Part shown: piece after piece, positions 1-64,000 of the stretch
How the letters are laid out: the number at the start of each line of letters is the position of its first letter
How positions within the stretch are numbered: the first letter of the stretch is position 1
IMG/VR virus record: IMGVR_UViG_3300023184_004954
Location: 1-64,000 of that record
DNA length: 64,000 nucleotides
Reading direction: 5' to 3' (one strand)
Source: a virus
Translations under genes and position numbers: made by a program
Notes under the pieces: model-generated
Database searches by the model: none
Told to the model about the DNA's origin: nothing
Seen by the model: the letters and a program-made list of their open reading frames with translations, nothing else

Positions 1-18
1 TTAACAGAAATAGCTGTA

Positions 19-25
19 TATTTAT
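19..25 (+). promoter_or_regulatory. Putative late promoter motif TATTTAT
   Basis: TATTTAT (inside TATATTTAT, 17-25) lies about 42 nt before the start of the lipoprotein gene at 68. It matches the motif seen before many genes here, but the distance is longer than usual. Confidence 0.35.
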
Positions 26-67
26 GGACTGACAAATAAAACTATAAACCAAAAAAAAAAACAAATT

Positions 68-250
68 ATGAAAAAAGTTCTTGTATTGTTGTCGATTGTA
101 GCATTGGCATCTTGCGGAGGTGGAAAATCAACTGATGTATCTACTTGTGACACAACTTGTGTAAAAACAGATTCAACTATCGTTATTTCTGACACAACCA
201 AAACAGATTCTACAGTTGTCCCTGTGGATTCTGCAAAAAAAGTTAAATAA
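68..250 (+). CDS. Small secreted lipoprotein
   Basis: A 60-aa protein with a lipoprotein signal peptide: MKK, then a hydrophobic stretch (residues 4-14), then a lipobox ending LASC with Cys16 as the lipidated residue. The mature part begins CGGGKSTD and is made of Asp/Thr/Ser/Val-rich segments with two repeats of the type KTDST, and it has two further cysteines. It would be exported and anchored in a host membrane. Such small phage lipoproteins can act in superinfection exclusion or envelope modification, but no specific family is recognised, so that role is inference. The start is preceded by an A-rich tract typical of Bacteroidota genes, and a terminator follows. Confidence 0.75.
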   Translation: MKKVLVLLSIVALASCGGGKSTDVSTCDTTCVKTDSTIVISDTTKTDSTVVPVDSAKKVK

Positions 251-275
251 AGATAATTATTTTTCTTTAAATAAG

Positions 276-303
276 AAACCCACCTAATGGTGGGTTTTTT
301 TTA
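276..303. terminator. Bidirectional rho-independent terminator
   Basis: AAACCCACC (276-284) pairs with GGTGGGTTT (289-297) around a 4-nt loop, followed by a T run. It lies between two convergent genes and has an A run on its left side, so it can serve both strands. Confidence 0.85.
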
Positions 304-1647
304 TTTAAGTAATCTTTTAATTCTTTCAATATCTTCGTTAACTTTTTTACTTGTAACAGATTTTAAATCTTTTAATATTGGTATTTTATTTTTAATTGAT
401 TTCGCTGCTTTAGAAAGAGCTTTAAATGGGAGTTTAAGTAATTCTGTTGGGAATTCAGAATGATATTTTGATTTTTTATGTGAAAGTTCATTTCCTGTAA
501 ACTCTGAATAATTACTTGATTTTTTATGTGAAAGTTCATTTCCTGTAAACTCTGAATAATTACTTGATTTTTTATGTGAAAGAGAAGGTTTTTCTGAATA
601 ATTATTTGGTTTTTTATTTGTTAGTTCTTCAGAGTTATTTGTGGTTTCTTTATCTTCATAGCTTTTGATACTCAATTTTGAGCCTGTTATATTATATAAT
701 GAAATTGTTACATCAGAATTAGTTTCACCTAATTTTGTTCCTTTGGATACTCTATTTCCGCTTGAAACTATAGGGTTATCAATACCACAATATTCAAGAT
801 ATAGGATTTCTCTATCAACTATATGTTTAATTGATATTGGATTTTTACAAGACTTATTACGTGAATAATTTTCTATTACTCCGTCAATTGGACTTTTAAT
901 TATATGATTTTTATTTTGAGGTAATTTAAAATCATTTGAGGATTTTAATATATCTCTACCAAAATTTGAATAAACTTTTTCTTCTTTAACTGAATTTAAG
1001 GCATCTATTGTTCCTTTCATATCTGGGGCGATTTGTTGACTATCGGTATGACCTAACATTCCCCGAAATGTTGAATCACTTCCTGTTGATGCTCCCCCTG
1101 TTGATGACGCTGCGGTTACTGCTGCAGATGCTGCAGCTGTTGATGCAGTACCATCGGGTTCAGAAAGATTTTCAATCCCTTTAACAGGAGAACCTGATGT
1201 ATTTGAAACGTGAACGTGAGTATCGTGGCCTGGAAAACCAAATGTTAAAACAGCCTTTGGATTACCAACCTCTCTATTTTTAACATATCCCATTCTAGTT
1301 AATTCTGCGACAAATTTGTCTACATCACCTCTATTTGATGAACTAACTGATTTTCCATTAATTATTGCAATATCAACAGCATTACCTGAAGGATGTCTTG
1401 ATGGTAAACTTTTGTGTCCTGATACTGCGGTTGTAATATCAACATTAACCCCGGCATTTTTTGCGGCGGTTTGAACATCTTGTAATAAAGCAGGATTAAT
1501 AGCATCCTGAGATGGTTTACATCCACTAACAACAAAATCTTTAAAATTCACATTACTATAGTTGTCATATACTTGAGAATATTCCTTAATATTCATTAAT
1601 TTTTTGGTTCTACTAATCTCTTCGTTAATTCTTTTAAGATTTCTCAT
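301..1647 (-). CDS. M15-type peptidoglycan peptidase, tagged, with degenerate M23-like region
   Basis: A 448-aa protein. Residues 1-22 are a basic amphipathic tag ending NIKE, like tags on other proteins here. About residues 35-150 form an M15 (D-Ala-D-Ala carboxypeptidase / L-Ala-D-Glu endopeptidase) domain with zinc and catalytic motifs SGHKS, RHPSGNAVD and DTHVHV. After an Ala/Ser/Thr linker, a region around residues 230-320 resembles the beta-sheet core of M23 peptidases (PIDGV, ISIKH, V-S-x-G-T-K-L-G) but lacks the final HxH. A 16-residue repeat rich in SHKKSSNYSEF follows, and a basic C-terminus echoes the N-terminal tag (VNEDIERIKRLLK). Likely a cell-wall hydrolase, either endolysin or virion-borne. 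ATAAATAT at 1652-1659 puts the late motif 4 nt before the start. Confidence 0.8.
   Translation of the reverse strand: MRNLKRINEEISRTKKLMNIKEYSQVYDNYSNVNFKDFVVSGCKPSQDAINPALLQDVQTAAKNAGVNVDITTAVSGHKSLPSRHPSGNAVDIAIINGKSVSSSNRGDVDKFVAELTRMGYVKNREVGNPKAVLTFGFPGHDTHVHVSNTSGSPVKGIENLSEPDGTASTAAASAAVTAASSTGGASTGSDSTFRGMLGHTDSQQIAPDMKGTIDALNSVKEEKVYSNFGRDILKSSNDFKLPQNKNHIIKSPIDGVIENYSRNKSCKNPISIKHIVDREILYLEYCGIDNPIVSSGNRVSKGTKLGETNSDVTISLYNITGSKLSIKSYEDKETTNNSEELTNKKPNNYSEKPSLSHKKSSNYSEFTGNELSHKKSSNYSEFTGNELSHKKSKYHSEFPTELLKLPFKALSKAAKSIKNKIPILKDLKSVTSKKVNEDIERIKRLLK
470..583 (-). repeat. 48-bp tandem direct repeat inside the M15 peptidase gene
   Basis: Two perfect copies of a 48-bp unit (470-517 and 518-565) plus the first 17-18 bp of a third. 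The length is a multiple of three and encodes a 16-residue linker repeat, SHKKSSNYSEFTGNEL. Exact DNA identity points to recent slippage or duplication. Confidence 0.9.
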
Positions 1648-1651
1648 ACCA

Positions 1652-1659
1652 ATAAATAT
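1652..1659 (-). promoter_or_regulatory. Putative late promoter, 4 nt before ATG
   Basis: ATATTTAT on the minus strand, separated by TGGT from the ATG of the M15 peptidase gene. If this is a -10 element, the transcript would start at or next to the start codon. Confidence 0.55.
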
Positions 1660-1851
1660 TCAAATATTGAGAAAATTCTTTTTATTCAGTTCCTTGAGTG
1701 ATAGGCAACCATTTTTCCATTCTTTCCATGTATCAAAGTCTTTTAAATCTTCTAATGTTTGTTCGCAAACCAAAACAAATCCTTCGGGTGCAACTCCATC
1801 ATATTTTTTCATTGGCCCTTCTTCTTCTAAAATTTTTTTAATATCTACCAT
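1660..1851 (-). CDS. Small hypothetical protein
   Basis: A 63-aa protein of unknown function, MVDIKKILEEEGPMKK at the N-terminus, with an acidic, lysine-rich composition and a central GVAPEGFVLV segment. No domain recognised. It lies upstream of the M15 peptidase gene on the same strand, 12 nt apart, and has its own variant motif (ATATTTAA) upstream. A real gene is likely because it fills a gap without overlap, but the evidence is thin. Confidence 0.5.
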   Translation of the reverse strand: MVDIKKILEEEGPMKKYDGVAPEGFVLVCEQTLEDLKDFDTWKEWKNGCLSLKELNKKNFLNI

Positions 1852-1922
1852 ATTCTAATATTTATTTAAATATAACAAAAATAGTCATTTAGACATAAAT
1901 TTTAAACAATAAAATATGAAGG

Positions 1923-2147
1923 ATGGTGAGAACCTCAAAAACTTGGAGAGCAACTCTTCAGGGAAACATATCACAGATATGTCTAATGTTGGCATTATTC
2001 TTCAATCCATTCGGATTCGATGCAGTTCAGTATTCTCTGATATTATGGACAGGGACTTTATTGAGGGCGAATCTCGTTTTGTATGGTATTGCGGGACTAT
2101 TTTTTGGATTATATATCTACTTTCGCAGAATTTCTAAGAAAAATTAA
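1923..2147 (+). CDS. Small membrane protein
   Basis: A 74-aa protein with a basic N-terminus (MVRTSKTWRATLQG), two hydrophobic segments (about residues 20-35 and 45-66) and a basic tail RRISKKN, so probably two membrane spans with both ends in the cytoplasm. No family is assigned. A longer out-of-register start at 1916 gives an unconvincing protein, so 1923 is preferred. Its stop overlaps the 3' end of the convergent gene at 2144. It could act at the host inner membrane (holin-like or exclusion), which is only a guess from topology. Confidence 0.6.
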   Translation: MVRTSKTWRATLQGNISQICLMLALFFNPFGFDAVQYSLILWTGTLLRANLVLYGIAGLFFGLYIYFRRISKKN

Positions 2148-2485
2148 TGAATTACATCCACAAATTTATCACCAAAAAAATAACGTTTACCTAAAGGGAA
2201 TTTTTTGGGTAATTCAGTCGTTGCCCAAACAGTTAAAAAGTCATCCATTTGATATACATCCATTGAAAGGGCTTCCATTATCATTTTATATAAAGCGGGG
2301 TATAGTCTTATTTCTTCTTCATTAACAACAACCATAAGTCCATCATGCTCATCATTTTTTAGGACATCAGCATACCCGTAAGAATCTACCCAAGCACGAA
2401 ATCTCCCACGTTCCAATTCTTTATTTAATAAATTGAAAATTAATTTTTTAAATCTTTCGTTTGAAATTTTGTATTTGTATTCCAT
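2144..2485 (-). CDS. Hypothetical protein
   Basis: A 113-aa protein, MEYKYKISNERF at the start, mixed alpha/beta composition, no known domain. The open frame extends upstream to 2647, but the late motif ATATTTAT (2490-2497, minus strand) sits exactly 4 nt before the ATG at 2485, which fixes this start; the upstream extension is Phe/Tyr-rich and implausible. It converges on the small membrane-protein gene. Confidence 0.6.
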   Translation of the reverse strand: MEYKYKISNERFKKLIFNLLNKELERGRFRAWVDSYGYADVLKNDEHDGLMVVVNEEEIRLYPALYKMIMEALSMDVYQMDDFLTVWATTELPKKFPLGKRYFFGDKFVDVIH

Positions 2486-2489
2486 AATG

Positions 2490-2497
2490 ATAAATAT
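2490..2497 (-). promoter_or_regulatory. Putative late promoter, 4 nt before ATG
   Basis: ATATTTAT on the minus strand followed by CATT and then the ATG at 2485. This site decides the start of the downstream gene. Confidence 0.55.
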
Positions 2498-2571
2498 GCT
2501 GTAAAATAAAAAGAAATTTTCCCGTCTCCACAATCTTTTCCCTAACATCCACATATTTATATATAAAAGAT

Positions 2572-3129
2572 ATGAGAATAAGAAATTACGATAGAAAAAT
2601 GGGTAAATGTACCTGTAATAATTGCGGTGTTGAATTTGAAAAACCATTATCGGAAATTAAAAGGAATGAAAAATTGGGTAGAAATAATTTTTGTTCTAGA
2701 GTTTGTGTTGGTATAAATAATTGTAAACACTTACTAAATATAAAAAAAAAATACGATATTACTCAACATTCTAACAATAGAAGAAGCGAAAACACAGGAT
2801 TTAATTATCATTTTAGAACCATAAAAAAAAGAGACAAAAATTATAACATAACCATAGAGGACTTGAAAGAGTTGTGGAATATACAAAGTGGTATATGTTA
2901 TTATTCGGGGGTTAAATTAGAACTTATGTCTTATAGTAAAGACAAACCAAGTCAAATATACTCCGCATCATTAGATAGAATAGATAGTAATAAAGGATAT
3001 GAAAAAGGTAATATAAGATGGGTTTCCAAATCAATCAACTATATGAAAAACACTATGACTGATGAAGAGGTTTGGGAATTATGTAAAATTATATGTGAAA
3101 ATATGAATAAAAAATCCCGTCAAATTTAG
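2572..3129 (+). CDS. HNH homing endonuclease
   Basis: A 185-aa protein. Residues 13-48 hold a putative zinc-binding region (CTCNNC, then CSRVC), and the C-terminal half carries an HNH-type nuclease core with GICYYSG, SLDRID and the GYEKGNIRWVS segment typical of phage HNH endonucleases. These are usually free-standing homing endonucleases that spread their own gene. It lies immediately beyond the 3' end of the tmRNA gene on the opposite strand, flanked by an 11-bp inverted repeat (2526-2536 and 3146-3156), which suggests insertion beside the tmRNA. Confidence 0.85.
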   Translation: MRIRNYDRKMGKCTCNNCGVEFEKPLSEIKRNEKLGRNNFCSRVCVGINNCKHLLNIKKKYDITQHSNNRRSENTGFNYHFRTIKKRDKNYNITIEDLKELWNIQSGICYYSGVKLELMSYSKDKPSQIYSASLDRIDSNKGYEKGNIRWVSKSINYMKNTMTDEEVWELCKIICENMNKKSRQI

Positions 3130-3145
3130 TGGAGATGACGGGATT
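3114..3145 (+). terminator. Stem-loop at the end of the HNH gene
   Basis: ATCCCGTCA pairs with TGACGGGAT across a short loop overlapping the HNH stop codon. There is no strong T run, so terminator function is uncertain; it could also act for the convergent tmRNA. Confidence 0.45.
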
Positions 3146-3157
3146 AGATTGTGGAGG

Positions 3158-3556
3158 TGGAGCAGCGCGGATTCGAACCGCGGTCTTTCCTACTCTAAAA
3201 TAAATGACTACACGTTTATTCAATTAGTTCTCAACTGACAAATAGGAAGTTACAGATTAAGATAATCACTTCCAAAAATCCCCAAACCGGATTTTCAAGA
3301 GCCGTCTGATGTGCTCCAACACTCTACAGTGGTGTTACACTGTGAGCACTTGTGTTCCTAGGCGTATGTGCACCGGCCCGAATGTCGTACTCTACTAATT
3401 AAGCAGCTACAACGCTTTCTTCTCTGATAAGACCAAGAGTAGAAAGTTTAGAAATGGTTTTGCCATTTAAAGTTTGAATCATATTATAAGGAGTTAATCC
3501 TGCTCCTACGTGCCACTTACCCTTGATGTCTGAAATCAAATGCCTATACCTGCCCC
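3158..3556 (-). ncRNA. ssrA: tmRNA (trans-translation RNA)
   Basis: A phage-encoded tmRNA of about 399 nt. The 5' GGGGCAG pairs with 3' CTGCTCC (3159-3165) to form the acceptor stem, with A as discriminator; CCA is not fully encoded. A perfect T arm is present (CGCGG, loop TTCGAAT, CCGCG; about 3166-3182). An AGGAG/CTCCT hairpin near the expected first pseudoknot precedes an in-frame tag reading frame that ends REESVVAA followed by TAA (3399-3401). The resume codon is most likely GGC at 3462-3464, about 93 nt from the 5' end, giving a tag of about 21 residues starting GKTISKL. tmRNA with SmpB rescues stalled ribosomes and tags the product for proteolysis. No SmpB is seen here, so host SmpB would be used. 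Confidence 0.92.
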
Positions 3557-3588
3557 ATTATTTTCAAATAACTTAAGTAAAGATAAGA

Positions 3589-3596
3589 ATAAATAC
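3589..3596 (-). promoter_or_regulatory. Putative promoter motif upstream of tmRNA
   Basis: GTATTTAT on the minus strand, 32 nt upstream of the predicted tmRNA 5' end. It matches the genome-wide motif, but the distance is long, so the true promoter could be elsewhere or the RNA could be processed. Confidence 0.35.
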
Positions 3597-3616
3597 TTAA
3601 TTTCCAAACTAAAACA

Positions 3617-3624
3617 CTATTTAT
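3617..3624 (+). promoter_or_regulatory. Putative late promoter motif
   Basis: CTATTTAT, 13 nt before the GTG start at 3638. Confidence 0.4.
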
Positions 3625-3637
3625 AAATAAAAAGATA

Positions 3638-4813
3638 GTGGGATTAAGAAGTAATATTAGAAAACTATTGTTGGAATCATCTGAAGATGAGCCTAAGGAG
3701 GAAGATACTACATTATTAAAGGCTTTAAGATTATATTCAAAAGGTAAAATTGATGAGAATGAGTTATTGGATTCTGATGTTGAAATTTTTGATGTGATGC
3801 ATGGTGGTAAATCATCTAAGGCTGAGCATACAATTATATTTGATTTAGGTGAGGATAAAACTTTTTTTGATTTATTGGATATTAATGAAGATGATGGGTG
3901 GTTTGCAAGAGTTGTTTCAGATAGATATAGTAATGGGTATGATTTTATGGATTCATATCAAGTTGAGGATGACTTTAAGGAAGGGTATATAATTTTTGGT
4001 GAATTAAATGAAGATAATAAAAAATCATTAGAAGAAATTTTAATTTATTTAACAGGTAAAAAACCGAATTTAAATAGTAATCAATCAGATATTGATAGTG
4101 AAAATGCAAAATTGTTATTACATTTATTTCCTAGCGAGATGGATGATATACTTTCTGAATATGCAATACAAAAAGACTATGAGATGAATAAAACAGCTAA
4201 AGAGTCAATTGAAAAAGAATTGAATGATTTTTTGAGTTCAATTGGATTTCGCATTTATCGTGAGTATGATGAAATTTCAACAACCCCAATAAATCTTATT
4301 ATGTGGTATTCAAGATTGAATGTTGAGACAATGGATTTTATTTCTTTATTTAAAAAAATTATTGAAAATACCAATACAGATAGACTTGGGGGTTGGCTAG
4401 AAAATTCTTATGAATTCCAAAATAGTGAATATTTTGATAGTGAAAGTTTTAATAATTTTGTGGAAAGAAAACTTGAAAGTATTTTAGAAGGTATTAAAGA
4501 TGGGGATTTTGATGTTGAGGGGTTTATGAAAATGCTTAATAAAATTACATCAAAATTCGCCTTTGAAACTTGGTATGATTTGCCGAAGGATAAAAGGTAT
4601 CAATTTTTTATTAAAGATATTAGCAGAGAAACTCTAAACATTTCTCTTAGATTAAGAAATAAAAAAAATCATCAACAAAAGGATATTAATCTTTCTGAAG
4701 ATGGGTTTAATAATTTTCTATATCAACCAGAGTTATTTGGATTATCCGATATAGTACCTGAAAGTATAGAAGAATCTTTTGACCCAATACATTTTTTGAA
4801 GAAAAAAATTTGA
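3638..4813 (+). CDS. Hypothetical tagged protein (GTG start)
   Basis: A 391-aa protein of unknown function starting at GTG. The N-terminus GLRSNIRKLLLE|SSEDEP looks like a short capsid-type tag: a basic amphipathic helix ending in L-L-E followed by an acidic segment. The rest is acidic and mostly helical, with no recognised motif. No ATG nearby fits better, and the late motif 13 nt upstream supports the GTG. If the tag reading is right, this is a virion-packaged protein cut near residue 13. Confidence 0.65.
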   Translation: MGLRSNIRKLLLESSEDEPKEEDTTLLKALRLYSKGKIDENELLDSDVEIFDVMHGGKSSKAEHTIIFDLGEDKTFFDLLDINEDDGWFARVVSDRYSNGYDFMDSYQVEDDFKEGYIIFGELNEDNKKSLEEILIYLTGKKPNLNSNQSDIDSENAKLLLHLFPSEMDDILSEYAIQKDYEMNKTAKESIEKELNDFLSSIGFRIYREYDEISTTPINLIMWYSRLNVETMDFISLFKKIIENTNTDRLGGWLENSYEFQNSEYFDSESFNNFVERKLESILEGIKDGDFDVEGFMKMLNKITSKFAFETWYDLPKDKRYQFFIKDISRETLNISLRLRNKKNHQQKDINLSEDGFNNFLYQPELFGLSDIVPESIEESFDPIHFLKKKI

Positions 4814-4829
4814 AACTTTTTAAATAAGT

Positions 4830-4859
4830 TTGTGATGTTAATTATTTTCCTTATCTTTG
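4830..4859 (+). promoter_or_regulatory. Bacteroidota-type promoter (TTG-N19-TATCTTTG)
   Basis: TTG (4830-4832, within TTTG) is followed after 19 nt by TATCTTTG (4852-4859), a perfect match to the TAnnTTTG element of Bacteroidota primary promoters. Only 4 nt separate it from the ATG at 4864, so the transcript would be leaderless or nearly so. Confidence 0.6.
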
Positions 4860-4863
4860 TTAA

Positions 4864-5706
4864 ATGAAACAAGATATAGAATTACTAAAAGAAGTATTAA
4901 GTGTTCCCACCAAGACATATAAAGAAGAAAGAATGGTTGCATATATTGCCAACTGGTTGGTTGACAATAATATAGAATATCATATTGATTTTAATAATAA
5001 TATATATGCAACAAAAAATGTGGGTGAAACACCAAATGATTTTTATTTCCCTTGTGTAATTGCTCATACAGATACCGTCCATAACATTGACACAATCAAT
5101 GTGAAAGAGGAGAACTTAAGGAATGCTCAAGGACAACTAAAATCATCGCTTAAGGCATATAATAATGAAGGTAATCCAACAGGAATTGGTGGTGATGATA
5201 AATGTGGGGTATTTGCCTGTCTAAAACTATTAAAAGAATTACCATATCTTAAAGCCGCGTTTTTCGTGTCTGAAGAAACAGGATGTCACGGCTCAAGAAA
5301 GGCTGATAAAAAGTTTTTTGAAAATGTTGGGTACGGAATTCAATTTGATGCCCCTGAAAACTGGATGATTACAGAACAATGTTATGGCAATATTTTATTT
5401 AACAGAAAATCAGAATTTTTTGATAAATGTGATAAGGTGTTGACAGAAGGAATGAATAATGATGATATGAGATATATGATTCATCCTTATACTGATGTTT
5501 ATGCTTTAAGAGGGTTATTTGATTTTTCTTGTATAAACTTTTCAATAGGTTATTATGATTATCATACACCAAATGAATATGTTGTAATTGAGGATGTGTT
5601 TAACGGAATTGAGATGGGCAGGAAGATGATTGAATCTCTTGGATATCTTAAACACGAATATATTTCAACACAAAAAGATGATTCTGAACTTGATTTAGTA
5701 TTTTAA
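4864..5706 (+). CDS. Zinc metallopeptidase, clan MH (M20/M28-like)
   Basis: A 280-aa protein with all di-zinc aminopeptidase residues: AHTD (His68, Asp70), GGDD (bridging Asp111), SEETG (Glu137 as base, Glu138 as ligand), FDAPE (Asp162) and YHTPNE (His about 237). The order matches PepT-type M20 enzymes, but only about 75 residues separate the last Asp and His, so the usual dimerisation domain is missing or reduced, as in single-domain M28 enzymes. It would hydrolyse small peptides or acyl-amino acids in the cytoplasm. It is preceded by a host-type promoter rather than the late motif, suggesting early expression, and followed by a terminator. Confidence 0.8.
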   Translation: MKQDIELLKEVLSVPTKTYKEERMVAYIANWLVDNNIEYHIDFNNNIYATKNVGETPNDFYFPCVIAHTDTVHNIDTINVKEENLRNAQGQLKSSLKAYNNEGNPTGIGGDDKCGVFACLKLLKELPYLKAAFFVSEETGCHGSRKADKKFFENVGYGIQFDAPENWMITEQCYGNILFNRKSEFFDKCDKVLTEGMNNDDMRYMIHPYTDVYALRGLFDFSCINFSIGYYDYHTPNEYVVIEDVFNGIEMGRKMIESLGYLKHEYISTQKDDSELDLVF

Positions 5707-5709
5707 TTT

Positions 5710-5742
5710 AACCCCCACTTCTAATAAAAGGTGGGGTTTTTT
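5710..5742 (+). terminator. Rho-independent terminator
   Basis: CCCCAC (5713-5718) pairs with GTGGGG (5731-5736), followed by TTTTTT. Its sequence recurs nearly unchanged before the next two genes. Confidence 0.85.
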
Positions 5743-5753
5743 AATTTTATGAG

Positions 5754-5761
5754 ATATTTAT
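5754..5761 (+). promoter_or_regulatory. Putative late promoter motif
   Basis: ATATTTAT, 16 nt before the ATG at 5778, within a block repeated before the genes at 6402 and 6960. Confidence 0.55.
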
Positions 5762-5777
5762 TTATAAAAATAATATT

Positions 5778-6305
5778 ATGGCAAGAATAATAAGATTAAC
5801 AGAATCAGATATGAGTCGTTTGGTTAAAAGAGTTATAAAAGAACAGAGGGATGAAGAAATAGCTCAAAAAATTGAGAATATTGTTGACTCTCCCAAAGTT
5901 GAAAATCATCTTGAACAAATTTTAAACAACATGGGAGAAGATGAAATTGAAGACATTAAACAAATGTTAACAAATTTGGGTATAGACGAAAATAGTAGTA
6001 TTCAAGATATACATAAAAGGGTTCTTCAGTATTCTGCATTAATGGGTTTACATGACTATGAATCAGATGGAGAAATGATTGAAGATTATGTAAATTCTAA
6101 TAAGGGAAAAACGGAAGAAAAAAATCCTAAACAAAAAGTTGCTGAAATTTTACATTCTATTGGTGCTGGAAATATTGCAGCTTGGGGTGGTGTTCCAGCG
6201 GCAATTGCAATTGGTTCTGCGACAGGAATGCCAATGGGGTTTGCAATAAGTTGGGGAGTAACAGGATTATTAATGGGGTTGGCACATTTAATGGAGAAAA
6301 AATAA
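5778..6305 (+). CDS. Tagged protein with C-terminal hydrophobic glycine-rich region
   Basis: A 175-aa protein. Residues 1-22 are the tag (MARIIRLTESDM, then RLVKRVIKE) ending at Glu22. Residues 23-120 are acidic and helical. Residues 128-170 are hydrophobic and Gly/Ala-rich (IGAGNIAAWGGVPAAIAIG, then ISWGVTGLLMGLAHL) and could form one or two membrane helices or a glycine zipper. The function is unknown; tag plus hydrophobic region suggests a packaged protein that inserts in a membrane after ejection (inference). It is the first of three consecutive genes with near-identical terminator, promoter and tag blocks. Confidence 0.75.
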   Translation: MARIIRLTESDMSRLVKRVIKEQRDEEIAQKIENIVDSPKVENHLEQILNNMGEDEIEDIKQMLTNLGIDENSSIQDIHKRVLQYSALMGLHDYESDGEMIEDYVNSNKGKTEEKNPKQKVAEILHSIGAGNIAAWGGVPAAIAIGSATGMPMGFAISWGVTGLLMGLAHLMEKK

Positions 6306-6333
6306 AATATTAATTAGAAAATAGATAATTTAT

Positions 6334-6367
6334 AAAACCCCACTTCTAATAAAAGGTGGGGTTTTTT
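6334..6367 (+). terminator. Rho-independent terminator (second copy)
   Basis: AAAACCCCAC (6334-6343) pairs with GTGGGGTTTT (6357-6366) and ends in T. The loop is identical to the terminator at 5710. Confidence 0.85.
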
Positions 6368-6378
6368 ATGAATATGAG

Positions 6379-6386
6379 ATATTTAT
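6379..6386 (+). promoter_or_regulatory. Putative late promoter motif
   Basis: ATATTTAT, 15 nt before the ATG at 6402. Confidence 0.55.
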
Positions 6387-6401
6387 TTATAAAATTATAT
6401 T

Positions 6402-6875
6402 ATGGCAAGAATAACAAGATTAACAGAATCAGATTTGAATAGATTGGTTAGAAGAGTAATAAAAGAAAATGAAAAAAGCCAAAGTTGTCCGGTAGTTGTT
6501 AATAAATTTTTAAGTAAAATTGAAAATTCTTTAACTCCGGAAGAACTTCAATTAGTGGTTTCTGAATATGAAAGACTTGGAAAATCAGGATTTAAACATA
6601 AGGTTGTTTCAACTTTACAAGATGAAACAATAACTGAAAGTAAAAGAGATGCTAAGTTAGAAAAGACAATAAACAAAATCGCACAGATTGTTGCGTTTAC
6701 AAGTGTCGGATTTTTAGGGGGCACTACAATTATTTTACCTTGTTTGGAAGGTATTGTTGATTTATCCCACGCACCTGAATGGGCGGTTCAAGCTTTTGGT
6801 GGTGCGTTGATTGCAAGTATTCCGTTGGCGTTAATAAGTTTCGTTACACTCGCATTAACAACAGAAGAAAAATAA
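6402..6875 (+). CDS. Tagged protein with two membrane segments
   Basis: A 157-aa protein. Residues 1-22 are the tag (MARITRLTESDL, then RLVRRVIKE). The middle is a short helical region, and the C-terminal half has two hydrophobic helices (about residues 92-115 and 127-150; VGFLGGTTIILPCLEG and FGGALIASIPLALISFVTL). Overall plan as in the gene at 5778, but the bodies are not obviously similar. It is probably a packaged membrane-active protein, inferred from tag and topology. Confidence 0.75.
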   Translation: MARITRLTESDLNRLVRRVIKENEKSQSCPVVVNKFLSKIENSLTPEELQLVVSEYERLGKSGFKHKVVSTLQDETITESKRDAKLEKTINKIAQIVAFTSVGFLGGTTIILPCLEGIVDLSHAPEWAVQAFGGALIASIPLALISFVTLALTTEEK

Positions 6876-6891
6876 AAACTTTAAAATAATT

Positions 6892-6924
6892 TAAACCCCC
6901 ATCTCTAATAAGGTGGGGTTTTTT
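6892..6924 (+). terminator. Rho-independent terminator (third copy)
   Basis: ACCCCCA followed by a short loop and GGTGGGGTTTTTT, closely matching the terminators at 5710 and 6334. Confidence 0.85.
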
Positions 6925-6935
6925 AATTTTATGAG

Positions 6936-6943
6936 ATATTTAT
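6936..6943 (+). promoter_or_regulatory. Putative late promoter motif
   Basis: ATATTTAT, 16 nt before the ATG at 6960. Confidence 0.55.
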
Positions 6944-6959
6944 TTATAAAATTAATATT

Positions 6960-7181
6960 ATGAGAAAAATTGTAAGATTAACAGAACGCGATATGAGTCG
7001 CTTAGTTAGAAAAGTAATTAAAGAACAAAATTTAATAAACGAAGGTGCGTGTATGTCTGAGAATGATACAGATGATTTAAAAACTGATATGGCACAATTA
7101 AAAAAATCAAATGCAGTTGTTGAATTACATGGTTCTTGTCTTTACATATCGGTTGGTCAAAAAAGTTATCTTATTGTTTAA
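6960..7181 (+). CDS. Small tagged protein
   Basis: A 73-aa protein: tag residues 1-22 (MRKIVRLTERDM, then RLVRKVIKE) followed by about 50 residues with two cysteines and a beta-prone C-terminus (VVELHGSCLYISVGQKSYLIV). Function unknown. It is the third member of the repeated cassette series, with a different and much smaller body, which shows that the tag is a module separate from the cargo. Confidence 0.7.
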   Translation: MRKIVRLTERDMSRLVRKVIKEQNLINEGACMSENDTDDLKTDMAQLKKSNAVVELHGSCLYISVGQKSYLIV

Positions 7182-7212
7182 TAAGATATATAAGATTATA
7201 TAAAAAAATAAT

Positions 7213-8043
7213 ATGAAACATTTATTAAATAACTTATCTGAACAAGAAAAGAGTAATATTCTTGCTCAGCACAAAGGTGGAATTGAAATTGGAACTAAAA
7301 ATTTCAAAAAATTATCTGAAAGTAAACTTGGTAATGTAAAACCTTTAATTACAGAACAAAGTGAAGAAAGATATGTAAAGGCAGGGTTTAAAAAAGTAAA
7401 TGAAATAAATCTTCCTGATGGAAACTACATAGGAAACCCAGATAATGAAAATTATTATACATTAGCAAACTCTATGAATGTTAGATATGTTAATGATGTT
7501 TTGGTATATTCTAACGACGGTAAATTTACAGGATATTTACTCGAAGAATTATCACCATCAAGAAGTGGAATTAGTAATTTAGAACTAACTTTAACAGGTA
7601 AAAAATTTGGAGATTGGGGAATGAAACCCGGAGGGATATTTTTTAAGGATTCCGGTTATAAACCACAAGCTCAGAGCACTGAAACCAAAAAAAATCCCGA
7701 AATAACAAACAAAGTGGATACTGAGGGAATAAAAAATGTTTTACCTGAAATGATTTCAGGTCCTTCGTTCCCTGGAACTTATTCAGGTTATGTATTTGGA
7801 GGAACTTTTAATGGGACAAATTATTGGTGGGATTGTAATGGGGTTGACGGAATGATGGGTATTAGAGGAATGGCTGAAGGTAAAATTATATCTGAAAATA
7901 ATTCTATGTTAAATCAACAAACAAAGAAAGAAATCTCAGACGCAGACCCTAAAGGGGTTTGGGTTGGTTTTTATAATAAAACTAGTGGTAGTTTTGTAAT
8001 ATACACAACGACCGCAGGTAAACCTAAATGTGTTGGTTTTTAA
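7213..8043 (+). CDS. Hypothetical protein with LSEQEKSNILAQH N-terminus
   Basis: A 276-aa protein. The N-terminus (MKHLLNNLSEQEKSNILAQH) is a different short helical leader, and an I-T-E site follows at about residue 55 (PLITEQSEE). The body appears to contain two beta-rich modules with Gly/Tyr/Trp content; the C-terminal part (YWWDCNGVDGMMGIRGMAEG, then GVWVGFYNKTSG) looks like a compact extracellular-type domain. No family recognised. It follows the tagged genes without its own clear terminator or late motif and is therefore probably cotranscribed with the gene at 6960. Confidence 0.65.
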   Translation: MKHLLNNLSEQEKSNILAQHKGGIEIGTKNFKKLSESKLGNVKPLITEQSEERYVKAGFKKVNEINLPDGNYIGNPDNENYYTLANSMNVRYVNDVLVYSNDGKFTGYLLEELSPSRSGISNLELTLTGKKFGDWGMKPGGIFFKDSGYKPQAQSTETKKNPEITNKVDTEGIKNVLPEMISGPSFPGTYSGYVFGGTFNGTNYWWDCNGVDGMMGIRGMAEGKIISENNSMLNQQTKKEISDADPKGVWVGFYNKTSGSFVIYTTTAGKPKCVGF

Positions 8044-8060
8044 CGAATATAAATTAAATT

Positions 8061-8092
8061 AAAGAAAAGGGGTTATTCAACCCCTTTTCTTT
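8061..8092. terminator. Bidirectional terminator
   Basis: AAAGAAAAGGGGTT (8061-8074) pairs perfectly with AACCCCTTTTCTTT (8079-8092) around ATTC. It separates the + gene ending at 8043 from the - strand clp gene and overlaps the clp stop codon. Confidence 0.85.
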
Positions 8093-10133
8093 TTCTTACA
8101 ACTTTCTTTGGTTTTTCTTCAACAACTAACTCCTCATTTATATTGACTTGTTCTTCTGAAACACTCAACATATAAGTTTTGTCCTCAAATACTTTACCAA
8201 GTAATACCTCCTCTGATAAGAAATCCTCAACTTTGTCTTGGATTGCTCTTTTGAGTGGTCTTGCACCATAAGCTTCATCATAACCAACCTTAGTGAGATA
8301 CTCAACCAACGTATCGTCATATTTGATAACATATTTCATATCCAACAAACGAGTCATAAGTTTATCCAACTCAATTCGGGTGATTTTCTTAATGTCATCA
8401 GGAGACAATGTGTTGAAAACAATTGTGTCGTCAATTCTGTTGATAAATTCAGGTGAGAAAAAGTTCTTCATCTCCTTCATCAACATTTGTTTTTTGGCTT
8501 CTTCATTGCTATACGCATTTGTGCTAAAACCAATACCTGTTCCGAAGTCCTGAAGTTTTTTAACTCCCAGATTTGATGTTAGGATAATCAAGGTGTTCTT
8601 AAAATTGATTTTTCTACCTAATCCATCTGTAACGTGTCCATCATCAAGTATTTGAAGGAGAACGGTAAACACATCTTTATGTGCCTTCTCAACCTCATCA
8701 AATAAGATTACGGAGTATGGTTTGTTTTTAACCTTTTCGGTTAATAATCCACCTTCTTCATATCCAACATAACCTGGAGGAGCCCCCACTAATTTAGATA
8801 TGGTGTGTTTCTCTTGGTATTCTGACATATCAACTCTGATAAGTGAATCCTCACTACCAAAAATCTCTTTTGCCAGTTGTTTTGCAAGATATGTCTTACC
8901 AACACCCGTTGAACCGAGGAATACAAAGGAACCGATTGGACGATTTGGGTCTTTAATACCTAATCTGTTTCTCTTGATGGATTTTGCAATCTTAATAACC
9001 GCATTGTTCTGTCCAATAACCTTATCAATTAGGGACGTATCAAGATTAATCAGAGCCTTATTATCATCAACATTCATCTTATTCACCGGAATATTAGTCA
9101 TATTTGAAACAACCTCATAAACATTCTCAACGGAGATTTTTTGTTTATCTTTTTGCATTTCTTCTTCAAATTTTTTCTTTTCTATTTCCAATTTGGTTAA
9201 TAGTTTTTTCTCTCTATCTCTTAGTTCTGCCGCTTTCTCGTAGTTCTGCCTTTTAACAACATCAACTTTTAAATCTTTTATTTCTGATGCCTGTCTTTTT
9301 AATTCTTCAATTGCTTCTGGAACTTTAAGTTCCGTTTGCATTCTTGCTCCAACTTCATCCAAAATATCAAAGGCTTTATCAGGAAAACCTCTATCTGTAA
9401 TGTATCTGTCAGCTAATTTAACACACGCCTCAATTACTTCATCGCTATATGTTACTTTATGATACATTTCATATTTTTCACGAACGCTTTTTAAGATTGT
9501 TATTGTTTCATCAATTGATGATGGCTCAACAATGATTTTTTGGAATCTACGTTCCAATGCTCCATCCTTTTCAATGTTCTTTCTGAACTCATTTAAGGTG
9601 GTTGCACCGATACATTGCAATTCTCCACGAGCAAGGGCGGGCTTAAAGATATTTGAACCATCCATTGACCCGGAGGAGTTTCCTGAACCCACCAAAGTAT
9701 GGATTTCATCAATAAAAATGATAATGTCAGGATTATTATTAAGTTCTTCCATAATAACCTTTAATCTCTCTTCAAATTGTCCTCTGTATTTTGTTCCAGC
9801 AACAACTGAAGTTAAATCTAACTCAACAATTCTTTTATCAACCAAATTTCTTGGGCAATCACCGGTATGGATTTTAATTGCTAATCCTTCAACAATTGCT
9901 GTCTTACCACAACCTGGGTCTCCAATGATAATTGGGTTATTTTTCTTTCTTCTAGATAAAATCTGTGCAATACGCAAGATTTCTTTTTCTCTACCAATAA
10001 CTGGGTCTAACTTACCTTGTTCGGCGAGTTTAATCAAATCCCGACTAAAATTATCTAATACGGGGGTATTACTATCTGATGAGGTTTTTTTCTTGCTCAT
10101 CATTTTGTCTTCATCATCCATTAATTCATTCAT
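8073..10133 (-). CDS. clpC: ClpC-like AAA+ unfoldase lacking the N domain
   Basis: A 686-aa Hsp100 ATPase. It has NBD1 (Walker A GDPGCGKT at 71-78, Walker B FIDEIHTLVG), a UVR-like coiled middle segment (NYEKAAELRDREKKLL), NBD2 (Walker A GSTGVGKT, Walker B ILFDEVEKAH), and the C-terminal small domain with GARPLKRAIQ. An IGF tripeptide around residue 534 fits the ClpP-binding loop of ClpA/ClpC/ClpX, absent from ClpB, so it probably docks on host ClpP. The usual N-terminal double Clp_N domain is missing and replaced by a short charged stretch, so adaptor and substrate choice must differ. The C-terminus is basic (KKVVRKRKG). It is divergent from hsp20, with a host-type promoter candidate at 10262-10294. 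Confidence 0.93.
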   Translation of the reverse strand: MNELMDDEDKMMSKKKTSSDSNTPVLDNFSRDLIKLAEQGKLDPVIGREKEILRIAQILSRRKKNNPIIIGDPGCGKTAIVEGLAIKIHTGDCPRNLVDKRIVELDLTSVVAGTKYRGQFEERLKVIMEELNNNPDIIIFIDEIHTLVGSGNSSGSMDGSNIFKPALARGELQCIGATTLNEFRKNIEKDGALERRFQKIIVEPSSIDETITILKSVREKYEMYHKVTYSDEVIEACVKLADRYITDRGFPDKAFDILDEVGARMQTELKVPEAIEELKRQASEIKDLKVDVVKRQNYEKAAELRDREKKLLTKLEIEKKKFEEEMQKDKQKISVENVYEVVSNMTNIPVNKMNVDDNKALINLDTSLIDKVIGQNNAVIKIAKSIKRNRLGIKDPNRPIGSFVFLGSTGVGKTYLAKQLAKEIFGSEDSLIRVDMSEYQEKHTISKLVGAPPGYVGYEEGGLLTEKVKNKPYSVILFDEVEKAHKDVFTVLLQILDDGHVTDGLGRKINFKNTLIILTSNLGVKKLQDFGTGIGFSTNAYSNEEAKKQMLMKEMKNFFSPEFINRIDDTIVFNTLSPDDIKKITRIELDKLMTRLLDMKYVIKYDDTLVEYLTKVGYDEAYGARPLKRAIQDKVEDFLSEEVLLGKVFEDKTYMLSVSEEQVNINEELVVEEKPKKVVRKRKGVE

Positions 10134-10261
10134 AATTAATTATTTTTACAAAGATTTATCAAATTTGGGACATAACCAAATTTTTTGTCAAATTGTCGGT
10201 AATATTTTTTTATATGTCATTTTGTCATAATATATTTCGTTGGCATTAAACTTGACTATTA

Positions 10262-10294
10262 CAAAGATAATAAATAAATTTAAAAAAACACAAA
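10262..10294 (-). promoter_or_regulatory. Bacteroidota-type promoter for the clp gene
   Basis: On the minus strand TTTG (10291-10294) is followed after 21 nt by TATCTTTG (10262-10269), matching the TTTG / TAnnTTTG host consensus. It would give a leader of about 120 nt before the clp start. Confidence 0.5.
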
Positions 10295-10300
10295 AAAATT

Positions 10301-10687
10301 ATGATTTACTTGAATTCAAATTTTGACAAATTGTTTGATGGATTTTTCGGACAACCCACTTATAGTAATATGGTTGTTAAAAATTCTGATAAAGAACCTT
10401 ATGAGGTGAATTACACAAAAGACGGAGCTTATCTACTCTTTGATGTTCCAGGTTTTAATAAAACAAACCTGAAGGTTGAAATGGAAGGGGGTGTTCTTTA
10501 CATTGATGGTAAAAGAACATACAAATTAAATGGTGAAGACTCAGAGAAAGTTATTTCACAAAAATTCAAAATTGGACAAGATTATAACCCCGACAACATT
10601 GAAGCAACAATTGAGGATGGTATCCTGACAGTATTTGTTGCAAACTACAAAAAAACTGAAAAGAAAAAAAGGATAAGTTTATTGTAA
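10301..10687 (+). CDS. Small heat-shock protein (Hsp20 / alpha-crystallin)
   Basis: A 128-aa protein. Residues about 28-120 are an alpha-crystallin domain (YEVNYTKDGAYLLFDVPGF, LKVEMEGGVLYIDGKR, IEATIEDGILTVFV), and the C-terminal RISLL provides the I-x-I/L-type assembly motif. It is an ATP-independent holdase that keeps unfolded proteins soluble and could hand them to ClpC. Small Hsp20 proteins are known from other T4-like phages, for example cyanophages. It is divergent from the clp gene; the start is preceded by the A-rich tract typical of Bacteroidota, and a terminator follows. Confidence 0.93.
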   Translation: MIYLNSNFDKLFDGFFGQPTYSNMVVKNSDKEPYEVNYTKDGAYLLFDVPGFNKTNLKVEMEGGVLYIDGKRTYKLNGEDSEKVISQKFKIGQDYNPDNIEATIEDGILTVFVANYKKTEKKKRISLL

Positions 10688-10691
10688 AAAC

Positions 10692-10722
10692 AAACCCCCA
10701 CCTAAAAAATGGGGGTTTTTTA
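10692..10722 (+). terminator. Rho-independent terminator
   Basis: AAACCCCCA (10692-10700) pairs with TGGGGGTTT (10710-10718), followed by T. Confidence 0.85.
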
Positions 10723-10730
10723 ATATTTAT
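10723..10730 (+). promoter_or_regulatory. Putative late promoter, 5 nt before ATG
   Basis: ATATTTAT directly after the terminator and 5 nt before the ATG at 10736. Confidence 0.55.
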
Positions 10731-10735
10731 ATATT

Positions 10736-11068
10736 ATGATTAGATTTGAAAAATTTTTAAATGACACTTTAGGTCAAAAAGAATTATTGACAACTTACAT
10801 TGAGTTAAGGCAATTATTTAGAGAATATGGATGGACAAATGAAGATTTAGTTAATCCCCCAAAATATACTCATAGATTAATGGAGTTAAAAGAGAGATTT
10901 AATGATGAAAAAAACGCTTTATTTAAGCAAGTTAATGATTATGGTTTTGATGTTAGTTTAGATGATTTTCACGCATATCTAACACCATTATTTATTAAAA
11001 TAAATGAGTTAACACCTTTAGAAGATGGCAATAACGAAAGAAATGATAGTAGGAACGAAGATAATTAA
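10736..11068 (+). CDS. Hypothetical protein
   Basis: A 110-aa, mostly helical, charged protein (MIRFEKFLNDTLGQKELL at the start). No recognised domain. Its 3' end overlaps the next gene, whose reading frame produces the Asn/Glu-rich tail here. It is first in a short operon with the KTSC protein, driven by the late motif. Confidence 0.6.
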   Translation: MIRFEKFLNDTLGQKELLTTYIELRQLFREYGWTNEDLVNPPKYTHRLMELKERFNDEKNALFKQVNDYGFDVSLDDFHAYLTPLFIKINELTPLEDGNNERNDSRNEDN

Positions 11069-11267
11069 TGAAATGAAATCTTCCAACTTAAAAAAAACAG
11101 AATATGATACAGAAACAAAGCTGTTAATAACAGAATTCAATAATGGGCAAAAGTATGAGTATCAAAATGTTCCCCATCAAATCTACACAAAGTTCAGAAT
11201 GGCGGAGTCCCAAGGAAAATTTTTTATGTCAGAAATAGCAAAAAAATATACATTTAAAAAACTATGA
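11025..11267 (+). CDS. KTSC-domain protein
   Basis: An 80-aa protein. The C-terminal 64 residues fit the small KTSC domain: SSNLKKTEYD, then LLITEFNNGQKYEYQNVP, then a helix and a final IAKKYTF. KTSC domains occur alone in phages and at the end of some lysyl-tRNA synthetases; their biochemical role is not established. The start is uncertain: 11025 overlaps the upstream gene by 44 nt, whereas ATG 11073, 4 nt after its stop, begins exactly at the domain. Confidence 0.75.
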   Translation: MAITKEMIVGTKIINEMKSSNLKKTEYDTETKLLITEFNNGQKYEYQNVPHQIYTKFRMAESQGKFFMSEIAKKYTFKKL

Positions 11268-11275
11268 TTTCCTAA

Positions 11276-11283
11276 CTATTTAT
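11276..11283 (+). promoter_or_regulatory. Putative late promoter, 5 nt before ATG
   Basis: CTATTTAT, 5 nt before the ATG at 11289. Confidence 0.5.
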
Positions 11284-11288
11284 TATAG

Positions 11289-12035
11289 ATGAAAACTCCA
11301 CAAAAGATAATAGATAGTTTTTCAATTAAAAAAACTTTGAACCCAAAAGTATGGGAAAATCCTGAAGAACCTAAAACCGCAAAGATGAAGGATAAGGTTA
11401 GAAAGGGTTTATTAAAAATTGCAGAAAAATTTACAGAAGAATTAGGCGAAGATGTGTTTGTTGATGATATTGTATTAACAGGCTCATTAGCAAATTTTAA
11501 TTGGTCAGAATTTTCGGATTTTGATTTACACATTGTTATTGATTTTGAACAATTTGGAAAAGAAGGCGATTTATATAAGGAAAATTTTAATCTTAAAAAA
11601 CAAATTTTTAATGAAAAACACGACATCAAAATTTTTGGTTATGATGTTGAGTTATATGCTCAGGATTTGGAAGAGTCCCACTTTAGCACAGGAGTATTTT
11701 CAGTTATGGATAATGAATGGGTTAGTGAGCCGAAAAAAGTGAAGTTTGAATTGGATAAAAACATGCTCACAACAAAAATTAAACAATGGACGGAAAAAAT
11801 TGACAAGGGGATTGAAGAGTCAAAAGACAATGACGGAAAAATTTTAGATGATATTAGAGAAAAGTTAAAAGAGTATAGACAATCAGGATTAGAGAAAGAA
11901 GGTGAATTATCTTATGAAAATTTAGTCTTTAAATACCTAAGACGCTCGGGACATATTCAAAAACTTTTTGATGTAGTTAATAAAACAATGGATAAAGAAT
12001 TATCAATTGAAAGGAAAATAGAAGAATCTAAGTAA
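11289..12035 (+). CDS. Nucleotidyltransferase-fold protein
   Basis: A 248-aa protein. Residues about 45-125 carry the minimal nucleotidyltransferase signature: GSLANFNWSEFSDFDLHIVI (G-S, then D-x-D) and a third carboxylate in YDVELYAQD. The C-terminal half is helical (FKYLRRSGHIQKLFDVVN). Members of this superfamily transfer NMP to proteins or tRNA, or act as antitoxin-type MNT enzymes; substrate and target cannot be read from the sequence. Located just before the head genes with its own late motif, so probably expressed late. Confidence 0.7.
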   Translation: MKTPQKIIDSFSIKKTLNPKVWENPEEPKTAKMKDKVRKGLLKIAEKFTEELGEDVFVDDIVLTGSLANFNWSEFSDFDLHIVIDFEQFGKEGDLYKENFNLKKQIFNEKHDIKIFGYDVELYAQDLEESHFSTGVFSVMDNEWVSEPKKVKFELDKNMLTTKIKQWTEKIDKGIEESKDNDGKILDDIREKLKEYRQSGLEKEGELSYENLVFKYLRRSGHIQKLFDVVNKTMDKELSIERKIEESK

Positions 12036-12042
12036 TTATCAG

Positions 12043-12068
12043 ATATTTATCTATTATCATATATTTAT
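12043..12068 (+). promoter_or_regulatory. Two putative late promoter motifs
   Basis: ATATTTAT occurs at 12043-12050 and again at 12061-12068, the second 20 nt before the ATG at 12089. A strong start for the head operon would fit here. Confidence 0.5.
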
Positions 12069-12088
12069 AAAGAAAAAAAACTCAAATT

Positions 12089-13315
12089 ATGGGAGATTTA
12101 AAACCGCTTGGTAGCGAAAAACTTCAAGGCCAAGACAAAATCAAAAGAATAATTGAAATTTCAAGATACAATGAGGTTAAACCTGCCATTGTTAACGAAA
12201 ATTCAAAATCTGAATATAATATCACTTTATCTGATGGCAACGGATATGAAATCATTAGAGAAAGAGCTGGTTATATTATCAAAAAAACTATTTCAGAATC
12301 TGAAACCGACTATATTGAACCGATGAAAAATAGAAAATATTATCCGTCGTATTCTCAAGCATTAAAGAGATTAAATCTTTTAACTAAAGAAATTAATAGA
12401 CTAACAGAAAACGAAGAAGGAACTTCACTTTTTGGTGAACAAAAGAAATTTGTTTTAAGGACTCCAAAACCCGAACCAAGTGATGATGCACCAATGCCAC
12501 CGGCACCTCCATCAGAACCACCTCCGGTTCCTTTACCTGAATTACCACCATCACCTGATGCAATGCCACCCGCTCCTGAAGGAGAGGAAGGAATGGGTGA
12601 TGAAGGAATGCCACCAGCGCCTGAAGAAGGTATGGGAGACGAAGGAATGGGTGATGAAGGAATGGATAAAGGACAAGAAGAAGAAGTTACATTTAAATCA
12701 ATCCAAAAACTTACAGGGAAACTTACTCAAAAAATGAGAGAGTTTGACAATGAAAAAGGATTAACATCTGAAAACATTAAGTATGTTATAAATATGGTTT
12801 TATCTGCCGCTGATTTATCAAGCCTTTCTGACGAAGATAAAGATGATATTATGTCAAAATTTGAAGGTGAGGAAGAAGGTGAAGAAGAGGGTGGTGAAAT
12901 GGGCGGAGAAGAAGGTGAAATGGGCGGAGAAGAAGAAATTCCATCATTTGGAGGAGAAGAAGGAATGAGTGCAGAACCACAAGAAGGTTCAAGATATGGT
13001 TCTATAATTGATAGTATCTTTAAAGAATCAAAAGTAGATAAAGTTATTTCAAAATATTTTGATATAACAGAAAATGAAACAAAAATAATTAAAGAAAATA
13101 AAGATAGAACTCAAATCAGAAATAAATCTATTGCTAAACAGAAAATGGCTTCAGTTGTTAATTTAAGTGAAACTATTGAACAAGAATTAGCATCAAGAAA
13201 ATTTTTAGAAGAAAATTCTAGTTTTGTATTTGTTGGAAAAACAAATAAAAATAATTTAATTTTTGAAAACAATAAAAAACAAATTAAAATTTCACCTGAC
13301 GGATTTATACTATGA
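12089..13315 (+). CDS. Acidic Pro/Gly-rich head-region protein
   Basis: A 408-aa protein of unknown function at the head of the morphogenesis cluster. Residues about 130-195 are Pro/Ala-rich (PMPPAPPSEPPPVPLPELPP), and two blocks of GMGDEGM and GEEEGGEMGGEEG repeats make the centre strongly acidic; the C-terminal 120 residues are basic and helical. Such composition recalls T4 scaffold and core proteins (gp22, gp67, gp68). Its stop overlaps the next start (ATGA), so the two are translationally coupled. Confidence 0.7.
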   Translation: MGDLKPLGSEKLQGQDKIKRIIEISRYNEVKPAIVNENSKSEYNITLSDGNGYEIIRERAGYIIKKTISESETDYIEPMKNRKYYPSYSQALKRLNLLTKEINRLTENEEGTSLFGEQKKFVLRTPKPEPSDDAPMPPAPPSEPPPVPLPELPPSPDAMPPAPEGEEGMGDEGMPPAPEEGMGDEGMGDEGMDKGQEEEVTFKSIQKLTGKLTQKMREFDNEKGLTSENIKYVINMVLSAADLSSLSDEDKDDIMSKFEGEEEGEEEGGEMGGEEGEMGGEEEIPSFGGEEGMSAEPQEGSRYGSIIDSIFKESKVDKVISKYFDITENETKIIKENKDRTQIRNKSIAKQKMASVVNLSETIEQELASRKFLEENSSFVFVGKTNKNNLIFENNKKQIKISPDGFIL

Positions 13316-13704
13316 ATTTAATTTATATTAATGGTTTAGGACCAAATTTTAAAGGAGATAACATATATGAATTTATTTTTTCGGATGAAATGGAAGTTTG
13401 GGGCGATAGTTGGGATAGTAAACCTTGTAATGGGTATCCACAACCACCTGAATTGAAATATATTAAAAAAGTAGGAGTTTTGAAGGACACTGATATTAAA
13501 TTAGAACTAATTCAAAACTCCGATTATTTTTCTATGATAGATGCAACTGATGGTGTTGTTGCTTTGGGATGGGAAGAGGATGAAGATGTTAAAAAACCAA
13601 GAATGGTATTTAGATTTAACGACGAAGAACAAAAAATAAAAGATTTATTATACGAAAAGGATTTAATCCTTGAGTTTGAAAAAAAAGTTGTATATGAAAA
13701 GTAA
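13312..13704 (+). CDS. Hypothetical protein of the head operon
   Basis: A 130-aa protein (MNLIYINGLGPNFKGDN at the start), acidic, mixed beta/alpha, with Trp-rich segments (VWGDSWDSKPCNGYP). No domain recognised. Coupled by a 4-nt overlap to the gene at 12089 and by an 11-nt overlap to the next gene, placing it firmly in the head operon. Confidence 0.65.
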   Translation: MNLIYINGLGPNFKGDNIYEFIFSDEMEVWGDSWDSKPCNGYPQPPELKYIKKVGVLKDTDIKLELIQNSDYFSMIDATDGVVALGWEEDEDVKKPRMVFRFNDEEQKIKDLLYEKDLILEFEKKVVYEK

Positions 13705-14371
13705 TAAAAAAGCATTAGAGTTGGTAGAAAAAGGTTTATCAACTAAAACAATTATAAAACTAACCGAAGCTCAAATTGATGTATTACATTCAAGATTATA
13801 TAATGAGCAAGTTACCCAAACAAATAAACCTGTTTATAATGTAAAAGGAAGTGGTGGTAATGTATCAGTACCAATGCCAAAAGGGGCGTCTGTTACAAAA
13901 ACACCAACAGGAGATGTTGTGGTTACACCAAATGAAGGTGAAATGAAAGAGGGTAAAGTTAAAAAAGGTGAACCAAATCCTTGGGCTATATGCCACGCAC
14001 AAGTTGGACCTAAAAAGTCAAGAAAATTTGAAAGATGTGTAAGAGAAGTTAAAAAAAGTTTGAAAGAAGGAAAAAATCCCGTATCTTTGTTTTTAGAAAA
14101 CGAAATTATGAGAATAGTAGAAAAACATATTCCACCAAGAATAACTAAAGGTGATTTGATTAAATATCTATCAGAAGATGTTGAAACAGCGCCATCAAAA
14201 CCAAAAACAAATCCTACAACAAAACCAGGAACAAAGCCAAGCACAAAACCAAGACCTAAACATCCGGGACAAAATCCTAACCCTGGTGAAAACCCAGCTC
14301 CAAAAGCAATTTCACCTGAAAAGGCAAAAGATGAAGTAATTAACGCAATAATGAAATTATTAGAAAAATGA
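13694..14371 (+). CDS. Head-operon protein with Cys motif and Pro/Lys-rich linker
   Basis: A 225-aa protein. The N-terminus contains IIKLTEAQIDVLHSRLYNE, similar in pattern to the tags of other proteins here. A central segment WAICHAQVGPKKSRKFERC has two cysteines with basic residues, perhaps a small metal or nucleic-acid site. A Lys/Pro/Thr-rich linker (TKPGTKPSTKPRPKHPG) precedes a short C-terminal helix. ATG 13694 is preferred over 13670 because it shortens the overlap with the upstream gene. Function unknown. Confidence 0.65.
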   Translation: MKSNKKALELVEKGLSTKTIIKLTEAQIDVLHSRLYNEQVTQTNKPVYNVKGSGGNVSVPMPKGASVTKTPTGDVVVTPNEGEMKEGKVKKGEPNPWAICHAQVGPKKSRKFERCVREVKKSLKEGKNPVSLFLENEIMRIVEKHIPPRITKGDLIKYLSEDVETAPSKPKTNPTTKPGTKPSTKPRPKHPGQNPNPGENPAPKAISPEKAKDEVINAIMKLLEK

Positions 14372-15669
14372 GAAAAATAAAAGAACAAATAGATTACGGA
14401 AATCAACCTGAAAGAATGGACCCAAATTTGGAAAGAAAATTGGGAGACCCTGAGGGGATGTATGCAAAGAACCCTGCAATGAAAAAAGGTGTAGAAGATG
14501 TTCAAAGACTAGTATCAAGCAGATTTCAAAAAGTTACAGAAAAATTAAAACAAGTGACGGGAAATAGAGATTTAAGTTCTCGTCAAGTACAAGGAATGGT
14601 TTATAATGAATTGATGAGTCGAGTTCCCCAAGTTTTAAGTATAGAAAGCAGACATAGAGATGAACTTGAGCAATTGGCTGTAGAGGTTTGTTTAGAAGAA
14701 ACCGAAACACCTGAAGATTGGTATAAAATTGAACCTAATTTAAATAGGACACCCATTGATGTATCTAATTTTAGATATGACGAAGAGGAACCTGAAGAAG
14801 AGGAAGAAAAACCTGAAAAACCACAATATCCTTCTTTTGATATTGAAGATTTAACAGATGAAGAACAATTAGAGTTAGAAAAACACAAAAGAAATATTAT
14901 AAATGCCATTATTCAAGGGGCGGCAAAAAAAGGACATTATGTTTTCCAAAAACCAGAAGTAAAAGCAAGATTAGACGCTATTGACCCAAGTCTTTATCAA
15001 AGTTATTTGGGGGTTATGGCAATCAATGACTTTATGTATTTTACAATGGAACAAATGATTGAACAGATGAGTCAAACAGGAAATGGTGTTGCTGGTAAAG
15101 TTGAATTAGACAATAATGATGATGAAGAAGAAGATGAAGGTGGTGGGGAAGAAGAAAAACCTGATACAGTAATTAGAGCATTTGGACTTATGTTTCCAAT
15201 CTTATGTCACGAAATTATAAAAGGTTTAGAAGAGGCAAAAGGAAGACACGGATTACCACAAGACCAAGGAATGAGAGACAAAGTTTTAGGACAAACAGAT
15301 ATTTTATCAAATGAGCCAATGCAATTAAGAATTGGTCCTGAAATTGTTGAAAAATTAAGATTTACATTACCTGATGAAATGTTTGATGAAAGTAATAAAG
15401 GATTAATTAACTGGTTCCATATTTTGTTATATCAAATACCCGCTAAAGAATTTTTAACAATTATGGGAAATGTAATTTCTGAAGACCCAGCAAAAAATAA
15501 AAAAGCAACCTCAAGATTTGAAGAGATTATGCGTGAAGCAATGACTATGAAAAATGAATTTGAGGATTATCAAGAAGAAGAGGGGATTGAACCTAAAAAC
15601 AATGATGATGATGATGATGATGAAGGATTAGATGATTTCTTAGGTAGTTTAGGAATATCAAGACCATAA
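14368..15669 (+). CDS. Acidic head-operon protein
   Basis: A 433-aa, highly acidic protein with Glu/Asp runs around residues 140-155, 250-265 and near the C-terminus. It begins MRKIKEQ, with an I-K-E site within the first seven residues. Apart from the acidic runs it looks helical and globular. No family recognised. It directly precedes the terminase gene and overlaps the upstream stop by 4 nt. It could be a head-core or neck component. Confidence 0.65.
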   Translation: MRKIKEQIDYGNQPERMDPNLERKLGDPEGMYAKNPAMKKGVEDVQRLVSSRFQKVTEKLKQVTGNRDLSSRQVQGMVYNELMSRVPQVLSIESRHRDELEQLAVEVCLEETETPEDWYKIEPNLNRTPIDVSNFRYDEEEPEEEEEKPEKPQYPSFDIEDLTDEEQLELEKHKRNIINAIIQGAAKKGHYVFQKPEVKARLDAIDPSLYQSYLGVMAINDFMYFTMEQMIEQMSQTGNGVAGKVELDNNDDEEEDEGGGEEEKPDTVIRAFGLMFPILCHEIIKGLEEAKGRHGLPQDQGMRDKVLGQTDILSNEPMQLRIGPEIVEKLRFTLPDEMFDESNKGLINWFHILLYQIPAKEFLTIMGNVISEDPAKNKKATSRFEEIMREAMTMKNEFEDYQEEEGIEPKNNDDDDDDEGLDDFLGSLGISRP

Positions 15670-15687
15670 AATTTATAAAAAACTATA

Positions 15688-15721
15688 AAACCCCTCCAAT
15701 GAGCAATTAACGGAGGGGTTT
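15688..15721 (+). terminator. Terminator-like hairpin before the terminase gene
   Basis: AAACCCCTCC pairs with GGAGGGGTTT around a 14-nt loop. A T run is largely missing and the late motif follows at once, so read-through is likely. Confidence 0.6.
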
Positions 15722-15722
15722 A

Positions 15723-15730
15723 GTATTTAT
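15723..15730 (+). promoter_or_regulatory. Putative late promoter, 5 nt before terminase ATG
   Basis: GTATTTAT, 5 nt before the ATG at 15736. Confidence 0.55.
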
Positions 15731-15735
15731 AAGAT

Positions 15736-17496
15736 ATGACAAAAGAACAATTAATAATTGAGGTTACAAAATGTATGAGAGATACTCCATACGCATTAAG
15801 AACATACTTACAAACATTTGACAATACTGTTTCCAAGTATGTTCCGTTGGATTTATTCCCAGACCAAATTACCTTAATTAATGATTATGAAAAATACAAT
15901 GAAAATATTGCATTGAAGTATAGACAAGCGGGTGTATCTACAGTAACCGCCGCTTGGGCATCAAAAAGACTCGCATTTGCCAAAAAAAGTAAGCCTGAAA
16001 AAATTCTAATTATTGCAAATAAACTTGATACTGCCGTTGAGATGGCAAATAAAATTAGGGGGTTTACAGAACAATGGCCGGCTTGGGTTGGTATCGGGTT
16101 TTCCGCAGAAAAGAACGCAGCAAGACATTTTAAGTTAAATAATGATTGTGAGGTTAAAGCCGTTGCAACATCAAAAGATGCCCTTCGTGGATATACCCCA
16201 ACAATATTGATATTTGATGAAGCCGCATACATTGAAGCTGATGGTGATTTTTGGTCTGCTTGTATGGCATCACTATCTACGGGTGGTAAGGTAATTGTTA
16301 TCTCAACACCAAACGGATATGACCCAATTTACTATGAAATATACGACCAAGCATTAAGAAAAATGAATGATTTCAAAATTTCTGAAATGTTTTGGTGGAA
16401 AGACCCAAGATATACCAAAGATTTATATGTTGTTAAAACTCCTGATATTATACATTTTTTCTTAAATAGAAATGAATATACCGAAGATTGTGTTATTGAT
16501 TTATCCATAGATAACCCATATGAAAGAAATTTTGATGAATTAAAAAAATATATCTCTGAGGGATATAAGCCGAGCTCATCTTGGTATGAGAGTATGGTTA
16601 AAAAGTTGAAATTTGATAAGAGAAAAGTGTCTCAGGAGTTGGAAAGTAACTTTTTAGGTTCTGGTGACAACGTGTTTGACTCAGATTTGATGCAGAACAT
16701 ACTTAAGAACCAAATTAAGGAACCCCAAGCTAAAATGATGGGTGGAAGTCTGTGGATATGGAAAGAACCTGAAATGGGACACAAATATGTTATGGGTGTG
16801 GATGTATCAAGAGGAGATTCTGAAGATTTTTCATCTATTGAGATTATTGATTTTGATGAAAGGGAACAAGTATTAGAATATGTGGGAAAAATCCCACCAG
16901 ATGTATTAGCAGAAATTGCTTATAAGTGGGGGACTTTGTATAACGCATATTGTGTAACAGATTTAACAGGTGGAATGGGGGTTGCGACAGCAAGAAAACT
17001 ACAAGAATTAGGATATAAAGGATTATATGTTGATAATGTTGAGGTTCAAAATAAATGGAAGTGGGACCAAAAACTTAATGAAAAAATTCCTGGAATAAAT
17101 TTTAACAATAAAAGGGTTCAAATTATTGCGTCTTTTGAAGAAGCAATAAGACATGATTTCAAAATATATTCAACAAGATTATATAATGAAATGAACACCT
17201 TTATATTTGTAAATGGAAGACCTGACCATCAGAAAGGACATCACGATGATTGTATTATGTCAATATCAATGGCATTATATGTCGGAGAAAAATCATTTCA
17301 ACAACTTACAAAGAATTTAAACCATACAAAGGCTATGATAAATTCTTGGGCAACCACAATAAATGAAAATAAAAATACTTCAGACTTCTTCAACCCATTA
17401 GTACCTCAAGGGAACACTAAGACAGGACATTATCCAAGCCAAGGACCGGGAAAAGAAGACTATCAAAAGTATGGATGGTTATTTGGAGGTAAATAA
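15736..17496 (+). CDS. terL: Terminase large subunit (gp17-like)
   Basis: A 586-aa packaging motor and nuclease. The N-terminal ATPase has a deviant Walker A (RQAGVSTVTA, about residues 57-66) and Walker B ILIFDEAAYIE. The C-terminal RNase H-like nuclease has the acidic motifs MGVDVSRGDSEDF, VTDLTGG and HHDDCIMS. It translocates genomic DNA into the prohead at the portal and cuts the concatemer. Its position immediately before the portal gene fits T4-like order, although the sheath and tube genes that sit between them in T4 are absent from this window. Confidence 0.95.
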   Translation: MTKEQLIIEVTKCMRDTPYALRTYLQTFDNTVSKYVPLDLFPDQITLINDYEKYNENIALKYRQAGVSTVTAAWASKRLAFAKKSKPEKILIIANKLDTAVEMANKIRGFTEQWPAWVGIGFSAEKNAARHFKLNNDCEVKAVATSKDALRGYTPTILIFDEAAYIEADGDFWSACMASLSTGGKVIVISTPNGYDPIYYEIYDQALRKMNDFKISEMFWWKDPRYTKDLYVVKTPDIIHFFLNRNEYTEDCVIDLSIDNPYERNFDELKKYISEGYKPSSSWYESMVKKLKFDKRKVSQELESNFLGSGDNVFDSDLMQNILKNQIKEPQAKMMGGSLWIWKEPEMGHKYVMGVDVSRGDSEDFSSIEIIDFDEREQVLEYVGKIPPDVLAEIAYKWGTLYNAYCVTDLTGGMGVATARKLQELGYKGLYVDNVEVQNKWKWDQKLNEKIPGINFNNKRVQIIASFEEAIRHDFKIYSTRLYNEMNTFIFVNGRPDHQKGHHDDCIMSISMALYVGEKSFQQLTKNLNHTKAMINSWATTINENKNTSDFFNPLVPQGNTKTGHYPSQGPGKEDYQKYGWLFGGK

Positions 17497-17504
17497 GTAT
17501 TTAT
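17497..17504 (+). promoter_or_regulatory. Putative late promoter motif
   Basis: GTATTTAT just after the terminase stop, 30 nt before the portal ATG at 17535. Confidence 0.4.
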
Positions 17505-17534
17505 ATTATTAATTCATTGAATTAAATTTATATT

Positions 17535-19391
17535 ATGGCTGAAAATAAAAAAGAAAATATGACGATTTGGCAACGGTTAGGTCAAACATTTGGTCCCAAT
17601 TCCTTATTAGGACAAGATTACCCTTCGTTTAGTCTTGATAAGAAAGAATTATTAAGAACCAAAAGTAAGGAAGAATACGAAAAAGAAAAACTTCAAGCAC
17701 AACAAACTTTCTATTTAGGACAACAATGGGCTAAAGTAGAAAACAATTTATACTCTCAAGCAGTTTATTATGAACCATCAAGGTTATCTTCCACATATGA
17801 TTATGAAAGTATGGAATATACACCAGAAATTTCAGCAGCTTTAGACATTTATGCAGAAGAGTCAACAACAGTAAATGAAGATGGGTTTATGTTGCAGATT
17901 TATTCAGAATCAAAAAGAATTAAATCAGTATTGGCAGATTTATTTAATAATGTTTTAGATATTAATACCAATTTACCAATGTGGACAAGAAATACTTGTA
18001 AATTTGGTGATAATTTCGTTTATCTTAAACTAGACCCTGAAAAGGGGGTTGTTGGTTGTCAACAATTACCAAATATTGAGATTGAAAGAAAAGAGGTTGG
18101 TATGGGAGATAGAAGTCCTGTTGATTTAGGAAAAACAGAGGCAAAAAAAGCATTAACTTTTACTTGGAAAAATAAAGCAATAACATTCCAATCTTGGGAA
18201 ATCGCTCACTTTAGGTTATTAGGTGATGATAGAAAACTTCCTTATGGTACTTCAATGTTAGAAAAGGCAAGAAGAATTTGGAAACAATTATTACTATCTG
18301 AAGATGCAATGTTAATTTATAGAACATCAAGAGCACCTGAAAGAAGAATCTTTAAAGTATTTGTTGGAAATATGAATGATGAGGATGTTGAACCTTATGT
18401 TAATAGGGTTGCCGACAAGTTCAAAAGACAACAAGTTGTTGATAAAAATACAGGTAATGTTGATATGAGGTTTAATCAGATGGCTGTTGACCAAGATTAC
18501 TTTGTTCCCGTTAGAGACCCAGCGGCACCAAGTCCAATTGAGACTTTGCCAGGTGCAACAAACTTATCAGAGATTGCGGATATTGAATATATTCAAAAGA
18601 AACTATTAACCGCATTAAGAGTTCCGAAAGCCTTCTTAGGATTTGAAGAAGTTGTTGGAGATGGTAAAAATTTATCATTACAGGATATTCGTTTCGCAAG
18701 AACAATCAATAGAATACAAAAAAGTATGATACAAGAGCTAAATAAAGTGGCAATCATACATTTATTTTTATTAGGTTTTGAAGAGGAAATATCAAACTTT
18801 ACAATAGGGCTAACAAACCCATCTACACAAGCAGATTTGTTAAAAATTGATGTTTATAAAGAAAAAATTCTACTTTATAAAGATTTAGTTTCTGACCCAG
18901 GAAATGGTATTCAAGCAGTATCATCTACTTGGGCTAAAAAACATATCTTCGGATTCTCTGATGAAGAAATAAAAACAGACTTATTACAACAAAGATTTGA
19001 AAGAGCCATCGGTGAAGAATTGAAGGCAACCGCAACAATAATAACTAAAACAGGAATATTTGATACCATAGATAAATTATATGGTAATAATGCCAGCGGT
19101 GGTACACAAACAGGTGGAGCAACACCATCAGGAGAAGAAACCGCACTACCATCATTTGGTGGAGAAAGTGGGGGAGCACCACCACCAGCCCCTCCAGGAG
19201 GAGAAGGGGGAGAACCTCCAGCAGAAGCGCCGCCAGCAGGGGGAGAAGTTACACCTGAATCTAAAATAGATAAATTAAATATTTTGGTGGAAAATAGGTT
19301 TATTGAAGGTGCACAAATTTTAGAATTTAAAACAGGACAAAATTCTTTAGATGAAATGGATTTAGAATTAGATAAGTTACTAAACTCGTAA
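17535..19391 (+). CDS. Portal protein (gp20-like)
   Basis: A 618-aa protein matching T4-like portals in size and content: an N-terminal domain with YTPEISAALDIYAEES, a central clip/stem region with RIWKQLLLSEDAMLIYRTSRAPERRIF, and KLLTALRVPKAFLGFEE. It forms the dodecameric DNA gate at the capsid vertex. The C-terminus carries an extra Gly/Pro/Ala/Glu-rich linker of about 50 residues followed by a short acidic helix, not typical of T4 gp20. Confidence 0.92.
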   Translation: MAENKKENMTIWQRLGQTFGPNSLLGQDYPSFSLDKKELLRTKSKEEYEKEKLQAQQTFYLGQQWAKVENNLYSQAVYYEPSRLSSTYDYESMEYTPEISAALDIYAEESTTVNEDGFMLQIYSESKRIKSVLADLFNNVLDINTNLPMWTRNTCKFGDNFVYLKLDPEKGVVGCQQLPNIEIERKEVGMGDRSPVDLGKTEAKKALTFTWKNKAITFQSWEIAHFRLLGDDRKLPYGTSMLEKARRIWKQLLLSEDAMLIYRTSRAPERRIFKVFVGNMNDEDVEPYVNRVADKFKRQQVVDKNTGNVDMRFNQMAVDQDYFVPVRDPAAPSPIETLPGATNLSEIADIEYIQKKLLTALRVPKAFLGFEEVVGDGKNLSLQDIRFARTINRIQKSMIQELNKVAIIHLFLLGFEEEISNFTIGLTNPSTQADLLKIDVYKEKILLYKDLVSDPGNGIQAVSSTWAKKHIFGFSDEEIKTDLLQQRFERAIGEELKATATIITKTGIFDTIDKLYGNNASGGTQTGGATPSGEETALPSFGGESGGAPPPAPPGGEGGEPPAEAPPAGGEVTPESKIDKLNILVENRFIEGAQILEFKTGQNSLDEMDLELDKLLNS

Positions 19392-19398
19392 TATTTAT
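19391..19398 (+). promoter_or_regulatory. Putative late promoter motif
   Basis: ATATTTAT overlapping the portal stop codon, 15 nt before the ATG at 19414. Confidence 0.5.
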
Positions 19399-19413
19399 AA
19401 TAAAACTAATAAG

Positions 19414-20118
19414 ATGACATTTGGACAAATAAAATCTATAATTGAAAATCAATTAATAGAATCATATACAGACGGTAAAGAATTTAAAAAATCTTTACAA
19501 GGATTCAAACAAGATGTTTTGAATAATAACACCATATCTAAGATTTATTCTCTTTATGATGATTTATCAACACCACAAGGTTTATCTGAACAAGACGCAT
19601 CAGAATTCCTAAATGAAGGTATTTCTTTACTTCAAACTTTAATTACTAAAATAAAGATTCCAAAAGGCCCTATTACGGAGATTAAAAACAATTATCAATC
19701 AATAGATGAGTTGGTATATGTTACAGGTAAAAACATTCAGTTAACTGACAGATTAAATAATAAAAAACAAATAATTAAAACTCTAACTCAATCAAAAAAA
19801 GAAATTAAAGAATCTGTAAATATTCCTTTAAGTTCTATGGTTAAGATTGGTAATCAAAAAATTAATGAGTATTTAGAAAATATGGATGAATCCTCTAAAA
19901 AAGAATTATTTGATATCATCAAAGAAGATACAAAATCTTTAAAGATGAAATTTCAAACTCTTAAAGAAGACGCTTCAACAAAATTAAATATCTTAATTGA
20001 AAATGAAAAAGACAATGAGGTTAAATCTAAATTAACAGAAACTATTTCAAAAATAAAATCTGAGAAGTTTGACCAAATGAATTATTTGAAATTGAAAGAA
20101 TTAGTTGAGTCTCTTTAA
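19414..20118 (+). CDS. Putative head core protein
   Basis: A 234-aa helical, lysine/glutamate-rich protein between portal and protease, the position of T4 gp67/gp68 core proteins. The N-terminus IKSIIENQLIESYTD contains two I/L-x-E protease-like sites. No sequence family recognised, so the core role is inferred from position and composition. Confidence 0.6.
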   Translation: MTFGQIKSIIENQLIESYTDGKEFKKSLQGFKQDVLNNNTISKIYSLYDDLSTPQGLSEQDASEFLNEGISLLQTLITKIKIPKGPITEIKNNYQSIDELVYVTGKNIQLTDRLNNKKQIIKTLTQSKKEIKESVNIPLSSMVKIGNQKINEYLENMDESSKKELFDIIKEDTKSLKMKFQTLKEDASTKLNILIENEKDNEVKSKLTETISKIKSEKFDQMNYLKLKELVESL

Positions 20119-20300
20119 GATTTTTTCATTTGTTCAACGTATCTTGCTTTAAGGATACGGTTCCTTTGTTTTACAGATTTTTTTATAAATTCTTTTCTTC
20201 CATTAAGTGATTGATTTTGTTTAGTTTTAATCACTTTAGACTTAAGAACCTTTAAAGATTTCTCAATATTTTCCCCTTTTTTTATTTCTACTATTATCAT
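20115..20300 (-). CDS. rpsU: Ribosomal protein bS21
   Basis: A 61-aa protein with the bS21 pattern: MIIVEIKKGENIEKSLK, then LKSKVIKTK, a Leu-x-x-Arg turn (LNGRKEF) and a basic tail (SVKQRNRILKARYVEQMKK). The GENIE segment and the K/R spacing resemble Bacteroidota bS21. bS21 sits in the 30S platform beside the 16S 3' end and, in Bacteroidota, helps hide the anti-Shine-Dalgarno sequence. No Shine-Dalgarno precedes this gene, and a variant motif (ATATTTAA) lies upstream. It is on the strand opposite to the head genes, inserted between two of them, with a 4-nt 3' overlap. It probably exchanges into host ribosomes. Confidence 0.88.
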   Translation of the reverse strand: MIIVEIKKGENIEKSLKVLKSKVIKTKQNQSLNGRKEFIKKSVKQRNRILKARYVEQMKKS

Positions 20301-20385
20301 ATATTTTTAAATATAAAAAAAAATTTGATATTGTGTTTATTTAGCTATATTTTTATAAAAATAAACTATAATAATATGACTATTA

Positions 20386-20814
20386 ATGAAAAAAGGAAAA
20401 AGTGTAAAACTTAACTTATCAAATTCTTTCAAATCCATCTATGGAACTGTGGACTCCAAAAACTTAAAATCAATTTACATTAATATTCAATCTTGGGTCT
20501 CTCCAAGAGAAGAAATGGAAAACTGGAATCGGATTGTGTGTAATTTCAGTAGAGAACTTAAACACACAGTATACGATTCAATAGACACTTCTATCTTTAC
20601 CCCAAAATCAATTGTTGACTTAGACTTACGAACAAGTGGAATTCTTTACGGAAAAAAATCATTTTTAAATTTAGAAATTAATTTATTCTCAGATAAAGAA
20701 TTGGACTTTAAATCAAATTACGTTAAAAACTCTATAAAAACAATAATAAAAAACATTCAAGATTCTAACATTTCCTCAAACAAATACTTTGAATTTACCC
20801 TCACAAAAAAATAA
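20386..20814 (+). CDS. Hypothetical head-region protein
   Basis: A 142-aa basic protein, MKKGKSVKLNLSNSFKS at the start, with alternating polar/hydrophobic beta-prone stretches and a final ISSNKYFEFTLTKK. No domain recognised. Lies between bS21 and the prohead protease. Confidence 0.6.
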   Translation: MKKGKSVKLNLSNSFKSIYGTVDSKNLKSIYINIQSWVSPREEMENWNRIVCNFSRELKHTVYDSIDTSIFTPKSIVDLDLRTSGILYGKKSFLNLEINLFSDKELDFKSNYVKNSIKTIIKNIQDSNISSNKYFEFTLTKK

Positions 20815-20827
20815 CTCACAATACCTA

Positions 20828-20835
20828 ATATTTAT
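20828..20835 (+). promoter_or_regulatory. Putative late promoter motif
   Basis: ATATTTAT, 14 nt before the protease ATG at 20850. Confidence 0.5.
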
Positions 20836-20849
20836 CTTAAAGTAAATTA

Positions 20850-21557
20850 ATGAAAAAACTAAGATTATTAGAAGCAAATGAGGTTGGTTACGGACTTTTA
20901 GTTGAGATGGACGCAGGTTATGTTTCACCAAAAGACGAAATAAATGCAAAAATACTTCAAGAATCCACTAAAATGGATTATAGAAATCCTTTTGAATTTT
21001 ACGCCGTATTACAAAAATATGACACCGCAAATAGAAACGGTAGATTTTATCCCGAAAGGATATTAAAGAGAGAAAGTGAAAAATATAAGCAAACAATCGC
21101 CAAAGGTTTATCAACATCAGAACTTAATCACCCTGAATCATCTTTAATTGATTTGGATAGAGTATCTCATATAATCACAGAGATTTGGTGGGATAAAAAT
21201 ATTCTAATGGGAAAGTTAAAATTATTAACCTCACCAGGATTTCACGAAAGAGGAATAGTTTCAACAAAGGGTGACCAAGCGGCAAATCTTATGAGACAAG
21301 GTGTTACTTTAGGTATATCCTCAAGAGGTGTTGGCTCACTTAAAAAGATTGGAGAAAAAAATGAGGTTCAAGATGACTTTGAATTAATTTGTTTTGACTT
21401 AGTTTCCTCTCCGTCTACACCAGGAGCATATTTGTTTACCGATGCAAATGATAGAGACAAATATGAAGAAAATTTAGAAGAAGAAAAAAAATCAAGTGGT
21501 GGAGTAGAGAAATCAGTTGACTTAATGAAAAAATTATCCGATTATTTAGAAAAATAA
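20850..21557 (+). CDS. Prohead protease (gp21-like)
   Basis: A 235-aa serine protease of the phage prohead (herpes assemblin-like) fold. Candidate catalytic residues are His in ELNHPESS (about residue 94) and Ser in LGISSRGVG (about residue 158), and the following FELICFDLVSSPSTPGA strand fits the family. It cleaves scaffold, capsid and internal proteins after Glu during head maturation. Its own N-terminus (KLRLLE|AN) offers a self-cleavage site. It precedes the scaffold and capsid genes as in T4. Confidence 0.9.
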   Translation: MKKLRLLEANEVGYGLLVEMDAGYVSPKDEINAKILQESTKMDYRNPFEFYAVLQKYDTANRNGRFYPERILKRESEKYKQTIAKGLSTSELNHPESSLIDLDRVSHIITEIWWDKNILMGKLKLLTSPGFHERGIVSTKGDQAANLMRQGVTLGISSRGVGSLKKIGEKNEVQDDFELICFDLVSSPSTPGAYLFTDANDRDKYEENLEEEKKSSGGVEKSVDLMKKLSDYLEK

Positions 21558-21564
21558 ATAAATT

Positions 21565-21783
21565 ATGGAAATGGATGAAAAGTATTTTGTAGCAAAAATT
21601 ACCTATGATTTACCTGACGATGAAACGGGTAAAATCAAAAAAATCAGAGAAGAAAAATTAGTTCGTGGGTTTTCAGTAACTGATGTTGAAGCCAAAGTAA
21701 CAAAAAAATACGAAGGTTTTACACGCGACTGGAGAATAACTTCAGTGTCTGAAAGTAAGATTGATGAAGTTATTGAATCTTAA
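21565..21783 (+). CDS. DUF4494-like small protein
   Basis: A 72-aa protein: KYFVAKITYDLPDDETGKIK, REEKLVRGFSVTDVEAKV and a final RITSVSESKIDEVIE. The pattern (short beta strands, a 'sFTdvEAk' helix) fits DUF4494, a family of unknown function common in Bacteroidota genomes and their phages. It sits between the protease and the scaffold and is followed by a terminator. Confidence 0.65.
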   Translation: MEMDEKYFVAKITYDLPDDETGKIKKIREEKLVRGFSVTDVEAKVTKKYEGFTRDWRITSVSESKIDEVIES

Positions 21784-21801
21784 CAAATTGTTTAAACATT
21801 T

Positions 21802-21831
21802 AAAAAAAGTGGTCTTATGACCACTTTTTTT
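21802..21831 (+). terminator. Rho-independent terminator
   Basis: AAAAAAAGTGGTC pairs with GACCACTTTTTTT around TTAT. Confidence 0.88.
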
Positions 21832-21923
21832 ATTTTACGACATATTTATTTAATATAAAGAAAAACAATTCATAAAAAAACTTCACAAATCAATCAAAAA
21901 ATAAACTTTTTTCAAAAATCACA

Positions 21924-21931
21924 CTATTTAT
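21924..21931 (+). promoter_or_regulatory. Putative late promoter motif
   Basis: CTATTTAT, 24 nt before the ATG at 21956; a second TATTTAT (21951-21957) overlaps the start codon. Confidence 0.4.
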
Positions 21932-21955
21932 TAGTTAAAATAAATAAAATTATTT

Positions 21956-23467
21956 ATGCAAAAAAATAAATCATTAGTTGAAGAGGCACTTATTCAAATG
22001 AAACAAGTTGAAGAAGCTATCTCTGAAAATGCAAAAGGAATACTTGCTTCTACTATGAAGGAAGAAATCAATCAATTAGTAAAAGAGTCTCTTTCTGAAC
22101 AAGATGATGAAGAAGACCAAACAGATGTAGACGTAGATACTGACACAGACAATGTTGATGTTGATATGGATGCAGATAATGAAGATGAAGTTGAAATGGA
22201 TATGGACGCAGACACTGATACAGATGATGTTGATGTAGACGCTGATGTTGACATGGATATGGATTCTCAACCACCAATTGATTTAACTGACGCATCTGAT
22301 GAAGAAATTCTTAAGGTGTTCAAAGCAATGGGCGAGAATGACGGTATTATTGTTAAAAAGAATGGCTCTGATGTCACTCTTAAAGATAGTAATAACGATT
22401 CTGAATACATTGTAAGATTAGGTGAATCTATGGATGAATTAAATCAAGGAATGATGGAATACTCTGAAGAAGAAGATGACGACCAAGTTCAAGGTGTAAT
22501 AGACGCAATTTTTTCTAATAACAATTCTAAAAAAGACTCTTATAGAGATTCTGATGATGAAGAAATGGACGAAGAAGAAGGAGTTATGTACGAAATTGAA
22601 ATGGACGAAGAATCCGATGAAGAAGAAATGGATGAAGAAGAAACAATCTATGAAATTGAAATGGATGAAGAATCTGACGAAGAAGAATTAGATGAAGAAT
22701 CTGATGAAGAAGAATTAGATGAAGAATCCGATGAAGATGAAATGGATGAAGAAGATTCTTGGAGTATGGATGAAGCATACAGTCGCAAAAAACTCAAAAA
22801 AGGTATCAAACCAAAAGGTGTCGGAATAGGTAAACCAAAATTTGAATACAAGAAAACAACCGGTGGTTTCAAAGAAAGTATGAAACAAGGTGCAAAATCT
22901 GTAGGAACTGGTAAACCAAAATTTGACTACAAAAAAGGTGAGAACATGGGTGGTACTAATAAAATGGTTAAAAAAGTTGAAACTAAAGAAGCCGCAAGAA
23001 CTATGGGTATGGGCCCAAGAAAAGGTGGTGGACTTAGAAAAGGCATTACCCCCAATAGAAACCTTAAAGAGGAAATTCTACAACAAGAAGTTAGTATGTT
23101 GAGACAGAAAAATGAAGAATATAGAAAAGCTCTGAATACTTTCAGAGAAAAGCTAAACGAAGTTGCAATTTTTAATTCCAACTTAGCTTACGCCACAAGA
23201 TTGTTCACAGAACATTCAACAACTAAAAAAGAAAAAATAAACATTCTTAGAAGATTTGATGATGTTGAAACATTAAAGGAATCTAAAAGCCTTTATAAAT
23301 CAGTAAAAGACGAATTATCTAAGATTGAAAGTAAACCAATGAACGAATCAGTTGAAAACAAATTGAATAAAAATGTTTCTACAGGTTCTTCAACAACTCT
23401 TATTGAATCAAAAACTTATGAAAACCCTCAATTTATGAGAATTAAGGATTTGATGTCTAAGATGTAA
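21956..23467 (+). CDS. Prohead scaffold/core protein (gp22-like)
   Basis: A 503-aa protein directly before the capsid gene, the position of T4 gp22. An N-terminal helix (EEINQLVKESLSE) ends in an L-S-E site and is followed by a long Asp/Val-rich repeat (DVDVDTDTDNVDVDMDAD, residues about 58-105) and Glu/Asp/Ser repeats (DEESDEEEMDEEE). Two basic repeats, GKPKFEYKK and GKPKFDYKK, follow around residues 290-325, then a helical C-terminus ending FMRIKDLMSKM. An acidic core with a helical capsid-binding tail is what a scaffold should look like; homology to gp22 cannot be shown by eye. Confidence 0.72.
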   Translation: MQKNKSLVEEALIQMKQVEEAISENAKGILASTMKEEINQLVKESLSEQDDEEDQTDVDVDTDTDNVDVDMDADNEDEVEMDMDADTDTDDVDVDADVDMDMDSQPPIDLTDASDEEILKVFKAMGENDGIIVKKNGSDVTLKDSNNDSEYIVRLGESMDELNQGMMEYSEEEDDDQVQGVIDAIFSNNNSKKDSYRDSDDEEMDEEEGVMYEIEMDEESDEEEMDEEETIYEIEMDEESDEEELDEESDEEELDEESDEDEMDEEDSWSMDEAYSRKKLKKGIKPKGVGIGKPKFEYKKTTGGFKESMKQGAKSVGTGKPKFDYKKGENMGGTNKMVKKVETKEAARTMGMGPRKGGGLRKGITPNRNLKEEILQQEVSMLRQKNEEYRKALNTFREKLNEVAIFNSNLAYATRLFTEHSTTKKEKINILRRFDDVETLKESKSLYKSVKDELSKIESKPMNESVENKLNKNVSTGSSTTLIESKTYENPQFMRIKDLMSKM

Positions 23468-23500
23468 TTAAAAATAAACTTAAAAAAAAAATAAATTAAC

Positions 23501-25330
23501 ATGGGAGCATTATTAGAAAGCGGTCTTGTTGGTAACATCGGGTTAAAACACCTTAAAGTTATTAAAGAAGACACTATTAACAAATGGGACAAATTAGGGT
23601 TCCTTGAAGGTCTTAAAGGCCACCTAAAAGAAAACGTAGCTCAGCTATATGAAAACCAAGCATCATTTTTAATCAATGAAGCATCATCAACATCTGATAC
23701 AGGTGCATTTGAAACAGTTGTGTTTCCAATAGTTCGTAGAGTATTCTCTAAACTTTTGGCTAATGACATCGTTTCTGTACAAGCTATGAACTTACCAATC
23801 GGTAAATTGTTCTTCTTCGTACCTAACATTCAGTCTTATGAAGTTGATACCGCAACAAATGGTCAACATTATTCTCCATACGGAGCACCTGGTGCAACAA
23901 ATGGTCAAACACCAGATTCAGGTTATTTACCAGCAAATACAGGTAAAAATCTTTATGACAGATTTTATGAAGGTACTGAACCAGCTTTAGACCCTCCAGG
24001 TTTGTTTGATTATTCTAAAGGACAATTCTCAGCAATTACCTCAACTTCTTCTACAAGCCCAACTAAAACTTCTACAGCAGTTTGGAATGGTGCTACTGGA
24101 AACTTAATAGCTTCAGGATATCCTGCATCAACAGAATTCAGAAAAGTATTGATAACTATGTCAGGTTTTGCATCTGATGGTGCTGGTAAATTAATCGGTC
24201 CTGATGGTCAAGTAATGGATAACGAAGCTTTCTTAACTGATTTGACAATTCAGGCAACTGCTACAGGTTGTTTCTCAGGAAAAACTAGTGGTAATTTATT
24301 ATTTAGAGTAGTAACTCAAAGATATGGTAGAGGTATTGTTCAATACGGTACTAATAACCAATCAACAAGTTTTGCATCAACAGGTAATGGTGGTTCTTTT
24401 GATAACATATGTGATGCCGACGGAATTATATATCTTGAAGTTGATTTACAAGTACCTTGTACTGTAGGTTCTAACTCTCTTGATGGTTATTCTGGTACTA
24501 CAACCTCAGGTCCAGGTAGTTCAGCACCAAACGCTGATTTCGTATCAACTTACAGAGTTTACAAAACACTTGAGTTTGAAGATAAAATTGGTGAGGTTTC
24601 TTTTGACCTTCAATCTGTAACAGTTTCTGTTACTGAAAGAAAATTAAGAGCTCAATGGTCTCCTGAGATGGCTCAAGACGTTGCTGCATTCCACAACATT
24701 GATGCTGAAGCTGAATTAACAGCTTTATTGTCTGAACAAGTTGCTGCGGAAATTGACCGTGAAATCCTTCGTGATTTACGTAAAGGCGCCGCTTGGAACT
24801 TACGTTGGGATTACAATGGTTGGAAAAGACTAGGAAATCAAGCAGTTCCATACACTCAAAAAGATTGGAACCAAACTTTGATTACCGCAATCAACCAAAT
24901 TTCAGCTCAAATCCATAAGTCTACCTTAAGAGGTGGTGCTAACTGGATAGTTGTTTCTTCTGAAATCAGTGCTATTATGGATGATTTGGAGTATTTCCAC
25001 GTATCAAACGCAGCACCTGAACAAGACCAATACAACATGGGTATTGAAAGAGTAGGTACTTTGGCTGGTCGTTACCAAGTTTATCGTGACCCTTACTTCC
25101 CTGCTAACCAAGTGTTAATGGGACACAAAGGAACGTCATTGTTAGATACAGGTTACATCTACGCACCGTACGTACCTCTACAATTAACTCCAACTATGTA
25201 CAATCCGTTCAATTTTACTCCAATTAAGGGTATTATGACGAGATACGCAAAAAAGATGGTCAACAATCGCTTTTACGGAAGAATTACTGTAGATGGTGTT
25301 AGAACATTTGATTTAAGAGAATTGAGATAA
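23501..25330 (+). CDS. Major capsid protein (gp23-like)
   Basis: A 609-aa protein. The propeptide contains NKWDKLGFLEGL and LYENQASFLINE, and cleavage is predicted after Glu60 (LINE|ASST), matching the T4 gp23 site (FLTE|A). Then IVRRVFSKLLANDIVSVQAMNLPIGKLF matches T4 VRR...GVQPMN...G. Residues 90-400 hold a long Gly/Thr/Ser-rich insertion domain, and the C-terminal HK97-fold part includes AELTALLSEQVAAEIDREIL and VYRDPYFPANQVLMGHKG. It also has VIKE at residues 20-23. It forms the capsid shell. A strong terminator follows. Confidence 0.95.
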   Translation: MGALLESGLVGNIGLKHLKVIKEDTINKWDKLGFLEGLKGHLKENVAQLYENQASFLINEASSTSDTGAFETVVFPIVRRVFSKLLANDIVSVQAMNLPIGKLFFFVPNIQSYEVDTATNGQHYSPYGAPGATNGQTPDSGYLPANTGKNLYDRFYEGTEPALDPPGLFDYSKGQFSAITSTSSTSPTKTSTAVWNGATGNLIASGYPASTEFRKVLITMSGFASDGAGKLIGPDGQVMDNEAFLTDLTIQATATGCFSGKTSGNLLFRVVTQRYGRGIVQYGTNNQSTSFASTGNGGSFDNICDADGIIYLEVDLQVPCTVGSNSLDGYSGTTTSGPGSSAPNADFVSTYRVYKTLEFEDKIGEVSFDLQSVTVSVTERKLRAQWSPEMAQDVAAFHNIDAEAELTALLSEQVAAEIDREILRDLRKGAAWNLRWDYNGWKRLGNQAVPYTQKDWNQTLITAINQISAQIHKSTLRGGANWIVVSSEISAIMDDLEYFHVSNAAPEQDQYNMGIERVGTLAGRYQVYRDPYFPANQVLMGHKGTSLLDTGYIYAPYVPLQLTPTMYNPFNFTPIKGIMTRYAKKMVNNRFYGRITVDGVRTFDLRELR

Positions 25331-25352
25331 TCAATCTTTTACAAATACACTT

Positions 25353-25382
25353 AAGGAGACAAGAAATTGTCTCCTTTTTTTA
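25353..25382 (+). terminator. Rho-independent terminator after capsid gene
   Basis: AAGGAGACAA pairs with TTGTCTCCTT around GAAA, followed by a T run. Confidence 0.9.
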
Positions 25383-25422
25383 TTATTTTTATAAAATAGT
25401 AGATTTTTCGGAAAAATATAGT

Positions 25423-25430
25423 ATATTTAT
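25423..25430 (+). promoter_or_regulatory. Putative late promoter, 4 nt before ATG
   Basis: ATATTTAT, 4 nt before the ATG at 25435. Confidence 0.55.
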
Positions 25431-25434
25431 AATT

Positions 25435-26118
25435 ATGAAAAAAGTAGAACTAACTAAAGAAGAATTAAATAATATTTTAAAAATGTATAATGAAGAGTTA
25501 TTGGGAACACATACAATATCTTTAAAAACAGGGATTAGTAAACCCACAATTAATAGAATTCTTAAAGAAAATGGTGTTGTCTTCGGTCCATCAGGTAGAC
25601 GATTCACAGGGGGTAAAAAAGTTGCCGACAAAAAATGGAGAGGGAAAAATAAGGAATATATGTCACAAAAACATAAAAAATGGTATAATGAAAATAAAGA
25701 TAAATGGAATGAATATATAAAGGAGTATAGAGAAAAGAATGTTGATAAAATTCGTAAAATTAAACGTGATTATGAAAGAAATCGTAAACATAACGACCCC
25801 CTTTATAAACTAGTTGCTAATTTCAGGACAGCTATCTATACTGTATTAAAGGAGAATAATATGGATAAATACGGTCATTATTTTGAAATTTTACAGTATA
25901 GTCCTGAGGAACTTGCAATACACTTGGAAAATCAGTTTACAGAGGGTATGACGTGGGAAAATTACGGGGAATGGCACGTTGACCATATTTCACCCATCAC
26001 ATCATTTAACTTCCAAGAAATCGGGGATAATGAGTTTATGAGGTGTTGGAGTTTGAATAATCTTCAACCTATGTGGGCGGATGAGAATATTAGGAAATCA
26101 AATAAGATATTAGTATAA
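25435..26118 (+). CDS. HNH endonuclease with N-terminal HTH
   Basis: A 227-aa protein. The N-terminal 50 residues look like a helix-turn-helix (TISLKTGISKPTINRILKEN), then a basic charged stretch, then an HNH core of the phage type EWHVDHISPITSF, followed by CWSLNNLQPMWADEN and KSNK. It is a probable homing endonuclease or HNH nicking enzyme, with the HTH giving DNA contact. It lies directly downstream of the capsid gene, a common insertion place. Its 3' end overlaps the convergent gene at 26110 by 9 nt. Confidence 0.85.
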   Translation: MKKVELTKEELNNILKMYNEELLGTHTISLKTGISKPTINRILKENGVVFGPSGRRFTGGKKVADKKWRGKNKEYMSQKHKKWYNENKDKWNEYIKEYREKNVDKIRKIKRDYERNRKHNDPLYKLVANFRTAIYTVLKENNMDKYGHYFEILQYSPEELAIHLENQFTEGMTWENYGEWHVDHISPITSFNFQEIGDNEFMRCWSLNNLQPMWADENIRKSNKILV

Positions 26119-26478
26119 TATTTGATTATTTCTTTTAAGGATTTTATAACCGAGAGTTATTCGGGGTTCTACTTGTGGTATTGCGAAGCTGACAATATCT
26201 CTTATTTCGTAGATTAAGGAATTATCTTCGCCTTCCAATTTTATATTATCCAGATAAATGTATCTATTTTTATCAAAGTCTGCTTTAATCATTGTGAAGG
26301 ATGATTCAAAGTAGAATAGTTCGTCCATAAGTTTTTCTAGATGGAGAAGATGAGGTGAAAGTGATTTATTTTGGAATGCGGAATCAACTTTTTGTAGGTA
26401 GGCGTAGAGTATGTATTGTTTATGTTCAAAATCTATTGGAGATTCCACGTACCAATTCAGGGGTAATAGAGATTCCAT
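26110..26478 (-). CDS. Hypothetical protein
   Basis: A 122-aa protein, MESLLPLNWYVESPIDFEHKQ at the N-terminus with helical and beta-prone parts (FESSFTMIKADFDKNRYIYL). It resembles small phage structural or assembly proteins in style, but no family is recognised. Starts near a cluster of ATATTTAT motifs on both strands. Confidence 0.6.
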   Translation of the reverse strand: MESLLPLNWYVESPIDFEHKQYILYAYLQKVDSAFQNKSLSPHLLHLEKLMDELFYFESSFTMIKADFDKNRYIYLDNIKLEGEDNSLIYEIRDIVSFAIPQVEPRITLGYKILKRNNQILY

Positions 26479-26522
26479 GATGAATATTTATAATAAATAT
26501 TTATTTTTTTGGTAAGATTGGT

Positions 26523-26530
26523 ATATTTAT
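26523..26530 (+). promoter_or_regulatory. Putative late promoter motif before a micro-ORF
   Basis: ATATTTAT, 5 nt before an ATG at 26536 that opens a 26-codon frame. Confidence 0.35.
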
Positions 26531-26535
26531 TTTTA

Positions 26536-26616
26536 ATGTTAAAATCATTTCGGAGCATATTTTATAAGAGTAATGTATTAGAGTTTATAATCTATTTTAA
26601 TTCCCTTCTTTTTTGA
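26536..26616 (+). CDS. Possible 26-aa micro-protein
   Basis: ATG 26536 to TGA 26616 encodes 26 residues with hydrophobic content (SIFYKSNVLEFIIYFNSLLF). The only support is the correctly spaced motif 5 nt upstream; the 3' end runs into the terminator stem. It may be chance. Confidence 0.22.
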   Translation: MLKSFRSIFYKSNVLEFIIYFNSLLF

Positions 26617-26629
26617 GGGGATTTTTTTT
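26598..26629 (+). terminator. Rho-independent terminator
   Basis: AATTCCCTTC and GAGGGGATT pair imperfectly around a T loop, followed by TTTTTTTT. Confidence 0.65.
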
Positions 26630-26668
26630 GCCTATGAGTTAAATAAATTAAAAATAAAACAAAAAAAA

Positions 26669-27511
26669 ATGAAGCAAACAAAAGTTTACAATGAGTTAGT
26701 ACAAAAGATGAGAGGATTTTTCCTTGATAAGGGATTTATTGAGGTTCCGACTCAGTCAAGATTATCTATCCTTGCTGCGTGTGAGAACCCCCATTCAGTT
26801 GCAACGTTCAATTATAATGGTGAGGTGTGGCCGTTACCTCAGACGGGACAGATGTGGTTAGAATATGAGCTATTAAAGAATCCTGAGTGGGATGGTGTGT
26901 TTTGTATTTCCACATCATACAGGGATGAGAAGGAACCGATACCGGGTAGGCATGAAAAAATCTTTCCGATGTTTGAATTTGAGAGTAAGGGTAATATGAT
27001 AGATTTAGAAAAATTGGAATTTGAGTTATTGCGATTTTTGGGGTTTGAGAGAGCGGTTGTGGTTGATTATGAAAGTGTTTGTAAGGAATATGGTGGGGTT
27101 GAGATTCTTGAGGATGAGCATGAGAGTAGGATGTGGAAAGAGAAGGGTAATGTGGTATCATTGCAAAACTTTCCGTATAGGACATCTCCATTTTGGAATA
27201 TGAAACATACTTTTGGTGGGACATTTAATAAGATTGATGTTATATTATTTGGTCAGGAGACTATTGGTTCTGCGGAGAGAAGTTGTAATCCTGAGGAGAT
27301 GAGAAAAATGTTTTATGAGATATCTGATGGTGGGTATGCGAGTAAATTATTTGAATTATTTGGTAAGGAGAGGGTTGAGAAGGAGTTAGATGAATTTTTA
27401 AGTTTTGATTTCTTTCCTAGGTTTGGTGGTGGTATTGGTATGACTAGATTGGCTAGGGCATATGAGATAAATAAGAGCACTTTGGAGATTATGAAGAAAG
27501 AGTTGGTATAA
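26669..27511 (+). CDS. Class II aminoacyl-tRNA-synthetase-like core (AsnRS/AspRS or asparagine-synthetase type)
   Basis: A 280-aa protein. It shows motif 1-like GFIEVPTQS, motif 2 SYRDEKEPIPGRHEKIF with FEFE, a Gly-x-x-x-Ile-Gly-Ser-Ala-Glu-Arg segment, and motif 3 GGGIGMTRL with the ATP-binding arginine. Similarity is to the AspRS/AsnRS/LysRS subclass, but the OB-fold anticodon domain is absent. Paralogs of this shape include archaeal-type asparagine synthetase and EpmA. It could make asparagine, modify a protein, or charge a tRNA fragment; the substrate cannot be assigned. The gene uses GAG/AGG/GGG codons much more than its neighbours, suggesting separate acquisition. A-rich leader, no late motif. 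Confidence 0.75.
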   Translation: MKQTKVYNELVQKMRGFFLDKGFIEVPTQSRLSILAACENPHSVATFNYNGEVWPLPQTGQMWLEYELLKNPEWDGVFCISTSYRDEKEPIPGRHEKIFPMFEFESKGNMIDLEKLEFELLRFLGFERAVVVDYESVCKEYGGVEILEDEHESRMWKEKGNVVSLQNFPYRTSPFWNMKHTFGGTFNKIDVILFGQETIGSAERSCNPEEMRKMFYEISDGGYASKLFELFGKERVEKELDEFLSFDFFPRFGGGIGMTRLARAYEINKSTLEIMKKELV

Positions 27512-27525
27512 ATTCATTTTAAATA

Positions 27526-27533
27526 GTATTTAT
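27526..27533 (+). promoter_or_regulatory. Putative late promoter, 5 nt before ATG
   Basis: GTATTTAT, 5 nt before the ATG at 27539. Confidence 0.55.
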
Positions 27534-27538
27534 ATTAT

Positions 27539-28558
27539 ATGAGAAGTTTAATTAAACAAATCCTTAAAGAAGAATTAGATAGGAGGGAAATAACTTTATT
27601 TAATGAATTAAATAAGGAAAAAAACCAATTAAAGATTAAGAGTAACATTATTGATTATATTAAAAAAATAAGCGTTTATTTGGGGTTAGACCCTAAGATG
27701 GCTCAATACTATTATCTACTTTGGAAAGCCAATTACAGAAAAGAAGGTGGATACAATAAAATATCTCCTGAGGAATTTGTTGGAGCTAAAGATTTACCAC
27801 AAAGAACCATAAGTAATCCACAATCAGGTAATTTTGTTAGAGCTAAAGCTCCATTCAAGGGTAGTAATTTGGAAGGACGTTGGGGGACAGATAAAAATGG
27901 TGTTGATTATTATGTAGTGATTTCATATAGGTGGTATCCCGTTTATTTATTCAAACAAGATAAATGGTATAGAACTTCCAATACTTATTCATCATCAACA
28001 TCAAGACAAATGAATAATGCAGACCCGATAGAATGGGATGAAAATGTTGAACGTGATTTTACTTGGGTTACTAAAGATGAAATGGATACTTTAATGTACG
28101 GAACCGCAACTTATGATGATATAATGAAGGGTAAGGTTAAAAATATTGTTAAGAAAAAAGAAGATTTTATTAATAAAAAACCTAAATTTGCTAAGAATTG
28201 GGGTTGGGGGGATAATTATACACCAATGAAAGCAAGATTCAAAGTTACAGATATTAGAGATGAGGGGGATAAGGCAGTTGTTGATGTAACCATTGATGAT
28301 GCTGGAACAAGGGAACGTCAACCAACAAATGGTCTAGTAACTAATAGAATGGTGCCATCTAATGGGGGATATTTAAAAGGTGAAGTAGAAGGAGTTACCA
28401 AAGAAAAAGTTGAGAGTACGATTAAAAGTAATATAACTCGTAATTTTAAAGACTATGTTGGTAAATTTCCAAATTATAAGAATGATACTTATGACTTTGA
28501 ATCGACTCCTGAGAAACACGCAATTAAATTTAACTTCATACACTCAAAAGAGATTTAA
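27539..28558 (+). CDS. Hypothetical tagged protein
   Basis: A 339-aa protein. The N-terminus MRSLIKQILKE|ELD is a short basic tag ending L-K-E at residue 11. The body has a Tyr/Trp-rich segment (YYVVISYRWYPVYLFKQDKWY), reminiscent of wall- or carbohydrate-binding modules, and a C-terminal beta-rich region (MKARFKVTDIRDEGDKAVVD). No family recognised. If packaged, it could be an ejected or virion-associated protein. Confidence 0.68.
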   Translation: MRSLIKQILKEELDRREITLFNELNKEKNQLKIKSNIIDYIKKISVYLGLDPKMAQYYYLLWKANYRKEGGYNKISPEEFVGAKDLPQRTISNPQSGNFVRAKAPFKGSNLEGRWGTDKNGVDYYVVISYRWYPVYLFKQDKWYRTSNTYSSSTSRQMNNADPIEWDENVERDFTWVTKDEMDTLMYGTATYDDIMKGKVKNIVKKKEDFINKKPKFAKNWGWGDNYTPMKARFKVTDIRDEGDKAVVDVTIDDAGTRERQPTNGLVTNRMVPSNGGYLKGEVEGVTKEKVESTIKSNITRNFKDYVGKFPNYKNDTYDFESTPEKHAIKFNFIHSKEI

Positions 28559-28560
28559 TT

Positions 28561-28589
28561 AAAAACCCCCATTTATTCAGTGGGGGTTT
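28561..28589. terminator. Bidirectional terminator
   Basis: AAAAACCCCCA pairs with TGGGGGTTT around TTTATTCAG, between convergent genes; the A run serves the minus strand. Confidence 0.85.
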
Positions 28590-28806
28590 CATTTGGCGTT
28601 TGGGTTAGTAATCTTAGGGATTTTGATAATATTTCTGATTCTTGTAGGGAATATATGTTTTTGGAATAAGCCATTTGTATTGCTTGTGTTAACACATAAA
28701 AGGCTTGTTCTGTTGTCATACTATCAAGAAATTTTATAACATCTGTTGAATTATAAAATGAGATACTTTCAAATAGATGTCCCATAGGTTGTATTTGTTC
28801 TTCCAT
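28573..28806 (-). CDS. Small hypothetical protein
   Basis: A 77-aa helical protein (MEEQIQPMGHLFESISFYNS at the start; TTEQAFYVLTQAIQMAYSK). No domain known. Its 3' end lies within the bidirectional terminator. Confidence 0.55.
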   Translation of the reverse strand: MEEQIQPMGHLFESISFYNSTDVIKFLDSMTTEQAFYVLTQAIQMAYSKNIYSLQESEILSKSLRLLTQTPNETPTE

Positions 28807-28820
28807 AATTAAAATGTTGT

Positions 28821-28839
28821 ATATTTATTGTATATTTAT
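28821..28839 (+). promoter_or_regulatory. Tandem putative late promoter motifs
   Basis: ATATTTAT at 28821-28828 and again at 28832-28839, the second 15 nt before the ATG at 28855. Confidence 0.5.
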
Positions 28840-28854
28840 TGTATAGTAAAATAT

Positions 28855-29541
28855 ATGAATAAAAAATCAATAAGGGAAGCGACTGGTTCAGGAAGTGCAG
28901 GACATTTTAAAAATCCTATAAATTTTGCTCCATTAGATTGGGGTAAGGAACCGTTGGACCCATTTACTATTCCTGTTTCAAAGTATCTAAATCCTGATTT
29001 AGCTTATGATAGTTATGATGGTGAGATGGAGATATCTGCCGCTAAGGCAAGTAAGATTGAAAGGATGACAAAAAAACTTGCCAGAAAAGCTTCTGAAACT
29101 TTTGGACAAAATGATGATGATGGAAACCCATTAAATGGTTTTATCCCTATGGGAGATTCTACTCCTGGTACTCCGGGTAAAGAATCTGATTTGGTTAAAG
29201 AAGATTTGAGAGTTTGGTTTGGTACAAAAAAGAAATCTAAAGGTAGTTCTCAACCAAAAGGGCCTTGGGTTAATATTTGTCGTAAAAAAGAGGGTGGTGG
29301 TCATCCCCCTTGTGGTAGACCTGATGCATCAGATAAAGGATACCCGAAATGTAGGGCGGCTGGGGTCGCATCTAAAATGACAGACTCCCAAAAGAAAAGT
29401 GCTTGTCAGCAAAAAAGAAATGCTGAAAAAACACATAGTAAAACAGGTACAGGAAACAAACCTAAAATGACTCATTATGAGCCAAAAAATGAATCTCTTA
29501 AAGAATTAATTAAAAAAGTTTTAAGAGAAGATTTCAGTTAA
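28855..29541 (+). CDS. DUF5872-like protein with C-terminal tag
   Basis: A 228-aa protein. The middle contains KEDLRVWFGTKKKSKG, GPWVNICRKK and two further cysteine clusters (HPPCGRP, YPKCRAAG), matching the small DUF5872-like module (LRxWFG...GGW...C...C) seen in large phages and giant viruses; function unknown. Remarkably, the tag-like helix is at the C-terminus (ESLKELIKKVLREDFS). The start at 28855 is chosen because the open frame further upstream overlaps the promoter motifs. Confidence 0.68.
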   Translation: MNKKSIREATGSGSAGHFKNPINFAPLDWGKEPLDPFTIPVSKYLNPDLAYDSYDGEMEISAAKASKIERMTKKLARKASETFGQNDDDGNPLNGFIPMGDSTPGTPGKESDLVKEDLRVWFGTKKKSKGSSQPKGPWVNICRKKEGGGHPPCGRPDASDKGYPKCRAAGVASKMTDSQKKSACQQKRNAEKTHSKTGTGNKPKMTHYEPKNESLKELIKKVLREDFS

Positions 29542-29944
29542 ATTTACTAAGAATTACTTTTAAAGAATGTTTAATATTACCATTAATTTCATCTTCCAAT
29601 TGTTGTCTAATCTTTTCAAGTTCACTATCAAATAAAAATATTATATCATCATATAATTTAGTGTTATCTATAAAAACATTATATCCATAAACGTGATTAA
29701 CTAGACTAATTGTTCTATTGTGAATAACAATGAACATATTTTTTTCATCATTTTTAATAAATCTTTTATTTGAAAGAGGGGCGATAGTTAATTTAGTATT
29801 ATTTAACATTATTAATTTTTTGCATATTTCAATACAATATATTTCTTCTTCTTTGGGCTCAGGTGTTGGGTCAAATCTATCTTTAAGGCGTAAGTAAAAT
29901 TTATGGAGAAGTCTTGGGATGTATCCTACGGAGTTATTATTCAT
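29534..29944 (-). CDS. Hypothetical protein
   Basis: A 136-aa protein with no known domain; beta-prone middle (IVIHNRTISLVNHVYGYNVFI) and a helical C-terminus. TAAATTTG on the minus strand lies 4 nt before its ATG, a match to the host -7 element without a clear -33 box, so expression may be early and leaderless. It converges on the gene at 28855 with an 8-nt overlap. Confidence 0.6.
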   Translation of the reverse strand: MNNNSVGYIPRLLHKFYLRLKDRFDPTPEPKEEEIYCIEICKKLIMLNNTKLTIAPLSNKRFIKNDEKNMFIVIHNRTISLVNHVYGYNVFIDNTKLYDDIIFLFDSELEKIRQQLEDEINGNIKHSLKVILSKFN

Positions 29945-29948
29945 TTTA

Positions 29949-29956
29949 CAAATTTA
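29949..29956 (-). promoter_or_regulatory. Host-type -7 element, 4 nt before ATG
   Basis: TAAATTTG on the minus strand fits TAnnTTTG and lies 4 nt before the ATG at 29944. No TTG box at the right distance was found. Confidence 0.3.
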
Positions 29957-30011
29957 GTATTTTCCATTGATTAAATAAATATAGTTGATTAAATTTAAAA
30001 AAAAATAAAAA

Positions 30012-30437
30012 ATGACAAAAGTAAAAGAAGGTGACACAGTAAGTGTTAATTACACAGGAAAATTTGAAGATGGTGAAATATTTGATACATCTTTAATAGA
30101 AGGCAGAGAACCTATAAAAGCAACTATTGGTGCAAAACAAGTAATTCCAGGTTTTGAAAATGGACTTATTGATATGATTGTTGGTGAAAAGAAAACAATT
30201 GAGATTGAGCCTGAGGAAGCATATGGTTCATATAAACCTGAAATGATTTTTGATGTTCCTAAAGAACAATTCCCTGAGGGAGTTAAGCCAGGAGATATCT
30301 TAAATGCTCAAAGTCAAATGGGTCCTGTTAATGTTACAATCGTGGAGGTTGGTGATGAAACAATTAAAATTGATGCTAATCATCCGTTAGCAGGTAAAAA
30401 ATTGATTTTTGAATTAGAACTTATCGGTATAGACTAA
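30012..30437 (+). CDS. FKBP-type peptidyl-prolyl isomerase (SlyD-like)
   Basis: A 141-aa protein with the SlyD plan: FKBP start (VKEGDTVSVNYTGKFEDGEI), the conserved IPGFENGLIDMIVGEKKTI, EEAYG, an inserted IF-like chaperone flap (about residues 70-125), and the return strand HPLAGKKLIFELELIGI. It lacks the His-rich metal-binding tail of E. coli SlyD. It would catalyse proline isomerisation and hold unfolded chains in the cytoplasm, perhaps for capsid or tail folding. A-rich leader, terminator downstream, own transcription unit. Confidence 0.92.
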   Translation: MTKVKEGDTVSVNYTGKFEDGEIFDTSLIEGREPIKATIGAKQVIPGFENGLIDMIVGEKKTIEIEPEEAYGSYKPEMIFDVPKEQFPEGVKPGDILNAQSQMGPVNVTIVEVGDETIKIDANHPLAGKKLIFELELIGID

Positions 30438-30444
30438 AAAATTA

Positions 30445-30471
30445 AATCCCCCATTTTTTAGGTGGGGGATT
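30445..30471. terminator. Bidirectional terminator
   Basis: AATCCCCCA pairs with TGGGGGATT, with T-rich flanks on the right, between convergent genes. Confidence 0.8.
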
Positions 30472-30474
30472 ATT

Positions 30475-30927
30475 TTATTTTTTCTTCCATTTTCCACCTA
30501 AACTTTTGTAGTGTTTAGCTGCGCCTCCATTACAATAGGCGCTTGGACAAACTTTATATTTGGTTTTAGCCCACGATAATGATTTTTTCCATAAGGCCGG
30601 ATTGGTTGGTACATTTTTCTTTTGTTTTTCAGACTCTGACATTATACTATCTTGATGAGTGGTTTCATCTTTTTTTGTTTCATTCATCATAAAGTCAAAT
30701 ACTTGGTCAATATTCTCCTTTGCGGATGAAATGTGGTCATCAGCCCAATCGTGTCCGTTCATTAGAATCTCGTCCACCATATGGGGGTCTAATTGCAATA
30801 ATAGTTCACATTGTCTTTTCATTTGTTCCAAATTACTAAAAAACATATAATTTGGAGATTCTTCTTCTTTAATAACCTTTTTAACAAGGCGATTTAAGTC
30901 TGATTCTGTTAGTTTTATTATTCTCAT
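30475..30927 (-). CDS. Tagged protein with Cys/Trp-rich C-terminal module
   Basis: A 150-aa protein. Residues 1-21 are the tag (MRIIKLTESDLNRLVKKVIKE). The middle is acidic and helical. The C-terminal 40 residues (ALWKKSLSWAKTKYKVCPSA, YCNGGAAKHYKSLGGKWKKK) form a compact basic module with two cysteines and aromatic residues, a type seen repeatedly in large phage genomes and probably nucleic-acid or surface binding (inference). Last gene of a two-gene unit with 30932. Confidence 0.75.
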   Translation of the reverse strand: MRIIKLTESDLNRLVKKVIKEEESPNYMFFSNLEQMKRQCELLLQLDPHMVDEILMNGHDWADDHISSAKENIDQVFDFMMNETKKDETTHQDSIMSESEKQKKNVPTNPALWKKSLSWAKTKYKVCPSAYCNGGAAKHYKSLGGKWKKK

Positions 30928-30931
30928 TGTA

Positions 30932-31129
30932 TTAATTATTTAATCCGTTAAATCCTCCGATAGTTATACTTGATAAGTCTACAACCGTATCTCCTGTTTT
31001 TGAGTGAGCATATGTTATTGATTGTGGATGTGGAGCATTTCCTAAGGACTCGTCCCAACTACCACCTGAAAAGGAACCTAACATTTCATTAGTATATTCG
31101 TAAAAAGTGTTTGCACTATATGTTGCCAT
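30932..31129 (-). CDS. Small hypothetical protein
   Basis: A 65-aa Gly/Ser/Thr-rich protein (MATYSANTFYEYTNEMLGSF at the start). No domain. Preceded by the late motif (31144-31151, minus) at 14 nt and followed after 4 nt by the tagged gene, so late-expressed and possibly a minor structural protein. Confidence 0.6.
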   Translation of the reverse strand: MATYSANTFYEYTNEMLGSFSGGSWDESLGNAPHPQSITYAHSKTGDTVVDLSSITIGGFNGLNN

Positions 31130-31143
31130 AATTTTTTTTATTT

Positions 31144-31151
31144 ATAAATAT
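31144..31151 (-). promoter_or_regulatory. Putative late promoter motif
   Basis: ATATTTAT on the minus strand, 14 nt before the ATG at 31129. Confidence 0.5.
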
Positions 31152-31169
31152 CTTTAAATAGATAAGTTT

Positions 31170-32666
31170 TTATTTTTTATTAACTATTTGAAAAGTTAAT
31201 TGTTTTTTATAAGTATCCTTTTGTCCACTGATATTAACTTTTATGTCAACATAATATTCATTTGGTATTTTATCTGTTGTATCAAAAATAAAATAATATT
31301 CATTGGGGGTTCTATTAATTTTTGTCCAATCTTGAACTTGAACTTCTGTTGTTCCTTCTTTTACATATATTCTATAATAGGAATCAACATCCGGCAATAA
31401 AGTTTGGGTTGAATAAGCCTTTTTAATTATCACACCTACCTTTCTAATATCTGTATTAAGAATTTTTTCATCTTGTTTAATACCATAGAAGTCAAACCCA
31501 AAAATTTCAGGTGTTTTAGACAAAGAACTTGCATTAATTTTGGATGCAATATTTTTTAAGATAAATTGATTGGTTATATTTGGTAATGATTCCCCATTTA
31601 TTTTAATATTTGCCCAAACATCATAAAATTCACAAGGAGAATTATAATTATTAAAACTATTTGGTACTACTATCTCATAAACCCCTTTAGTTCTAGGACA
31701 AGCCGACAATGATAAAATAACAGGTGCATCATCTCTATCTAAAATTGTTACAATTGGGTTTTCATCCAAATTAGCCAAATCACCATTTTGATAAACATAT
31801 AAATAAAGTTTATTGGTTTGATTTTTAACAAAATTATTTCTGTCATCTTTAATTAAGTCATCATATGTTGTTTGTAAGAATGGTTGATAAAACGTCTGAG
31901 TATGTCTTGTAAAAAATGCAACACTATAAGCTTCGGTTAATCCTGTGATTGTCTCAACATCAGGTAAATAAGCAACTCCCCATCCAGTTACATCAGTTAA
32001 TGTACCATCAATAATACTATTAATTTCATTTGTCATATCAAAATTAATATCTTCATTTCCAAATTCAAAATGTTGTCTATCTACAATATATAAATCAGAA
32101 AAATTAACAATACCATTATTTTTATTATCATACATTCCTGGTTGAGACCAGTCAGTTACCGTAGTTGTCTTATACCAATTTGATGGTCTTGTTGAGAATG
32201 ACCTATCATCAATATAAGTCATAGGAGAACCTCCACCTTGTGAATTAACAACCGCCAAATTAAATTCATTGAAATCATACCCAACCCCTTCGTCCCAATA
32301 TTGAGGGTCGCCAATATCTCCTTCCGTTTTTGGTATTCTAAATAAAACTAAATCAAAAGAAGTTGCACGCCTTCTTCCTGTTGTCATTTTAGTGTTTAAT
32401 AAATCTTCTTGAAATGAAGATGTGTTTGTCATTTGGAGATAATGTGTCATATTATCAGTACACGCAGTAGTGATAAAATTATCTTTAATGTTATTGATTA
32501 AACTTGATAAGTCTAAATCAAATATGAATCTTGTGAACCCATAATTGGGTATAAGATAATCTGAGGCACCGAAACTTAACTCTGTAACGGGGTTTCTACC
32601 CGTATTAACATCAGAATTAGAGATTAAGGTGTTGTTTCTATTAATGTATGACCTGTATATTGACAT
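31170..32666 (-). CDS. Putative tail/baseplate structural protein
   Basis: A 498-aa beta-rich protein next to the baseplate hub gene. It contains repeated aromatic and Asn/Thr-rich segments (SFGASDYLIPNYGFTRFIFD; TVTDWSQPGMYDNKNNG) and Ig-like stretches in the last 150 residues (YEIVVPNSFNNY; YYRIYVKEGTTEVQVQDW). No family recognised. The late motif lies 14 nt upstream of its start, at the end of the hub gene. Confidence 0.6.
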   Translation of the reverse strand: MSIYRSYINRNNTLISNSDVNTGRNPVTELSFGASDYLIPNYGFTRFIFDLDLSSLINNIKDNFITTACTDNMTHYLQMTNTSSFQEDLLNTKMTTGRRRATSFDLVLFRIPKTEGDIGDPQYWDEGVGYDFNEFNLAVVNSQGGGSPMTYIDDRSFSTRPSNWYKTTTVTDWSQPGMYDNKNNGIVNFSDLYIVDRQHFEFGNEDINFDMTNEINSIIDGTLTDVTGWGVAYLPDVETITGLTEAYSVAFFTRHTQTFYQPFLQTTYDDLIKDDRNNFVKNQTNKLYLYVYQNGDLANLDENPIVTILDRDDAPVILSLSACPRTKGVYEIVVPNSFNNYNSPCEFYDVWANIKINGESLPNITNQFILKNIASKINASSLSKTPEIFGFDFYGIKQDEKILNTDIRKVGVIIKKAYSTQTLLPDVDSYYRIYVKEGTTEVQVQDWTKINRTPNEYYFIFDTTDKIPNEYYVDIKVNISGQKDTYKKQLTFQIVNKK

Positions 32667-32680
32667 GGATACTTTTTATT

Positions 32681-32688
32681 ATAAATAT
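32681..32688 (-). promoter_or_regulatory. Putative late promoter motif
   Basis: ATATTTAT on the minus strand, 14 nt before the ATG at 32666 and touching the stop of the upstream gene. Confidence 0.5.
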
Positions 32689-34511
32689 CAATTCAATCGG
32701 ATATGCTCGTTTAAAACTTTATTTACCGCATTTTGCATTTCAGATAATAATGTTGAAACACTTGAACCATCTTGTGTAACAGGAACTGGAGGTAATCCAG
32801 GATATGCATGAGTATGTGTTGTTAAGAATCTAACAATAAGATTTATTAATTCTAAAAGTTCTTCTCCTCTAACCATACTTGATGTTTTTGGTTCAATTTC
32901 ATCAGTATAATTATCATTTGTAATACCATATAATGTACCATCAAAATTAATTTTTCCTTTCCCCGGTATTGATGATAAATGAGATAATAAACATATTATA
33001 TCAGAACCGAAGGCTCCAAATGTCACAGGAGAATTATTATATTTAAAAATTGGTACATCCGTAGATTTTACATCAAATGGAAACCCAACTTTATTTTTTG
33101 TATAAATTAATCCATATCCTTTAACAATTGTTGTATTATTTAATTTAATACCATTATATATTTTACTTAAATTAAGTTGAGCCGTTGGGTTTGATGGTAA
33201 TATTACAGTAGGTGTTGGGGGTGCTGTTGGTATTGTTCCTGTAGATAAATTAATTAAATCTGATTTTGCTGGTAATAATACATTTTCAATATTAAGAGAT
33301 TGTAATTCTGTTTTAACTTGAGCCAATGTTTCAGTATAAAGTCTATCTAAAACTGAAATAGCAGTACAACTGGTACAAGATGTACTTTTCGTAATAGTTA
33401 TAACACCCGTTGTTTTATTTATTACTTTAATATCTACATTACCACTCCCAGCTAAAAAGAAGTAAGAACCATAACACCAATAATCTGAAACAGGGACATT
33501 TAAAGGAGAAACTGTTGAACTATTTATGAATGAATATGTAGAATTAGTTGGTCTATAAAATATTGGAAATGGACTTTCATTGAAAACTTTTTTCCCATTT
33601 ATATTACCTTCATTATTACAAGTTATTATAAAATCATTTATAAATTTAATTGTTTCAACCATACTCAAAGCATTGAAACCCCAAGATAAAATTAATGATT
33701 TATATCCCTCAATATCTGAATCTACTTTTAATTCTATTGAATTAGTTTTAAGGTTAGGTCTCAATTTATACAAATATACATTTCCAGTAAATTTATCTTG
33801 AGTATTTTCAGGATTTGTTATAACCCATTCTATCAAGTATTTAACCATAACAATTTGTTCAAATTGTTGTGTAAATGTTTTTACGTCATCAAGAATTTTT
33901 ATATTGTTAAATCTTGATAATTGTAGAAATGCTCTTGTATTATTTGCCGCAGGTATTGTATTTGGGAGTATATTACCAATTGTTTTTCCCGCTCTTAATA
34001 AAACTTCATCTTCTTTAACTATTAAATCAGCACTACCTCTACCCAAAATCGCATTATCACCTGGTTCAGGGAAAACCCCTTCATTTTTAGGACTGGCATA
34101 TGTACCATCTTGATTTTTTAAAGGTAATGGATTTTTATATTGTCCGCCTACACCCGTAAATTTTTCTGAACCAACATAATATTCACCGGGGGTTAGTGTT
34201 GGTGATGAAAATAAAGATTGTACATAAAATTGACCTTCGTATTTATAGTCCGCATTATAGTAAATTCCATAAACAAGTTCATTTTTTTTTGGGACTTGAT
34301 ACATAAAATAAGGTAACAATGAATTAAAAATAAATGGGTCTCTTGATGTCCATTTATCTATTTTTTCATCCCAAACCGGGTTTGTTATACTTGCAATAAC
34401 ATCATTATACGTATCAGTCAATACTCTAGCCCTTACCCTACCTAACATAAGAGGGTCTTGATTGTCTAAGACAATCGCAGGATAAAGAAAAGGTTTATTT
34501 ATTCTACTCAT
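32688..34511 (-). CDS. Baseplate hub / tail-spike base protein with gp5-like OB fold
   Basis: A 607-aa protein. The N-terminus (FLYPAIVLDNQDPLMLGRVRARVL) is the OB-fold signature of T4 gp5-type baseplate hub proteins (x-D-P-x-x-x-G-R-x-R-V). No lysozyme domain follows. The C-terminus HTHAYPGLPPVPVTQDGSS resembles other phage spike-base proteins, and a Cys pair (TSCTSC) lies in the middle. It would link the tail tube to the membrane-piercing spike. Its start overlaps the small gene at 34504. Confidence 0.78.
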   Translation of the reverse strand: MSRINKPFLYPAIVLDNQDPLMLGRVRARVLTDTYNDVIASITNPVWDEKIDKWTSRDPFIFNSLLPYFMYQVPKKNELVYGIYYNADYKYEGQFYVQSLFSSPTLTPGEYYVGSEKFTGVGGQYKNPLPLKNQDGTYASPKNEGVFPEPGDNAILGRGSADLIVKEDEVLLRAGKTIGNILPNTIPAANNTRAFLQLSRFNNIKILDDVKTFTQQFEQIVMVKYLIEWVITNPENTQDKFTGNVYLYKLRPNLKTNSIELKVDSDIEGYKSLILSWGFNALSMVETIKFINDFIITCNNEGNINGKKVFNESPFPIFYRPTNSTYSFINSSTVSPLNVPVSDYWCYGSYFFLAGSGNVDIKVINKTTGVITITKSTSCTSCTAISVLDRLYTETLAQVKTELQSLNIENVLLPAKSDLINLSTGTIPTAPPTPTVILPSNPTAQLNLSKIYNGIKLNNTTIVKGYGLIYTKNKVGFPFDVKSTDVPIFKYNNSPVTFGAFGSDIICLLSHLSSIPGKGKINFDGTLYGITNDNYTDEIEPKTSSMVRGEELLELINLIVRFLTTHTHAYPGLPPVPVTQDGSSVSTLLSEMQNAVNKVLNEHIRLN

Positions 34512-34713
34512 TTACTCTATTTTGGTATTCTTTTAATGTGATATTATATAATTCTTCAATCTTGTCAAGATGTAAAGTTAAATTTATAAGGGTTTGTTTT
34601 GTAACCTCAAACTCTTCAGTTAATTTATCCAATGAATCTATAATTAAAGTATTTGGTAAATTCTTTAAATTTGTCATTTGGGATACAATGTTTTCTAATT
34701 CTAATTTTGTCAT
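34504..34713 (-). CDS. Small coiled-coil protein
   Basis: A 69-aa, Leu/Glu-rich helical protein (MTKLELENIVSQMTNLKNLP). Starts 1 nt after the stop of the upstream gene and overlaps the next by 8 nt, so it is translationally coupled within the baseplate operon. Possibly a chaperone or tape-measure-type helper; function unknown. Confidence 0.6.
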   Translation of the reverse strand: MTKLELENIVSQMTNLKNLPNTLIIDSLDKLTEEFEVTKQTLINLTLHLDKIEELYNITLKEYQNRVNE

Positions 34714-34714
34714 A

Positions 34715-36856
34715 TTATCTTTTTTTGCCGAATACTGTTAATAATCCACCAACTATTGGTGGTACAAGTACCGTTGCATCAATAGTACCATTTTCAGATT
34801 CTTCTTTATCAGAACCTTTTAATAATGCCGTCATAAATTGATTCATTAAATTTGGTGAGCCGTCAGGTAAAGCACCTGTTGGAATACCTAAGCTTTGTAA
34901 TTCCTCAATAACATTTAAAGACGCTCTTTCTGCGGAAAATCCTGGTAACATTTGGGTTAAGAAAAGTAATGGTGTTGGAATTCTATTTCCCTTATTAAAC
35001 GCAGAATTAAGTAAATTAAGTAAGTTTAATATATCATCAATAAGTGATTTACAATTTCTATAATCACTTATTAATTGAATTACAATTAATGCCAATTGAA
35101 TTAATCTAATATATATAGTATATTTTTTTAAAGCCGCAGATTTTTGCATATCTGCAATAGCAACATTTAATAAATTTAAAATGTCTTTTTTAAGAATATC
35201 AAAAAGAATTTTTAAAAATTCAGCATTTAATTTTTGAATAACCCCGAAACAAAACGTTTTAAATTTTTTGAAAAAATCAACCGCATCATCTATAACATTA
35301 TCAACTTCTTGTCCTGTTGTTGTTCCTGATTGTAAAAATGTATTTGCAGATTGTATTTGAGTATTTGCTGATTGTATTACACTATTTCCTGATAAAATAA
35401 ATTGATTAACTTTATTTTTAGCTCCTTTTTCAATAACCGCCAATAAAACAAAAATAGGTAATAAAATTTTTGGTGTTAATATACCTGAAACAACAGCTTT
35501 AGGGATATCTTTAATAATATTTTTATTAATTTCAATATCAAGTTTAACGCCACTCGGTACTAAAGGTGCCCACGACGGGTTGTCAATAAAGGTATCTATA
35601 ATTTTTTCAATTGATTGAACATTTTGCTGTACTGTATTTCCGGTTGCAGATTCTCTAAATTTAACAAGTTCATCAATTATTGTTTCAGAATTAACAGGTA
35701 ATTGAACTTCTCCACAACTTTCAAATTGTACAATTCCTTTTTGTATATTACTTATTTTACCATCTATTTTTCTTAAATCAACATCAGTAAATTCAAAAAA
35801 ACTATTATCAACGCCATCTAATTCTGCGATTTTTGCAATACCTGAGACATCTATTTCACGTCTTGAATCATTACATAAACCCAAAATTCTTTGTATAAGA
35901 AGTTCAACTTTAGTGTCATCACTTAATTTTTTATAACTAACCTTAGCTTTTATACTAATACAATTTGAGGCATAATTTAATAATGCCCCCGCAACATTAA
36001 CTGGGTCAATAAGTTTAATTGTACCATAGTAATCACCTAAAAATTGTTTAACTGTATTACCACTTAATGACATTGTGTTAGAAGTAGAGCCATTTCTATC
36101 TAATAGAAATACCCTAAAATAATCTCCACTTATTCCTAAATCATTAGTTGTTTGATAAACAACATCCATTAATTTTTGTTCAGACCTACCATTGTAAAAA
36201 CTACCAAATTCTGTGCTGTAATTTCTACCAACATTTCCACTATCCATTCTTAAATTCAACATTTTATTTAATGGATAATTTATATTCCCACCATATGGTT
36301 TGAATTTAGTATCAACAGATGGCTCTGGTTTTTCATAAAAATATTTCCCAATAAAGGATAATGGGTTAATTTTTAAATTCCCCATAAAATCAATTGAATT
36401 TACAGGAATATATATTCCTTGATTTACAGGAAGTGATTGTATATATGGTATTGGGTTAATTGTCGGTAATGTAATGCCAGGATATGTTTGTTCATGAGAA
36501 CACCCTAAAGTTTTAATTGTTTCGGATATGACAATTTCTTTAGCCTTTGGTTCTAATTTAACAACAGCTTCTAATAATTTTTTTCTTAAATATTTTAAAG
36601 TTTCACTACTATTACCTTTTGTTTTACCAATTAAACCAAGTAATTGGTCCATTGAAGTTGGAACTTCTCTTTGAAATCTTTTTTGTTGTTCTTTAATTTT
36701 ATCAAGCTGAGTAGCGGAATCCGATAAAGCCTTTTCAATAGAATTACCTTTATTTTTTTTTAAAGTTTTGGTATCTTGAACACGTTCATTACTTGTAATT
36801 AATGCGTCTGTTTTACTATTCGCTTCTGCCCAACCTGGTGCAATATCTGGAGGCAT
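34715..36856 (-). CDS. Large baseplate-region structural protein
   Basis: A 713-aa protein. The N-terminal 110 residues are charged and helical (coiled coil), the middle is beta-rich, and about residues 440-620 include hydrophobic helices (AVVSGILTPKILLPIFVLLA; IYIRLIQLALIVIQLI). Hydrophobic segments in a baseplate-region protein could be buried or membrane-contacting. No family recognised. Starts 3 nt after the upstream gene. Confidence 0.6.
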   Translation of the reverse strand: MPPDIAPGWAEANSKTDALITSNERVQDTKTLKKNKGNSIEKALSDSATQLDKIKEQQKRFQREVPTSMDQLLGLIGKTKGNSSETLKYLRKKLLEAVVKLEPKAKEIVISETIKTLGCSHEQTYPGITLPTINPIPYIQSLPVNQGIYIPVNSIDFMGNLKINPLSFIGKYFYEKPEPSVDTKFKPYGGNINYPLNKMLNLRMDSGNVGRNYSTEFGSFYNGRSEQKLMDVVYQTTNDLGISGDYFRVFLLDRNGSTSNTMSLSGNTVKQFLGDYYGTIKLIDPVNVAGALLNYASNCISIKAKVSYKKLSDDTKVELLIQRILGLCNDSRREIDVSGIAKIAELDGVDNSFFEFTDVDLRKIDGKISNIQKGIVQFESCGEVQLPVNSETIIDELVKFRESATGNTVQQNVQSIEKIIDTFIDNPSWAPLVPSGVKLDIEINKNIIKDIPKAVVSGILTPKILLPIFVLLAVIEKGAKNKVNQFILSGNSVIQSANTQIQSANTFLQSGTTTGQEVDNVIDDAVDFFKKFKTFCFGVIQKLNAEFLKILFDILKKDILNLLNVAIADMQKSAALKKYTIYIRLIQLALIVIQLISDYRNCKSLIDDILNLLNLLNSAFNKGNRIPTPLLFLTQMLPGFSAERASLNVIEELQSLGIPTGALPDGSPNLMNQFMTALLKGSDKEESENGTIDATVLVPPIVGGLLTVFGKKR

Positions 36857-36858
36857 CC

Positions 36859-37224
36859 TTACTTAATTTTATAGGTTTGTTCATCATTAGTGACATCTTT
36901 TTCAATTAAATTTTGAATTAAGTCGTCATCTAAATCTGCCAAAGAAAAGCTCTCAGTATTAGTGTTAGATTTTTCCCATATTGAGGATTGTAACTTTGAT
37001 AGGTTAATTTTCTTCTCAACACAATCATTTACAATTTTTTGTTGCTTTTCAATTACAGGCCCTATTGTTATCATATCTTCCGGGTCCTTCATAAATGATA
37101 ACATTTTATTTTGAATTCTTATTGCAGTATTTCTTTGTTCTACAAGTTCATTATAAATTTCTTGCATTAAAGATAAAATAGACTCTTTCGTGAAATTAAT
37201 TTCTTTTCTGTGTGGTTTTGGCAT
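36859..37224 (-). CDS. Hypothetical structural-operon protein
   Basis: A 121-aa, helical, charged protein (MPKPHRKEINFTKESILSLM). No domain. First gene of the baseplate operon, with the late motif GTATTTAT (37229-37236, minus) 4 nt before its ATG. Confidence 0.6.
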   Translation of the reverse strand: MPKPHRKEINFTKESILSLMQEIYNELVEQRNTAIRIQNKMLSFMKDPEDMITIGPVIEKQQKIVNDCVEKKINLSKLQSSIWEKSNTNTESFSLADLDDDLIQNLIEKDVTNDEQTYKIK

Positions 37225-37228
37225 AATA

Positions 37229-37236
37229 ATAAATAC
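37229..37236 (-). promoter_or_regulatory. Putative late promoter, 4 nt before ATG
   Basis: GTATTTAT on the minus strand, 4 nt upstream of the ATG at 37224. Confidence 0.55.
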
Positions 37237-37242
37237 TAAAAA

Positions 37243-37989
37243 TTAGTTTTTCAGTTTAGTTTGTACTATTAAGTATAATTTTTTAAACCTTTTGATTGAA
37301 GTTCTTATTTCCTTTGTGTTTAAATTTGTCATTTCTCTTAAGGATAATAGAATAACATTCTTGTTAAATTTGTTATTATGTGAACCAAAAAAGATTTCCT
37401 GATAATTGTCAAACAAATCAACTAATGCGATTCCTAACTTAACTTCATTCTCATTCAAATCCCCATCAACTAAAAATTCTTTTAATTCTTTTAAATAAGA
37501 ATTGATAACGAAATCCATTTCAACAACATCATCATCAATAGTATATGACATATCAGGACGCTCTTCAAGTGCTGAAGAAATATCTTCATATGAAACTTTT
37601 CTATTAGTTTCTTTTTGGTCTTTAATTATTTGTCCCATCAAATAATTTTTACAAATTGTACCAAAATAAGAATAGGCCTTTTTGTTTTTAGATGGTTTAA
37701 ACTTATCTACTTTAGTCATAAGAAAAGAATGGGTATCTGTATGGATTTCTTTAAAATCCATATCTTTTCTATAAAGTTTATATCTCCTAATGATTGAGGA
37801 AATCATTTTATCTAAAGGATACCTAAGAAATTCGTTGTAAATTTTATTTTTATCTTCAGATGTTTCCGCAATTAAAAACTCTCTAACTGCGTTTTCTTCA
37901 CGAATATCAAAATAATTTTCTTTTACAGCCTTTCTTCCTCTCTTTTTAGATGTACCATCTTCAGTAGTTGCTGAAAGAGTTTCTATCAT
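37243..37989 (-). CDS. Late-transcription sigma factor (gp55-like)
   Basis: A 248-aa protein. The region DKFKPSKNKKAYSYFGTICK with NYLMGQIIKDQKETNRK corresponds to region 2 of sigma-70-family factors as found in T4 gp55 ([27 protein letters not shown]), the part that binds the -10 element and RNA polymerase core. The C-terminus is helical (NLNTKEIRTSIKRFKKLYLI) and could be a DNA-binding or region 4-like part, longer than in T4. The N-terminus is basic (KKRGRKAVKE). It would direct host RNA polymerase to phage late promoters. Its ATG overlaps the end of the upstream glycosyltransferase gene, tying it to the glycan operon. Confidence 0.78.
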   Translation of the reverse strand: MIETLSATTEDGTSKKRGRKAVKENYFDIREENAVREFLIAETSEDKNKIYNEFLRYPLDKMISSIIRRYKLYRKDMDFKEIHTDTHSFLMTKVDKFKPSKNKKAYSYFGTICKNYLMGQIIKDQKETNRKVSYEDISSALEERPDMSYTIDDDVVEMDFVINSYLKELKEFLVDGDLNENEVKLGIALVDLFDNYQEIFFGSHNNKFNKNVILLSLREMTNLNTKEIRTSIKRFKKLYLIVQTKLKN

Positions 37990-38795
37990 TATGATGTTTG
38001 TGGTTCATACTTTATGACTCTATCGTCTACGAAAAAATATTCTTTTTTTGCTGTCTGAACCCAAAATTTAATCTCATCATCTAAGATTTTTTCTTCTCCA
38101 AATTTATAATTCCAAAAAATAGAATCTTCTCTCATATTTGTGTGCTTATAACCAATTTTAGGGATTGTCATAATTGACACAGAATTATATGTTAATCTTA
38201 ATAAAAATTCATAAATAAAGGTAAGCTTAATTGAAGGTTTAAATCCTCCGAAATCTTCAATAACTTGTTTGTTAAAAACCGCACCAGCAGTTTGAAAGTT
38301 TTGATAATTTTGTAAAGTTTCATTTGTTAAAAAACCCATTTCCTGTGTGAAGTTTGCTGCGAAAGTTGCTTCATTTGTAAATCCGGCAAATGCATTTTTA
38401 TCATCCGTATCTACAACAACAGGTAAAAATATTTGTATTTCAGGATATATATCCATATATTTTTTTACATTTTTAAACCAAATGCCAGAATATTCATCAT
38501 CAAATTCAAATAATGAAAACCATTTTCCTTTTGAGTTTTTTATTCCAAAATTAACTTGTTCAGAGTAATTTGGTTCTTTATCCCAAAGAAGTTTAACAAC
38601 ATTTAATGTTCCAAAGTCATACTCATTGATATGGTTTATTAATTCCGCTTCAGGTAAATGAATGATAACAAGTTCTTCAGGTTGAATACTTTGATTCTTA
38701 ATAGATTTAATCGCCTTATCAAAAAACTCTGAGAAATCTCTAACGTGAGACGTTTTGATAGGTAATATTATTGATAGTGATAAATTGTTTTCCAT
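37989..38795 (-). CDS. Family 2 glycosyltransferase
   Basis: A 268-aa GT-A enzyme. The start (LSIILPIKTSHVRDFSEFFD) is the typical GT2 strand-helix, followed by KSIKNQSIQPEELVII, the F-E-F-D-D-E metal/nucleotide-binding motif (LFEFDDEY) and an acceptor-domain GGFKPSIKLTF segment. The start is set at 38795 (MENNLS), 1 nt after the upstream stop, rather than the longer frame. Last glycosyltransferase of the operon. Confidence 0.82.
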   Translation of the reverse strand: MENNLSLSIILPIKTSHVRDFSEFFDKAIKSIKNQSIQPEELVIIHLPEAELINHINEYDFGTLNVVKLLWDKEPNYSEQVNFGIKNSKGKWFSLFEFDDEYSGIWFKNVKKYMDIYPEIQIFLPVVVDTDDKNAFAGFTNEATFAANFTQEMGFLTNETLQNYQNFQTAGAVFNKQVIEDFGGFKPSIKLTFIYEFLLRLTYNSVSIMTIPKIGYKHTNMREDSIFWNYKFGEEKILDDEIKFWVQTAKKEYFFVDDRVIKYEPQTS

Positions 38796-38796
38796 A

Positions 38797-39846
38797 TTAT
38801 GCTTGAATTTTAGAGATTTGTGATTCAAAAGATTCTGCTCGTGTTTTTAAATATCCTTCAAATAAAGAGACAACATTAGAATCAAATGATTGTTTATTTT
38901 TATATTTTTCTGCGGTTTTTAAACTTTCTTCAACTATTTCTGGTTTAATATTATCTTCTAACCAATTCTGAATAAAATCTGCAATAAAATCTGCCATTAA
39001 TGTCTTATCTGTAACCCAAATACCATTATTTTCTGTCATCCATTCTGGTTGAATATTTGGTATTTTACCTAAGACAGGTATTCCACAAGACATAGATTCA
39101 ATAGGGAATGTTCCAAAAGAACTATCCTCATCAATCCAAACACTTAGGAAACATTCTTTTAATGTCTCAGCAAATTCTTGTTCAGATAATCCTCTCATAT
39201 CTTTGAAAGTAAACCATCTATATTGTGGAAATTTTAGATAAAAAGTCTTAATTAAATTAATAGTTTCACTTTGGTCTCTTGAGTGAACAGCAACTATTGG
39301 CATTGGAGGTAATTTTCTTGGTTCAAAATGTTCACCAATTGTTGGCTCAATAATGTCAAAGGTTGTTTGTCTCATTATACGTTCCAAATACTCTTTTTGC
39401 TTTGCAGTTGTTGTAATACATTTTAAAAACCCAAATTGTGCCCAATTTTGTCCTGGTTGTAATGTTTCCAACACATAACGATAACATTGAGATAAAACAA
39501 TTTTACCACAAGGTAAATCTTTAATTTGGTCCATAATAAAACCAAATATTTCAGGTAATACTATGAAATCTTCTGGAGAAATTTCTAAATTTTGTCCCTC
39601 AATTGATTTGTGAGGTAACTCTGTCATATACTTTTCATCCATCCATTTTGATACCCCAGCATAGTCATTTTTTTCGTGTAAAATAATTGGATTAAATCCG
39701 TTCATTTTTAGGGTGTAAGCGATTTCATAAATTAATCTAATAGACGCTTTAGCATTTTCTTTTGCGTCCTGTACTAAAAGATAAATTTTTGATTTTTTAT
39801 CTTTAAGTGTTTGTATTGATTGTAATACTTTTTCTTTGTTTTCCAT
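38797..39846 (-). CDS. Family 4-type glycosyltransferase
   Basis: A 349-aa GT-B enzyme. N-terminal domain with a Rossmann-like start (SKIYLLVQDAKENAKASIRL), C-terminal donor-binding domain with VWIDEDSSFGTFPIESMSCG and IPVLGKIP, the usual GT4 E-x7-E region. Transfers an activated sugar to an unknown acceptor; part of the minus-strand glycan operon. Confidence 0.82.
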   Translation of the reverse strand: MENKEKVLQSIQTLKDKKSKIYLLVQDAKENAKASIRLIYEIAYTLKMNGFNPIILHEKNDYAGVSKWMDEKYMTELPHKSIEGQNLEISPEDFIVLPEIFGFIMDQIKDLPCGKIVLSQCYRYVLETLQPGQNWAQFGFLKCITTTAKQKEYLERIMRQTTFDIIEPTIGEHFEPRKLPPMPIVAVHSRDQSETINLIKTFYLKFPQYRWFTFKDMRGLSEQEFAETLKECFLSVWIDEDSSFGTFPIESMSCGIPVLGKIPNIQPEWMTENNGIWVTDKTLMADFIADFIQNWLEDNIKPEIVEESLKTAEKYKNKQSFDSNVVSLFEGYLKTRAESFESQISKIQA

Positions 39847-39850
39847 ATTT

Positions 39851-40129
39851 TTAATAATGATTAATAAGTTTTTTATTTAATAAGCTATTGAATGCGATTT
39901 TAAAGGGAACACTAATGTTAGCAGAATTCTTAAGTCCCAATTTATCGTCAATTTCTAAATCTTCCGATAAAATAACTTCTAACATCATTTTAAGCATTTC
40001 AAATTTTATTATATTAATTTTCATTTCTGATTCCCCTGAATATGATAAGTCACCGGCGGTGGACATATCAACATAACTCTCTATTGCGTCAAAGTCAACA
40101 AAATAGTTCTCACCTAAAACGTTAAGCAT
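39851..40129 (-). CDS. Small hypothetical protein
   Basis: A 92-aa acidic protein (MLNVLGENYFVDFDAIESYV). No domain recognised. Its start overlaps the upstream stop by 8 nt and it ends 4 nt before the next gene, as expected in a tightly packed operon. Confidence 0.55.
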   Translation of the reverse strand: MLNVLGENYFVDFDAIESYVDMSTAGDLSYSGESEMKINIIKFEMLKMMLEVILSEDLEIDDKLGLKNSANISVPFKIAFNSLLNKKLINHY

Positions 40130-40715
40130 AAATTTCTAAGATTTTATTTTTTATTTCTTTAAGACTTGTGATTGTATTTTCACAAACTATATCCTTGTTA
40201 TAGTTGGTTTCATACTTGATAACCATTTTATCTTTAGGATGATTTAATAATAAGTTAGGATTTGATGTAAGTAAAATGTCTATTGAGTCCCAAAGAGAAT
40301 TTATTGTAATTTCACTATAAAATTTTATTGTTTCCACTAAACACCCAAACTTTGAAAGAAAAAATAATGAAGCAGGTTTTGATTTACCTATTTCGTCAGA
40401 CATAATTAAAACCTCGTGAGACTCTCTTATATCCAAATAGAACTCATTTAAATCATTCATTGAAGACATCTCAACAGAGCCGGAATGTCCGAAAATTTCC
40501 ATTGTATGCTCTTTATATAAGAAATCATACAATTCATCTTTATCTTTAAATGATAAATGATTAAGAATATCTAAACTATCCAAATCACTCATAACTTTAT
40601 ACTCAAATTCACCCTCTTCTCTAAATGGATTATCAACATACCATTTTTCATACTCTTGTTGAATTTTTTTTAAAGTGTCCCTAAGAACGCCATTTATTTC
40701 AATACCAATTCTCAT
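40122..40715 (-). CDS. HAD-like fold protein with altered active site
   Basis: A 197-aa protein. The start (MRIGIEINGVLRDTL) aligns with HAD motif I (hhhDxDGxh), but the nucleophilic and second Asp are replaced by Glu and Asn. Later segments (LIMSDEIGKSKPASLFFL; DILLTSNPNLLL) fit motifs II and IV. It may be a non-catalytic HAD relative. Overlaps neighbours on both sides. Confidence 0.5.
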   Translation of the reverse strand: MRIGIEINGVLRDTLKKIQQEYEKWYVDNPFREEGEFEYKVMSDLDSLDILNHLSFKDKDELYDFLYKEHTMEIFGHSGSVEMSSMNDLNEFYLDIRESHEVLIMSDEIGKSKPASLFFLSKFGCLVETIKFYSEITINSLWDSIDILLTSNPNLLLNHPKDKMVIKYETNYNKDIVCENTITSLKEIKNKILEIYA

Positions 40716-41449
40716 TCTTCGTATTTTTTTAGTATTTTTGTTATAATTGCGTTTCTCACAATATCATCATCACCAAACTCAAATACACCAATATCAGATA
40801 TGTCTGAACATTTTTGTATAGCATCATAAAGACCTGTTTGTTTTTTATCTTTAAATCTATCATTTTGTTCCAAATCACCTGAAATAAAGAATTTAGACTT
40901 ATACCCAATTCTTGTTAATAATAACTTCATTTGATTTGGTGTTGAGTTTTGAGCTTCCTCAAATATAAGAATTGAATTGTCAATATTCATACCCCTCATA
41001 AATGCCAAAGCAAAAACCTCAATTGCTTCAATTTCTTTTAACTTCTCTCTTGCATCCTTACCAATAATTTTATTTAAAAGATAATAGGATGGAAAAATAT
41101 AAGGGTCAAGTTTTTCTTCAACATTACCTGGTAAACTACCTAATTTTTCTTCCGCTTCAACCGCTGGTCTGACAATAATAATCTTCTCATAAGGTGTTTC
41201 TGGGTCAGATAATAAATCAATTGCAGCTTTCATTGCAATATAACTTTTACCGACACCAGCGGGTCCTGAACATATTGTAATTTGATTTGACATCAACTTA
41301 TCATAATATATTCTTTGACTTTCTGATAAAAATTTTTCTTTAGTTTTTTTTTTGATTATTGAACAAATATGAGATTTTTTATTTTTAGGTAAAATCTGTT
41401 CTGTTTGTATTTGTGGTGATGGCTTTTTTCTAGTTCTTTTTTCTGTCAT
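40712..41449 (-). CDS. phoH: PhoH-like ATPase
   Basis: A 245-aa protein of the PhoH family: Walker A SGPAGVGKSYIA, the RPAVEAEEKLGSLPG segment, Walker B SILIFEEAQN, and the sensor SGDLEQND. PhoH proteins are RNA-associated ATPases often present in phages; the exact role is unsettled. The basic N-terminus (TEKRTRKKPSP) is an extension. It overlaps fcl by 1 nt and the HAD-like gene by 4 nt. Confidence 0.93.
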   Translation of the reverse strand: MTEKRTRKKPSPQIQTEQILPKNKKSHICSIIKKKTKEKFLSESQRIYYDKLMSNQITICSGPAGVGKSYIAMKAAIDLLSDPETPYEKIIIVRPAVEAEEKLGSLPGNVEEKLDPYIFPSYYLLNKIIGKDAREKLKEIEAIEVFALAFMRGMNIDNSILIFEEAQNSTPNQMKLLLTRIGYKSKFFISGDLEQNDRFKDKKQTGLYDAIQKCSDISDIGVFEFGDDDIVRNAIITKILKKYEE

Positions 41450-42351
41450 TATTTTCTTATTGTTTTATAATTTTTTATGAAATAATCAATAGTTTCTTCT
41501 AAACCATTTTCAATTTTAGTAAACTTAAAATCACCGATAATAGATTTAAGTTTTGAATTATTTGAAGGTTTTCTATACTGTCCTGACGGTTTTGTTGTGT
41601 CCCAAATAATATTTTTTTTATATCCCATAATTTTTGCAATCATATTTGCCAATTCTTTAATTGAAATTTCAATAGATGTGGATAAAATTATAGGTTCTGT
41701 CCCTTCGTACTCGTTAATTAAAATGTCACAAATTTTTGCAATATCTTTTGAATAAATAAATTCTCTTAGCGGTTTTCCATCTCCCCATAATACCAAATCT
41801 TTATTTTCAAGGATGGCATTATAACATTTATGTATCATAGCTGGTAAAACGTGACTATTTTCAAGATTGTAATTATCTTTTTGACCATAAACATTTGTTG
41901 GAATTACACAGAAGTAATTTGTTTCATATTGTTCATTATATGATTTTGTTTGAATGTCAACCATTCTTTTAGCATAGGCATATGCATCGTTAGATTCGTG
42001 AGGAGGACCTAAATGTATTTTTTCTTCAGTAAGAGGATAATCAACTTTGTCAGGAAAAACACAAGTAGATAAAAAAGATAATACTCGTTTCACATTATTT
42101 TGTTTAGCATAATGTATTATGTTAGTGTTTATCATTATATTTTCATAATAAAAATCCGCTTTGTAGTTCATATTAGCCCCAACACCACCAACTTTACCCG
42201 CAGTATGAATTACATAATCCGGCTTGTGTAATTTAAACATTTTGTCAACTTCAAGTGGATTAATTAAATTAAAATCTTTTCTCGTTATTTTAATACCTGT
42301 TTCAAATTCAGAACCTATTAATCCAATACCACCAGTAATTAATTTAGTCAT
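41449..42351 (-). CDS. fcl: GDP-L-fucose synthase
   Basis: A 300-aa extended short-chain reductase. Rossmann motif GGIGLIGS at the N-terminus, a Ser/Thr-Cys active-site stretch (FLSTCVFPD), catalytic YAYAKRMVD (Tyr-x3-Lys), and family signatures (AAGKVGG-type HTAGKVGGVGAN). It epimerises and reduces GDP-4-keto-6-deoxy-mannose to GDP-L-fucose with NADPH. Directly downstream of gmd. Confidence 0.93.
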   Translation of the reverse strand: MTKLITGGIGLIGSEFETGIKITRKDFNLINPLEVDKMFKLHKPDYVIHTAGKVGGVGANMNYKADFYYENIMINTNIIHYAKQNNVKRVLSFLSTCVFPDKVDYPLTEEKIHLGPPHESNDAYAYAKRMVDIQTKSYNEQYETNYFCVIPTNVYGQKDNYNLENSHVLPAMIHKCYNAILENKDLVLWGDGKPLREFIYSKDIAKICDILINEYEGTEPIILSTSIEISIKELANMIAKIMGYKKNIIWDTTKPSGQYRKPSNNSKLKSIIGDFKFTKIENGLEETIDYFIKNYKTIRK

Positions 42352-43365
42352 TTAAAATTTTTTTTCAATTATCATTTTATTTATTCTTATTTGTTCATCC
42401 CAATGATTTATCATTTCATCCATTAACATTTCAAAATTATATTCTGGCTCCCATCCTAAAATTTTTCTGGCTCTTGTTGAGTCTCCTTTTAAATATTTTA
42501 GTTCTTCCGGTCTCATAAATTTTTCATCTTGAATGACATATTTTTTATAATCCATATCTAATTTAGTAAAAACATATTCAATCATTTCTCTAACTGAATG
42601 TGTTTTCATCGTTGAAATAACAAAATCATCTGGTATATTTTGATTAATCATTAAATGCATTGCTTTTACATAATCTTTGGCGTGACCCCAATCTCTATAT
42701 GAATCCATATTACCAACAATTAATTTATCATTTAATCCGTATTTTATTTCTACTGCAGTTTTTATAACTTTATTTGTCACAAAGTTAGACCCTCTTCTTG
42801 GAGACTCATGATTAAAAAGAATTCCATTAACGGCATGTAATTTATATGCTCTGCGATAGTTTTTAACTAAAGAATATGATAATAACTTTGAACATCCATA
42901 TGGGGAAACAGGATTCATAGGAGTAGTTTCTCTTTGAAATCCATCATCATCAACTGAGTTACCAAACATTTCTGAAGATGATGCTTGATAAAATCTCGCG
43001 TTCGGACAACTTCTTCTATATGATTCTAACATATTTAAAACACCCATAGAATTAGTTTTTAATGTAAATTCTGGAATATCAAAACTAATTCTTACGTGGC
43101 TTTGAGCCGCTAAATTATAAATCTCATCTGGTTGGATTTCATCTAGTAATTTTTGTAATCCACCTTGGTCTAATAAATCACCATAATAAACCGTAAATTT
43201 ATCTGTAAATGTGTCTTTAATTTTATCAATTCTTGTCTGTTGATGTTCTGGTGTTGAATTTCTTCTCACAATACCATGTACTTCATATCCTAAAGATAAT
43301 AAGTGTTCTGTCAAATAAGAACCATCTTGACCGTTTATTCCTGTTATAAATGCTTTTTTATTCAT
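42352..43365 (-). CDS. gmd: GDP-mannose 4,6-dehydratase
   Basis: A 337-aa protein with the Gmd signatures: TGINGQDGSYL nucleotide-binding loop, QASSSEMFG, catalytic YGCSK, NHESPRRG and RDWGHAKDYV. Converts host GDP-mannose to GDP-4-keto-6-deoxy-mannose, first step to GDP-fucose. Full length. Confidence 0.95.
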   Translation of the reverse strand: MNKKAFITGINGQDGSYLTEHLLSLGYEVHGIVRRNSTPEHQQTRIDKIKDTFTDKFTVYYGDLLDQGGLQKLLDEIQPDEIYNLAAQSHVRISFDIPEFTLKTNSMGVLNMLESYRRSCPNARFYQASSSEMFGNSVDDDGFQRETTPMNPVSPYGCSKLLSYSLVKNYRRAYKLHAVNGILFNHESPRRGSNFVTNKVIKTAVEIKYGLNDKLIVGNMDSYRDWGHAKDYVKAMHLMINQNIPDDFVISTMKTHSVREMIEYVFTKLDMDYKKYVIQDEKFMRPEELKYLKGDSTRARKILGWEPEYNFEMLMDEMINHWDEQIRINKMIIEKKF

Positions 43366-43369
43366 ATTA

Positions 43370-43969
43370 TTATACGTTAAAAATTTTCATTTTTGTTAAA
43401 TCCGGCCAATCAGTAACAACCCATTGTTTTGGTTTAGACTCAATTGCATTTTTTAATTTATTTAATCCTAATTCTGCGGTTTCTGGTGTCATATAATAAT
43501 GATATCCAATTGTGTCTATATTTTGGTTTCTCCACGGAATATTAGGAAGTCTGCCGTCATAAGACATTTTTTTTAATTCATCTGCCGCCACTTTATCATC
43601 TGTTAGTATAATACCACCTCTACCTAATGATAGATGTTTTTGATATTGAAAACTTATACACATAAAAGTATTTGGGATATACGAATTATGTTTCCATAAT
43701 ACTGCGGCATCTATTATCCTTTTATTTTCGTAATTTAATGTGTAATAATCTTCCCATTCTTCATCTCTCCAAACCCTCTCAATTCCTAATTTTTCCGCTA
43801 AAAATGGTACTGATAGGTATGTTCTTTTTGGTACATTTATTTTTGTTTCTTTTGTATATCTTAAACACAATTCTATTCCATGTGTACAACTATCAACCGC
43901 AATAGCGTATGGTGAGCCAAAAAATTCCGATATTTTATTTTCAAAAGTTGAAACTATTTCAAAATTCAT
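43370..43969 (-). CDS. Short DegT/DnrJ-type aminotransferase-like protein
   Basis: A 199-aa protein, about half the usual length. It keeps the small parts of the PLP fold: a start like FFGSPYAIAVDSCTHGIELC, a PLP-binding Asp in IIDAAVLW, and the internal aldimine Lys in FQYQKHLSLGRGGII. The C-terminal domain is largely missing. It may be a reduced enzyme, perhaps working as a dimer, or a remnant. Overlaps the PhyH gene by 4 nt. Confidence 0.65.
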   Translation of the reverse strand: MNFEIVSTFENKISEFFGSPYAIAVDSCTHGIELCLRYTKETKINVPKRTYLSVPFLAEKLGIERVWRDEEWEDYYTLNYENKRIIDAAVLWKHNSYIPNTFMCISFQYQKHLSLGRGGIILTDDKVAADELKKMSYDGRLPNIPWRNQNIDTIGYHYYMTPETAELGLNKLKNAIESKPKQWVVTDWPDLTKMKIFNV

Positions 43970-44868
43970 TTTTTATTATTTAAGTAAGTTTTTATGTTGT
44001 CATTATCATTACACCATTTAAGTGCGTATTGACCCTCAAATGGTCTTGAAAACATTGGGTGGTAATGTTTAAAACACCCCTCAAAAAAATAATGATTAGC
44101 TTGAGTTAATCTAGTTTTATTAAAATCTGTAACACCTTCAACGTTACAACCTCCATGCAACATATTTGCCGCCCATATTAATGCTTGACCCTTTTTCAAA
44201 TTTACATTTTTTTCAGATGCATTTTTACTTTTTATTAATTCAATTAAAAAATCTTCATATATTTTATAGTTATGTGCCTCCCCATCTTCAATAGTGTCTG
44301 GGTGAGGTAAATTAAGATTATGATATTCATAAACCGGCCATTTATGACTACCTGGAACTATTTTTAGAGTACCATTAGTTTCATTAACATCTTCAAACGC
44401 TATCCATACACCAACCATCCAAAGATGTGGTATTGTGTGAAAATGTATTGTATCACTATGAAGTGGTTGATTACTACCTTTAATAAAATTAATAGTTGAA
44501 AATGGAAATGGCGTTTTTCCATATAGATAGCTAAGAGTATTAATGATATTGGGATGAATTGTTAAATTAGCAATTGAGTCACTTTTCCTCCAATGTTCAA
44601 AAATTCTTTTGCTTTCAGTGTATTGAAAATGGTCGGCATGATATGTTGTATTTTCATTGTTTAATGCGTTGTACACGTCATTTACCACTGGTAAAATTTC
44701 ATCATCTGTTAATTCTAAATCAATAATAAGATAACCATTTTCATTAAAAAATTTACATTCTTCTTTTTGTTTATCAGTTAAATTTGATTTATCTAATAAT
44801 TCGTTAAAAAATGGCGATTCAATCCACGGAATATCTAATGAGTCATTTGATGGTATAAAATTATTCAT
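43966..44868 (-). CDS. Phytanoyl-CoA dioxygenase-like oxygenase
   Basis: A 300-aa Fe(II)/2-oxoglutarate oxygenase of the PhyH family. The iron site is His and Asp in PLHSDTIHFH and the distal His in AANMLHGG, with KIVPGSHKW in between. It hydroxylates an unidentified small molecule or sugar-linked group. Position inside the glycan operon suggests sugar or lipid modification (inference). Confidence 0.82.
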   Translation of the reverse strand: MNNFIPSNDSLDIPWIESPFFNELLDKSNLTDKQKEECKFFNENGYLIIDLELTDDEILPVVNDVYNALNNENTTYHADHFQYTESKRIFEHWRKSDSIANLTIHPNIINTLSYLYGKTPFPFSTINFIKGSNQPLHSDTIHFHTIPHLWMVGVWIAFEDVNETNGTLKIVPGSHKWPVYEYHNLNLPHPDTIEDGEAHNYKIYEDFLIELIKSKNASEKNVNLKKGQALIWAANMLHGGCNVEGVTDFNKTRLTQANHYFFEGCFKHYHPMFSRPFEGQYALKWCNDNDNIKTYLNNKK

Positions 44869-45400
44869 AGTTCATAAGTTTTTTAGCACTTTCTAATATT
44901 CGTTTTGAATCTCTCTTTTTAATTGGTTTTGCTGGTGAGCCAGCATAAACTGTCCAGGGCTCCGTGTCTTTAGTCACTACAGACCCAGCGCCAACTATAG
45001 ACCCTTCACCTAATGTAATACCTGGTAAAACAGTACAATTAACACCTAAAGTTGCATATCTTTTAAAAATCACCGGTTTATTAATAACTGTTCTATGTTC
45101 TATTGGAACAACAGGTGATATTAAACCTTGCATAAAGTCATCAGTGGCACATATGATTCTACTTCCCGAACCAATATTGGTAAAATCTTCCATAACAATT
45201 AATGCGGGTGCTCCACCTATAATTGAAACACTTGGAGCAATATGAATATAATCCCCCAATATTGCTTGGGTTGATATATATGTCCACATATCAATTGCGA
45301 CGTGATTACCAATTTCAACTAATTCAGGTCTTGATATTATTGCCAATTCGTTGACCCTAACATCTTCACCAATTTTTTTAAATAATTTATTATTTTCCAT
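44861..45400 (-). CDS. Hexapeptide-repeat acyltransferase
   Basis: A 179-aa left-handed beta-helix O- or N-acetyltransferase: repeats of [I/V]-G-x-x-x-x (IGNHVAIDMW, LGDYIHIAPSVSIIGG, IGSGSRI, LGVNCTVLPGITLGEGSIVG) and the terminal AGSPAKPIKKR. The start is set at 45400 (MENNKLF), 1 nt after the upstream stop. Likely acetylates or acylates a sugar made by this operon. Confidence 0.85.
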   Translation of the reverse strand: MENNKLFKKIGEDVRVNELAIISRPELVEIGNHVAIDMWTYISTQAILGDYIHIAPSVSIIGGAPALIVMEDFTNIGSGSRIICATDDFMQGLISPVVPIEHRTVINKPVIFKRYATLGVNCTVLPGITLGEGSIVGAGSVVTKDTEPWTVYAGSPAKPIKKRDSKRILESAKKLMNYE

Positions 45401-45401
45401 A

Positions 45402-46346
45402 TTAATTTTCATAATTTATTAAAATAGTACCCCAAGTCCATCCTGAACCAATCGCGGTAAGTAATATTTTGTCTCCTTTAACAATTTCATTATTTGTTAG
45501 TGCTTCGTGTAATGCAATTGGAATAGACGCTCCTGCAATATTACCATACCTATCCATAACCGTTTTTACTTTAGTAATTGGTAGACCAATATCATTGGCA
45601 ATTATTTTTAATATGTTAATACTTGGTTGATGTGGTACTAACATACTAATTTCATCTATACTTGTATTTGTATTTAATAAAACCTGATTAATTGAATCTG
45701 GTAATACCGATACCGCTTGTTGCCAAACTTCTTTCGCATTCATAATAAAAGGCCCATTTAATGGTTGTTTGAATCCTGTCATTCCAGTTCCCGAACCATT
45801 TGCCTGTAATTCACTATAAATCCAACCCTTTTCTGATTTTTCTAATATAACTGCACCAGCACCATCGCCAAAAAAAACGGAATGTCTATCATCCCAATTA
45901 GTATTTTTAGAATATGATTCAGTTGCAATTAATAATATTCTATTACAAGTACCACTATCAATCATTGAAGCAGCAACTGTTAGACCATAGATAAAACCTG
46001 AACATACGGCATTTATATCAAATGATGGTATATTTTTTTGTAGTTTTAATTTTTCATTAATTGTACAAGCAATTGATGGTGATATTTTTTCAGGACTTGA
46101 TGTTGCAACAATTATCATATCAATATCTTCTTTATCAATATTAGCGTTTGATATTGCTGAAATGGCTACTTTATACCCCATTTCAGATACACTTTCGTTA
46201 TCGGTAATTCTTCTTTCTTTAATTCCTAATTTTTTGTAAATCCATTCATCTGAAGTATCAATTTTTTCTGCAATGTCAAAATTAGTCATAACCTTAGGGG
46301 GTAAATAAGAACTACTACTTTTAATTGATACTTTATATTTTTTCAT
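45402..46346 (-). CDS. 3-oxoacyl-ACP synthase III-like protein (KAS III)
   Basis: A 314-aa thiolase-fold condensing enzyme. The triad is in place: Cys in NAVCSGF, His in VPHQPS and Asn in YGNIAGAS; FFGDGAGAVIL is also present. Family members condense acyl groups with malonyl-ACP or form acyl esters. The frame extends to 46394, but MKKYKVSIKSS at 46346 matches family starts. Beside an acyltransferase, it suggests an unusual acyl group on the glycan. Confidence 0.87.
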   Translation of the reverse strand: MKKYKVSIKSSSSYLPPKVMTNFDIAEKIDTSDEWIYKKLGIKERRITDNESVSEMGYKVAISAISNANIDKEDIDMIIVATSSPEKISPSIACTINEKLKLQKNIPSFDINAVCSGFIYGLTVAASMIDSGTCNRILLIATESYSKNTNWDDRHSVFFGDGAGAVILEKSEKGWIYSELQANGSGTGMTGFKQPLNGPFIMNAKEVWQQAVSVLPDSINQVLLNTNTSIDEISMLVPHQPSINILKIIANDIGLPITKVKTVMDRYGNIAGASIPIALHEALTNNEIVKGDKILLTAIGSGWTWGTILINYEN

Positions 46347-46356
46347 ACATAAAATT

Positions 46357-46983
46357 TTATTTCTCCCACGACTCCCAAACAAAGGGGTAATCAAATTTAT
46401 TTTTAAATCCTTTAGATATTAAGTTTTTTTGGATATTATCTCTCCTTTCTATATCATTTTTAATACCTAAATGAAACTGTATTTGTATATTTTTAAATTT
46501 ATTAACAATGTCACTTTCAATCATATATTCCATTAATCCATATTCATCCCCTTCAATGTTAATTTGAAGTAAATCCACTTGATTAATATAATTGTCTGAG
46601 AGTATTTTGTCAATAGGTAAGGTTTTAATTTCAATTACTGACTTAACATTTATATTAAAATTTGTTGATGACCCATCACTTGATACATATAAAGTTTTGG
46701 TTGATTCATTTTTATCTGTTGATACACCAACATTCATTACCTTTATTTTTTCATAATTCTTATATTTTGTAACTAACTCATTATAAAATTCGGGAACTGG
46801 CTCAACTAATATTATATTAGGAATATATGGATTATTTTTTTTCAAAATTTCATCAATCCATAATCCATAATATCCACCTAAATCAATAACGACTGAGTTG
46901 TTATTTAATTCATAATTTATATTATGTGTATAATCTCCATTATCTGCAAACCATCTACGTAAACTTGTAACATCTTGTCTCAT
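46357..46983 (-). CDS. FkbM-family methyltransferase
   Basis: A 208-aa SAM methyltransferase. SAM-binding VVIDLGGYYGLWIDEI, the VEPVPEFYNELV acidic loop, and QINIEGDEYGLMEY typical of FkbM-type O-methyltransferases. Probably O-methylates a sugar. Overlaps the cupin gene by 4 nt. Confidence 0.8.
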   Translation of the reverse strand: MRQDVTSLRRWFADNGDYTHNINYELNNNSVVIDLGGYYGLWIDEILKKNNPYIPNIILVEPVPEFYNELVTKYKNYEKIKVMNVGVSTDKNESTKTLYVSSDGSSTNFNINVKSVIEIKTLPIDKILSDNYINQVDLLQINIEGDEYGLMEYMIESDIVNKFKNIQIQFHLGIKNDIERRDNIQKNLISKGFKNKFDYPFVWESWEK

Positions 46984-47393
46984 AAAATAAAAGTTTTATC
47001 AAATTCTTGTCCTTCATAAGGACCTGTTTTATATTCATATACTAATGTATTATCTTCTAAAATTTCATAATTATGTCCACCTTCTAAAGTAAACGAAGCA
47101 TCACCAACATTTAAAATTTCAGTAGTTAAATTAGAATCATCAATATCGTAAAAAATACATTTAACACTACCTTGTATTACGACCCAACTTTCCTGAGCGA
47201 TTACATTTAGTGTTCTTTCTTTCCAAATATGTTTATGTGGTTTAAAAGTTGTTCCTTTTGTTAAATTTAATCTTGAACACTGAATAAAATTTTCTTCAGT
47301 TACAATATTTTCCCTTCCTATAGTTATTTCATCTTTTCTAACTATTATGTGTAATAGTTTAGTTTCGTCAATTTTTGAGTATATCTTTTTCAT
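46980..47393 (-). CDS. Cupin-fold protein
   Basis: A 137-aa single-domain cupin. Metal-site segment KPHKHIWKERTLNVIAQESW with a His-x-His pair, and the second half with GDASFTLEGGHNYEIL. Could be a sugar isomerase/epimerase or a binding protein. Located between a fucosyltransferase and a methyltransferase gene. Confidence 0.7.
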   Translation of the reverse strand: MKKIYSKIDETKLLHIIVRKDEITIGRENIVTEENFIQCSRLNLTKGTTFKPHKHIWKERTLNVIAQESWVVIQGSVKCIFYDIDDSNLTTEILNVGDASFTLEGGHNYEILEDNTLVYEYKTGPYEGQEFDKTFIL

Positions 47394-47396
47394 TTT

Positions 47397-48206
47397 TTAA
47401 AGTTTAATCCAATTATATGGTAATATGTCAGAAGAATTTAAATGTGCTGATGGTCCAAACCAATTAATAGGCCCTATTATTTTTTTATCTTTGTTTTCGT
47501 TTAAATAAGCACCCCACCAGCCAAAAGTGCTGTTACATATTATATTGTGTTCACACATACTCATTGAGTATAATTCTAAATAATCTTCTCCCAAACTAAC
47601 AAATTGTTTATTTGGTAAAAAATCAAACATACTTTTAACACCATTTAAATCATCGCTAAATATTAAATAATTTTTATCAATTCCAAGTAAATTAATCGCA
47701 GACGTGTAATACTCAATAGATTGTTGTGGATGATAATTAGAGTTTGCCAAATAATCTCCTCTTCTAATATGAATTGAAATTGAATTTTGAATATTTGGTA
47801 ACTTTTCTAAAATAATTTGTTTAATATTTTCAGTTGGTTTAAACAGATTAATAATGTAATCTTTATTATTTAAAAAATATTTTTCGCTTTGAAAGTATCC
47901 CTCAAGTAATAAGTTTTCATCTCTGTTATATTTTATTTCTTCGTAATTAAATGTTATAGGTTCTTTATGTATTCTATATGATAATGGTAACTTCTCAATA
48001 AAATCAATATTGCGTAATAAATTATCACTATAAACACTATAATCAGGGTCAAATCCTGGCTTTGGGCACTCGGTACTAATTGGTCTTAAAAATTCGTTTG
48101 AAAAAATATATTCAACGTCATTATCTAAGGCCAAACTAATAGACGCAGATAATTTAAATAAAACATTACATATACCCCCTTGATGATTTGTTGATATAAA
48201 ATTCAT
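47397..48206 (-). CDS. GT11 alpha-1,2-fucosyltransferase
   Basis: A 269-aa GT11-family enzyme: HIRRGDY (the H-x-R-R-x-D motif for GDP-fucose), FSDDL, and NSTFGWWGAYL near the C-terminus. Uses the GDP-fucose made by gmd and fcl. The N-terminal start (NHQGGICNVLFKLSASISLA) fits the family. Confidence 0.88.
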   Translation of the reverse strand: MNFISTNHQGGICNVLFKLSASISLALDNDVEYIFSNEFLRPISTECPKPGFDPDYSVYSDNLLRNIDFIEKLPLSYRIHKEPITFNYEEIKYNRDENLLLEGYFQSEKYFLNNKDYIINLFKPTENIKQIILEKLPNIQNSISIHIRRGDYLANSNYHPQQSIEYYTSAINLLGIDKNYLIFSDDLNGVKSMFDFLPNKQFVSLGEDYLELYSMSMCEHNIICNSTFGWWGAYLNENKDKKIIGPINWFGPSAHLNSSDILPYNWIKL

Positions 48207-48269
48207 AAAAAAAATTTAATTGACTCAAAACCGATTAACTTATTTAAACCCGTTATTGATGATATTTTA

Positions 48270-48992
48270 TTATTTTTCAAAAAATGTTAATACATTGGTT
48301 TTATCTATTTCCAAATCTTCAAATAAAACTTTGTAATTATGTTTATTTATATTTTTTAAAAATTTTTCTTTACCAATCCAATACCATCTACCTTCAATAA
48401 TTTCGCCGTCACTATCTTCAATTGATAATTTAAAAATTTCTTCGTTATTTGTTATATTTTCTGTTTTTTCTTTTGGTAAATACGCTTTGATAAACCATAA
48501 ATTTTTTGGTTCACTATTATAATATTTTTCGGGGTCACAATACATTATTATTAATTTAGCACCTGGTTTACACTTTTTATATAAACTTTCTAAATATAAT
48601 TCCTGACTTGAAGACGATATGTGACACCAAACATCATAACTAAATACAAAATCCAAACTTTCATCAGGTATTTCGTTTAATGAAAAATCTTTAACTTGGT
48701 AGTATTCTAATTTTTCTTTTTTCTCTTCCCCAACAAAGGACCAAAAATTATTATGTTTTTCAGATAAAACATCAATACATTGTAATTTTTTTGGATTCAG
48801 ATTCTCATAAATAAATTTACTCCATCTACCACGTCCACAACCTATTTCAAGAATTGTTAAATTATTTTCAATATTACTTATTAAGTAATTTTCAAGACCA
48901 GGTTGATTTCTTAGTGGACTATTTTCTCCAAAGTACCCTCCGTGCCAAATATTTTGAAATGATTCTATTTCTTGTTTAAATTTTTCTTTCAT
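48270..48992 (-). CDS. Class I SAM-dependent methyltransferase
   Basis: A 240-aa protein with SAM motif I ILEIGCGRGRWS, acidic CIDVLS, and motif LDFVFSYDVWCHIS. Probably methylates a sugar or small molecule of the glycan. A 63-nt AT-rich gap separates it from the fucosyltransferase; nothing recognised in it. Confidence 0.82.
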   Translation of the reverse strand: MKEKFKQEIESFQNIWHGGYFGENSPLRNQPGLENYLISNIENNLTILEIGCGRGRWSKFIYENLNPKKLQCIDVLSEKHNNFWSFVGEEKKEKLEYYQVKDFSLNEIPDESLDFVFSYDVWCHISSSSQELYLESLYKKCKPGAKLIIMYCDPEKYYNSEPKNLWFIKAYLPKEKTENITNNEEIFKLSIEDSDGEIIEGRWYWIGKEKFLKNINKHNYKVLFEDLEIDKTNVLTFFEK

Positions 48993-48997
48993 AGTTT

Positions 48998-49837
48998 TTA
49001 TTTATTATATAAATTTATTAAAAAATTACATCTTTTTTCATATGTGTGTTGTCTTGATAATTCTAATCCTGATAACCCAATAGATTTTCTTAATTCATCA
49101 TCACGTAATAATTGATTTATCTTATAAATCATTTCATCAGTATCTTTATATAACATTACATTTATACCATCAATAAATCCTAATTCTTCGTATTGATAAT
49201 TATAGTTTGTAACTAATGGTATCCCACATCCAATTGTTTCAAAATTTCTATAATTAATATCATTTGATAAATTACGATTCCAATGTACTTTATATGAATT
49301 TATTGCATTAACCATATCGTCACCAATAATAAAATTATCGTAAATAAAATTAAATTTATTAGATAATAAATTTATAAATTGATTTCTATTTAGTGGATTT
49401 CCACAAAACCCAATATCACATTTTTTATCAATTTTTCTCGGTGATATTAAAGTATCATCAAATGCGTTTGGAAACCATACCTTATAACTTTCATTAACAT
49501 AATCTTTAGTTGAATGTAATAAAAAATCATACTTACCCCGAATAAACTCTTGTAAATATACATTTTCTCCTCTTACGTGTGCGTCAATACTCCATAAAAA
49601 TTTTTTTGACTTTACATTAGATAAGTTAGGTATCCACCCCTTATCGTCATAATTTTCTAAATTTATAATTAGATTATAAGAATCATAATCTAATTCTTCT
49701 TTAAAATTAGTATGTCCTAACCCCCAAACATCACATTCTTGGTTTAAATTAATGAACCCTCTTTGTAAACAAAAACATTCTCTGAAGGTTTTATTTTTTT
49801 CATGTCTCCCATTTTCTTGTATTAAAAGTATTTTCAT
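48998..49837 (-). CDS. Glycosyltransferase (GT4/CgeB-like)
   Basis: A 279-aa GT-B-type enzyme. The C-terminal half carries KCDIGFCGNPLNRNQFINLL, FETIGCGIPLVTNYNYQ and a final coil typical of CgeB-like and GT4 transferases. The start is set at 49837 (MKILLIQENG), giving an ATGA overlap with the upstream stop; the longer frame is an extension. Confidence 0.72.
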   Translation of the reverse strand: MKILLIQENGRHEKNKTFRECFCLQRGFINLNQECDVWGLGHTNFKEELDYDSYNLIINLENYDDKGWIPNLSNVKSKKFLWSIDAHVRGENVYLQEFIRGKYDFLLHSTKDYVNESYKVWFPNAFDDTLISPRKIDKKCDIGFCGNPLNRNQFINLLSNKFNFIYDNFIIGDDMVNAINSYKVHWNRNLSNDINYRNFETIGCGIPLVTNYNYQYEELGFIDGINVMLYKDTDEMIYKINQLLRDDELRKSIGLSGLELSRQHTYEKRCNFLINLYNK

Positions 49838-50397
49838 TGTATTTTTTTTGCAAAAGATGTCCATCCCATAGAACCCCACTTATCAATAATAGCATATCCT
49901 TTATTTTCCAAAAAAGAATAAATATCTGATTGAGATAAATGTAAATTTTCAAAATAAATTTCGTCTATCTCTAGTTTATTAAAATCAATACTTTTTATTA
50001 TTAAATCATCAACCCCTTCAGTATCTATAAATAAAATATCAATTTTATGTAATTTATATTTATCTAATAAATCATTAACTGTAATTGATTCAACCTTTAT
50101 TTCTTTTATACCTGATTTGTCATATCCATGTTTTAATATATGTTCAATCTTAATTGAAGCGACTTCGTATAGTGGTCCATCATTTTCATGATAATAAAAC
50201 GACATCTCTTTTTTTTCATCAAAGGAAATTGCAACATTTTCAATAAATAAATTATTAACCCATCCATAACATTCTAATATTTTTTCATTATGTAATTTCA
50301 TTGGCTCAACCAAAATTAATATCTCAGGCTGAGTTTTACCTAAAATTTTAGTTAAATCGTCATTACCGACACAAACACCTAATTGTATTATTTTCAT
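49834..50397 (-). CDS. FkbM-like methyltransferase
   Basis: A 187-aa protein with a compact SAM fold: MKIIQLGVCVGNDDLTKIL, LVEPMKLHNEKIL, and the FkbM-type IDILFIDTEGVDDLII. Short version of the family. Couples by ATGA to the downstream glycosyltransferase. Confidence 0.75.
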   Translation of the reverse strand: MKIIQLGVCVGNDDLTKILGKTQPEILILVEPMKLHNEKILECYGWVNNLFIENVAISFDEKKEMSFYYHENDGPLYEVASIKIEHILKHGYDKSGIKEIKVESITVNDLLDKYKLHKIDILFIDTEGVDDLIIKSIDFNKLEIDEIYFENLHLSQSDIYSFLENKGYAIIDKWGSMGWTSFAKKIQ

Positions 50398-50422
50398 TAA
50401 AGTTTTTATTAAATTTTTTATT

Positions 50423-51079
50423 TTATCTTTCGGTACTAGTACCTAACCTATAAACATATAATCTGTCTTGTAATTGGTGAAATTTATATCCGTGTGATAT
50501 TGCCCTTTGCCACAAGTCCCAATCTTCCCACCCTTTTTTATTTTGATACCCTCCGAGAAAATCAATACATTCTTTTCTTATAATCATTGAACCGTGAGTC
50601 AACACGTTTTGATTAAGTATTGTTTTTTTTATGTCTTCGTGAGTGACAAAATGACCCTCACTAAAACAACTATTAAACATATTTGATTCATTTAAACCTT
50701 GTATATTCCAAGATAAAGTACCTAAAAAATCAACTTCATTTTCATTTATAAATGACATTTGTTTTTCTAATTTTTCAGGAGTATATAAGTCGTCTGCATC
50801 CAAAAAACCAACCCATTCACTCTCAATTTTTTTTAAACCAAAATTTTTTGCAAATGATAAACCTTCTTTTTTTTCTTTTATTAAATAATCAATATTTAAT
50901 TTGTATTTTTTATTTTCAATTAATTTTTTAGTTTGTTCCCAACACTCGTCTAAAACAATTAATATGTTAAAATCTTTATAAGTTTGTTTTTCTAAAGAAT
51001 CTATTGATTTAATTAATAATGAATCGTGTAAATCATTTTTACTATGTATACAAATTAAAATTGTTAATTTTTTTTTCAT
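50423..51079 (-). CDS. Family 2 glycosyltransferase
   Basis: A 218-aa GT2 enzyme: TILICIHSKNDLHDSLLIKS, SLEKQTYKDFNILIVLDE, the D-x-D motif in GFLDADDLYTPEKLE, and the acceptor signature GGYQNKKGWEDWDLW (ED motif). Overlaps the upstream gene by 4 nt. Confidence 0.88.
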   Translation of the reverse strand: MKKKLTILICIHSKNDLHDSLLIKSIDSLEKQTYKDFNILIVLDECWEQTKKLIENKKYKLNIDYLIKEKKEGLSFAKNFGLKKIESEWVGFLDADDLYTPEKLEKQMSFINENEVDFLGTLSWNIQGLNESNMFNSCFSEGHFVTHEDIKKTILNQNVLTHGSMIIRKECIDFLGGYQNKKGWEDWDLWQRAISHGYKFHQLQDRLYVYRLGTSTER

Positions 51080-51726
51080 AAAAATTTATAATAATCAGGA
51101 TGTCTATTATTAAACTCATCAAAAACATCCCCAACAAATTCTTTATTTATTCTTTCGGTTGGAAATTTGTTTTTTTCTTTCTCAAAATTTAAGAATGAAT
51201 CGTGTATAAATGAATTAGTTTTAATAATTGGATAAATCTTTTCTTTTAAAAAATTTTGGTCTACTTGCCAAAAATCACCTTTTGTATATTCATTTATTAA
51301 ATCCTTTATGTTTTTTAAAACATCATTTCTACAACCCCACATCCCACCTAAAATTTCAGTATTATGATATGGGTGGTCTCTCATAATATGAAAATCTTTA
51401 CTTGATAATAACCATTCGTCTACCGCAGACTTTTCTCTTAAACTTAATCTACTATCTGTATCTCTTGATATCATCATCTCAGAATCCTCACAAGCATAAA
51501 ATCTCCAAAACATTCCTGTCCAATCTCCTTGTTCGTCCATAAAAATAACTTCGGTATTTGTTATTTTATTTAAATCATTAATAATATCTGTAGGAACACT
51601 TTTGCCGACATAAAATCTACAAACCCAATCAGGATATATTTCTTTTGCCAACTCAGCGTTTCTAATAGCACCTATTGTATATTTTGGATTGTCTCCCCAC
51701 AAAGAAAAACTTATAATTTTTTTCAT
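51076..51726 (-). CDS. Putative GT-A glycosyltransferase
   Basis: A 216-aa protein. It starts KKIISFSLWGDNPKYTIGAI, has ISRDTDSRLSLREK with a D-x-D and a G-G-M-W-G-C donor-site-like segment, and ends in a helix. It looks like a nucleotide-sugar transferase of GT-A fold; family number not assigned. Confidence 0.62.
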   Translation of the reverse strand: MKKIISFSLWGDNPKYTIGAIRNAELAKEIYPDWVCRFYVGKSVPTDIINDLNKITNTEVIFMDEQGDWTGMFWRFYACEDSEMMISRDTDSRLSLREKSAVDEWLLSSKDFHIMRDHPYHNTEILGGMWGCRNDVLKNIKDLINEYTKGDFWQVDQNFLKEKIYPIIKTNSFIHDSFLNFEKEKNKFPTERINKEFVGDVFDEFNNRHPDYYKFL

Positions 51727-52388
51727 AGTCCAAAATTATTTGATTTTCTTTTATTAAATGTTTCTCTATCCAAACTTTCATTTTTTATATTTGTCATATG
51801 TATTTTGTCTCTATTACCAAACCCCCAATCAGGGTGTTCATGTTTTATAATAACATTACTAATATATGTTTGTTTACCAAGTATATTTGCAACAGACATA
51901 AATTCATTATCACACCAAACAGATTTATATTCCGGATTATAAATGTATCCAAATCTATCATAGTATTTTTTACCTAAAATAGAAAGAGTGTTTAATTTAT
52001 CTCCTTGATACCCATCATTAAACCAAAGAACACCATCTGTATCCGAATAGTGATTTTTCATTTTATTGATGATAATTTCATCATATCCTTTAACAATTGG
52101 AATCATGTCATCAGATGCTAGTAATACTATGTCCCAATCAGTTATTTTTTCCAAATCTTTATTAATTGCATCTATTTTAGTTTTAGAATCGCCATAATAA
52201 TAGGTCAAATTTTCATAACTATTTAATATTTCTCTTATATCTTCATTATTCATTTCGGAGTCATCTTCATCCATTGTAATTAAAAAATGAACATTATTCT
52301 TTTTTGAAAGAAAACTATAATATTTTTTTAGAATTAATAAAAATTTATTTTTTCTATTTCTTGTTGGAAATTTTATTAATAATTTCAT
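51723..52388 (-). CDS. Putative GT-A glycosyltransferase
   Basis: A 221-aa protein: MKLLIKFPTRNRKNKFLLIL, HFLITMDEDD, LLASDDMIP (D-D motif) and KHEHPDWGFGNRD near the C-terminus. Similar to GT2-like enzymes with a reduced acceptor domain. Overlaps its neighbours by a few bases. Confidence 0.62.
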   Translation of the reverse strand: MKLLIKFPTRNRKNKFLLILKKYYSFLSKKNNVHFLITMDEDDSEMNNEDIREILNSYENLTYYYGDSKTKIDAINKDLEKITDWDIVLLASDDMIPIVKGYDEIIINKMKNHYSDTDGVLWFNDGYQGDKLNTLSILGKKYYDRFGYIYNPEYKSVWCDNEFMSVANILGKQTYISNVIIKHEHPDWGFGNRDKIHMTNIKNESLDRETFNKRKSNNFGL

Positions 52389-54022
52389 TATGATAAAATT
52401 TTTAAATATTCATTTTTTATTTGATTAGCAACATTTGAGGAATAATATTTTTCAATATCTGAAGGAACATCATATTTATTTTTCTCAATAATATCTCCGT
52501 TGGAGTCTACCTTGTATATCCAACCAGATTTTCCTGACATCCATCCTTCAATAGTTGTTCTTCCTAATTGAATCCCTGCGGTTTCTTTACAATTTTTAAC
52601 AAATTTTTCAACATTCCAAGTAGATGGAAAATATTTTACGTGAGTGTTTTTTAATATTGAATCAAGATATTGTGATTTATTTTCCCCAACTAACCATAGT
52701 TCTTGAGAATTTAATTTTGTATATTCAATTAAATCCATAATTGTTTTTTCTCTCAAATAGTCAATTGTTCCGACAAAAAGTGTATAATTTTCAGTTTTAA
52801 TGTTTTTATCATTAAATTTTGTATTATCAATGGGATTATAAATTATTTCAATATCTTTTTCAGGTATATCAAATTTTTGCATATAATCTTTTATTTCTTG
52901 TCTAATTGCAATATATTTTTTTACTTTTTCATTTTTAACAGGATTCTCTAACTCAATAACTTCTGAATGTATTGTATAAACTTTATCTATTTCAGGATAC
53001 ATTTGAAATATTCTTTCAGCAACAGGTTTATGTTGAACATGAATGATATCAAAATTGACATCAGAAACTCTATACATATTGTTTAGTTCGCTTGGTTGGA
53101 ATCCCTGAGGTGTATTAAATCCCCATTTTCCATCCCCTAATTTGTATCCTGGTGGGTTTGCAAATGGAACAACCTTAATTCCATCTTTTTTTGCCATTTC
53201 GGTTAATGGTCCACCAATTTCTGATAATACTGTTACATCACAATTTAATTTAATTAAATTTTTTGCCAATTCATAAACATAAAGTTCAGAACCTGTAAAT
53301 GTTCTAAAGAATAAACAACCAATTAATACTTTAATTTTTCTATTTGAATCAAACGGTAATTTTAAAGGTAAATTATCTTTGAATTTATTTGCAAAAAATA
53401 TTTTATTCTCTTCCCATTTGTTATTTGTCATTCCAATTGATTTATGGGTTATTCTTATATTTGTTATAACCCCAACTTTAACTCCTTCTAAATGGTTGGA
53501 TAATGAAAATGATGTATCATAAAAATGAAAACCTTCAAATGATTCATCAAATGTTTTTTTAATTCTTTTTTTGTGGAGAGCAATGAAAAGTCCGTCAATA
53601 ATTAAAGTTTGGCATATTCCATTTTCAAATGAGTCTGAATATTTTGATTCCCATTTTTTTCCTTCATTTTCGTGATTAACAATTCCTACCATTTTATTTT
53701 TTTCATCCCACCATCTTCCGCTGTTAGTCAAAGATGTTGTTCCTGCAACACCTAAGATACCAAAATCACTTTTCTCAAAGTGTTTTAGTAATTTACTATA
53801 CCAAGAGGTGGTATCAAATAAAATATCATCATGACATAAAACAACAATATCTGTATCAGATTCATTTAAAATTTCATTATAAACCTGACTTAATGATTTT
53901 TCACCATTATTAACTTTTTCTATAACATTAATTTTTTTAAACCCAGATGTTTTTTTAATATATTCTATAAATTCTGGATTATGTTTCCTTGTGGAATATC
54001 CTACTGTAATTAATTCTGACAT
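52388..54022 (-). CDS. Two-domain glycosyltransferase (GT2-like plus GT4)
   Basis: A 544-aa protein fusing two units. Residues 1-210 are GT-A-like (VVLCHDDILFDTTSWYSKLL, GVAGTTSLTNSGRWWD). Residues 220-544 are GT-B (KVLIGCLFFRTFTGSELYVY; IAIRQEIKDYMQ; IIYNPID; LFVGTIDYLREK; LGRTTIEGWMSGKSGWI). It may add two sugars in succession to the same acceptor. Confidence 0.78.
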   Translation of the reverse strand: MSELITVGYSTRKHNPEFIEYIKKTSGFKKINVIEKVNNGEKSLSQVYNEILNESDTDIVVLCHDDILFDTTSWYSKLLKHFEKSDFGILGVAGTTSLTNSGRWWDEKNKMVGIVNHENEGKKWESKYSDSFENGICQTLIIDGLFIALHKKRIKKTFDESFEGFHFYDTSFSLSNHLEGVKVGVITNIRITHKSIGMTNNKWEENKIFFANKFKDNLPLKLPFDSNRKIKVLIGCLFFRTFTGSELYVYELAKNLIKLNCDVTVLSEIGGPLTEMAKKDGIKVVPFANPPGYKLGDGKWGFNTPQGFQPSELNNMYRVSDVNFDIIHVQHKPVAERIFQMYPEIDKVYTIHSEVIELENPVKNEKVKKYIAIRQEIKDYMQKFDIPEKDIEIIYNPIDNTKFNDKNIKTENYTLFVGTIDYLREKTIMDLIEYTKLNSQELWLVGENKSQYLDSILKNTHVKYFPSTWNVEKFVKNCKETAGIQLGRTTIEGWMSGKSGWIYKVDSNGDIIEKNKYDVPSDIEKYYSSNVANQIKNEYLKILS

Positions 54023-54031
54023 ATTTTGTTT

Positions 54032-54643
54032 TTAAATTATTCCTGTTGAGCCAAATCCGTTTGAACCTCTATCAGTATCTTCAAAGGTATCTACTTCCAT
54101 TAAATCAACAAATTTTCCATTTAATACTGGACATAACACAGCTTGAGCTATTTTCATACCTTTTGGTATCGTAACAGACGCATTGTTGGTGTTAAATACA
54201 ATTGCCTTAACTTCTCCTGAATAACCTTGGTCTACAGTGCCAGGGGAGTTTAAAATCATTAATCCTTGGTTTATTGCCAATCCGCTTTTTGTTCTAACTT
54301 GAATTTCCAATCCTTCTCCAAATTGGAAGGACAATCCTGTTGGAACAAATGCTCTTCCGAGAGCTGGGATTATAACATCTTCAACTGAATGTAAATCAAA
54401 CCCCGAATCCGAAGGATAGTTATATTTCGGAATAATTGCGTCGGGATGAAGTTTTTTGATTTTAACTTTTTGAATTCTAATCATATTGCTAATATCTTGT
54501 TCCATTTCTGTACCAAAATTTGAGTTAATGAAATCATCTAATTGTTTTTGATAATCTTCATCAGGTACAAACCCTTCAGATATTTGTATTTTTTCAAATT
54601 GTTTTTTTATCTCCTCAAGAGATTCCATATCAATGTTTTGCAT
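54032..54643 (-). CDS. dut: dUTPase with N-terminal extension
   Basis: A 203-aa protein. Residues 75-203 are a trimeric dUTPase with motifs SDSGFDLHS, VRTKSGLA, GTVDQGYSGEVKA, and RGSNGFGSTG at the C-terminus. It hydrolyses dUTP and limits uracil in phage DNA. About 65 residues at the N-terminus are acidic and helical and not part of the usual family, so they may add a protein contact. Overlaps the exonuclease gene by 1 nt. Confidence 0.92.
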   Translation of the reverse strand: MQNIDMESLEEIKKQFEKIQISEGFVPDEDYQKQLDDFINSNFGTEMEQDISNMIRIQKVKIKKLHPDAIIPKYNYPSDSGFDLHSVEDVIIPALGRAFVPTGLSFQFGEGLEIQVRTKSGLAINQGLMILNSPGTVDQGYSGEVKAIVFNTNNASVTIPKGMKIAQAVLCPVLNGKFVDLMEVDTFEDTDRGSNGFGSTGII

Positions 54644-55371
54644 TATTCTAATGTTTTTAATTTTTTAATTATGTCTATTAATACTCGGACATCATTTTCA
54701 CAATATTCGGTAATTTCTTTTAATTTATTTTCATTCCAGTAAGCGTTATGGACTTTATCTCCGGTTACTTCACCTTCTTTTGGTGATGGAATATCCATAG
54801 TCGCACAAAGTAAATCTAATGAACCTATGGATGTATAAGCCCCATATTGCCATACTTCTTTGGTGTCTATTGCTTTTATTTCCCAAGGTTTTGTATCATA
54901 ACTTGGAAGTATTGATGGTGGCATAAGTCCGTTGATAATCATTCTTTTTGCGAGCATTGGAATATCAAAATTCTTTAAGTTATGTCCACACAAGAAAAAA
55001 TCAAGTTTTCCACATCTATTTAACAATGTTTGACACTCTTTTAATAACTTTTTCTCATCATCACCTGAAAAAGTTTGGGTTTTAATCTCATCTTTATCTG
55101 TAACAAATGCAACGCTTACACAAACAATCTTTGCAAATTCAGGAACAAGAGCTGCTCTTTTAATGAAAATATTATTCATTTTTACAAGTTCCACATCTTT
55201 ATGAGAGACTGCGGTATCATCTTCCGGAAATCTTTTTAGAAACCAATCAAAATATTTTATAAATTGAGCGTAAACTGAAGGATTGTTTTTCTTACATTCT
55301 TTCAAATCTTTACAACCACCAACAGTCTCAATATCAATAAATAAAATCTTAGTTATAGGTATTTTTATCAT
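54643..55371 (-). CDS. 3'-5' exonuclease (DEDDy, PolB-exonuclease-like)
   Basis: A 242-aa protein. ILFIDIETVGG (DxE), CGHNLKNFDIPMLAKR (N-x5-D) and EYCENDVRVLIDI (Y-x3-D) form the DEDDy site; the arrangement matches the PF10108-type stand-alone exonucleases. Probably DNA or RNA trimming. It overlaps both neighbours by a few nt. Confidence 0.85.
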   Translation of the reverse strand: MIKIPITKILFIDIETVGGCKDLKECKKNNPSVYAQFIKYFDWFLKRFPEDDTAVSHKDVELVKMNNIFIKRAALVPEFAKIVCVSVAFVTDKDEIKTQTFSGDDEKKLLKECQTLLNRCGKLDFFLCGHNLKNFDIPMLAKRMIINGLMPPSILPSYDTKPWEIKAIDTKEVWQYGAYTSIGSLDLLCATMDIPSPKEGEVTGDKVHNAYWNENKLKEITEYCENDVRVLIDIIKKLKTLE

Positions 55372-56582
55372 TTTATTAAACTTTTATAAAATTCAGCTCT
55401 ATTTTTTGTTACAACATTTAAATCATATGTGTCTTTTACTGTCTCATACAATCTTTCTCCCATATCTTTAATCATATTTGGATTCTTAACTAATTTCTCA
55501 ATAAACTTTGCCCAATCACTATGATTCCTATTCTCATCAACTAACAACGCATTTCCGTCCACAAATTTACCATTATCTAAGCAATGTTTCAAATCTAATG
55601 TGTAAGGCCCCAAATTTGATGCAATTATTGCTTTTTTATAAAATCCTGACTCAATAACTTTAAGTTGAGATTTAACTCTATTAAAGATATGATTTTTAAT
55701 CGGAGCCAAAGATATATCAAATTTTGAATAGTTTTTTGCGTAAGATGTTACGGGTTTTGTCCATACTCTAACATAAGCTTCTTTTTCCACATTTTCAAAT
55801 ACTTCATCTTTAAAGTTATCTAAAAACTTTTTATACTCAGGAGTTATTGTTGAATAATTCTGTGTAAATATTTTCTCATATGCAACCCATACTGTTTCGT
55901 GGGGTAGAATATTTCTTTTCTTTTGTTCTCCTGTTTGTTGATTGATTTCTGTCATTGTCCCTCTCGTATCAAATCCACATAAAACAAATTGAAGTTTATC
56001 TTGATATGAACTTAATTTACTAAAGGATTGGTCTAGCAATTGTAAATCATGTAGATGGGATGAACCGCCTAACCATCCAACTCTTATTCTATCTGATTCA
56101 GGTGTTGGTTCACAAAACTGAGGTTCCTTTGGATTTATTGCGTTTGGAAAAATGAAAACATTCTTATTGATACTTTTTATTTCATCAGCAAAAATTGTTG
56201 TGGTTGTTGTTACATATTGAGCAACCCTTAAGTTGGCAATTATTTTTTCATTAATCTTATTGATTTTAATAATGTCATGAATCGGATGTTCTTTTCCTGG
56301 CATCCAATAATCATCCAAATCACAAATGGTAATAATACCTAATGAATTTAATTTTTGAACTAACTCAATAGACCTGTCAAAATCAGGACTAATACTTCTA
56401 TGATATACAACAATCTGATATTGACCCCAAAAGTTCATATCTCCCATATCAGGTTCAAATATAATATCTACGTGGAAATCATCACCATATAGGTTCTGTA
56501 AGAAAATGTGGGGGTCAACTGAACGGAATTTACCCACTCCAGTTCTGTCTGAAGGGATTACTAATACTTTAATTTTTGACAT
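55368..56582 (-). CDS. Glycosyltransferase (GT4-like)
   Basis: A 404-aa GT-B enzyme: N-terminal VLVIPSDRTGVGKFRSVDPH, TICDLDDYWMPGKEHPIHD, NAINPKEPQF and the donor domain with RVGWLGGSSHLHDLQLLD and QLKVIESGFYKKAIIASN. It is the first gene of the long minus-strand glycan operon. No clear late motif or host promoter was found upstream. Confidence 0.82.
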   Translation of the reverse strand: MSKIKVLVIPSDRTGVGKFRSVDPHIFLQNLYGDDFHVDIIFEPDMGDMNFWGQYQIVVYHRSISPDFDRSIELVQKLNSLGIITICDLDDYWMPGKEHPIHDIIKINKINEKIIANLRVAQYVTTTTTIFADEIKSINKNVFIFPNAINPKEPQFCEPTPESDRIRVGWLGGSSHLHDLQLLDQSFSKLSSYQDKLQFVLCGFDTRGTMTEINQQTGEQKKRNILPHETVWVAYEKIFTQNYSTITPEYKKFLDNFKDEVFENVEKEAYVRVWTKPVTSYAKNYSKFDISLAPIKNHIFNRVKSQLKVIESGFYKKAIIASNLGPYTLDLKHCLDNGKFVDGNALLVDENRNHSDWAKFIEKLVKNPNMIKDMGERLYETVKDTYDLNVVTKNRAEFYKSLIK

Positions 56583-56701
56583 ATTTACAATTATAATTTT
56601 AAGAAATTTTGAGATATTATAACCTTCAAAATAACTTCTAAATTATAAACATTGTTTTTAATTAATTCAAGTCTGATTAATGGAATAAGTATTAAATAAA
56701 C

Positions 56702-56709
56702 ATATTTAT
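56702..56709 (+). promoter_or_regulatory. Putative late promoter, 4 nt before ATG
   Basis: ATATTTAT, 4 nt before the ATG at 56714. Confidence 0.55.
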
Positions 56710-56713
56710 AATT

Positions 56714-57262
56714 ATGAAAAAGTTTATGTCAATTGAAGAAATGAATATAGTACCCAAGAAAAAAATTGGGAGTGGTATGGAACATGATGTTTATCCAAGT
56801 ACTAATCAAGATGTGGTAATTAAAACTATATCCTCAAGATTTGGAAAAACATTACCAAAAATCAGAATGGCTTGGGTTAATTTATTTCAGGAACACCCTG
56901 ATATTTTTCCAAAAGTAATAAAAGTAACAGAAACATATGTTGTCTTAGAAAAATTAGACACTAATAAAGCAATGTCTGAATACCTAACTTTAGATGGTCT
57001 ATTAAAAGAAGATAGGGAAATATGGGAAGGTGATTTTGCGTATACCTTATTTCTCATATATGAAGGTTCTGATGAAGATAAATTAACGGCGATTGATGAA
57101 CATTTTGAGAATATGGGTGATAAAGCTTTTAATTTATACTCTAAATGGAGAGATTTAATATTAAAGTTTTTAGATATTATGCCTCATGATTATTATTCCG
57201 ATTTACATGTTGGTCAATTTGGGTATTCCAAAGACGGAACATTAAAAATATTAGACTTTTAA
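56714..57262 (+). CDS. Minimal protein-kinase-like protein
   Basis: A 182-aa protein with a kinase-type N-lobe: IGSGMEHDVY (Gly-rich loop, 18-27) and VVIKT (Lys37). Near the C-terminus comes the catalytic loop YYSDLHVGQFGYSK (Asp163; Asn replaced by Gln168), then LKILDF with Asp181 at the DFG position. The protein ends right there, so the activation segment and the rest of the C-lobe are absent. It could phosphorylate a small substrate or be a pseudoenzyme. A terminator follows. Confidence 0.7.
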   Translation: MKKFMSIEEMNIVPKKKIGSGMEHDVYPSTNQDVVIKTISSRFGKTLPKIRMAWVNLFQEHPDIFPKVIKVTETYVVLEKLDTNKAMSEYLTLDGLLKEDREIWEGDFAYTLFLIYEGSDEDKLTAIDEHFENMGDKAFNLYSKWRDLILKFLDIMPHDYYSDLHVGQFGYSKDGTLKILDF

Positions 57263-57268
57263 TAAAAA

Positions 57269-57288
57269 ACCCCACTGAAAAGTGGGGG
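57269..57288 (+). terminator. Terminator-like hairpin
   Basis: AACCCCAC pairs with GTGGGG around TGAAAA; no T run follows, but an A run precedes, so it may serve the minus strand better. Confidence 0.6.
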
Positions 57289-57299
57289 AATATAAAGTG

Positions 57300-57878
57300 T
57301 TAACTTAATTTTTTAATTTTTGTTACTTTTCCTTCAAACACATGTTTTCCAACTTTAAAAGAAAAAACCTCATTAGATTTTTCAGTTGATTCAACTAACA
57401 AACCATTTTTTTTCAAAGCGTTGTTAACGGCTTCTTCAATCATTTCTTGTATTTGTTCAAAATCAAAATTTGAAGGTGTTTCAGCTCTTTTGGGTGTTTC
57501 TTTTCTTGATGGTTCTGATTTATATTCTGATTTGTTATCTCTCATCAATCTTGTTGCTCTTTCAACCAAATCATTAGATAATGTACCACTTTGTTGTTGT
57601 GGTTGAGCAATCGGATGTTCCATCATTAGTTTTTTAATCTCATCAGGTAGTTTTGAATTCTTGATGGCATCTGTAGTTATTGGTTGCATTTGTCTGGTTG
57701 GAGGTATATAAGAATTTTGAGATTGTTCTAACATACCTTCAGGGATATTGTATTTTGCTTCAGGCATTGCATATTCCTGCAGACTTGTTGGGGGTAATGA
57801 CCCCTTCTTTATTGTTTCGCTTTTATCCATTATCGCTTTTGATATGGCTAATTTTTGCATTAATTCTTGTTCATTCAT
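57300..57878 (-). CDS. Hypothetical protein, Gln/Lys-rich
   Basis: A 192-aa protein: helical N-terminus (MNEQELMQKLAISKAIMDKS), a disordered Pro/Gln-rich middle, and a C-terminal module (FSFKVGKHVFEGKVTKIKKL) that looks like a small beta barrel. No family recognised. Confidence 0.6.
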   Translation of the reverse strand: MNEQELMQKLAISKAIMDKSETIKKGSLPPTSLQEYAMPEAKYNIPEGMLEQSQNSYIPPTRQMQPITTDAIKNSKLPDEIKKLMMEHPIAQPQQQSGTLSNDLVERATRLMRDNKSEYKSEPSRKETPKRAETPSNFDFEQIQEMIEEAVNNALKKNGLLVESTEKSNEVFSFKVGKHVFEGKVTKIKKLS

Positions 57879-57882
57879 AAAT

Positions 57883-58263
57883 TTAAAATTGTGCTATAAG
57901 TATAATACTTTTCATGCTTTTGTCACCATTTGCGTTAAAATTTGGTCTCATTTCTGTAAAATTTTCTCCGGTTGGTGAAAAAGTTAAAATTTTATCCAAT
58001 CTAAAATATCTCCAACTTGGTAAAGGTTTTTCACCTTTATATGCTTTATGTGAAGCCCCTTCTTGGTCCCAGGCCCTTAAAACTTTATTTCCTTGTTTAC
58101 TAACACCTAAACACACAGGTTCAATTTGACGAATACCTTTACCACCTGGTTCATCTCCGTCATAATACATTTGAACAATTTGCTTATTTTTAATTGCGTC
58201 TATAACTTTATCCATAGAAGCAACTTCACAAATTAAATCTTTAAGTGTGTCTTTAAATTTCAT
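57883..58263 (-). CDS. WYL-domain-like protein
   Basis: A 126-aa protein: KVIDAIKNKQIVQMYYDGDE, GIRQIEPVCLGVSKQGNKVL, then RYFRLDKI, the pattern of WYL domains (ligand-binding regulators), here without any DNA-binding part. It could sense a nucleotide or nucleic acid. Overlaps the next gene's stop by 1 nt. Confidence 0.72.
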   Translation of the reverse strand: MKFKDTLKDLICEVASMDKVIDAIKNKQIVQMYYDGDEPGGKGIRQIEPVCLGVSKQGNKVLRAWDQEGASHKAYKGEKPLPSWRYFRLDKILTFSPTGENFTEMRPNFNANGDKSMKSIILIAQF

Positions 58264-58562
58264 TATATTTGAAAGTTAGGGTATGTGTTAGATGAGCTAT
58301 ATGTATTCACTCTTAATTCCATTCTTCTTTCAAGAACATCTTCTCTTGTTCCGACAGCTTGGTTATATACATCAAGAAATACTCCTGTTCCTCTACCTTT
58401 AGAATCACCATCAGCGATAGCGTTTGGGTTTGTTGCAGAATATTCATCGGCAGTTGCGATATATTCATTCTTTGGTAAAAGTTTTGACCTTTCTCTATCT
58501 GCAACCGCTGTTAATTGGTTTGCAACATCTTGACTTAAGTCAATTGCTAATTCATTTGCCAT
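58263..58562 (-). CDS. Small hypothetical protein
   Basis: A 99-aa protein, rich in Ala/Asp/Asn/Gly (MANELAIDLSQDVANQL). No domain known. Coupled to the WYL gene; similar in style to small virion proteins. Confidence 0.58.
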   Translation of the reverse strand: MANELAIDLSQDVANQLTAVADRERSKLLPKNEYIATADEYSATNPNAIADGDSKGRGTGVFLDVYNQAVGTREDVLERRMELRVNTYSSSNTYPNFQI

Positions 58563-58566
58563 AGTT

Positions 58567-59031
58567 TTAAATTTTTGATATTAATTCATTTATTCGTTTT
58601 AAACTTTCTGTAACTGCCGTATTATATTTATCAACAGTCTTTAAATGTTCTTGAGAATGTCTCACATTACCAAAAGTTTTTTCGTGAGGTTTTATATGTT
58701 GGTTTTGCATCCCTGTTTCAGACTTATTATTTTTTGTCATATGAATCCCTTCTCTCATCTGTCTTAACTGAGTATCAACCCAATGTTTCATTTCAATCCC
58801 ACCATTTAATATGTATGAAGGGTCTTTATGGTTACCTTTAAAATTATCAAAGAAGTTTTTGATTCTTTTTAATTGTTTATAGGTTATTGTATATTGAGAT
58901 TGTAATTCTTGATTTCTTTTAAATCCTTCAGTATTTTCATTCGCACCTTTAACTTTATGAAAATTTCTTTTCATATGTTCCCTCTTATCAACGGGGAATT
59001 CAACACTATCGTCGTATATTTCTTTATTCAC
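58567..59031 (-). CDS. Hypothetical protein
   Basis: A 154-aa basic, helical protein (KRNFHKVKGANENTEGFKRN). No domain recognised. Overlaps the upstream gene by 8 nt, so translationally coupled. Confidence 0.58.
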   Translation of the reverse strand: MNKEIYDDSVEFPVDKREHMKRNFHKVKGANENTEGFKRNQELQSQYTITYKQLKRIKNFFDNFKGNHKDPSYILNGGIEMKHWVDTQLRQMREGIHMTKNNKSETGMQNQHIKPHEKTFGNVRHSQEHLKTVDKYNTAVTESLKRINELISKI

Positions 59032-59830
59032 TTTTTAACATTTTTATTAATTCAGAAATTGAAAGTCCTTCTTTTTCTGCTTGTTTTTTTAATGTTTTTA
59101 AATTCTTTTTAACAATATTTGAAACTTTTGGTTCTTTTTCTGAAACATCAGAGTCTGAACTTTTTTTATTAACTAAAATATCTTCAAGAACTTTAATCAT
59201 TTTTTGTTTTTGAATTTCAGATAATGTTGCTCTTGTAACAAAATTTTTGTCGTGATAATATTTTGATTTTTTATCTTTTTTCCCTGTTGGGTCTTGTCCT
59301 TTTTGTTTTACCCTTTCTTTTGCTTCATCTGGGTTTAATCCCAAATTCTTAACAAAATATTTAAAGGTTTCTTTTCCGTCCATATCTTCTGTCTCTTCAT
59401 AACCAAACGCATCTGACATATCAACTTCTTCCAGTTCTTCAGATTCTCCAAAGTAGGTTCTATAACCGCGAGTCCAAGGGTCGTTAGTGACTCTTGCTGC
59501 TGCGACTGTTTGGTCCATGGTTTTTCTTGGGTGCATCTTTGGGTCTAAGATTGGAATTTTAGAATTACTAATTGCTCCATCGGCATTAACTAATTCTTCC
59601 AATTCATCCTTAACATTTTTAGTTGTTTTCTTTTTTTTACCTTTTATGGTATTTTTTAAATATTTTTTTACATCACCTTCTTTTTCTTTTTTGAAGTGAA
59701 CAACTTCATCTTTTTTTCTTGCTTCGGTTAAAGTATCCTCCACAGAGAAATATAAAGAATATTTATCTTTAGTTTCTTTTAAAAAGAAGTAATAGGGAGA
59801 TGAATAAAATTCTTTATTATTAATAATCAT
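59024..59830 (-). CDS. Hypothetical charged protein
   Basis: A 268-aa, strongly charged protein with Lys/Glu-rich helices and a central segment DPKMHPRKTMDQTVAAARVT resembling known phage proteins, plus GYRTYFGESEELEEVDMSDA. An AAGGA element lies about 7 nt before the ATG, one of few Shine-Dalgarno-like sites here, and GTATTTAT (59847-59854, minus) is 16 nt upstream. Confidence 0.6.
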   Translation of the reverse strand: MIINNKEFYSSPYYFFLKETKDKYSLYFSVEDTLTEARKKDEVVHFKKEKEGDVKKYLKNTIKGKKKKTTKNVKDELEELVNADGAISNSKIPILDPKMHPRKTMDQTVAAARVTNDPWTRGYRTYFGESEELEEVDMSDAFGYEETEDMDGKETFKYFVKNLGLNPDEAKERVKQKGQDPTGKKDKKSKYYHDKNFVTRATLSEIQKQKMIKVLEDILVNKKSSDSDVSEKEPKVSNIVKKNLKTLKKQAEKEGLSISELIKMLKSE

Positions 59831-59846
59831 TTTTTTCCTTTTAATA

Positions 59847-59854
59847 TAAATACC
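59847..59854 (-). promoter_or_regulatory. Putative late promoter motif
   Basis: GTATTTAT on the minus strand, 16 nt before the ATG at 59830; a divergent copy for the + gene lies at 59866. Confidence 0.5.
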
Positions 59855-59865
59855 CGAAAAAAAAG

Positions 59866-59873
59866 TATTTATC
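59866..59873 (+). promoter_or_regulatory. Putative late promoter motif
   Basis: GTATTTAT, 8 nt before the ATG at 59882. Confidence 0.5.
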
Positions 59874-59881
59874 TATATTCT

Positions 59882-62215
59882 ATGGCATATCAAAATATAA
59901 ATCAATATAATTTTAATAAATTATATCTAAAACCAGTTAATGAGATTTCAGATATATCATTGGCGTCTGATGAAAAAGACTATGATGATGAAGTAATTTT
60001 TTCACCATATCTCATTGCAGACTATGATGGCAACAGGATGCCATTAAAATTTGACTTTAATAGTAAAGAAACTTCCATTTGTATTGGTTGTGGTGATTTT
60101 GAGTCGGATGTTATTGTTTCTGAAAATTATTGGAATCCTGATGGTATAGACTTTTATAATTGTGGGATAACAACTCAATTATGCGATGTTGGGTTGACAG
60201 GTGTGGATAATGGGTTAGTTCAAAGTCTTACAGGTGAAACAATAGAAGTTAATAGTGGGTTATATATCTATGAAAGTCAAATATATAACAGATATTTTTA
60301 TGATAAAAGGTTTAAAATGCACCCAATTGGTGGATTTACGACACCAATTAACAGAATATATAATGACAATTCATATGATTATAATTTAACTACAGGTACA
60401 ACAAATGATAGTATTGGGACATATGTGACGTTAAATGGGGGGTTTTATCAAGGATTTTATAAATTGGCTGAGTATGATTATCAAGTATTACCTGAGAGGT
60501 TTAATTGGGGATGGAGTACTGAATTTATGTTAAGGTATAGATGGACAGGTAATACTGATGTTGGTTTAAATGTTAGGTATCCTGAAAATAAAGGAACATT
60601 CTTTTATATGGGTGCTAGAGCTGAGAACAAGTTTTATCATTTCGCTAATGGTGAACCTAAGTTAGATTTTAACGGCACTTGGAATTTATTTGTTCAGGAT
60701 TTTGAAGGTGCGGATACAGGAAGTATTGATTCTGTTATTTTAACAATATGTCAATCTGGTGTTTGTGAAAATTTTAATTCAAATCAAACTAATATTATTA
60801 TTAATGATAATGTTCCTGCATCAGTATATCCAATAACATTTACCATTACAGGTATAACTGAAAATATTGATAATATATCATTAACATTAGTTAATTATTT
60901 TCATCAATACCCTGGTGACGTTGGTATGGTATTAGTCGCGCCAAATAATCTTCATACAATAATTGCGGGTAGAGAACAATTTCAAAACCCTGGATATGTT
61001 CCTTATACAACAACATTAGATAGTTCGGCAACAACCTTATGGAACGGATTTTCTGGCGGAACATTTATTAATAACCCTTACGCTTTTGAAGATATGCCAT
61101 TCTCATCTCCTTGTCCTTACCAATTTATTGCCGGAGATACAACAAGAAATTTAACAGCATTTACAGACAATAGTTTTTTTAGAACAACAGATGGTTTAGA
61201 TTGTTTATTAACTTGTGGATGTTCAAATTCTGCAAATACTTCTTCATCTTGTAATCACGTTTATCAACAATCAGCAATTACATCAACAAATAATATGTGC
61301 TCTTGTGGTTGTGGATTAACTATAACCGCAAGTACAGAACAACTAGACCCACTATTTGATAGTGTATCAAACGCTCTTTCAATAAGACTAAGTGGTGATA
61401 CAGGAAATCCAAGAATATGTGTTAAAACATATAGAATAACGGGTGGATGCGAAACAACGGGTTCTTGTTCAACAACAGGGTTAACATATACCACAGGAAC
61501 ATCTTTAACTGAATGGTGTTCAACAAGTGGAATTTTTGATGATTGTGTTGACACAAATTATGCAACTACTGAGCATTGGGTTCAAATTGATGCGGTTTTT
61601 GTTAGAGATGTATGGTTAGACACTTGTGATTTAAAATATAAGGGGGGTTTATCCTTGATAGTTAAAGAAGTTTTTACGGCGACTTCAGCAAACAATAGTG
61701 TTAGTTTAATTACTGAAACTAATCCTGCAAAAACAGAAGTTGTTAATATGAATGAGAAATGGATTAATGAAAAAGATTATAGAAAAGGTAAATTTAAAAT
61801 TTATGTTAATGGAAAACTTTTCTTTATTATTGATGATTTTGAAGAAATAATACCTAGACCATTAAACACAGAAAAAGAAAAACAAATTGGTGTTCCTTTT
61901 AATATTTCATTAGGTGGTGGGACGCAGGGTTTACACGACAATTTAACTTTTTTAGGATGTCCAACTGACCAATATTTTTATACTTCACAACAAGACCCAG
62001 AATGTTTACCCACAAAAGATTTAAATGAAACCGAATATGCGGGACTACAAACCGACATTTATCTTGAAGAATATTTTGCAGGAAGTTTAATTGGTGATAT
62101 AAGTTCATTTAGAATGTATAATGAACCATTAAATGCCGCACAAATAAAACACAACTTTAGGATTTTACAAACCAAATATGACTTATTAAATCCGGATTGT
62201 CCTGATTGTAGATAA
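59882..62215 (+). CDS. Tail adhesin with LamG-like and P-domain segments
   Basis: A 777-aa, Cys-rich, beta-rich protein. A first block holds GTWNLFVQDFEGADTGSIDS, typical of the second half of P/proprotein-convertase domains; a second holds ITGITENIDNISLTLVNYFH and PGDVGMVLVAPNNLHTII, typical of the first half. Toward the C-terminus, GKFKIYVNGKLFFIIDDFEE and IGDISSFRMYNEPLNAAQI look LamG/concanavalin-like. Probably a receptor-binding tail protein. A bidirectional terminator follows. Confidence 0.72.
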   Translation: MAYQNINQYNFNKLYLKPVNEISDISLASDEKDYDDEVIFSPYLIADYDGNRMPLKFDFNSKETSICIGCGDFESDVIVSENYWNPDGIDFYNCGITTQLCDVGLTGVDNGLVQSLTGETIEVNSGLYIYESQIYNRYFYDKRFKMHPIGGFTTPINRIYNDNSYDYNLTTGTTNDSIGTYVTLNGGFYQGFYKLAEYDYQVLPERFNWGWSTEFMLRYRWTGNTDVGLNVRYPENKGTFFYMGARAENKFYHFANGEPKLDFNGTWNLFVQDFEGADTGSIDSVILTICQSGVCENFNSNQTNIIINDNVPASVYPITFTITGITENIDNISLTLVNYFHQYPGDVGMVLVAPNNLHTIIAGREQFQNPGYVPYTTTLDSSATTLWNGFSGGTFINNPYAFEDMPFSSPCPYQFIAGDTTRNLTAFTDNSFFRTTDGLDCLLTCGCSNSANTSSSCNHVYQQSAITSTNNMCSCGCGLTITASTEQLDPLFDSVSNALSIRLSGDTGNPRICVKTYRITGGCETTGSCSTTGLTYTTGTSLTEWCSTSGIFDDCVDTNYATTEHWVQIDAVFVRDVWLDTCDLKYKGGLSLIVKEVFTATSANNSVSLITETNPAKTEVVNMNEKWINEKDYRKGKFKIYVNGKLFFIIDDFEEIIPRPLNTEKEKQIGVPFNISLGGGTQGLHDNLTFLGCPTDQYFYTSQQDPECLPTKDLNETEYAGLQTDIYLEEYFAGSLIGDISSFRMYNEPLNAAQIKHNFRILQTKYDLLNPDCPDCR

Positions 62216-62220
62216 TAAAA

Positions 62221-62240
62221 AACCCTCATTTAAGAGGGTT
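62221..62240. terminator. Bidirectional terminator
   Basis: AACCCTC pairs with GAGGGTT around ATTTAA, flanked by A (left) and T (right) runs between convergent genes. Confidence 0.78.
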
Positions 62241-62249
62241 ATATTTTTA

Positions 62250-62711
62250 TTAATGTCTTGTTTTAAATCTATTAAGTAGTTGTGATTTTGTCATTTGAAA
62301 TGTTTTTGGTTTTTCAACTTTAGACTCAATAATTTTTGGTTTTGAACTTTCTTTTGGTTGTTCAAACACTTGAACCCTTAATTTTGGTTTGTCTTCAACT
62401 TGTTCGGTAACAACCACATTTACCTTTTTATTTGTTTTAACATTGAAATCTGAGTTCCACGGCTCAAAATAAACATCATCGGCAATTACTTCCAATCTGA
62501 TATTACCTTTTGTTCCTTCAGGTAAAAAATGTTTAGTTTTCGGAATATTAACTTCACATATACCAGTGTTTTCAATGGTACCATTAAACATATAAGACAT
62601 TTCATTTGTTTCAATTACTAGTCTTACTTTAGATTTTGCTAAGGAAGTTCCTTCAATTTCAATATTACAATTGAATTTGTTTGGTTTGTCAGTATATAAA
62701 TTGTATGCCAT
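62250..62711 (-). CDS. Hypothetical protein
   Basis: A 153-aa beta-rich protein (MAYNLYTDKPNKFNCNIEIE) followed by a Lys/Glu/Pro linker and a basic tail (KSQLLNRFKTRH). No family. ATATTTAT (62717-62724, minus) lies 5 nt before its start. Confidence 0.62.
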   Translation of the reverse strand: MAYNLYTDKPNKFNCNIEIEGTSLAKSKVRLVIETNEMSYMFNGTIENTGICEVNIPKTKHFLPEGTKGNIRLEVIADDVYFEPWNSDFNVKTNKKVNVVVTEQVEDKPKLRVQVFEQPKESSKPKIIESKVEKPKTFQMTKSQLLNRFKTRH

Positions 62712-62716
62712 ATGAT

Positions 62717-62724
62717 ATAAATAT
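62717..62724 (-). promoter_or_regulatory. Putative late promoter, 5 nt before ATG
   Basis: ATATTTAT on the minus strand, 5 nt upstream of the ATG at 62711. Confidence 0.55.
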
Positions 62725-62728
62725 ACTA

Positions 62729-63046
62729 TTATTCGTTAATTTTAATGTTGACTTTAATAAATTTTTGTTCTTTCATTAAAATCTCAACATCTTTTAATTT
62801 TACCTTAACTTTTTTATTTTTATTTTTATTTACATTTGTTTCAAAAACTATCTCATCAACATTTAATTTAACAAACAAACGGATAAGAGTTTGTTTTTCA
62901 GAATCAGTTAATTTTTTTAATCTGTCCTTAACTTTTGTTGTTCCATAACTAATAAGTTTTTCAATTACGCAACCTTCCTTCCAAGTAAATGGTGTTTCTT
63001 TCCACGTAAAGGGGGTATCATCCCAGCTATAACAAATAGAACTCAT
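62729..63046 (-). CDS. Small protein with tandem TPFTWKE repeat
   Basis: A 105-aa protein: MSSICYSWDD followed by two copies of TPFTWKE, then a helical, Lys-rich region (NKNKNKKVKVKLKDVEIL). The short aromatic repeat is seen in virion-type proteins of related phages, in my recollection. A variant motif, TATATTTA, is 4 nt before its ATG. Confidence 0.62.
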   Translation of the reverse strand: MSSICYSWDDTPFTWKETPFTWKEGCVIEKLISYGTTKVKDRLKKLTDSEKQTLIRLFVKLNVDEIVFETNVNKNKNKKVKVKLKDVEILMKEQKFIKVNIKINE

Positions 63047-63100
63047 ACTTTAAATATATTAAAACATAACTATAAAAAAGTAAAATACTTAATCACTAAC

Positions 63101-63108
63101 ATATTTAT
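63101..63108 (+). promoter_or_regulatory. Putative late promoter motif
   Basis: ATATTTAT, 70 nt before the tail-fibre ATG at 63179, within a 130-nt spacer with nothing else recognised. Confidence 0.35.
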
Positions 63109-63178
63109 AGTTTGGCGACTCAATTATCACTAAATTATGATTGATTTACAAATAACCAAATATTAGTAAAATTACACT

Positions 63179-64000
63179 ATGTCAAATATTTCAGGTCAGT
63201 TAATTAAAGACTCGTATAATTACATACTTCAATCTGATGTTAATACAGGTTTTGTATATCGCGTTGGAGGTGGAGTACCCTCTAATCCTATATTTTCTTC
63301 AGGATTAACAATAAGTGGTGCGGCGTTTACTTATAATGATGGTAATCAACAGGTAGGATATGTATTAACTTCTGACGCTTCAGGTAATGCCGCTTGGGGG
63401 CCTATTTCAGGTTCATCTACAGGTAATTTTGTTGAGATAAGTGGTAGTACAATGACGGGTAGGTTATATAACCAATCCGGAATTACTGTTACAGGTGACG
63501 TTACAACAGATTATGTTATCGCAAAAGGAATCACAGCAACCACAATATCTGCAACTACTCTTCATATTGAAAATGCTGCCGATATTTCTGCCGGTAGTAT
63601 AACTGCGGATACATATTCAGGTAATACAATTATTGTAAATAATTTTACCGCCATAACTGTATCGGCAACAACTTATTTGAATTTACCCGATAGTGCAGAT
63701 ACAAAAGTAACCGGTTTTAGTTTAAATAATAATGTTATTACATTATCACAAAATAGAACCGACCAATACTCAGCATTCACAATTAGTTTATCCGCATACA
63801 CGGGTAATACCTCATCATCAGGTGATTATCTTCCATTAAGTGGAGGAACAGTAACAGGAAATACAATATTCCAATCGGGTTTAACCGCTAACACAATATC
63901 GGCAACAACATACTATAATTTACCTGATAATGTTACAGGAAAGTATCTCCCATTAAGTGGTGGTACTGTGACAGGAAATACAATATTCCAATCAGGACTA
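63179..64000 (+). CDS. Tail fibre protein, 5' part (continues past the window)
   Basis: An open frame of 274 codons from ATG 63179 with no stop by 64000, so the gene is cut by the window end. MSNISGQLIKDSYNYILQSD begins it. The body is Thr/Ser/Gly/Asn-rich with short beta repeats (TISATTY, LPDS) and YLPLSGGTVTGNT repeated from residue 217, a motif typical of T4-like tail fibre and collar proteins. It forms the trimeric fibre shaft; the receptor-binding tip would lie downstream. Confidence 0.88.
   Translation, partial: MSNISGQLIKDSYNYILQSDVNTGFVYRVGGGVPSNPIFSSGLTISGAAFTYNDGNQQVGYVLTSDASGNAAWGPISGSSTGNFVEISGSTMTGRLYNQSGITVTGDVTTDYVIAKGITATTISATTLHIENAADISAGSITADTYSGNTIIVNNFTAITVSATTYLNLPDSADTKVTGFSLNNNVITLSQNRTDQYSAFTISLSAYTGNTSSSGDYLPLSGGTVTGNTIFQSGLTANTISATTYYNLPDNVTGKYLPLSGGTVTGNTIFQSGL
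63827..64000 (+). repeat. 117-bp tandem repeat in the tail fibre gene
   Basis: A 117-bp (39-codon) unit starts at 63827 and again at 63944; the second is cut by the window end. Third-position changes differ between copies, so selection acts on the protein repeat. Confidence 0.8.

Follow-up and report, generated by a model that had tools for sequence, protein, structure and literature searches.

The recurrent N-terminal peptides encoded by a 64,000-nucleotide stretch of viral DNA (the window, part of a 67-kb virus record) are probably T4-type capsid-targeting tags that occur in several classes, which is the best explanation we found for them. By sequence, the principal tag (tag A) is modular: it has a sharp edge at a terminal (I/L/V)-x-E motif (h-x-E), is exchanged for other tags at that edge, occurs alongside a prohead protease and a capsid-protein site with the same motif, and is nearly restricted to phages that bear the protease gp21. 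Together with a matching motif in the scaffold, these features support in part a sequence-only reading of the same DNA, which had proposed that the tag is a capsid address.

The window covers part of the genome of a Bacteroidetes jumbo phage of the bS21 type and includes T4-like gp17, gp20, gp21 and gp23, encoded as follows (slashes within motifs mark the boundary after Glu):

15736-17496: terminase (gp17, T4-like).
17535..19391, forward strand: portal gp20 (phrog_213, E 7.8e-65).
20115-20300, reverse strand: ribosomal protein S21 (bS21) gene (PF01165), between the portal and protease genes.
20850..21557, forward strand: prohead protease, gp21-type (phrog_207, E 1.1e-41).
21956..23467, forward strand: putative acidic scaffold, whose homologues keep LVKE/S, LSE/Q, LKE/S, MNE/S and LIE/S.
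23501..25330, forward strand: major capsid protein gp23, with predicted maturation site LINE60/A61.

Because the bS21 gene lies on the reverse strand inside the TerL-portal-protease-MCP region, we assign the window to the lineage of bS21 Bacteroidetes jumbo phages, with genomes of up to 331 kb, in which this gene is likewise reversed between portal and protease and whose gene order the window matches (Chen et al., 2022; PMC9723584). A search of that study's main text, covering N-terminal, capsid-targeting and internal-protein wording, turned up no mention of tags. A contig of 317 kb (G034) is mostly collinear with the window, among annotated cultured phages a Microcystis phage and Flavobacterium phage immuto come closest in their capsid protein, and the large tag-bearing phages are predicted to infect Bacteroidetes. 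Genes for a ClpA/ClpB-like AAA protein (8073-10133), an Hsp20 (10301-10687), an FKBP-type isomerase (30012-30437) and a class II tRNA-synthetase-like protein (26669-27511) lie close to head and tail genes of the window. The protein of 13691-14371, which adjoins the terminase, contains a tag-like KLTEAQIDVLHSRLYNEQ about 20 residues in from its start that may be a related core element.

Tag A is most conspicuous between positions 5,710 and 7,181, where, as the sequence-only reading had described and as direct reading and alignments bear out, genes 5778, 6402 and 6960 share a hairpin, a GATATTTATTTATAA element, a leader and a 22-codon tag in front of bodies that are unrelated to each other:

5713..5736, forward strand: terminator-like hairpin of block 1, by folding energy.
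5753..5767, forward strand: GATATTTATTTATAA promoter-like element of block 1.
5778..5843, forward strand: tag A of gene 5778, 22 codons, ending VIKE/Q (alignment).
5844..6305, forward strand: body of gene 5778, a helical part and a Gly/Ala-rich hydrophobic hairpin.
6338..6361, forward strand: terminator-like hairpin of block 2.
6378..6392, forward strand: GATATTTATTTATAA element of block 2.
6402..6467, forward strand: tag A of gene 6402, ending VIKE/N (alignment).
6468..6875, forward strand: body of gene 6402, with two C-terminal hydrophobic segments.
6897..6918, forward strand: terminator-like hairpin of block 3.
6935..6949, forward strand: GATATTTATTTATAA element of block 3.
6960..7025, forward strand: tag A of gene 6960, ending VIKE/Q (alignment).
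7026..7181, forward strand: body of gene 6960, an orphan of 51 aa.

From the hairpin through the 22 codons, column identity between the blocks averages 86% across 174 DNA columns, and their tags are 68-72% identical to the first; all three hairpins have the form CCCCAC..GTGGGG-T6, with folding energies of -12.6 to -15.2 kcal/mol. The tag codons differ silently among the blocks, indicating that it is the protein sequence that is kept. Homologues of the 5778 body are tagged in two other loci (L047 and L090) and lack a recognisable tag in a third (L395), and a search of viral contigs for relatives of the 6402 body confirmed none. At the corresponding site of the collinear contig G034, the genes that flank the array stand approximately 100 bp apart and the array is missing, so the array is an island that was either gained or lost; relatives of the protein of the following gene, 7213, occur at 216-218 kb of that contig, together with a tag A gene.

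The tag is not confined to this array. A profile search of viral contigs returned at least 443 confirmed tag stretches, and in the loci that were fetched the tag was N-terminal in 238 of 242 unique matches, with 235 tagged bodies falling into 146 similarity groups. Per contig of 268-326 kb there are 6-11 tag A genes; two control phages have none. Its presence on hundreds of other phage proteins excludes chance likeness; a tblastn search of cultured phages with the tag consensus found no match, and a literature search for the motif found none.

The edge of the tag was mapped on proteins picked solely by RLTExDL, the first half of the tag, and made nonredundant by body (n=189). Within this set, Glu17 is kept in 187 proteins, position 15 is I, L or V in 186, and position 16 is free. 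Q, E, S, N and D are frequent directly after Glu17, and conservation drops to near background within three to four residues. Asp replaces Glu17 in a single protein, whereas position 6 mixes Asp and Glu. Third codon positions within the tag are more variable than first and second positions, with several codons used per residue, which indicates that the peptide and not the DNA is under conservation.

This terminal h-x-E is the motif after which gp21 of T4 cleaves (L/I-x-E), and in T4 a tag with Asp as its last residue is blocked in processing and still targeted (PMC9026906). In the capsid protein, the same motif makes up the predicted maturation site LINE/A, which is kept in nearly all gp23 homologues of the lineage and aligns with IVSE/A of immuto; we infer that this site and the h-x-E sites of the scaffold are processed by the protease.

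Tag A is one of several tags in these phages. An unbiased N-terminal motif search over the tag A loci brought out three others, D (MKIIITESQxxxL...), B (ITEEEKxRIxxMH...YLxEQ) and the less frequent C, and three further N-termini in the window are tags or possible tags:

1582..1647, reverse strand: tag-class-C-like N-terminus INEEISRTKKLMNIKE of the M23-like protein 301-1647.
7213..7356, forward strand: tag class B of gene 7213-8043 (LSEQEK..I..H ... PLITE/Q), found on unrelated bodies in other phages.
27539..27571, forward strand: possible short tag MRSLIKQILKE of gene 27539, seen in one relative (L021).

Gene 7213 was absent from the earlier list of tagged genes and adds a third tag class. 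The relatedness once claimed for other N-termini fared unevenly: protein 301-1647 is tagged, but with a class other than A; the N-terminus of 27539 is tag-like in one relative and lacks that character in two others; and that of 3638 shows no conservation as a tag, with just a short MSKKILIE in one relative.

Homologous bodies can carry different tags. Two loci, L056 (MKKIIRLTESDLTRLVKKVIAE/TGTDSK...) and L138 (...LEKRLVENVITE/TGTDSK...), encode proteins that are 96% identical past the joint and unlike before it, also at the DNA level. Members of the GYDD body family begin with tag A, tag D or a short MNIRRIIKEELLKE, those of the GVP family with one of three unlike N-termini, and exchanges between tags A and B on homologous bodies occur as well. 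In these homologous bodies the joint lies right after h-x-E, the pattern that functionally equivalent tags would give; the swaps come from a targeted test, a systematic junction scan of all homologous pairs being noisy. Searches for the GVP and GYDD families in cultured phages returned none. In a second lineage, whose members are probably phages of Prevotella from rumen or gut, the tag (RLTESDLHRIVKESVNRILKE) is four residues, or one helical turn, longer and is followed by unrelated bodies; it again ends in h-x-E, with Glu in 49 of 53, and gp21 was found in six of the lineage's seven contigs of at least 200 kb (one match being weak). In the rumen-type jumbo phages G160 (C1:265989-267662), G166 and G164, the gp21 match is split by a gap of about 0.4-1.1 kb within a single open frame of 386-609 aa, presumably an inserted domain or an intein.

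The distribution of tag A follows that of the protease. As had been anticipated, the profile search placed the tag on many unrelated proteins, mostly in gp21-bearing phages: among the 11 tagged contigs that reach 265 kb or more, gp21 was found in 10, and the exception (G007) has tag matches close to those of G006 and looks like a shorter copy of it. Among tagged fragments of 100-200 kb, 7 of 17 include gp21. Loci selected for gp21 contained 19 tag A genes in 748 kb, compared with 0 in 860 kb of HK97-type loci with flavophage capsids; the loci share ancestry, so that this comparison falls short of a formal test, and the association of gp21 with the tag could reflect shared lineage instead of mechanism. 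A per-genome scan for shared N-termini, which recovered the IPII/IPIII tag of T4 as a positive control, also detected the tags of G034 and the window and a FDLKKFLVENKLTxNSKxLKE family in immuto. It returned nothing comparable from crAss-like genomes, HK97-type genomes or RM378, which has gp21 and no shared tags. A separate crAss-like control scan gave just phi14:2 itself.

In 257 billion bases of bacterial and archaeal genomes, a single tag A match was confirmed. A related tag is present in 4 of 120 Prevotella-group bins, three of them with no gp21 match; the fourth encodes gp21 in a T4-like head module on a different contig from the tag. Tags in genomes that lack a prohead protease, which the sequence-only reading had named as evidence against its proposal, are thus rare and not common, yet these three bins provide examples. 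Two of these tags are chromosomal, and in Prevotella chromosomes the tag RLTESDLHRIVKESV (L291:10001-11079 and L405:8694-10528) lies beside transketolase genes and transposase genes, the latter presumably ISXO2-like, and such chromosomal tags may be relics of phage genes. A 286-kb contig of a Prevotella bin (L407, G111 contig 1) carries a T4-like module of gp21, scaffold and MCP genes related to that of the window.

Two core proteins of the window offer a view of the tag outside the variable genes:

28855..28878, forward strand: short N-terminal MNKKSIRE/ATG of gene 28855, with I-x-E/A in most homologues.
29494..29529, forward strand: C-terminal tag-like helix SLKELIKKVLRE of core gene 28855-29541 (homologue alignment).
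30865..30927, reverse strand: tag A of core gene 30475-30927 (alignment of homologues).

The N-terminus of 30475, previously noted as a related tag, is a true fourth copy of tag A and sits in the structural region. The tag and its Glu21 are present in 13 of 13 aligned homologues, and in about 15 related loci the family maps to the structural region, with inserts possible between tag and body. Its structure model, of modest confidence (mean pLDDT 65), matched no PDB entry at E 0.001; that of 5778 (pLDDT 37) is unusable. Most 30475 homologues end in a Cys module, PSAYANGYAVQVCKGK...C, part of which the window copy has lost, and related PSAY modules occur behind another N-terminus in immuto and in cultured cyanophages and podoviruses. 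The C-terminal tag once read in 28855 likewise holds as a conserved helix: members of this family of Cys-rich core proteins keep the final Glu, and homologues in L262 and L266 end in a complete tag A (...ITEQ). Here, unlike at the N-terminus, cleavage behind that Glu would not detach the tag from its protein. The 28855 family thus suggests that the tag helix is a docking element and that cleavage matters where the helix is N-terminal; in T4, Alt is processed at both ends (PMC9026906).

The same family is one argument for an unlikely alternative, in which the tag is an uncleaved docking helix for the tail, the baseplate or a replication or transcription complex, with Glu serving as a helix cap or contact. 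Besides the C-terminal module with its retained Glu, the position of tagged core genes 28855 and 30475 among structural genes and the likeness of some bodies to wall enzymes agree with this alternative, which is countered by the near-absence of Asp or Gln in place of Glu, by a boundary motif that is the same as in the capsid protein and scaffold, and by the use of one end motif across tags of different class and length.

The bodies that follow the tags are mostly anonymous: roughly 90 of 100 tag A proteins match nothing in Pfam, and the remainder include peptidoglycan-binding (PG_binding_1), L,D-transpeptidase (YkuD), nucleoside deoxyribosyltransferase, GNAT acetyltransferase and sigma-70 region 4 domains. 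Among the bodies behind tags B and D, domains of the M23, LysM, lysozyme, OmpA and SET types occur. Such mixed functions would fit injected effectors without proving that role. Of the cargo described by the sequence-only reading as wall- and membrane-active, an M23-like domain in 301-1647 and hydrophobic hairpins in two of the three focal bodies were recovered; membrane activity as a general trait was not, with membrane segments in 16 of 222 tagged bodies and 150 of 1,717 comparison proteins. Basic charge was rejected as a general trait too, since tagged bodies are not enriched in it. The hairpins of 5778 and 6402 and the wall-enzyme domains (M23, LysM, PG_binding_1, YkuD, lysozyme-like) could also indicate that the tag is a helix that targets late wall- and membrane-active proteins to the envelope, but we consider this improbable in the extreme, given the lack of membrane enrichment, the lack of an envelope domain in most bodies, and a charged helix that is no signal peptide and whose fixed h-x-E end would be left without a reason.

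Regulatory elements accompany many of the tags. A ATATTTAT element precedes 117 of 222 tagged genes and 315 of 1,717 comparison genes, an enrichment, and lies mostly 14-18 nt from the start codon of the tagged genes. Together with the phage-encoded bS21, this element could mean that the tag is a late-expression leader, serving for example initiation on ribosomes with phage S21, with the peptide a by-product. We give this very little credence: selection acts on amino acids, with silent positions varying and several codons per residue, ATATTTAT also precedes untagged genes, and a leader needs no 22 codons with a sharp protein edge. The terminator, proposed as a general part of the cassette, is instead local to the window, where the unit of stem-loop and promoter occurs three times; hairpins precede 22 of 222 tagged and 133 of 1,717 comparison genes, with no enrichment. 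T4-type phages possess PeSL cassettes, in which a stem-loop and promoter are repeated between small variable genes, and the array in the window resembles these mobile regulatory cassettes, but its unit includes a coding tag and the stem-loop is not general at tagged genes. Least credible of all is that the tag is a recently duplicated recombination cassette or homology patch with no protein function, since, despite three near-identical tandem blocks that are missing at the collinear site, the peptide is kept with silent change over hundreds of diverged phage proteins and in the core 30475 family.

Under the preferred reading, that of capsid-targeting tags, the amphipathic tag helix would dock a protein to the prohead core or scaffold during head assembly, the gp21-like protease would then remove the tag by cutting after the terminal (I/L/V)-x-E, and the body would remain in the head with the DNA. 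The cargo might then be ejected into the host, where it could act in takeover or counter-defence. The tag and its promoter-like element would constitute a movable front end, attachable to any gene, and these phages would draw on four or more tag classes (A, B, D and others) that can stand in for one another. A literature search for virion proteomics or N-terminal peptides of tagged proteins, including those of immuto, found none. We are evenly divided on a broader version, in which unrelated tag classes with a prohead-protease end form a general, interchangeable address code that loads the head with more than 100 fast-changing orphan families, including sigma-region-4, acetyltransferase, SET, deoxyribosyltransferase and wall-enzyme bodies, for genome-linked delivery.

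If this reading is true, the tag marks anonymous genes of environmental jumbo phages as virion-borne and probably injected at the start of infection, the set in which counter-defence and takeover factors are expected; all three internal proteins of T4 inhibit type IV restriction enzymes (PMC12373910). It would also provide a sequence rule for spotting virion cargo in metagenomes and new signals with which to package proteins into large capsids, and would extend the capsid-targeting principle of T4 to distant phages with several exchangeable tags.

Among known systems, the tags most likely work like the capsid-targeting sequences (CTSs) of T4, which head the internal proteins IPI, IPII, IPIII and Alt and are processed by gp21 (PMC9026906, PMC3012670, PMC12373910). 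In both cases, a short N-terminal peptide is shared by unrelated proteins of one phage and ends in L/I-x-E with the body next, the phage encodes a gp21-type protease and gp23, and the accessory bodies are many and variable. However, T4 CTSs have 10-19 residues, whereas tag A has 21-22 and the other classes about 8 to 48, and apart from the h-x-E end there is no similarity to MKTYQEFIAE; we therefore group these tags as CTS-like by their working, and not as T4 CTSs. They also differ in having several classes per genome, tag swapping, far more cargo families and one C-terminal family, and their packaging is predicted from sequence. In giant phage SPN3US, two head proteins have N-terminal propeptides of 20 and 24 residues that are removed after A-x-E, with Val preferred at P4 (PMC10052503): these resemble the tags in position, length and a short protease motif ending in Glu, but the motif here is I/L-x-E, and no description of the SPN3US propeptides presents them as a common tag that moves among numerous unrelated bodies.

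Follow-up and report, generated by a model that had tools for sequence, protein, structure and literature searches.

In Bacteroidota, ribosomes ignore Shine-Dalgarno (SD) sequences because ribosomal protein bS21 helps to hide the anti-SD, and the host controls its own bS21 through this same hiding. The Flavobacterium johnsoniae gene for bS21, rpsU, is autoregulated by way of an extended SD that is read by ribosomes lacking bS21, and the substitution Y54A raises the translation of reporters with strong SDs, as described by McNutt et al. 2023 (PMC9976891), the discussion of which also mentions phage copies of bS21. Suitable F. johnsoniae strains, with an rpsU'-gfp reporter, with Y54A or with rpsU depletion, already exist.

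Phage-encoded bS21 has been described on several occasions. In Chen et al. 2022 (PMC9723584), a reverse-strand bS21 is placed within a block of terminase large subunit (TerL), portal, protease and major capsid protein (MCP) genes in Bacteroidetes phages, so that a reverse-strand bS21 among head genes is already published. The same source reports an aromatic residue at position 54 and high late transcription, and proposes substitution of the phage protein into ribosomes. Its expression values, from Lake Rotsee metatranscriptomes, are mapped bases per gene, and because the passages that describe them mention no strand treatment, the late expression may in part reflect reads of the other strand. 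For a pelagiphage copy, that of HTVC008M, entry into E. coli ribosomes was demonstrated, with activity reduced to about 5% (Mizuno et al. 2019, PMC6375957).

In this study, we examine a bS21 gene in a window of 64,000 nucleotides, the first part of a 67-kb IMG/VR virus record (IMGVR_UViG_3300023184_004954). The addition to published work is the contrast in SD content between phage and host bS21 genes; a literature search, with supplements and most subscription papers outside its coverage, returned no published comparison of this kind.

Results

Identity and descent of the phage bS21

The window encodes bS21 on its minus strand at positions 20115..20300, in an open reading frame of 61 codons that opens with ATG. 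The product matches Pfam Ribosomal_S21 (PF01165) over positions 2-52 of 55 with 33.6 bits (E 3e-8, curated cutoff 27), and this is the sole match to the family across the 67-kb record. With NCBIfam TIGR00030 the score is 17.3, under the cutoff of 28.95, which marks the protein as a divergent member. The top relative of solved structure is the F. johnsoniae bS21 (7jil, E 2e-9), with which it is colinear without gaps over residues 1-60 and has Tyr54 in register; a second Bacteroidota-type bS21 of solved structure, 9i5v, matches with E 5e-9, and identity to the Flavobacterium protein is 45%. An AlphaFold model made with 22 relatives in the input predicts helices at 11-33 and 40-59 (pLDDT 85), and all 15 Foldseek matches of this model in the PDB are bS21 chains, none reaching E < 0.001 for so short a chain. 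The first-pass annotation had called the protein a bS21 with Bacteroidota-type features. The Pfam score above cutoff, the alignment with the host protein, the retained Tyr54 and a position among Bacteroidia bS21s confirm that assignment.

In a tree of 63 columns that included 67 phage sequences, the phage bS21s form one clade (support 100) on a long branch. This clade is nested among Bacteroidia-type sequences that carry Tyr54, at a moderate support of 81-84 from only 63 columns. The gene is intact in 47/47 distinct phage versions, 45 of which have Tyr and 2 His at residue 54. Residues 19-30 (LKSKVIKTKQNQ) are nearly invariant among the phage proteins and differ from those of hosts at seven positions (19, 21, 23, 24, 27, 28 and 30), divergence in this N-terminal part having been noted earlier by Chen et al. 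(PMC9723584). The codons for this segment vary synonymously, which, given the near-invariant residues, indicates purifying selection on the protein. An overlapping DNA element conserved at the nucleotide level was also considered for the segment and was rejected on account of the same codon variation. The gene was probably captured once, from a Bacteroidia host, by an ancestor of the window phage's family. The HTVC008M copy, phage-encoded like that of the window, differs in having been acquired from a Pelagibacter-type (alphaproteobacterial) host.

Locus layout and head-gene neighbors

The bS21 gene lies among genes for head formation that are encoded on the plus strand. On one side are the terminase large subunit (15736..17496; PF03237, phrog_2), the T4-type portal (gp20; 17535..19391; PF07230, 255 bits) and, in the gene slot after the portal, the convergent neighbor p234 (19414..20118). 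On the other side are the divergent neighbor p142 (20386..20814), which is also found in relatives that lack bS21, the prohead protease (20850..21557; PF03420, phrog_207), an acidic protein without a family match that is scaffold-like by position and composition alone (21956..23467), and the major capsid protein Gp23 (23501..25330; PF07068, 243 bits), with a DUF4494 protein also downstream of bS21. The terminase, portal, protease and capsid genes around it bear out the initial placement of bS21 inside the head gene cluster. The accompanying description of the gene as antisense to the head genes holds for the strand and fails for overlap, as bS21 sits between p234 and p142 and shares 4 nt with p234, confined to the stop codons.

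Relatives of the window bS21 are encoded on more than 500 IMG/VR stretches, from which 80 loci were retained for comparison of layout; the neighbors, place and orientation of bS21 are identical in 80/80. Relatives in such number and a place so fixed indicate that the open reading frame did not arise by chance. A confident model was obtained for p142, with no significant PDB match, and tblastn searches of GenBank phages with p142 and of the GenBank phage set with the window bS21 returned no match.

The closest described arrangement is that of the Bacteroidetes phages of clades a-e in PMC9723584, which likewise encode on the reverse strand a small bS21 whose residue 54 is aromatic. In those phages and in the window alike, the gene lies between two hypothetical genes inside the set of TerL, portal, prohead protease and MCP. 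They are large phages with probable Bacteroidetes hosts, and the window phage, likened to them by description, is no different in kind. Microcystis phage Mel-JY01 (PP395634) has an annotated S21, RpsU, directly after the prohead protease, and its portal is 40% identical to that of the window. Unlike the window gene, however, this RpsU lies on the same strand as the head genes, in another slot, and was not matched by the window bS21 in tblastn; it is probably a separate capture.

Shine-Dalgarno content of phage and host bS21 genes

SD strength was measured as the energy with which the 16S 3' tail pairs with the 25 nt that precede a start, and an extended SD was defined as <= -13 kcal/mol. Host rpsU genes were collected by a genome scan with the F. 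johnsoniae protein as query; the scan queried with the phage bS21 found no host relatives. An extended SD precedes 80/80 Flavobacterium rpsU genes (median -22.2 kcal/mol) and 0/36 non-redundant phage bS21 genes, whose median of -1.7 kcal/mol is no better than that of shuffled sequence. The start region of the window gene (20301..20325, minus strand) has +1.0 kcal/mol and no SD. Beside the colinearity over 60 residues and the shared Tyr54, the window bS21 therefore differs from Flavobacterium rpsU (7jil; PMC9976891) in the missing extended SD, in the phage-only segment 19-30 and in its opposite-strand context within a head cluster.

None of the 78 window genes reaches -13 kcal/mol against the anti-SD, and so starts without an SD are the rule in this phage and that of bS21 is not a special feature. 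The early observation that most window genes lack an SD is upheld by these values. The suggestion made with it, that the phage gene would escape a host feedback that uses an SD, gains from the contrast of 80/80 with 0/36 when read with rpsU autoregulation as described in PMC9976891. A further idea, that the phage protein reprograms start selection through SD recognition, is not supported: Tyr54 is kept, and with phage genes and most host genes SD-less, SD recognition discriminates nothing except host rpsU. Discrimination between phage and host messages on the basis of the SD is not expected.

In a host sample from the wider phylum, for which 30 nt upstream were used, 58/90 genes pass the cutoff of -13, and among those with Tyr or His at residue 54 the proportion is 17/28. 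The feedback argument thus fits Flavobacterium-like hosts and not all hosts. At least two SD-less exceptions with Tyr or His at 54 (L235 and L242) sit in genomes with further bS21 copies. These two are additional bS21 genes without an extended SD, in host genomes G111 and G126, and have a divergent segment (KRKHRNVK...); they are possibly derived from phages or paralogues for specific conditions.

Upstream motif and expression signals

Near the ATG of the window bS21 is the heptamer TATATTT (20309..20315, minus strand), a candidate phage promoter element. The core ATATTT occurs upstream of bS21 in 34/36 relatives, as compared to 6.1 in shuffles, with a median of 6 nt from its end to the ATG. 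Related forms are found upstream of the portal, terminase, p234 and protease genes, and the capsid gene is mostly without one. In the window, TATTTATA has 27 copies, 17 of which are in the sense direction and no more than 40 nt ahead of a start (0.7 expected for random starts); the corresponding count for its reverse complement is 4. Copies just upstream of starts are found, for example, at 15724-15731, 17498-17505 and 27527-27534. TATTTATA is a candidate promoter element of the phage. Its reverse complement, TATAAATA, is the core of the T4 late promoter.

Several copies of TATTTATA end only 3-4 nt ahead of an ATG, and for that reason those messages may be leaderless. The bS21 mRNA would likewise be nearly leaderless if its transcript begins right after the TATTT-type element. 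A scan of the bS21 region for classical sigma-70 promoters found no excess, and a search of the 67-kb record for a sigma factor (PF04542) found none. Elsewhere in the window, three consecutive genes at 5778, 6402 and 6960 share a near-identical upstream block of 60 nt that contains GGTGGGGTTTTTT and AGATATTTATTTATAAAA.

In some relatives, a terminator-like hairpin followed by a T-run lies within bS21 at about codons 40-50, on the strand opposite the gene. We compared each of 47 genes with 100 synonymous-codon shuffles. The hairpin is in the best 5% of shuffles for 20 of them (2.35 expected) and beats all shuffles in 13, and the signal falls in about three lineages; genes with the embedded hairpin include those at L002 1511-1696, L012 524-709, L026 7998-8183 and L033 3294-3485. 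Judged from sequence, such a hairpin would end the convergent p234 transcript. The converse search, for a terminator of bS21 lying within p234, gave 2/30, which is nothing beyond chance. The embedded antisense terminator, strong in some relatives, is absent from the window gene and is treated here as a side result.

Relatives without bS21 and other translation-related genes

Among 73 p142 loci that extend to the upstream side, near-duplicates counted, bS21 is absent at 26. The distinct bS21-less loci form one supported clade (99) beside the bS21-bearing phages, and in a portal tree rooted with very distant outgroups (immuto, Mel-JY01) they are nested inside the bS21 phages. A single loss in this clade, rather than a gene never gained, is the likeliest history, not proven since those outgroups are so distant. 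Across the whole of the 309-kb bS21-less record (G156), nothing matches PF01165. The p234-p142 gap measures 267-287 nt with bS21 and about 138 nt in the bS21-less clade, where it contains a strong intrinsic terminator and then TTGACA-N17-TATATT ahead of p142. This combination of terminator and sigma-70-like promoter is seen at L315 3870-4001 and similarly among L289-L331.

The persistence of both p234 and p142 in bS21-less relatives indicates that neither neighbor is an obligate partner of bS21, and a role of this kind for p142, which had been considered, was dropped. A clade without the gene, including the 309-kb record, also means that bS21 is dispensable in some settings.

The phage encodes a tmRNA at window positions 3155-3556 on the minus strand (Rfam RF00023, 76.6 bits, E 5.6e-28), with the tag GKTISKLSTLGLIREESVVAA given by ARAGORN. 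A tmRNA scores over cutoff in 7/12 checked records of the family, the bS21-less 309-kb record included, and is a second ribosome-related gene in the bS21 phage family. On the plus strand at 26669-27511, the window encodes a protein of 280 residues whose catalytic domain is of the class II aminoacyl-tRNA synthetase type (PF00152, 46 bits). It comes closest, weakly, to AsnRS/AsnA and is too short for an added anticodon-binding domain. It belongs to phrog_29758 (E 5e-99), a phage family without an assigned function.

Discussion

The retained Tyr54 and the absence of an extended SD lead us to think it probable, with some reserve, that the window gene supplies a working bS21 that replaces or supplements the host copy, keeps the anti-SD hidden and evades the SD feedback of the host. 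Its expression would coincide with that of at least some head genes, and late in infection the phage protein would take the place of host bS21 on the 30S platform or add to it. Its C-terminal half with Tyr54 would keep the 16S 3' tail tucked away, a state that should favor SD-less messages, namely nearly all phage and host genes. Host rpsU is translated mainly by ribosomes lacking bS21, by way of its extended SD, and ribosomes filled with the phage protein would hold this translation down. The SD-less phage gene would continue to be translated even when ribosomes are full, and a preference for phage messages might be exerted through the frozen residues 19-30. In a stronger version, which we advance tentatively as quite possible and short of probable, the phage gene is made at any ribosome state and its occluding product switches off SD-dependent rpsU translation; if this is true, the bS21 site would pass to the phage through host autoregulation itself, with no host protein destroyed. 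Entry into the ribosome need not mean useful translation, as E. coli ribosomes with the pelagiphage bS21 were left about 5% active (PMC6375957).

Phage bS21 could instead merely top up a loosely held protein late in infection, once host rpsU expression has stopped, with neither selectivity nor regulatory escape. Such a role would agree with bS21 being essential to F. johnsoniae and open to exchange (PMC6375957, PMC9976891), with the lack of SDs common to all window genes and with the dispensability of bS21 in one clade; yet the frozen phage-only segment suggests more than a plain host copy, and we consider simple supply rather unlikely. That segment, near the mRNA path, is central to the specialized ribosomes proposed by Chen et al. 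(PMC9723584), in which phage bS21 makes ribosomes prefer phage messages through residues 19-30. The seven differences from hosts within it and the purifying selection on the protein speak for this proposal. However, our comparison identified no phage-specific feature in start regions for bS21 to read, and SDs are missing from phage genes much as they are from host genes, so that we judge the proposal unlikely as an account of this locus.

A function away from the ribosome, such as packaging into the head, a possibility raised in PMC9723584, or binding to a phage RNA, would suit the fixed place of the gene among head genes at 80/80 loci. It would not require Tyr54 and the other bS21 positions that are kept, and p234 and p142 persist without bS21; we regard such a function as very unlikely. 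That the gene is a neutral relic of capture is hardly credible, even with its loss in one clade, given 47/47 distinct genes intact, near-invariant residues despite codon variation and a fixed place across a diverse family.

We return to a bS21 that probably serves on the ribosome while escaping host feedback. A natural comparison for its role is provided by the sister clade that lacks bS21 and retains both neighbors. The phage bS21 is encoded without the control signal of the host gene, and if the phage copy takes the site, ribosome heterogeneity would here be clearly exploited by a virus.
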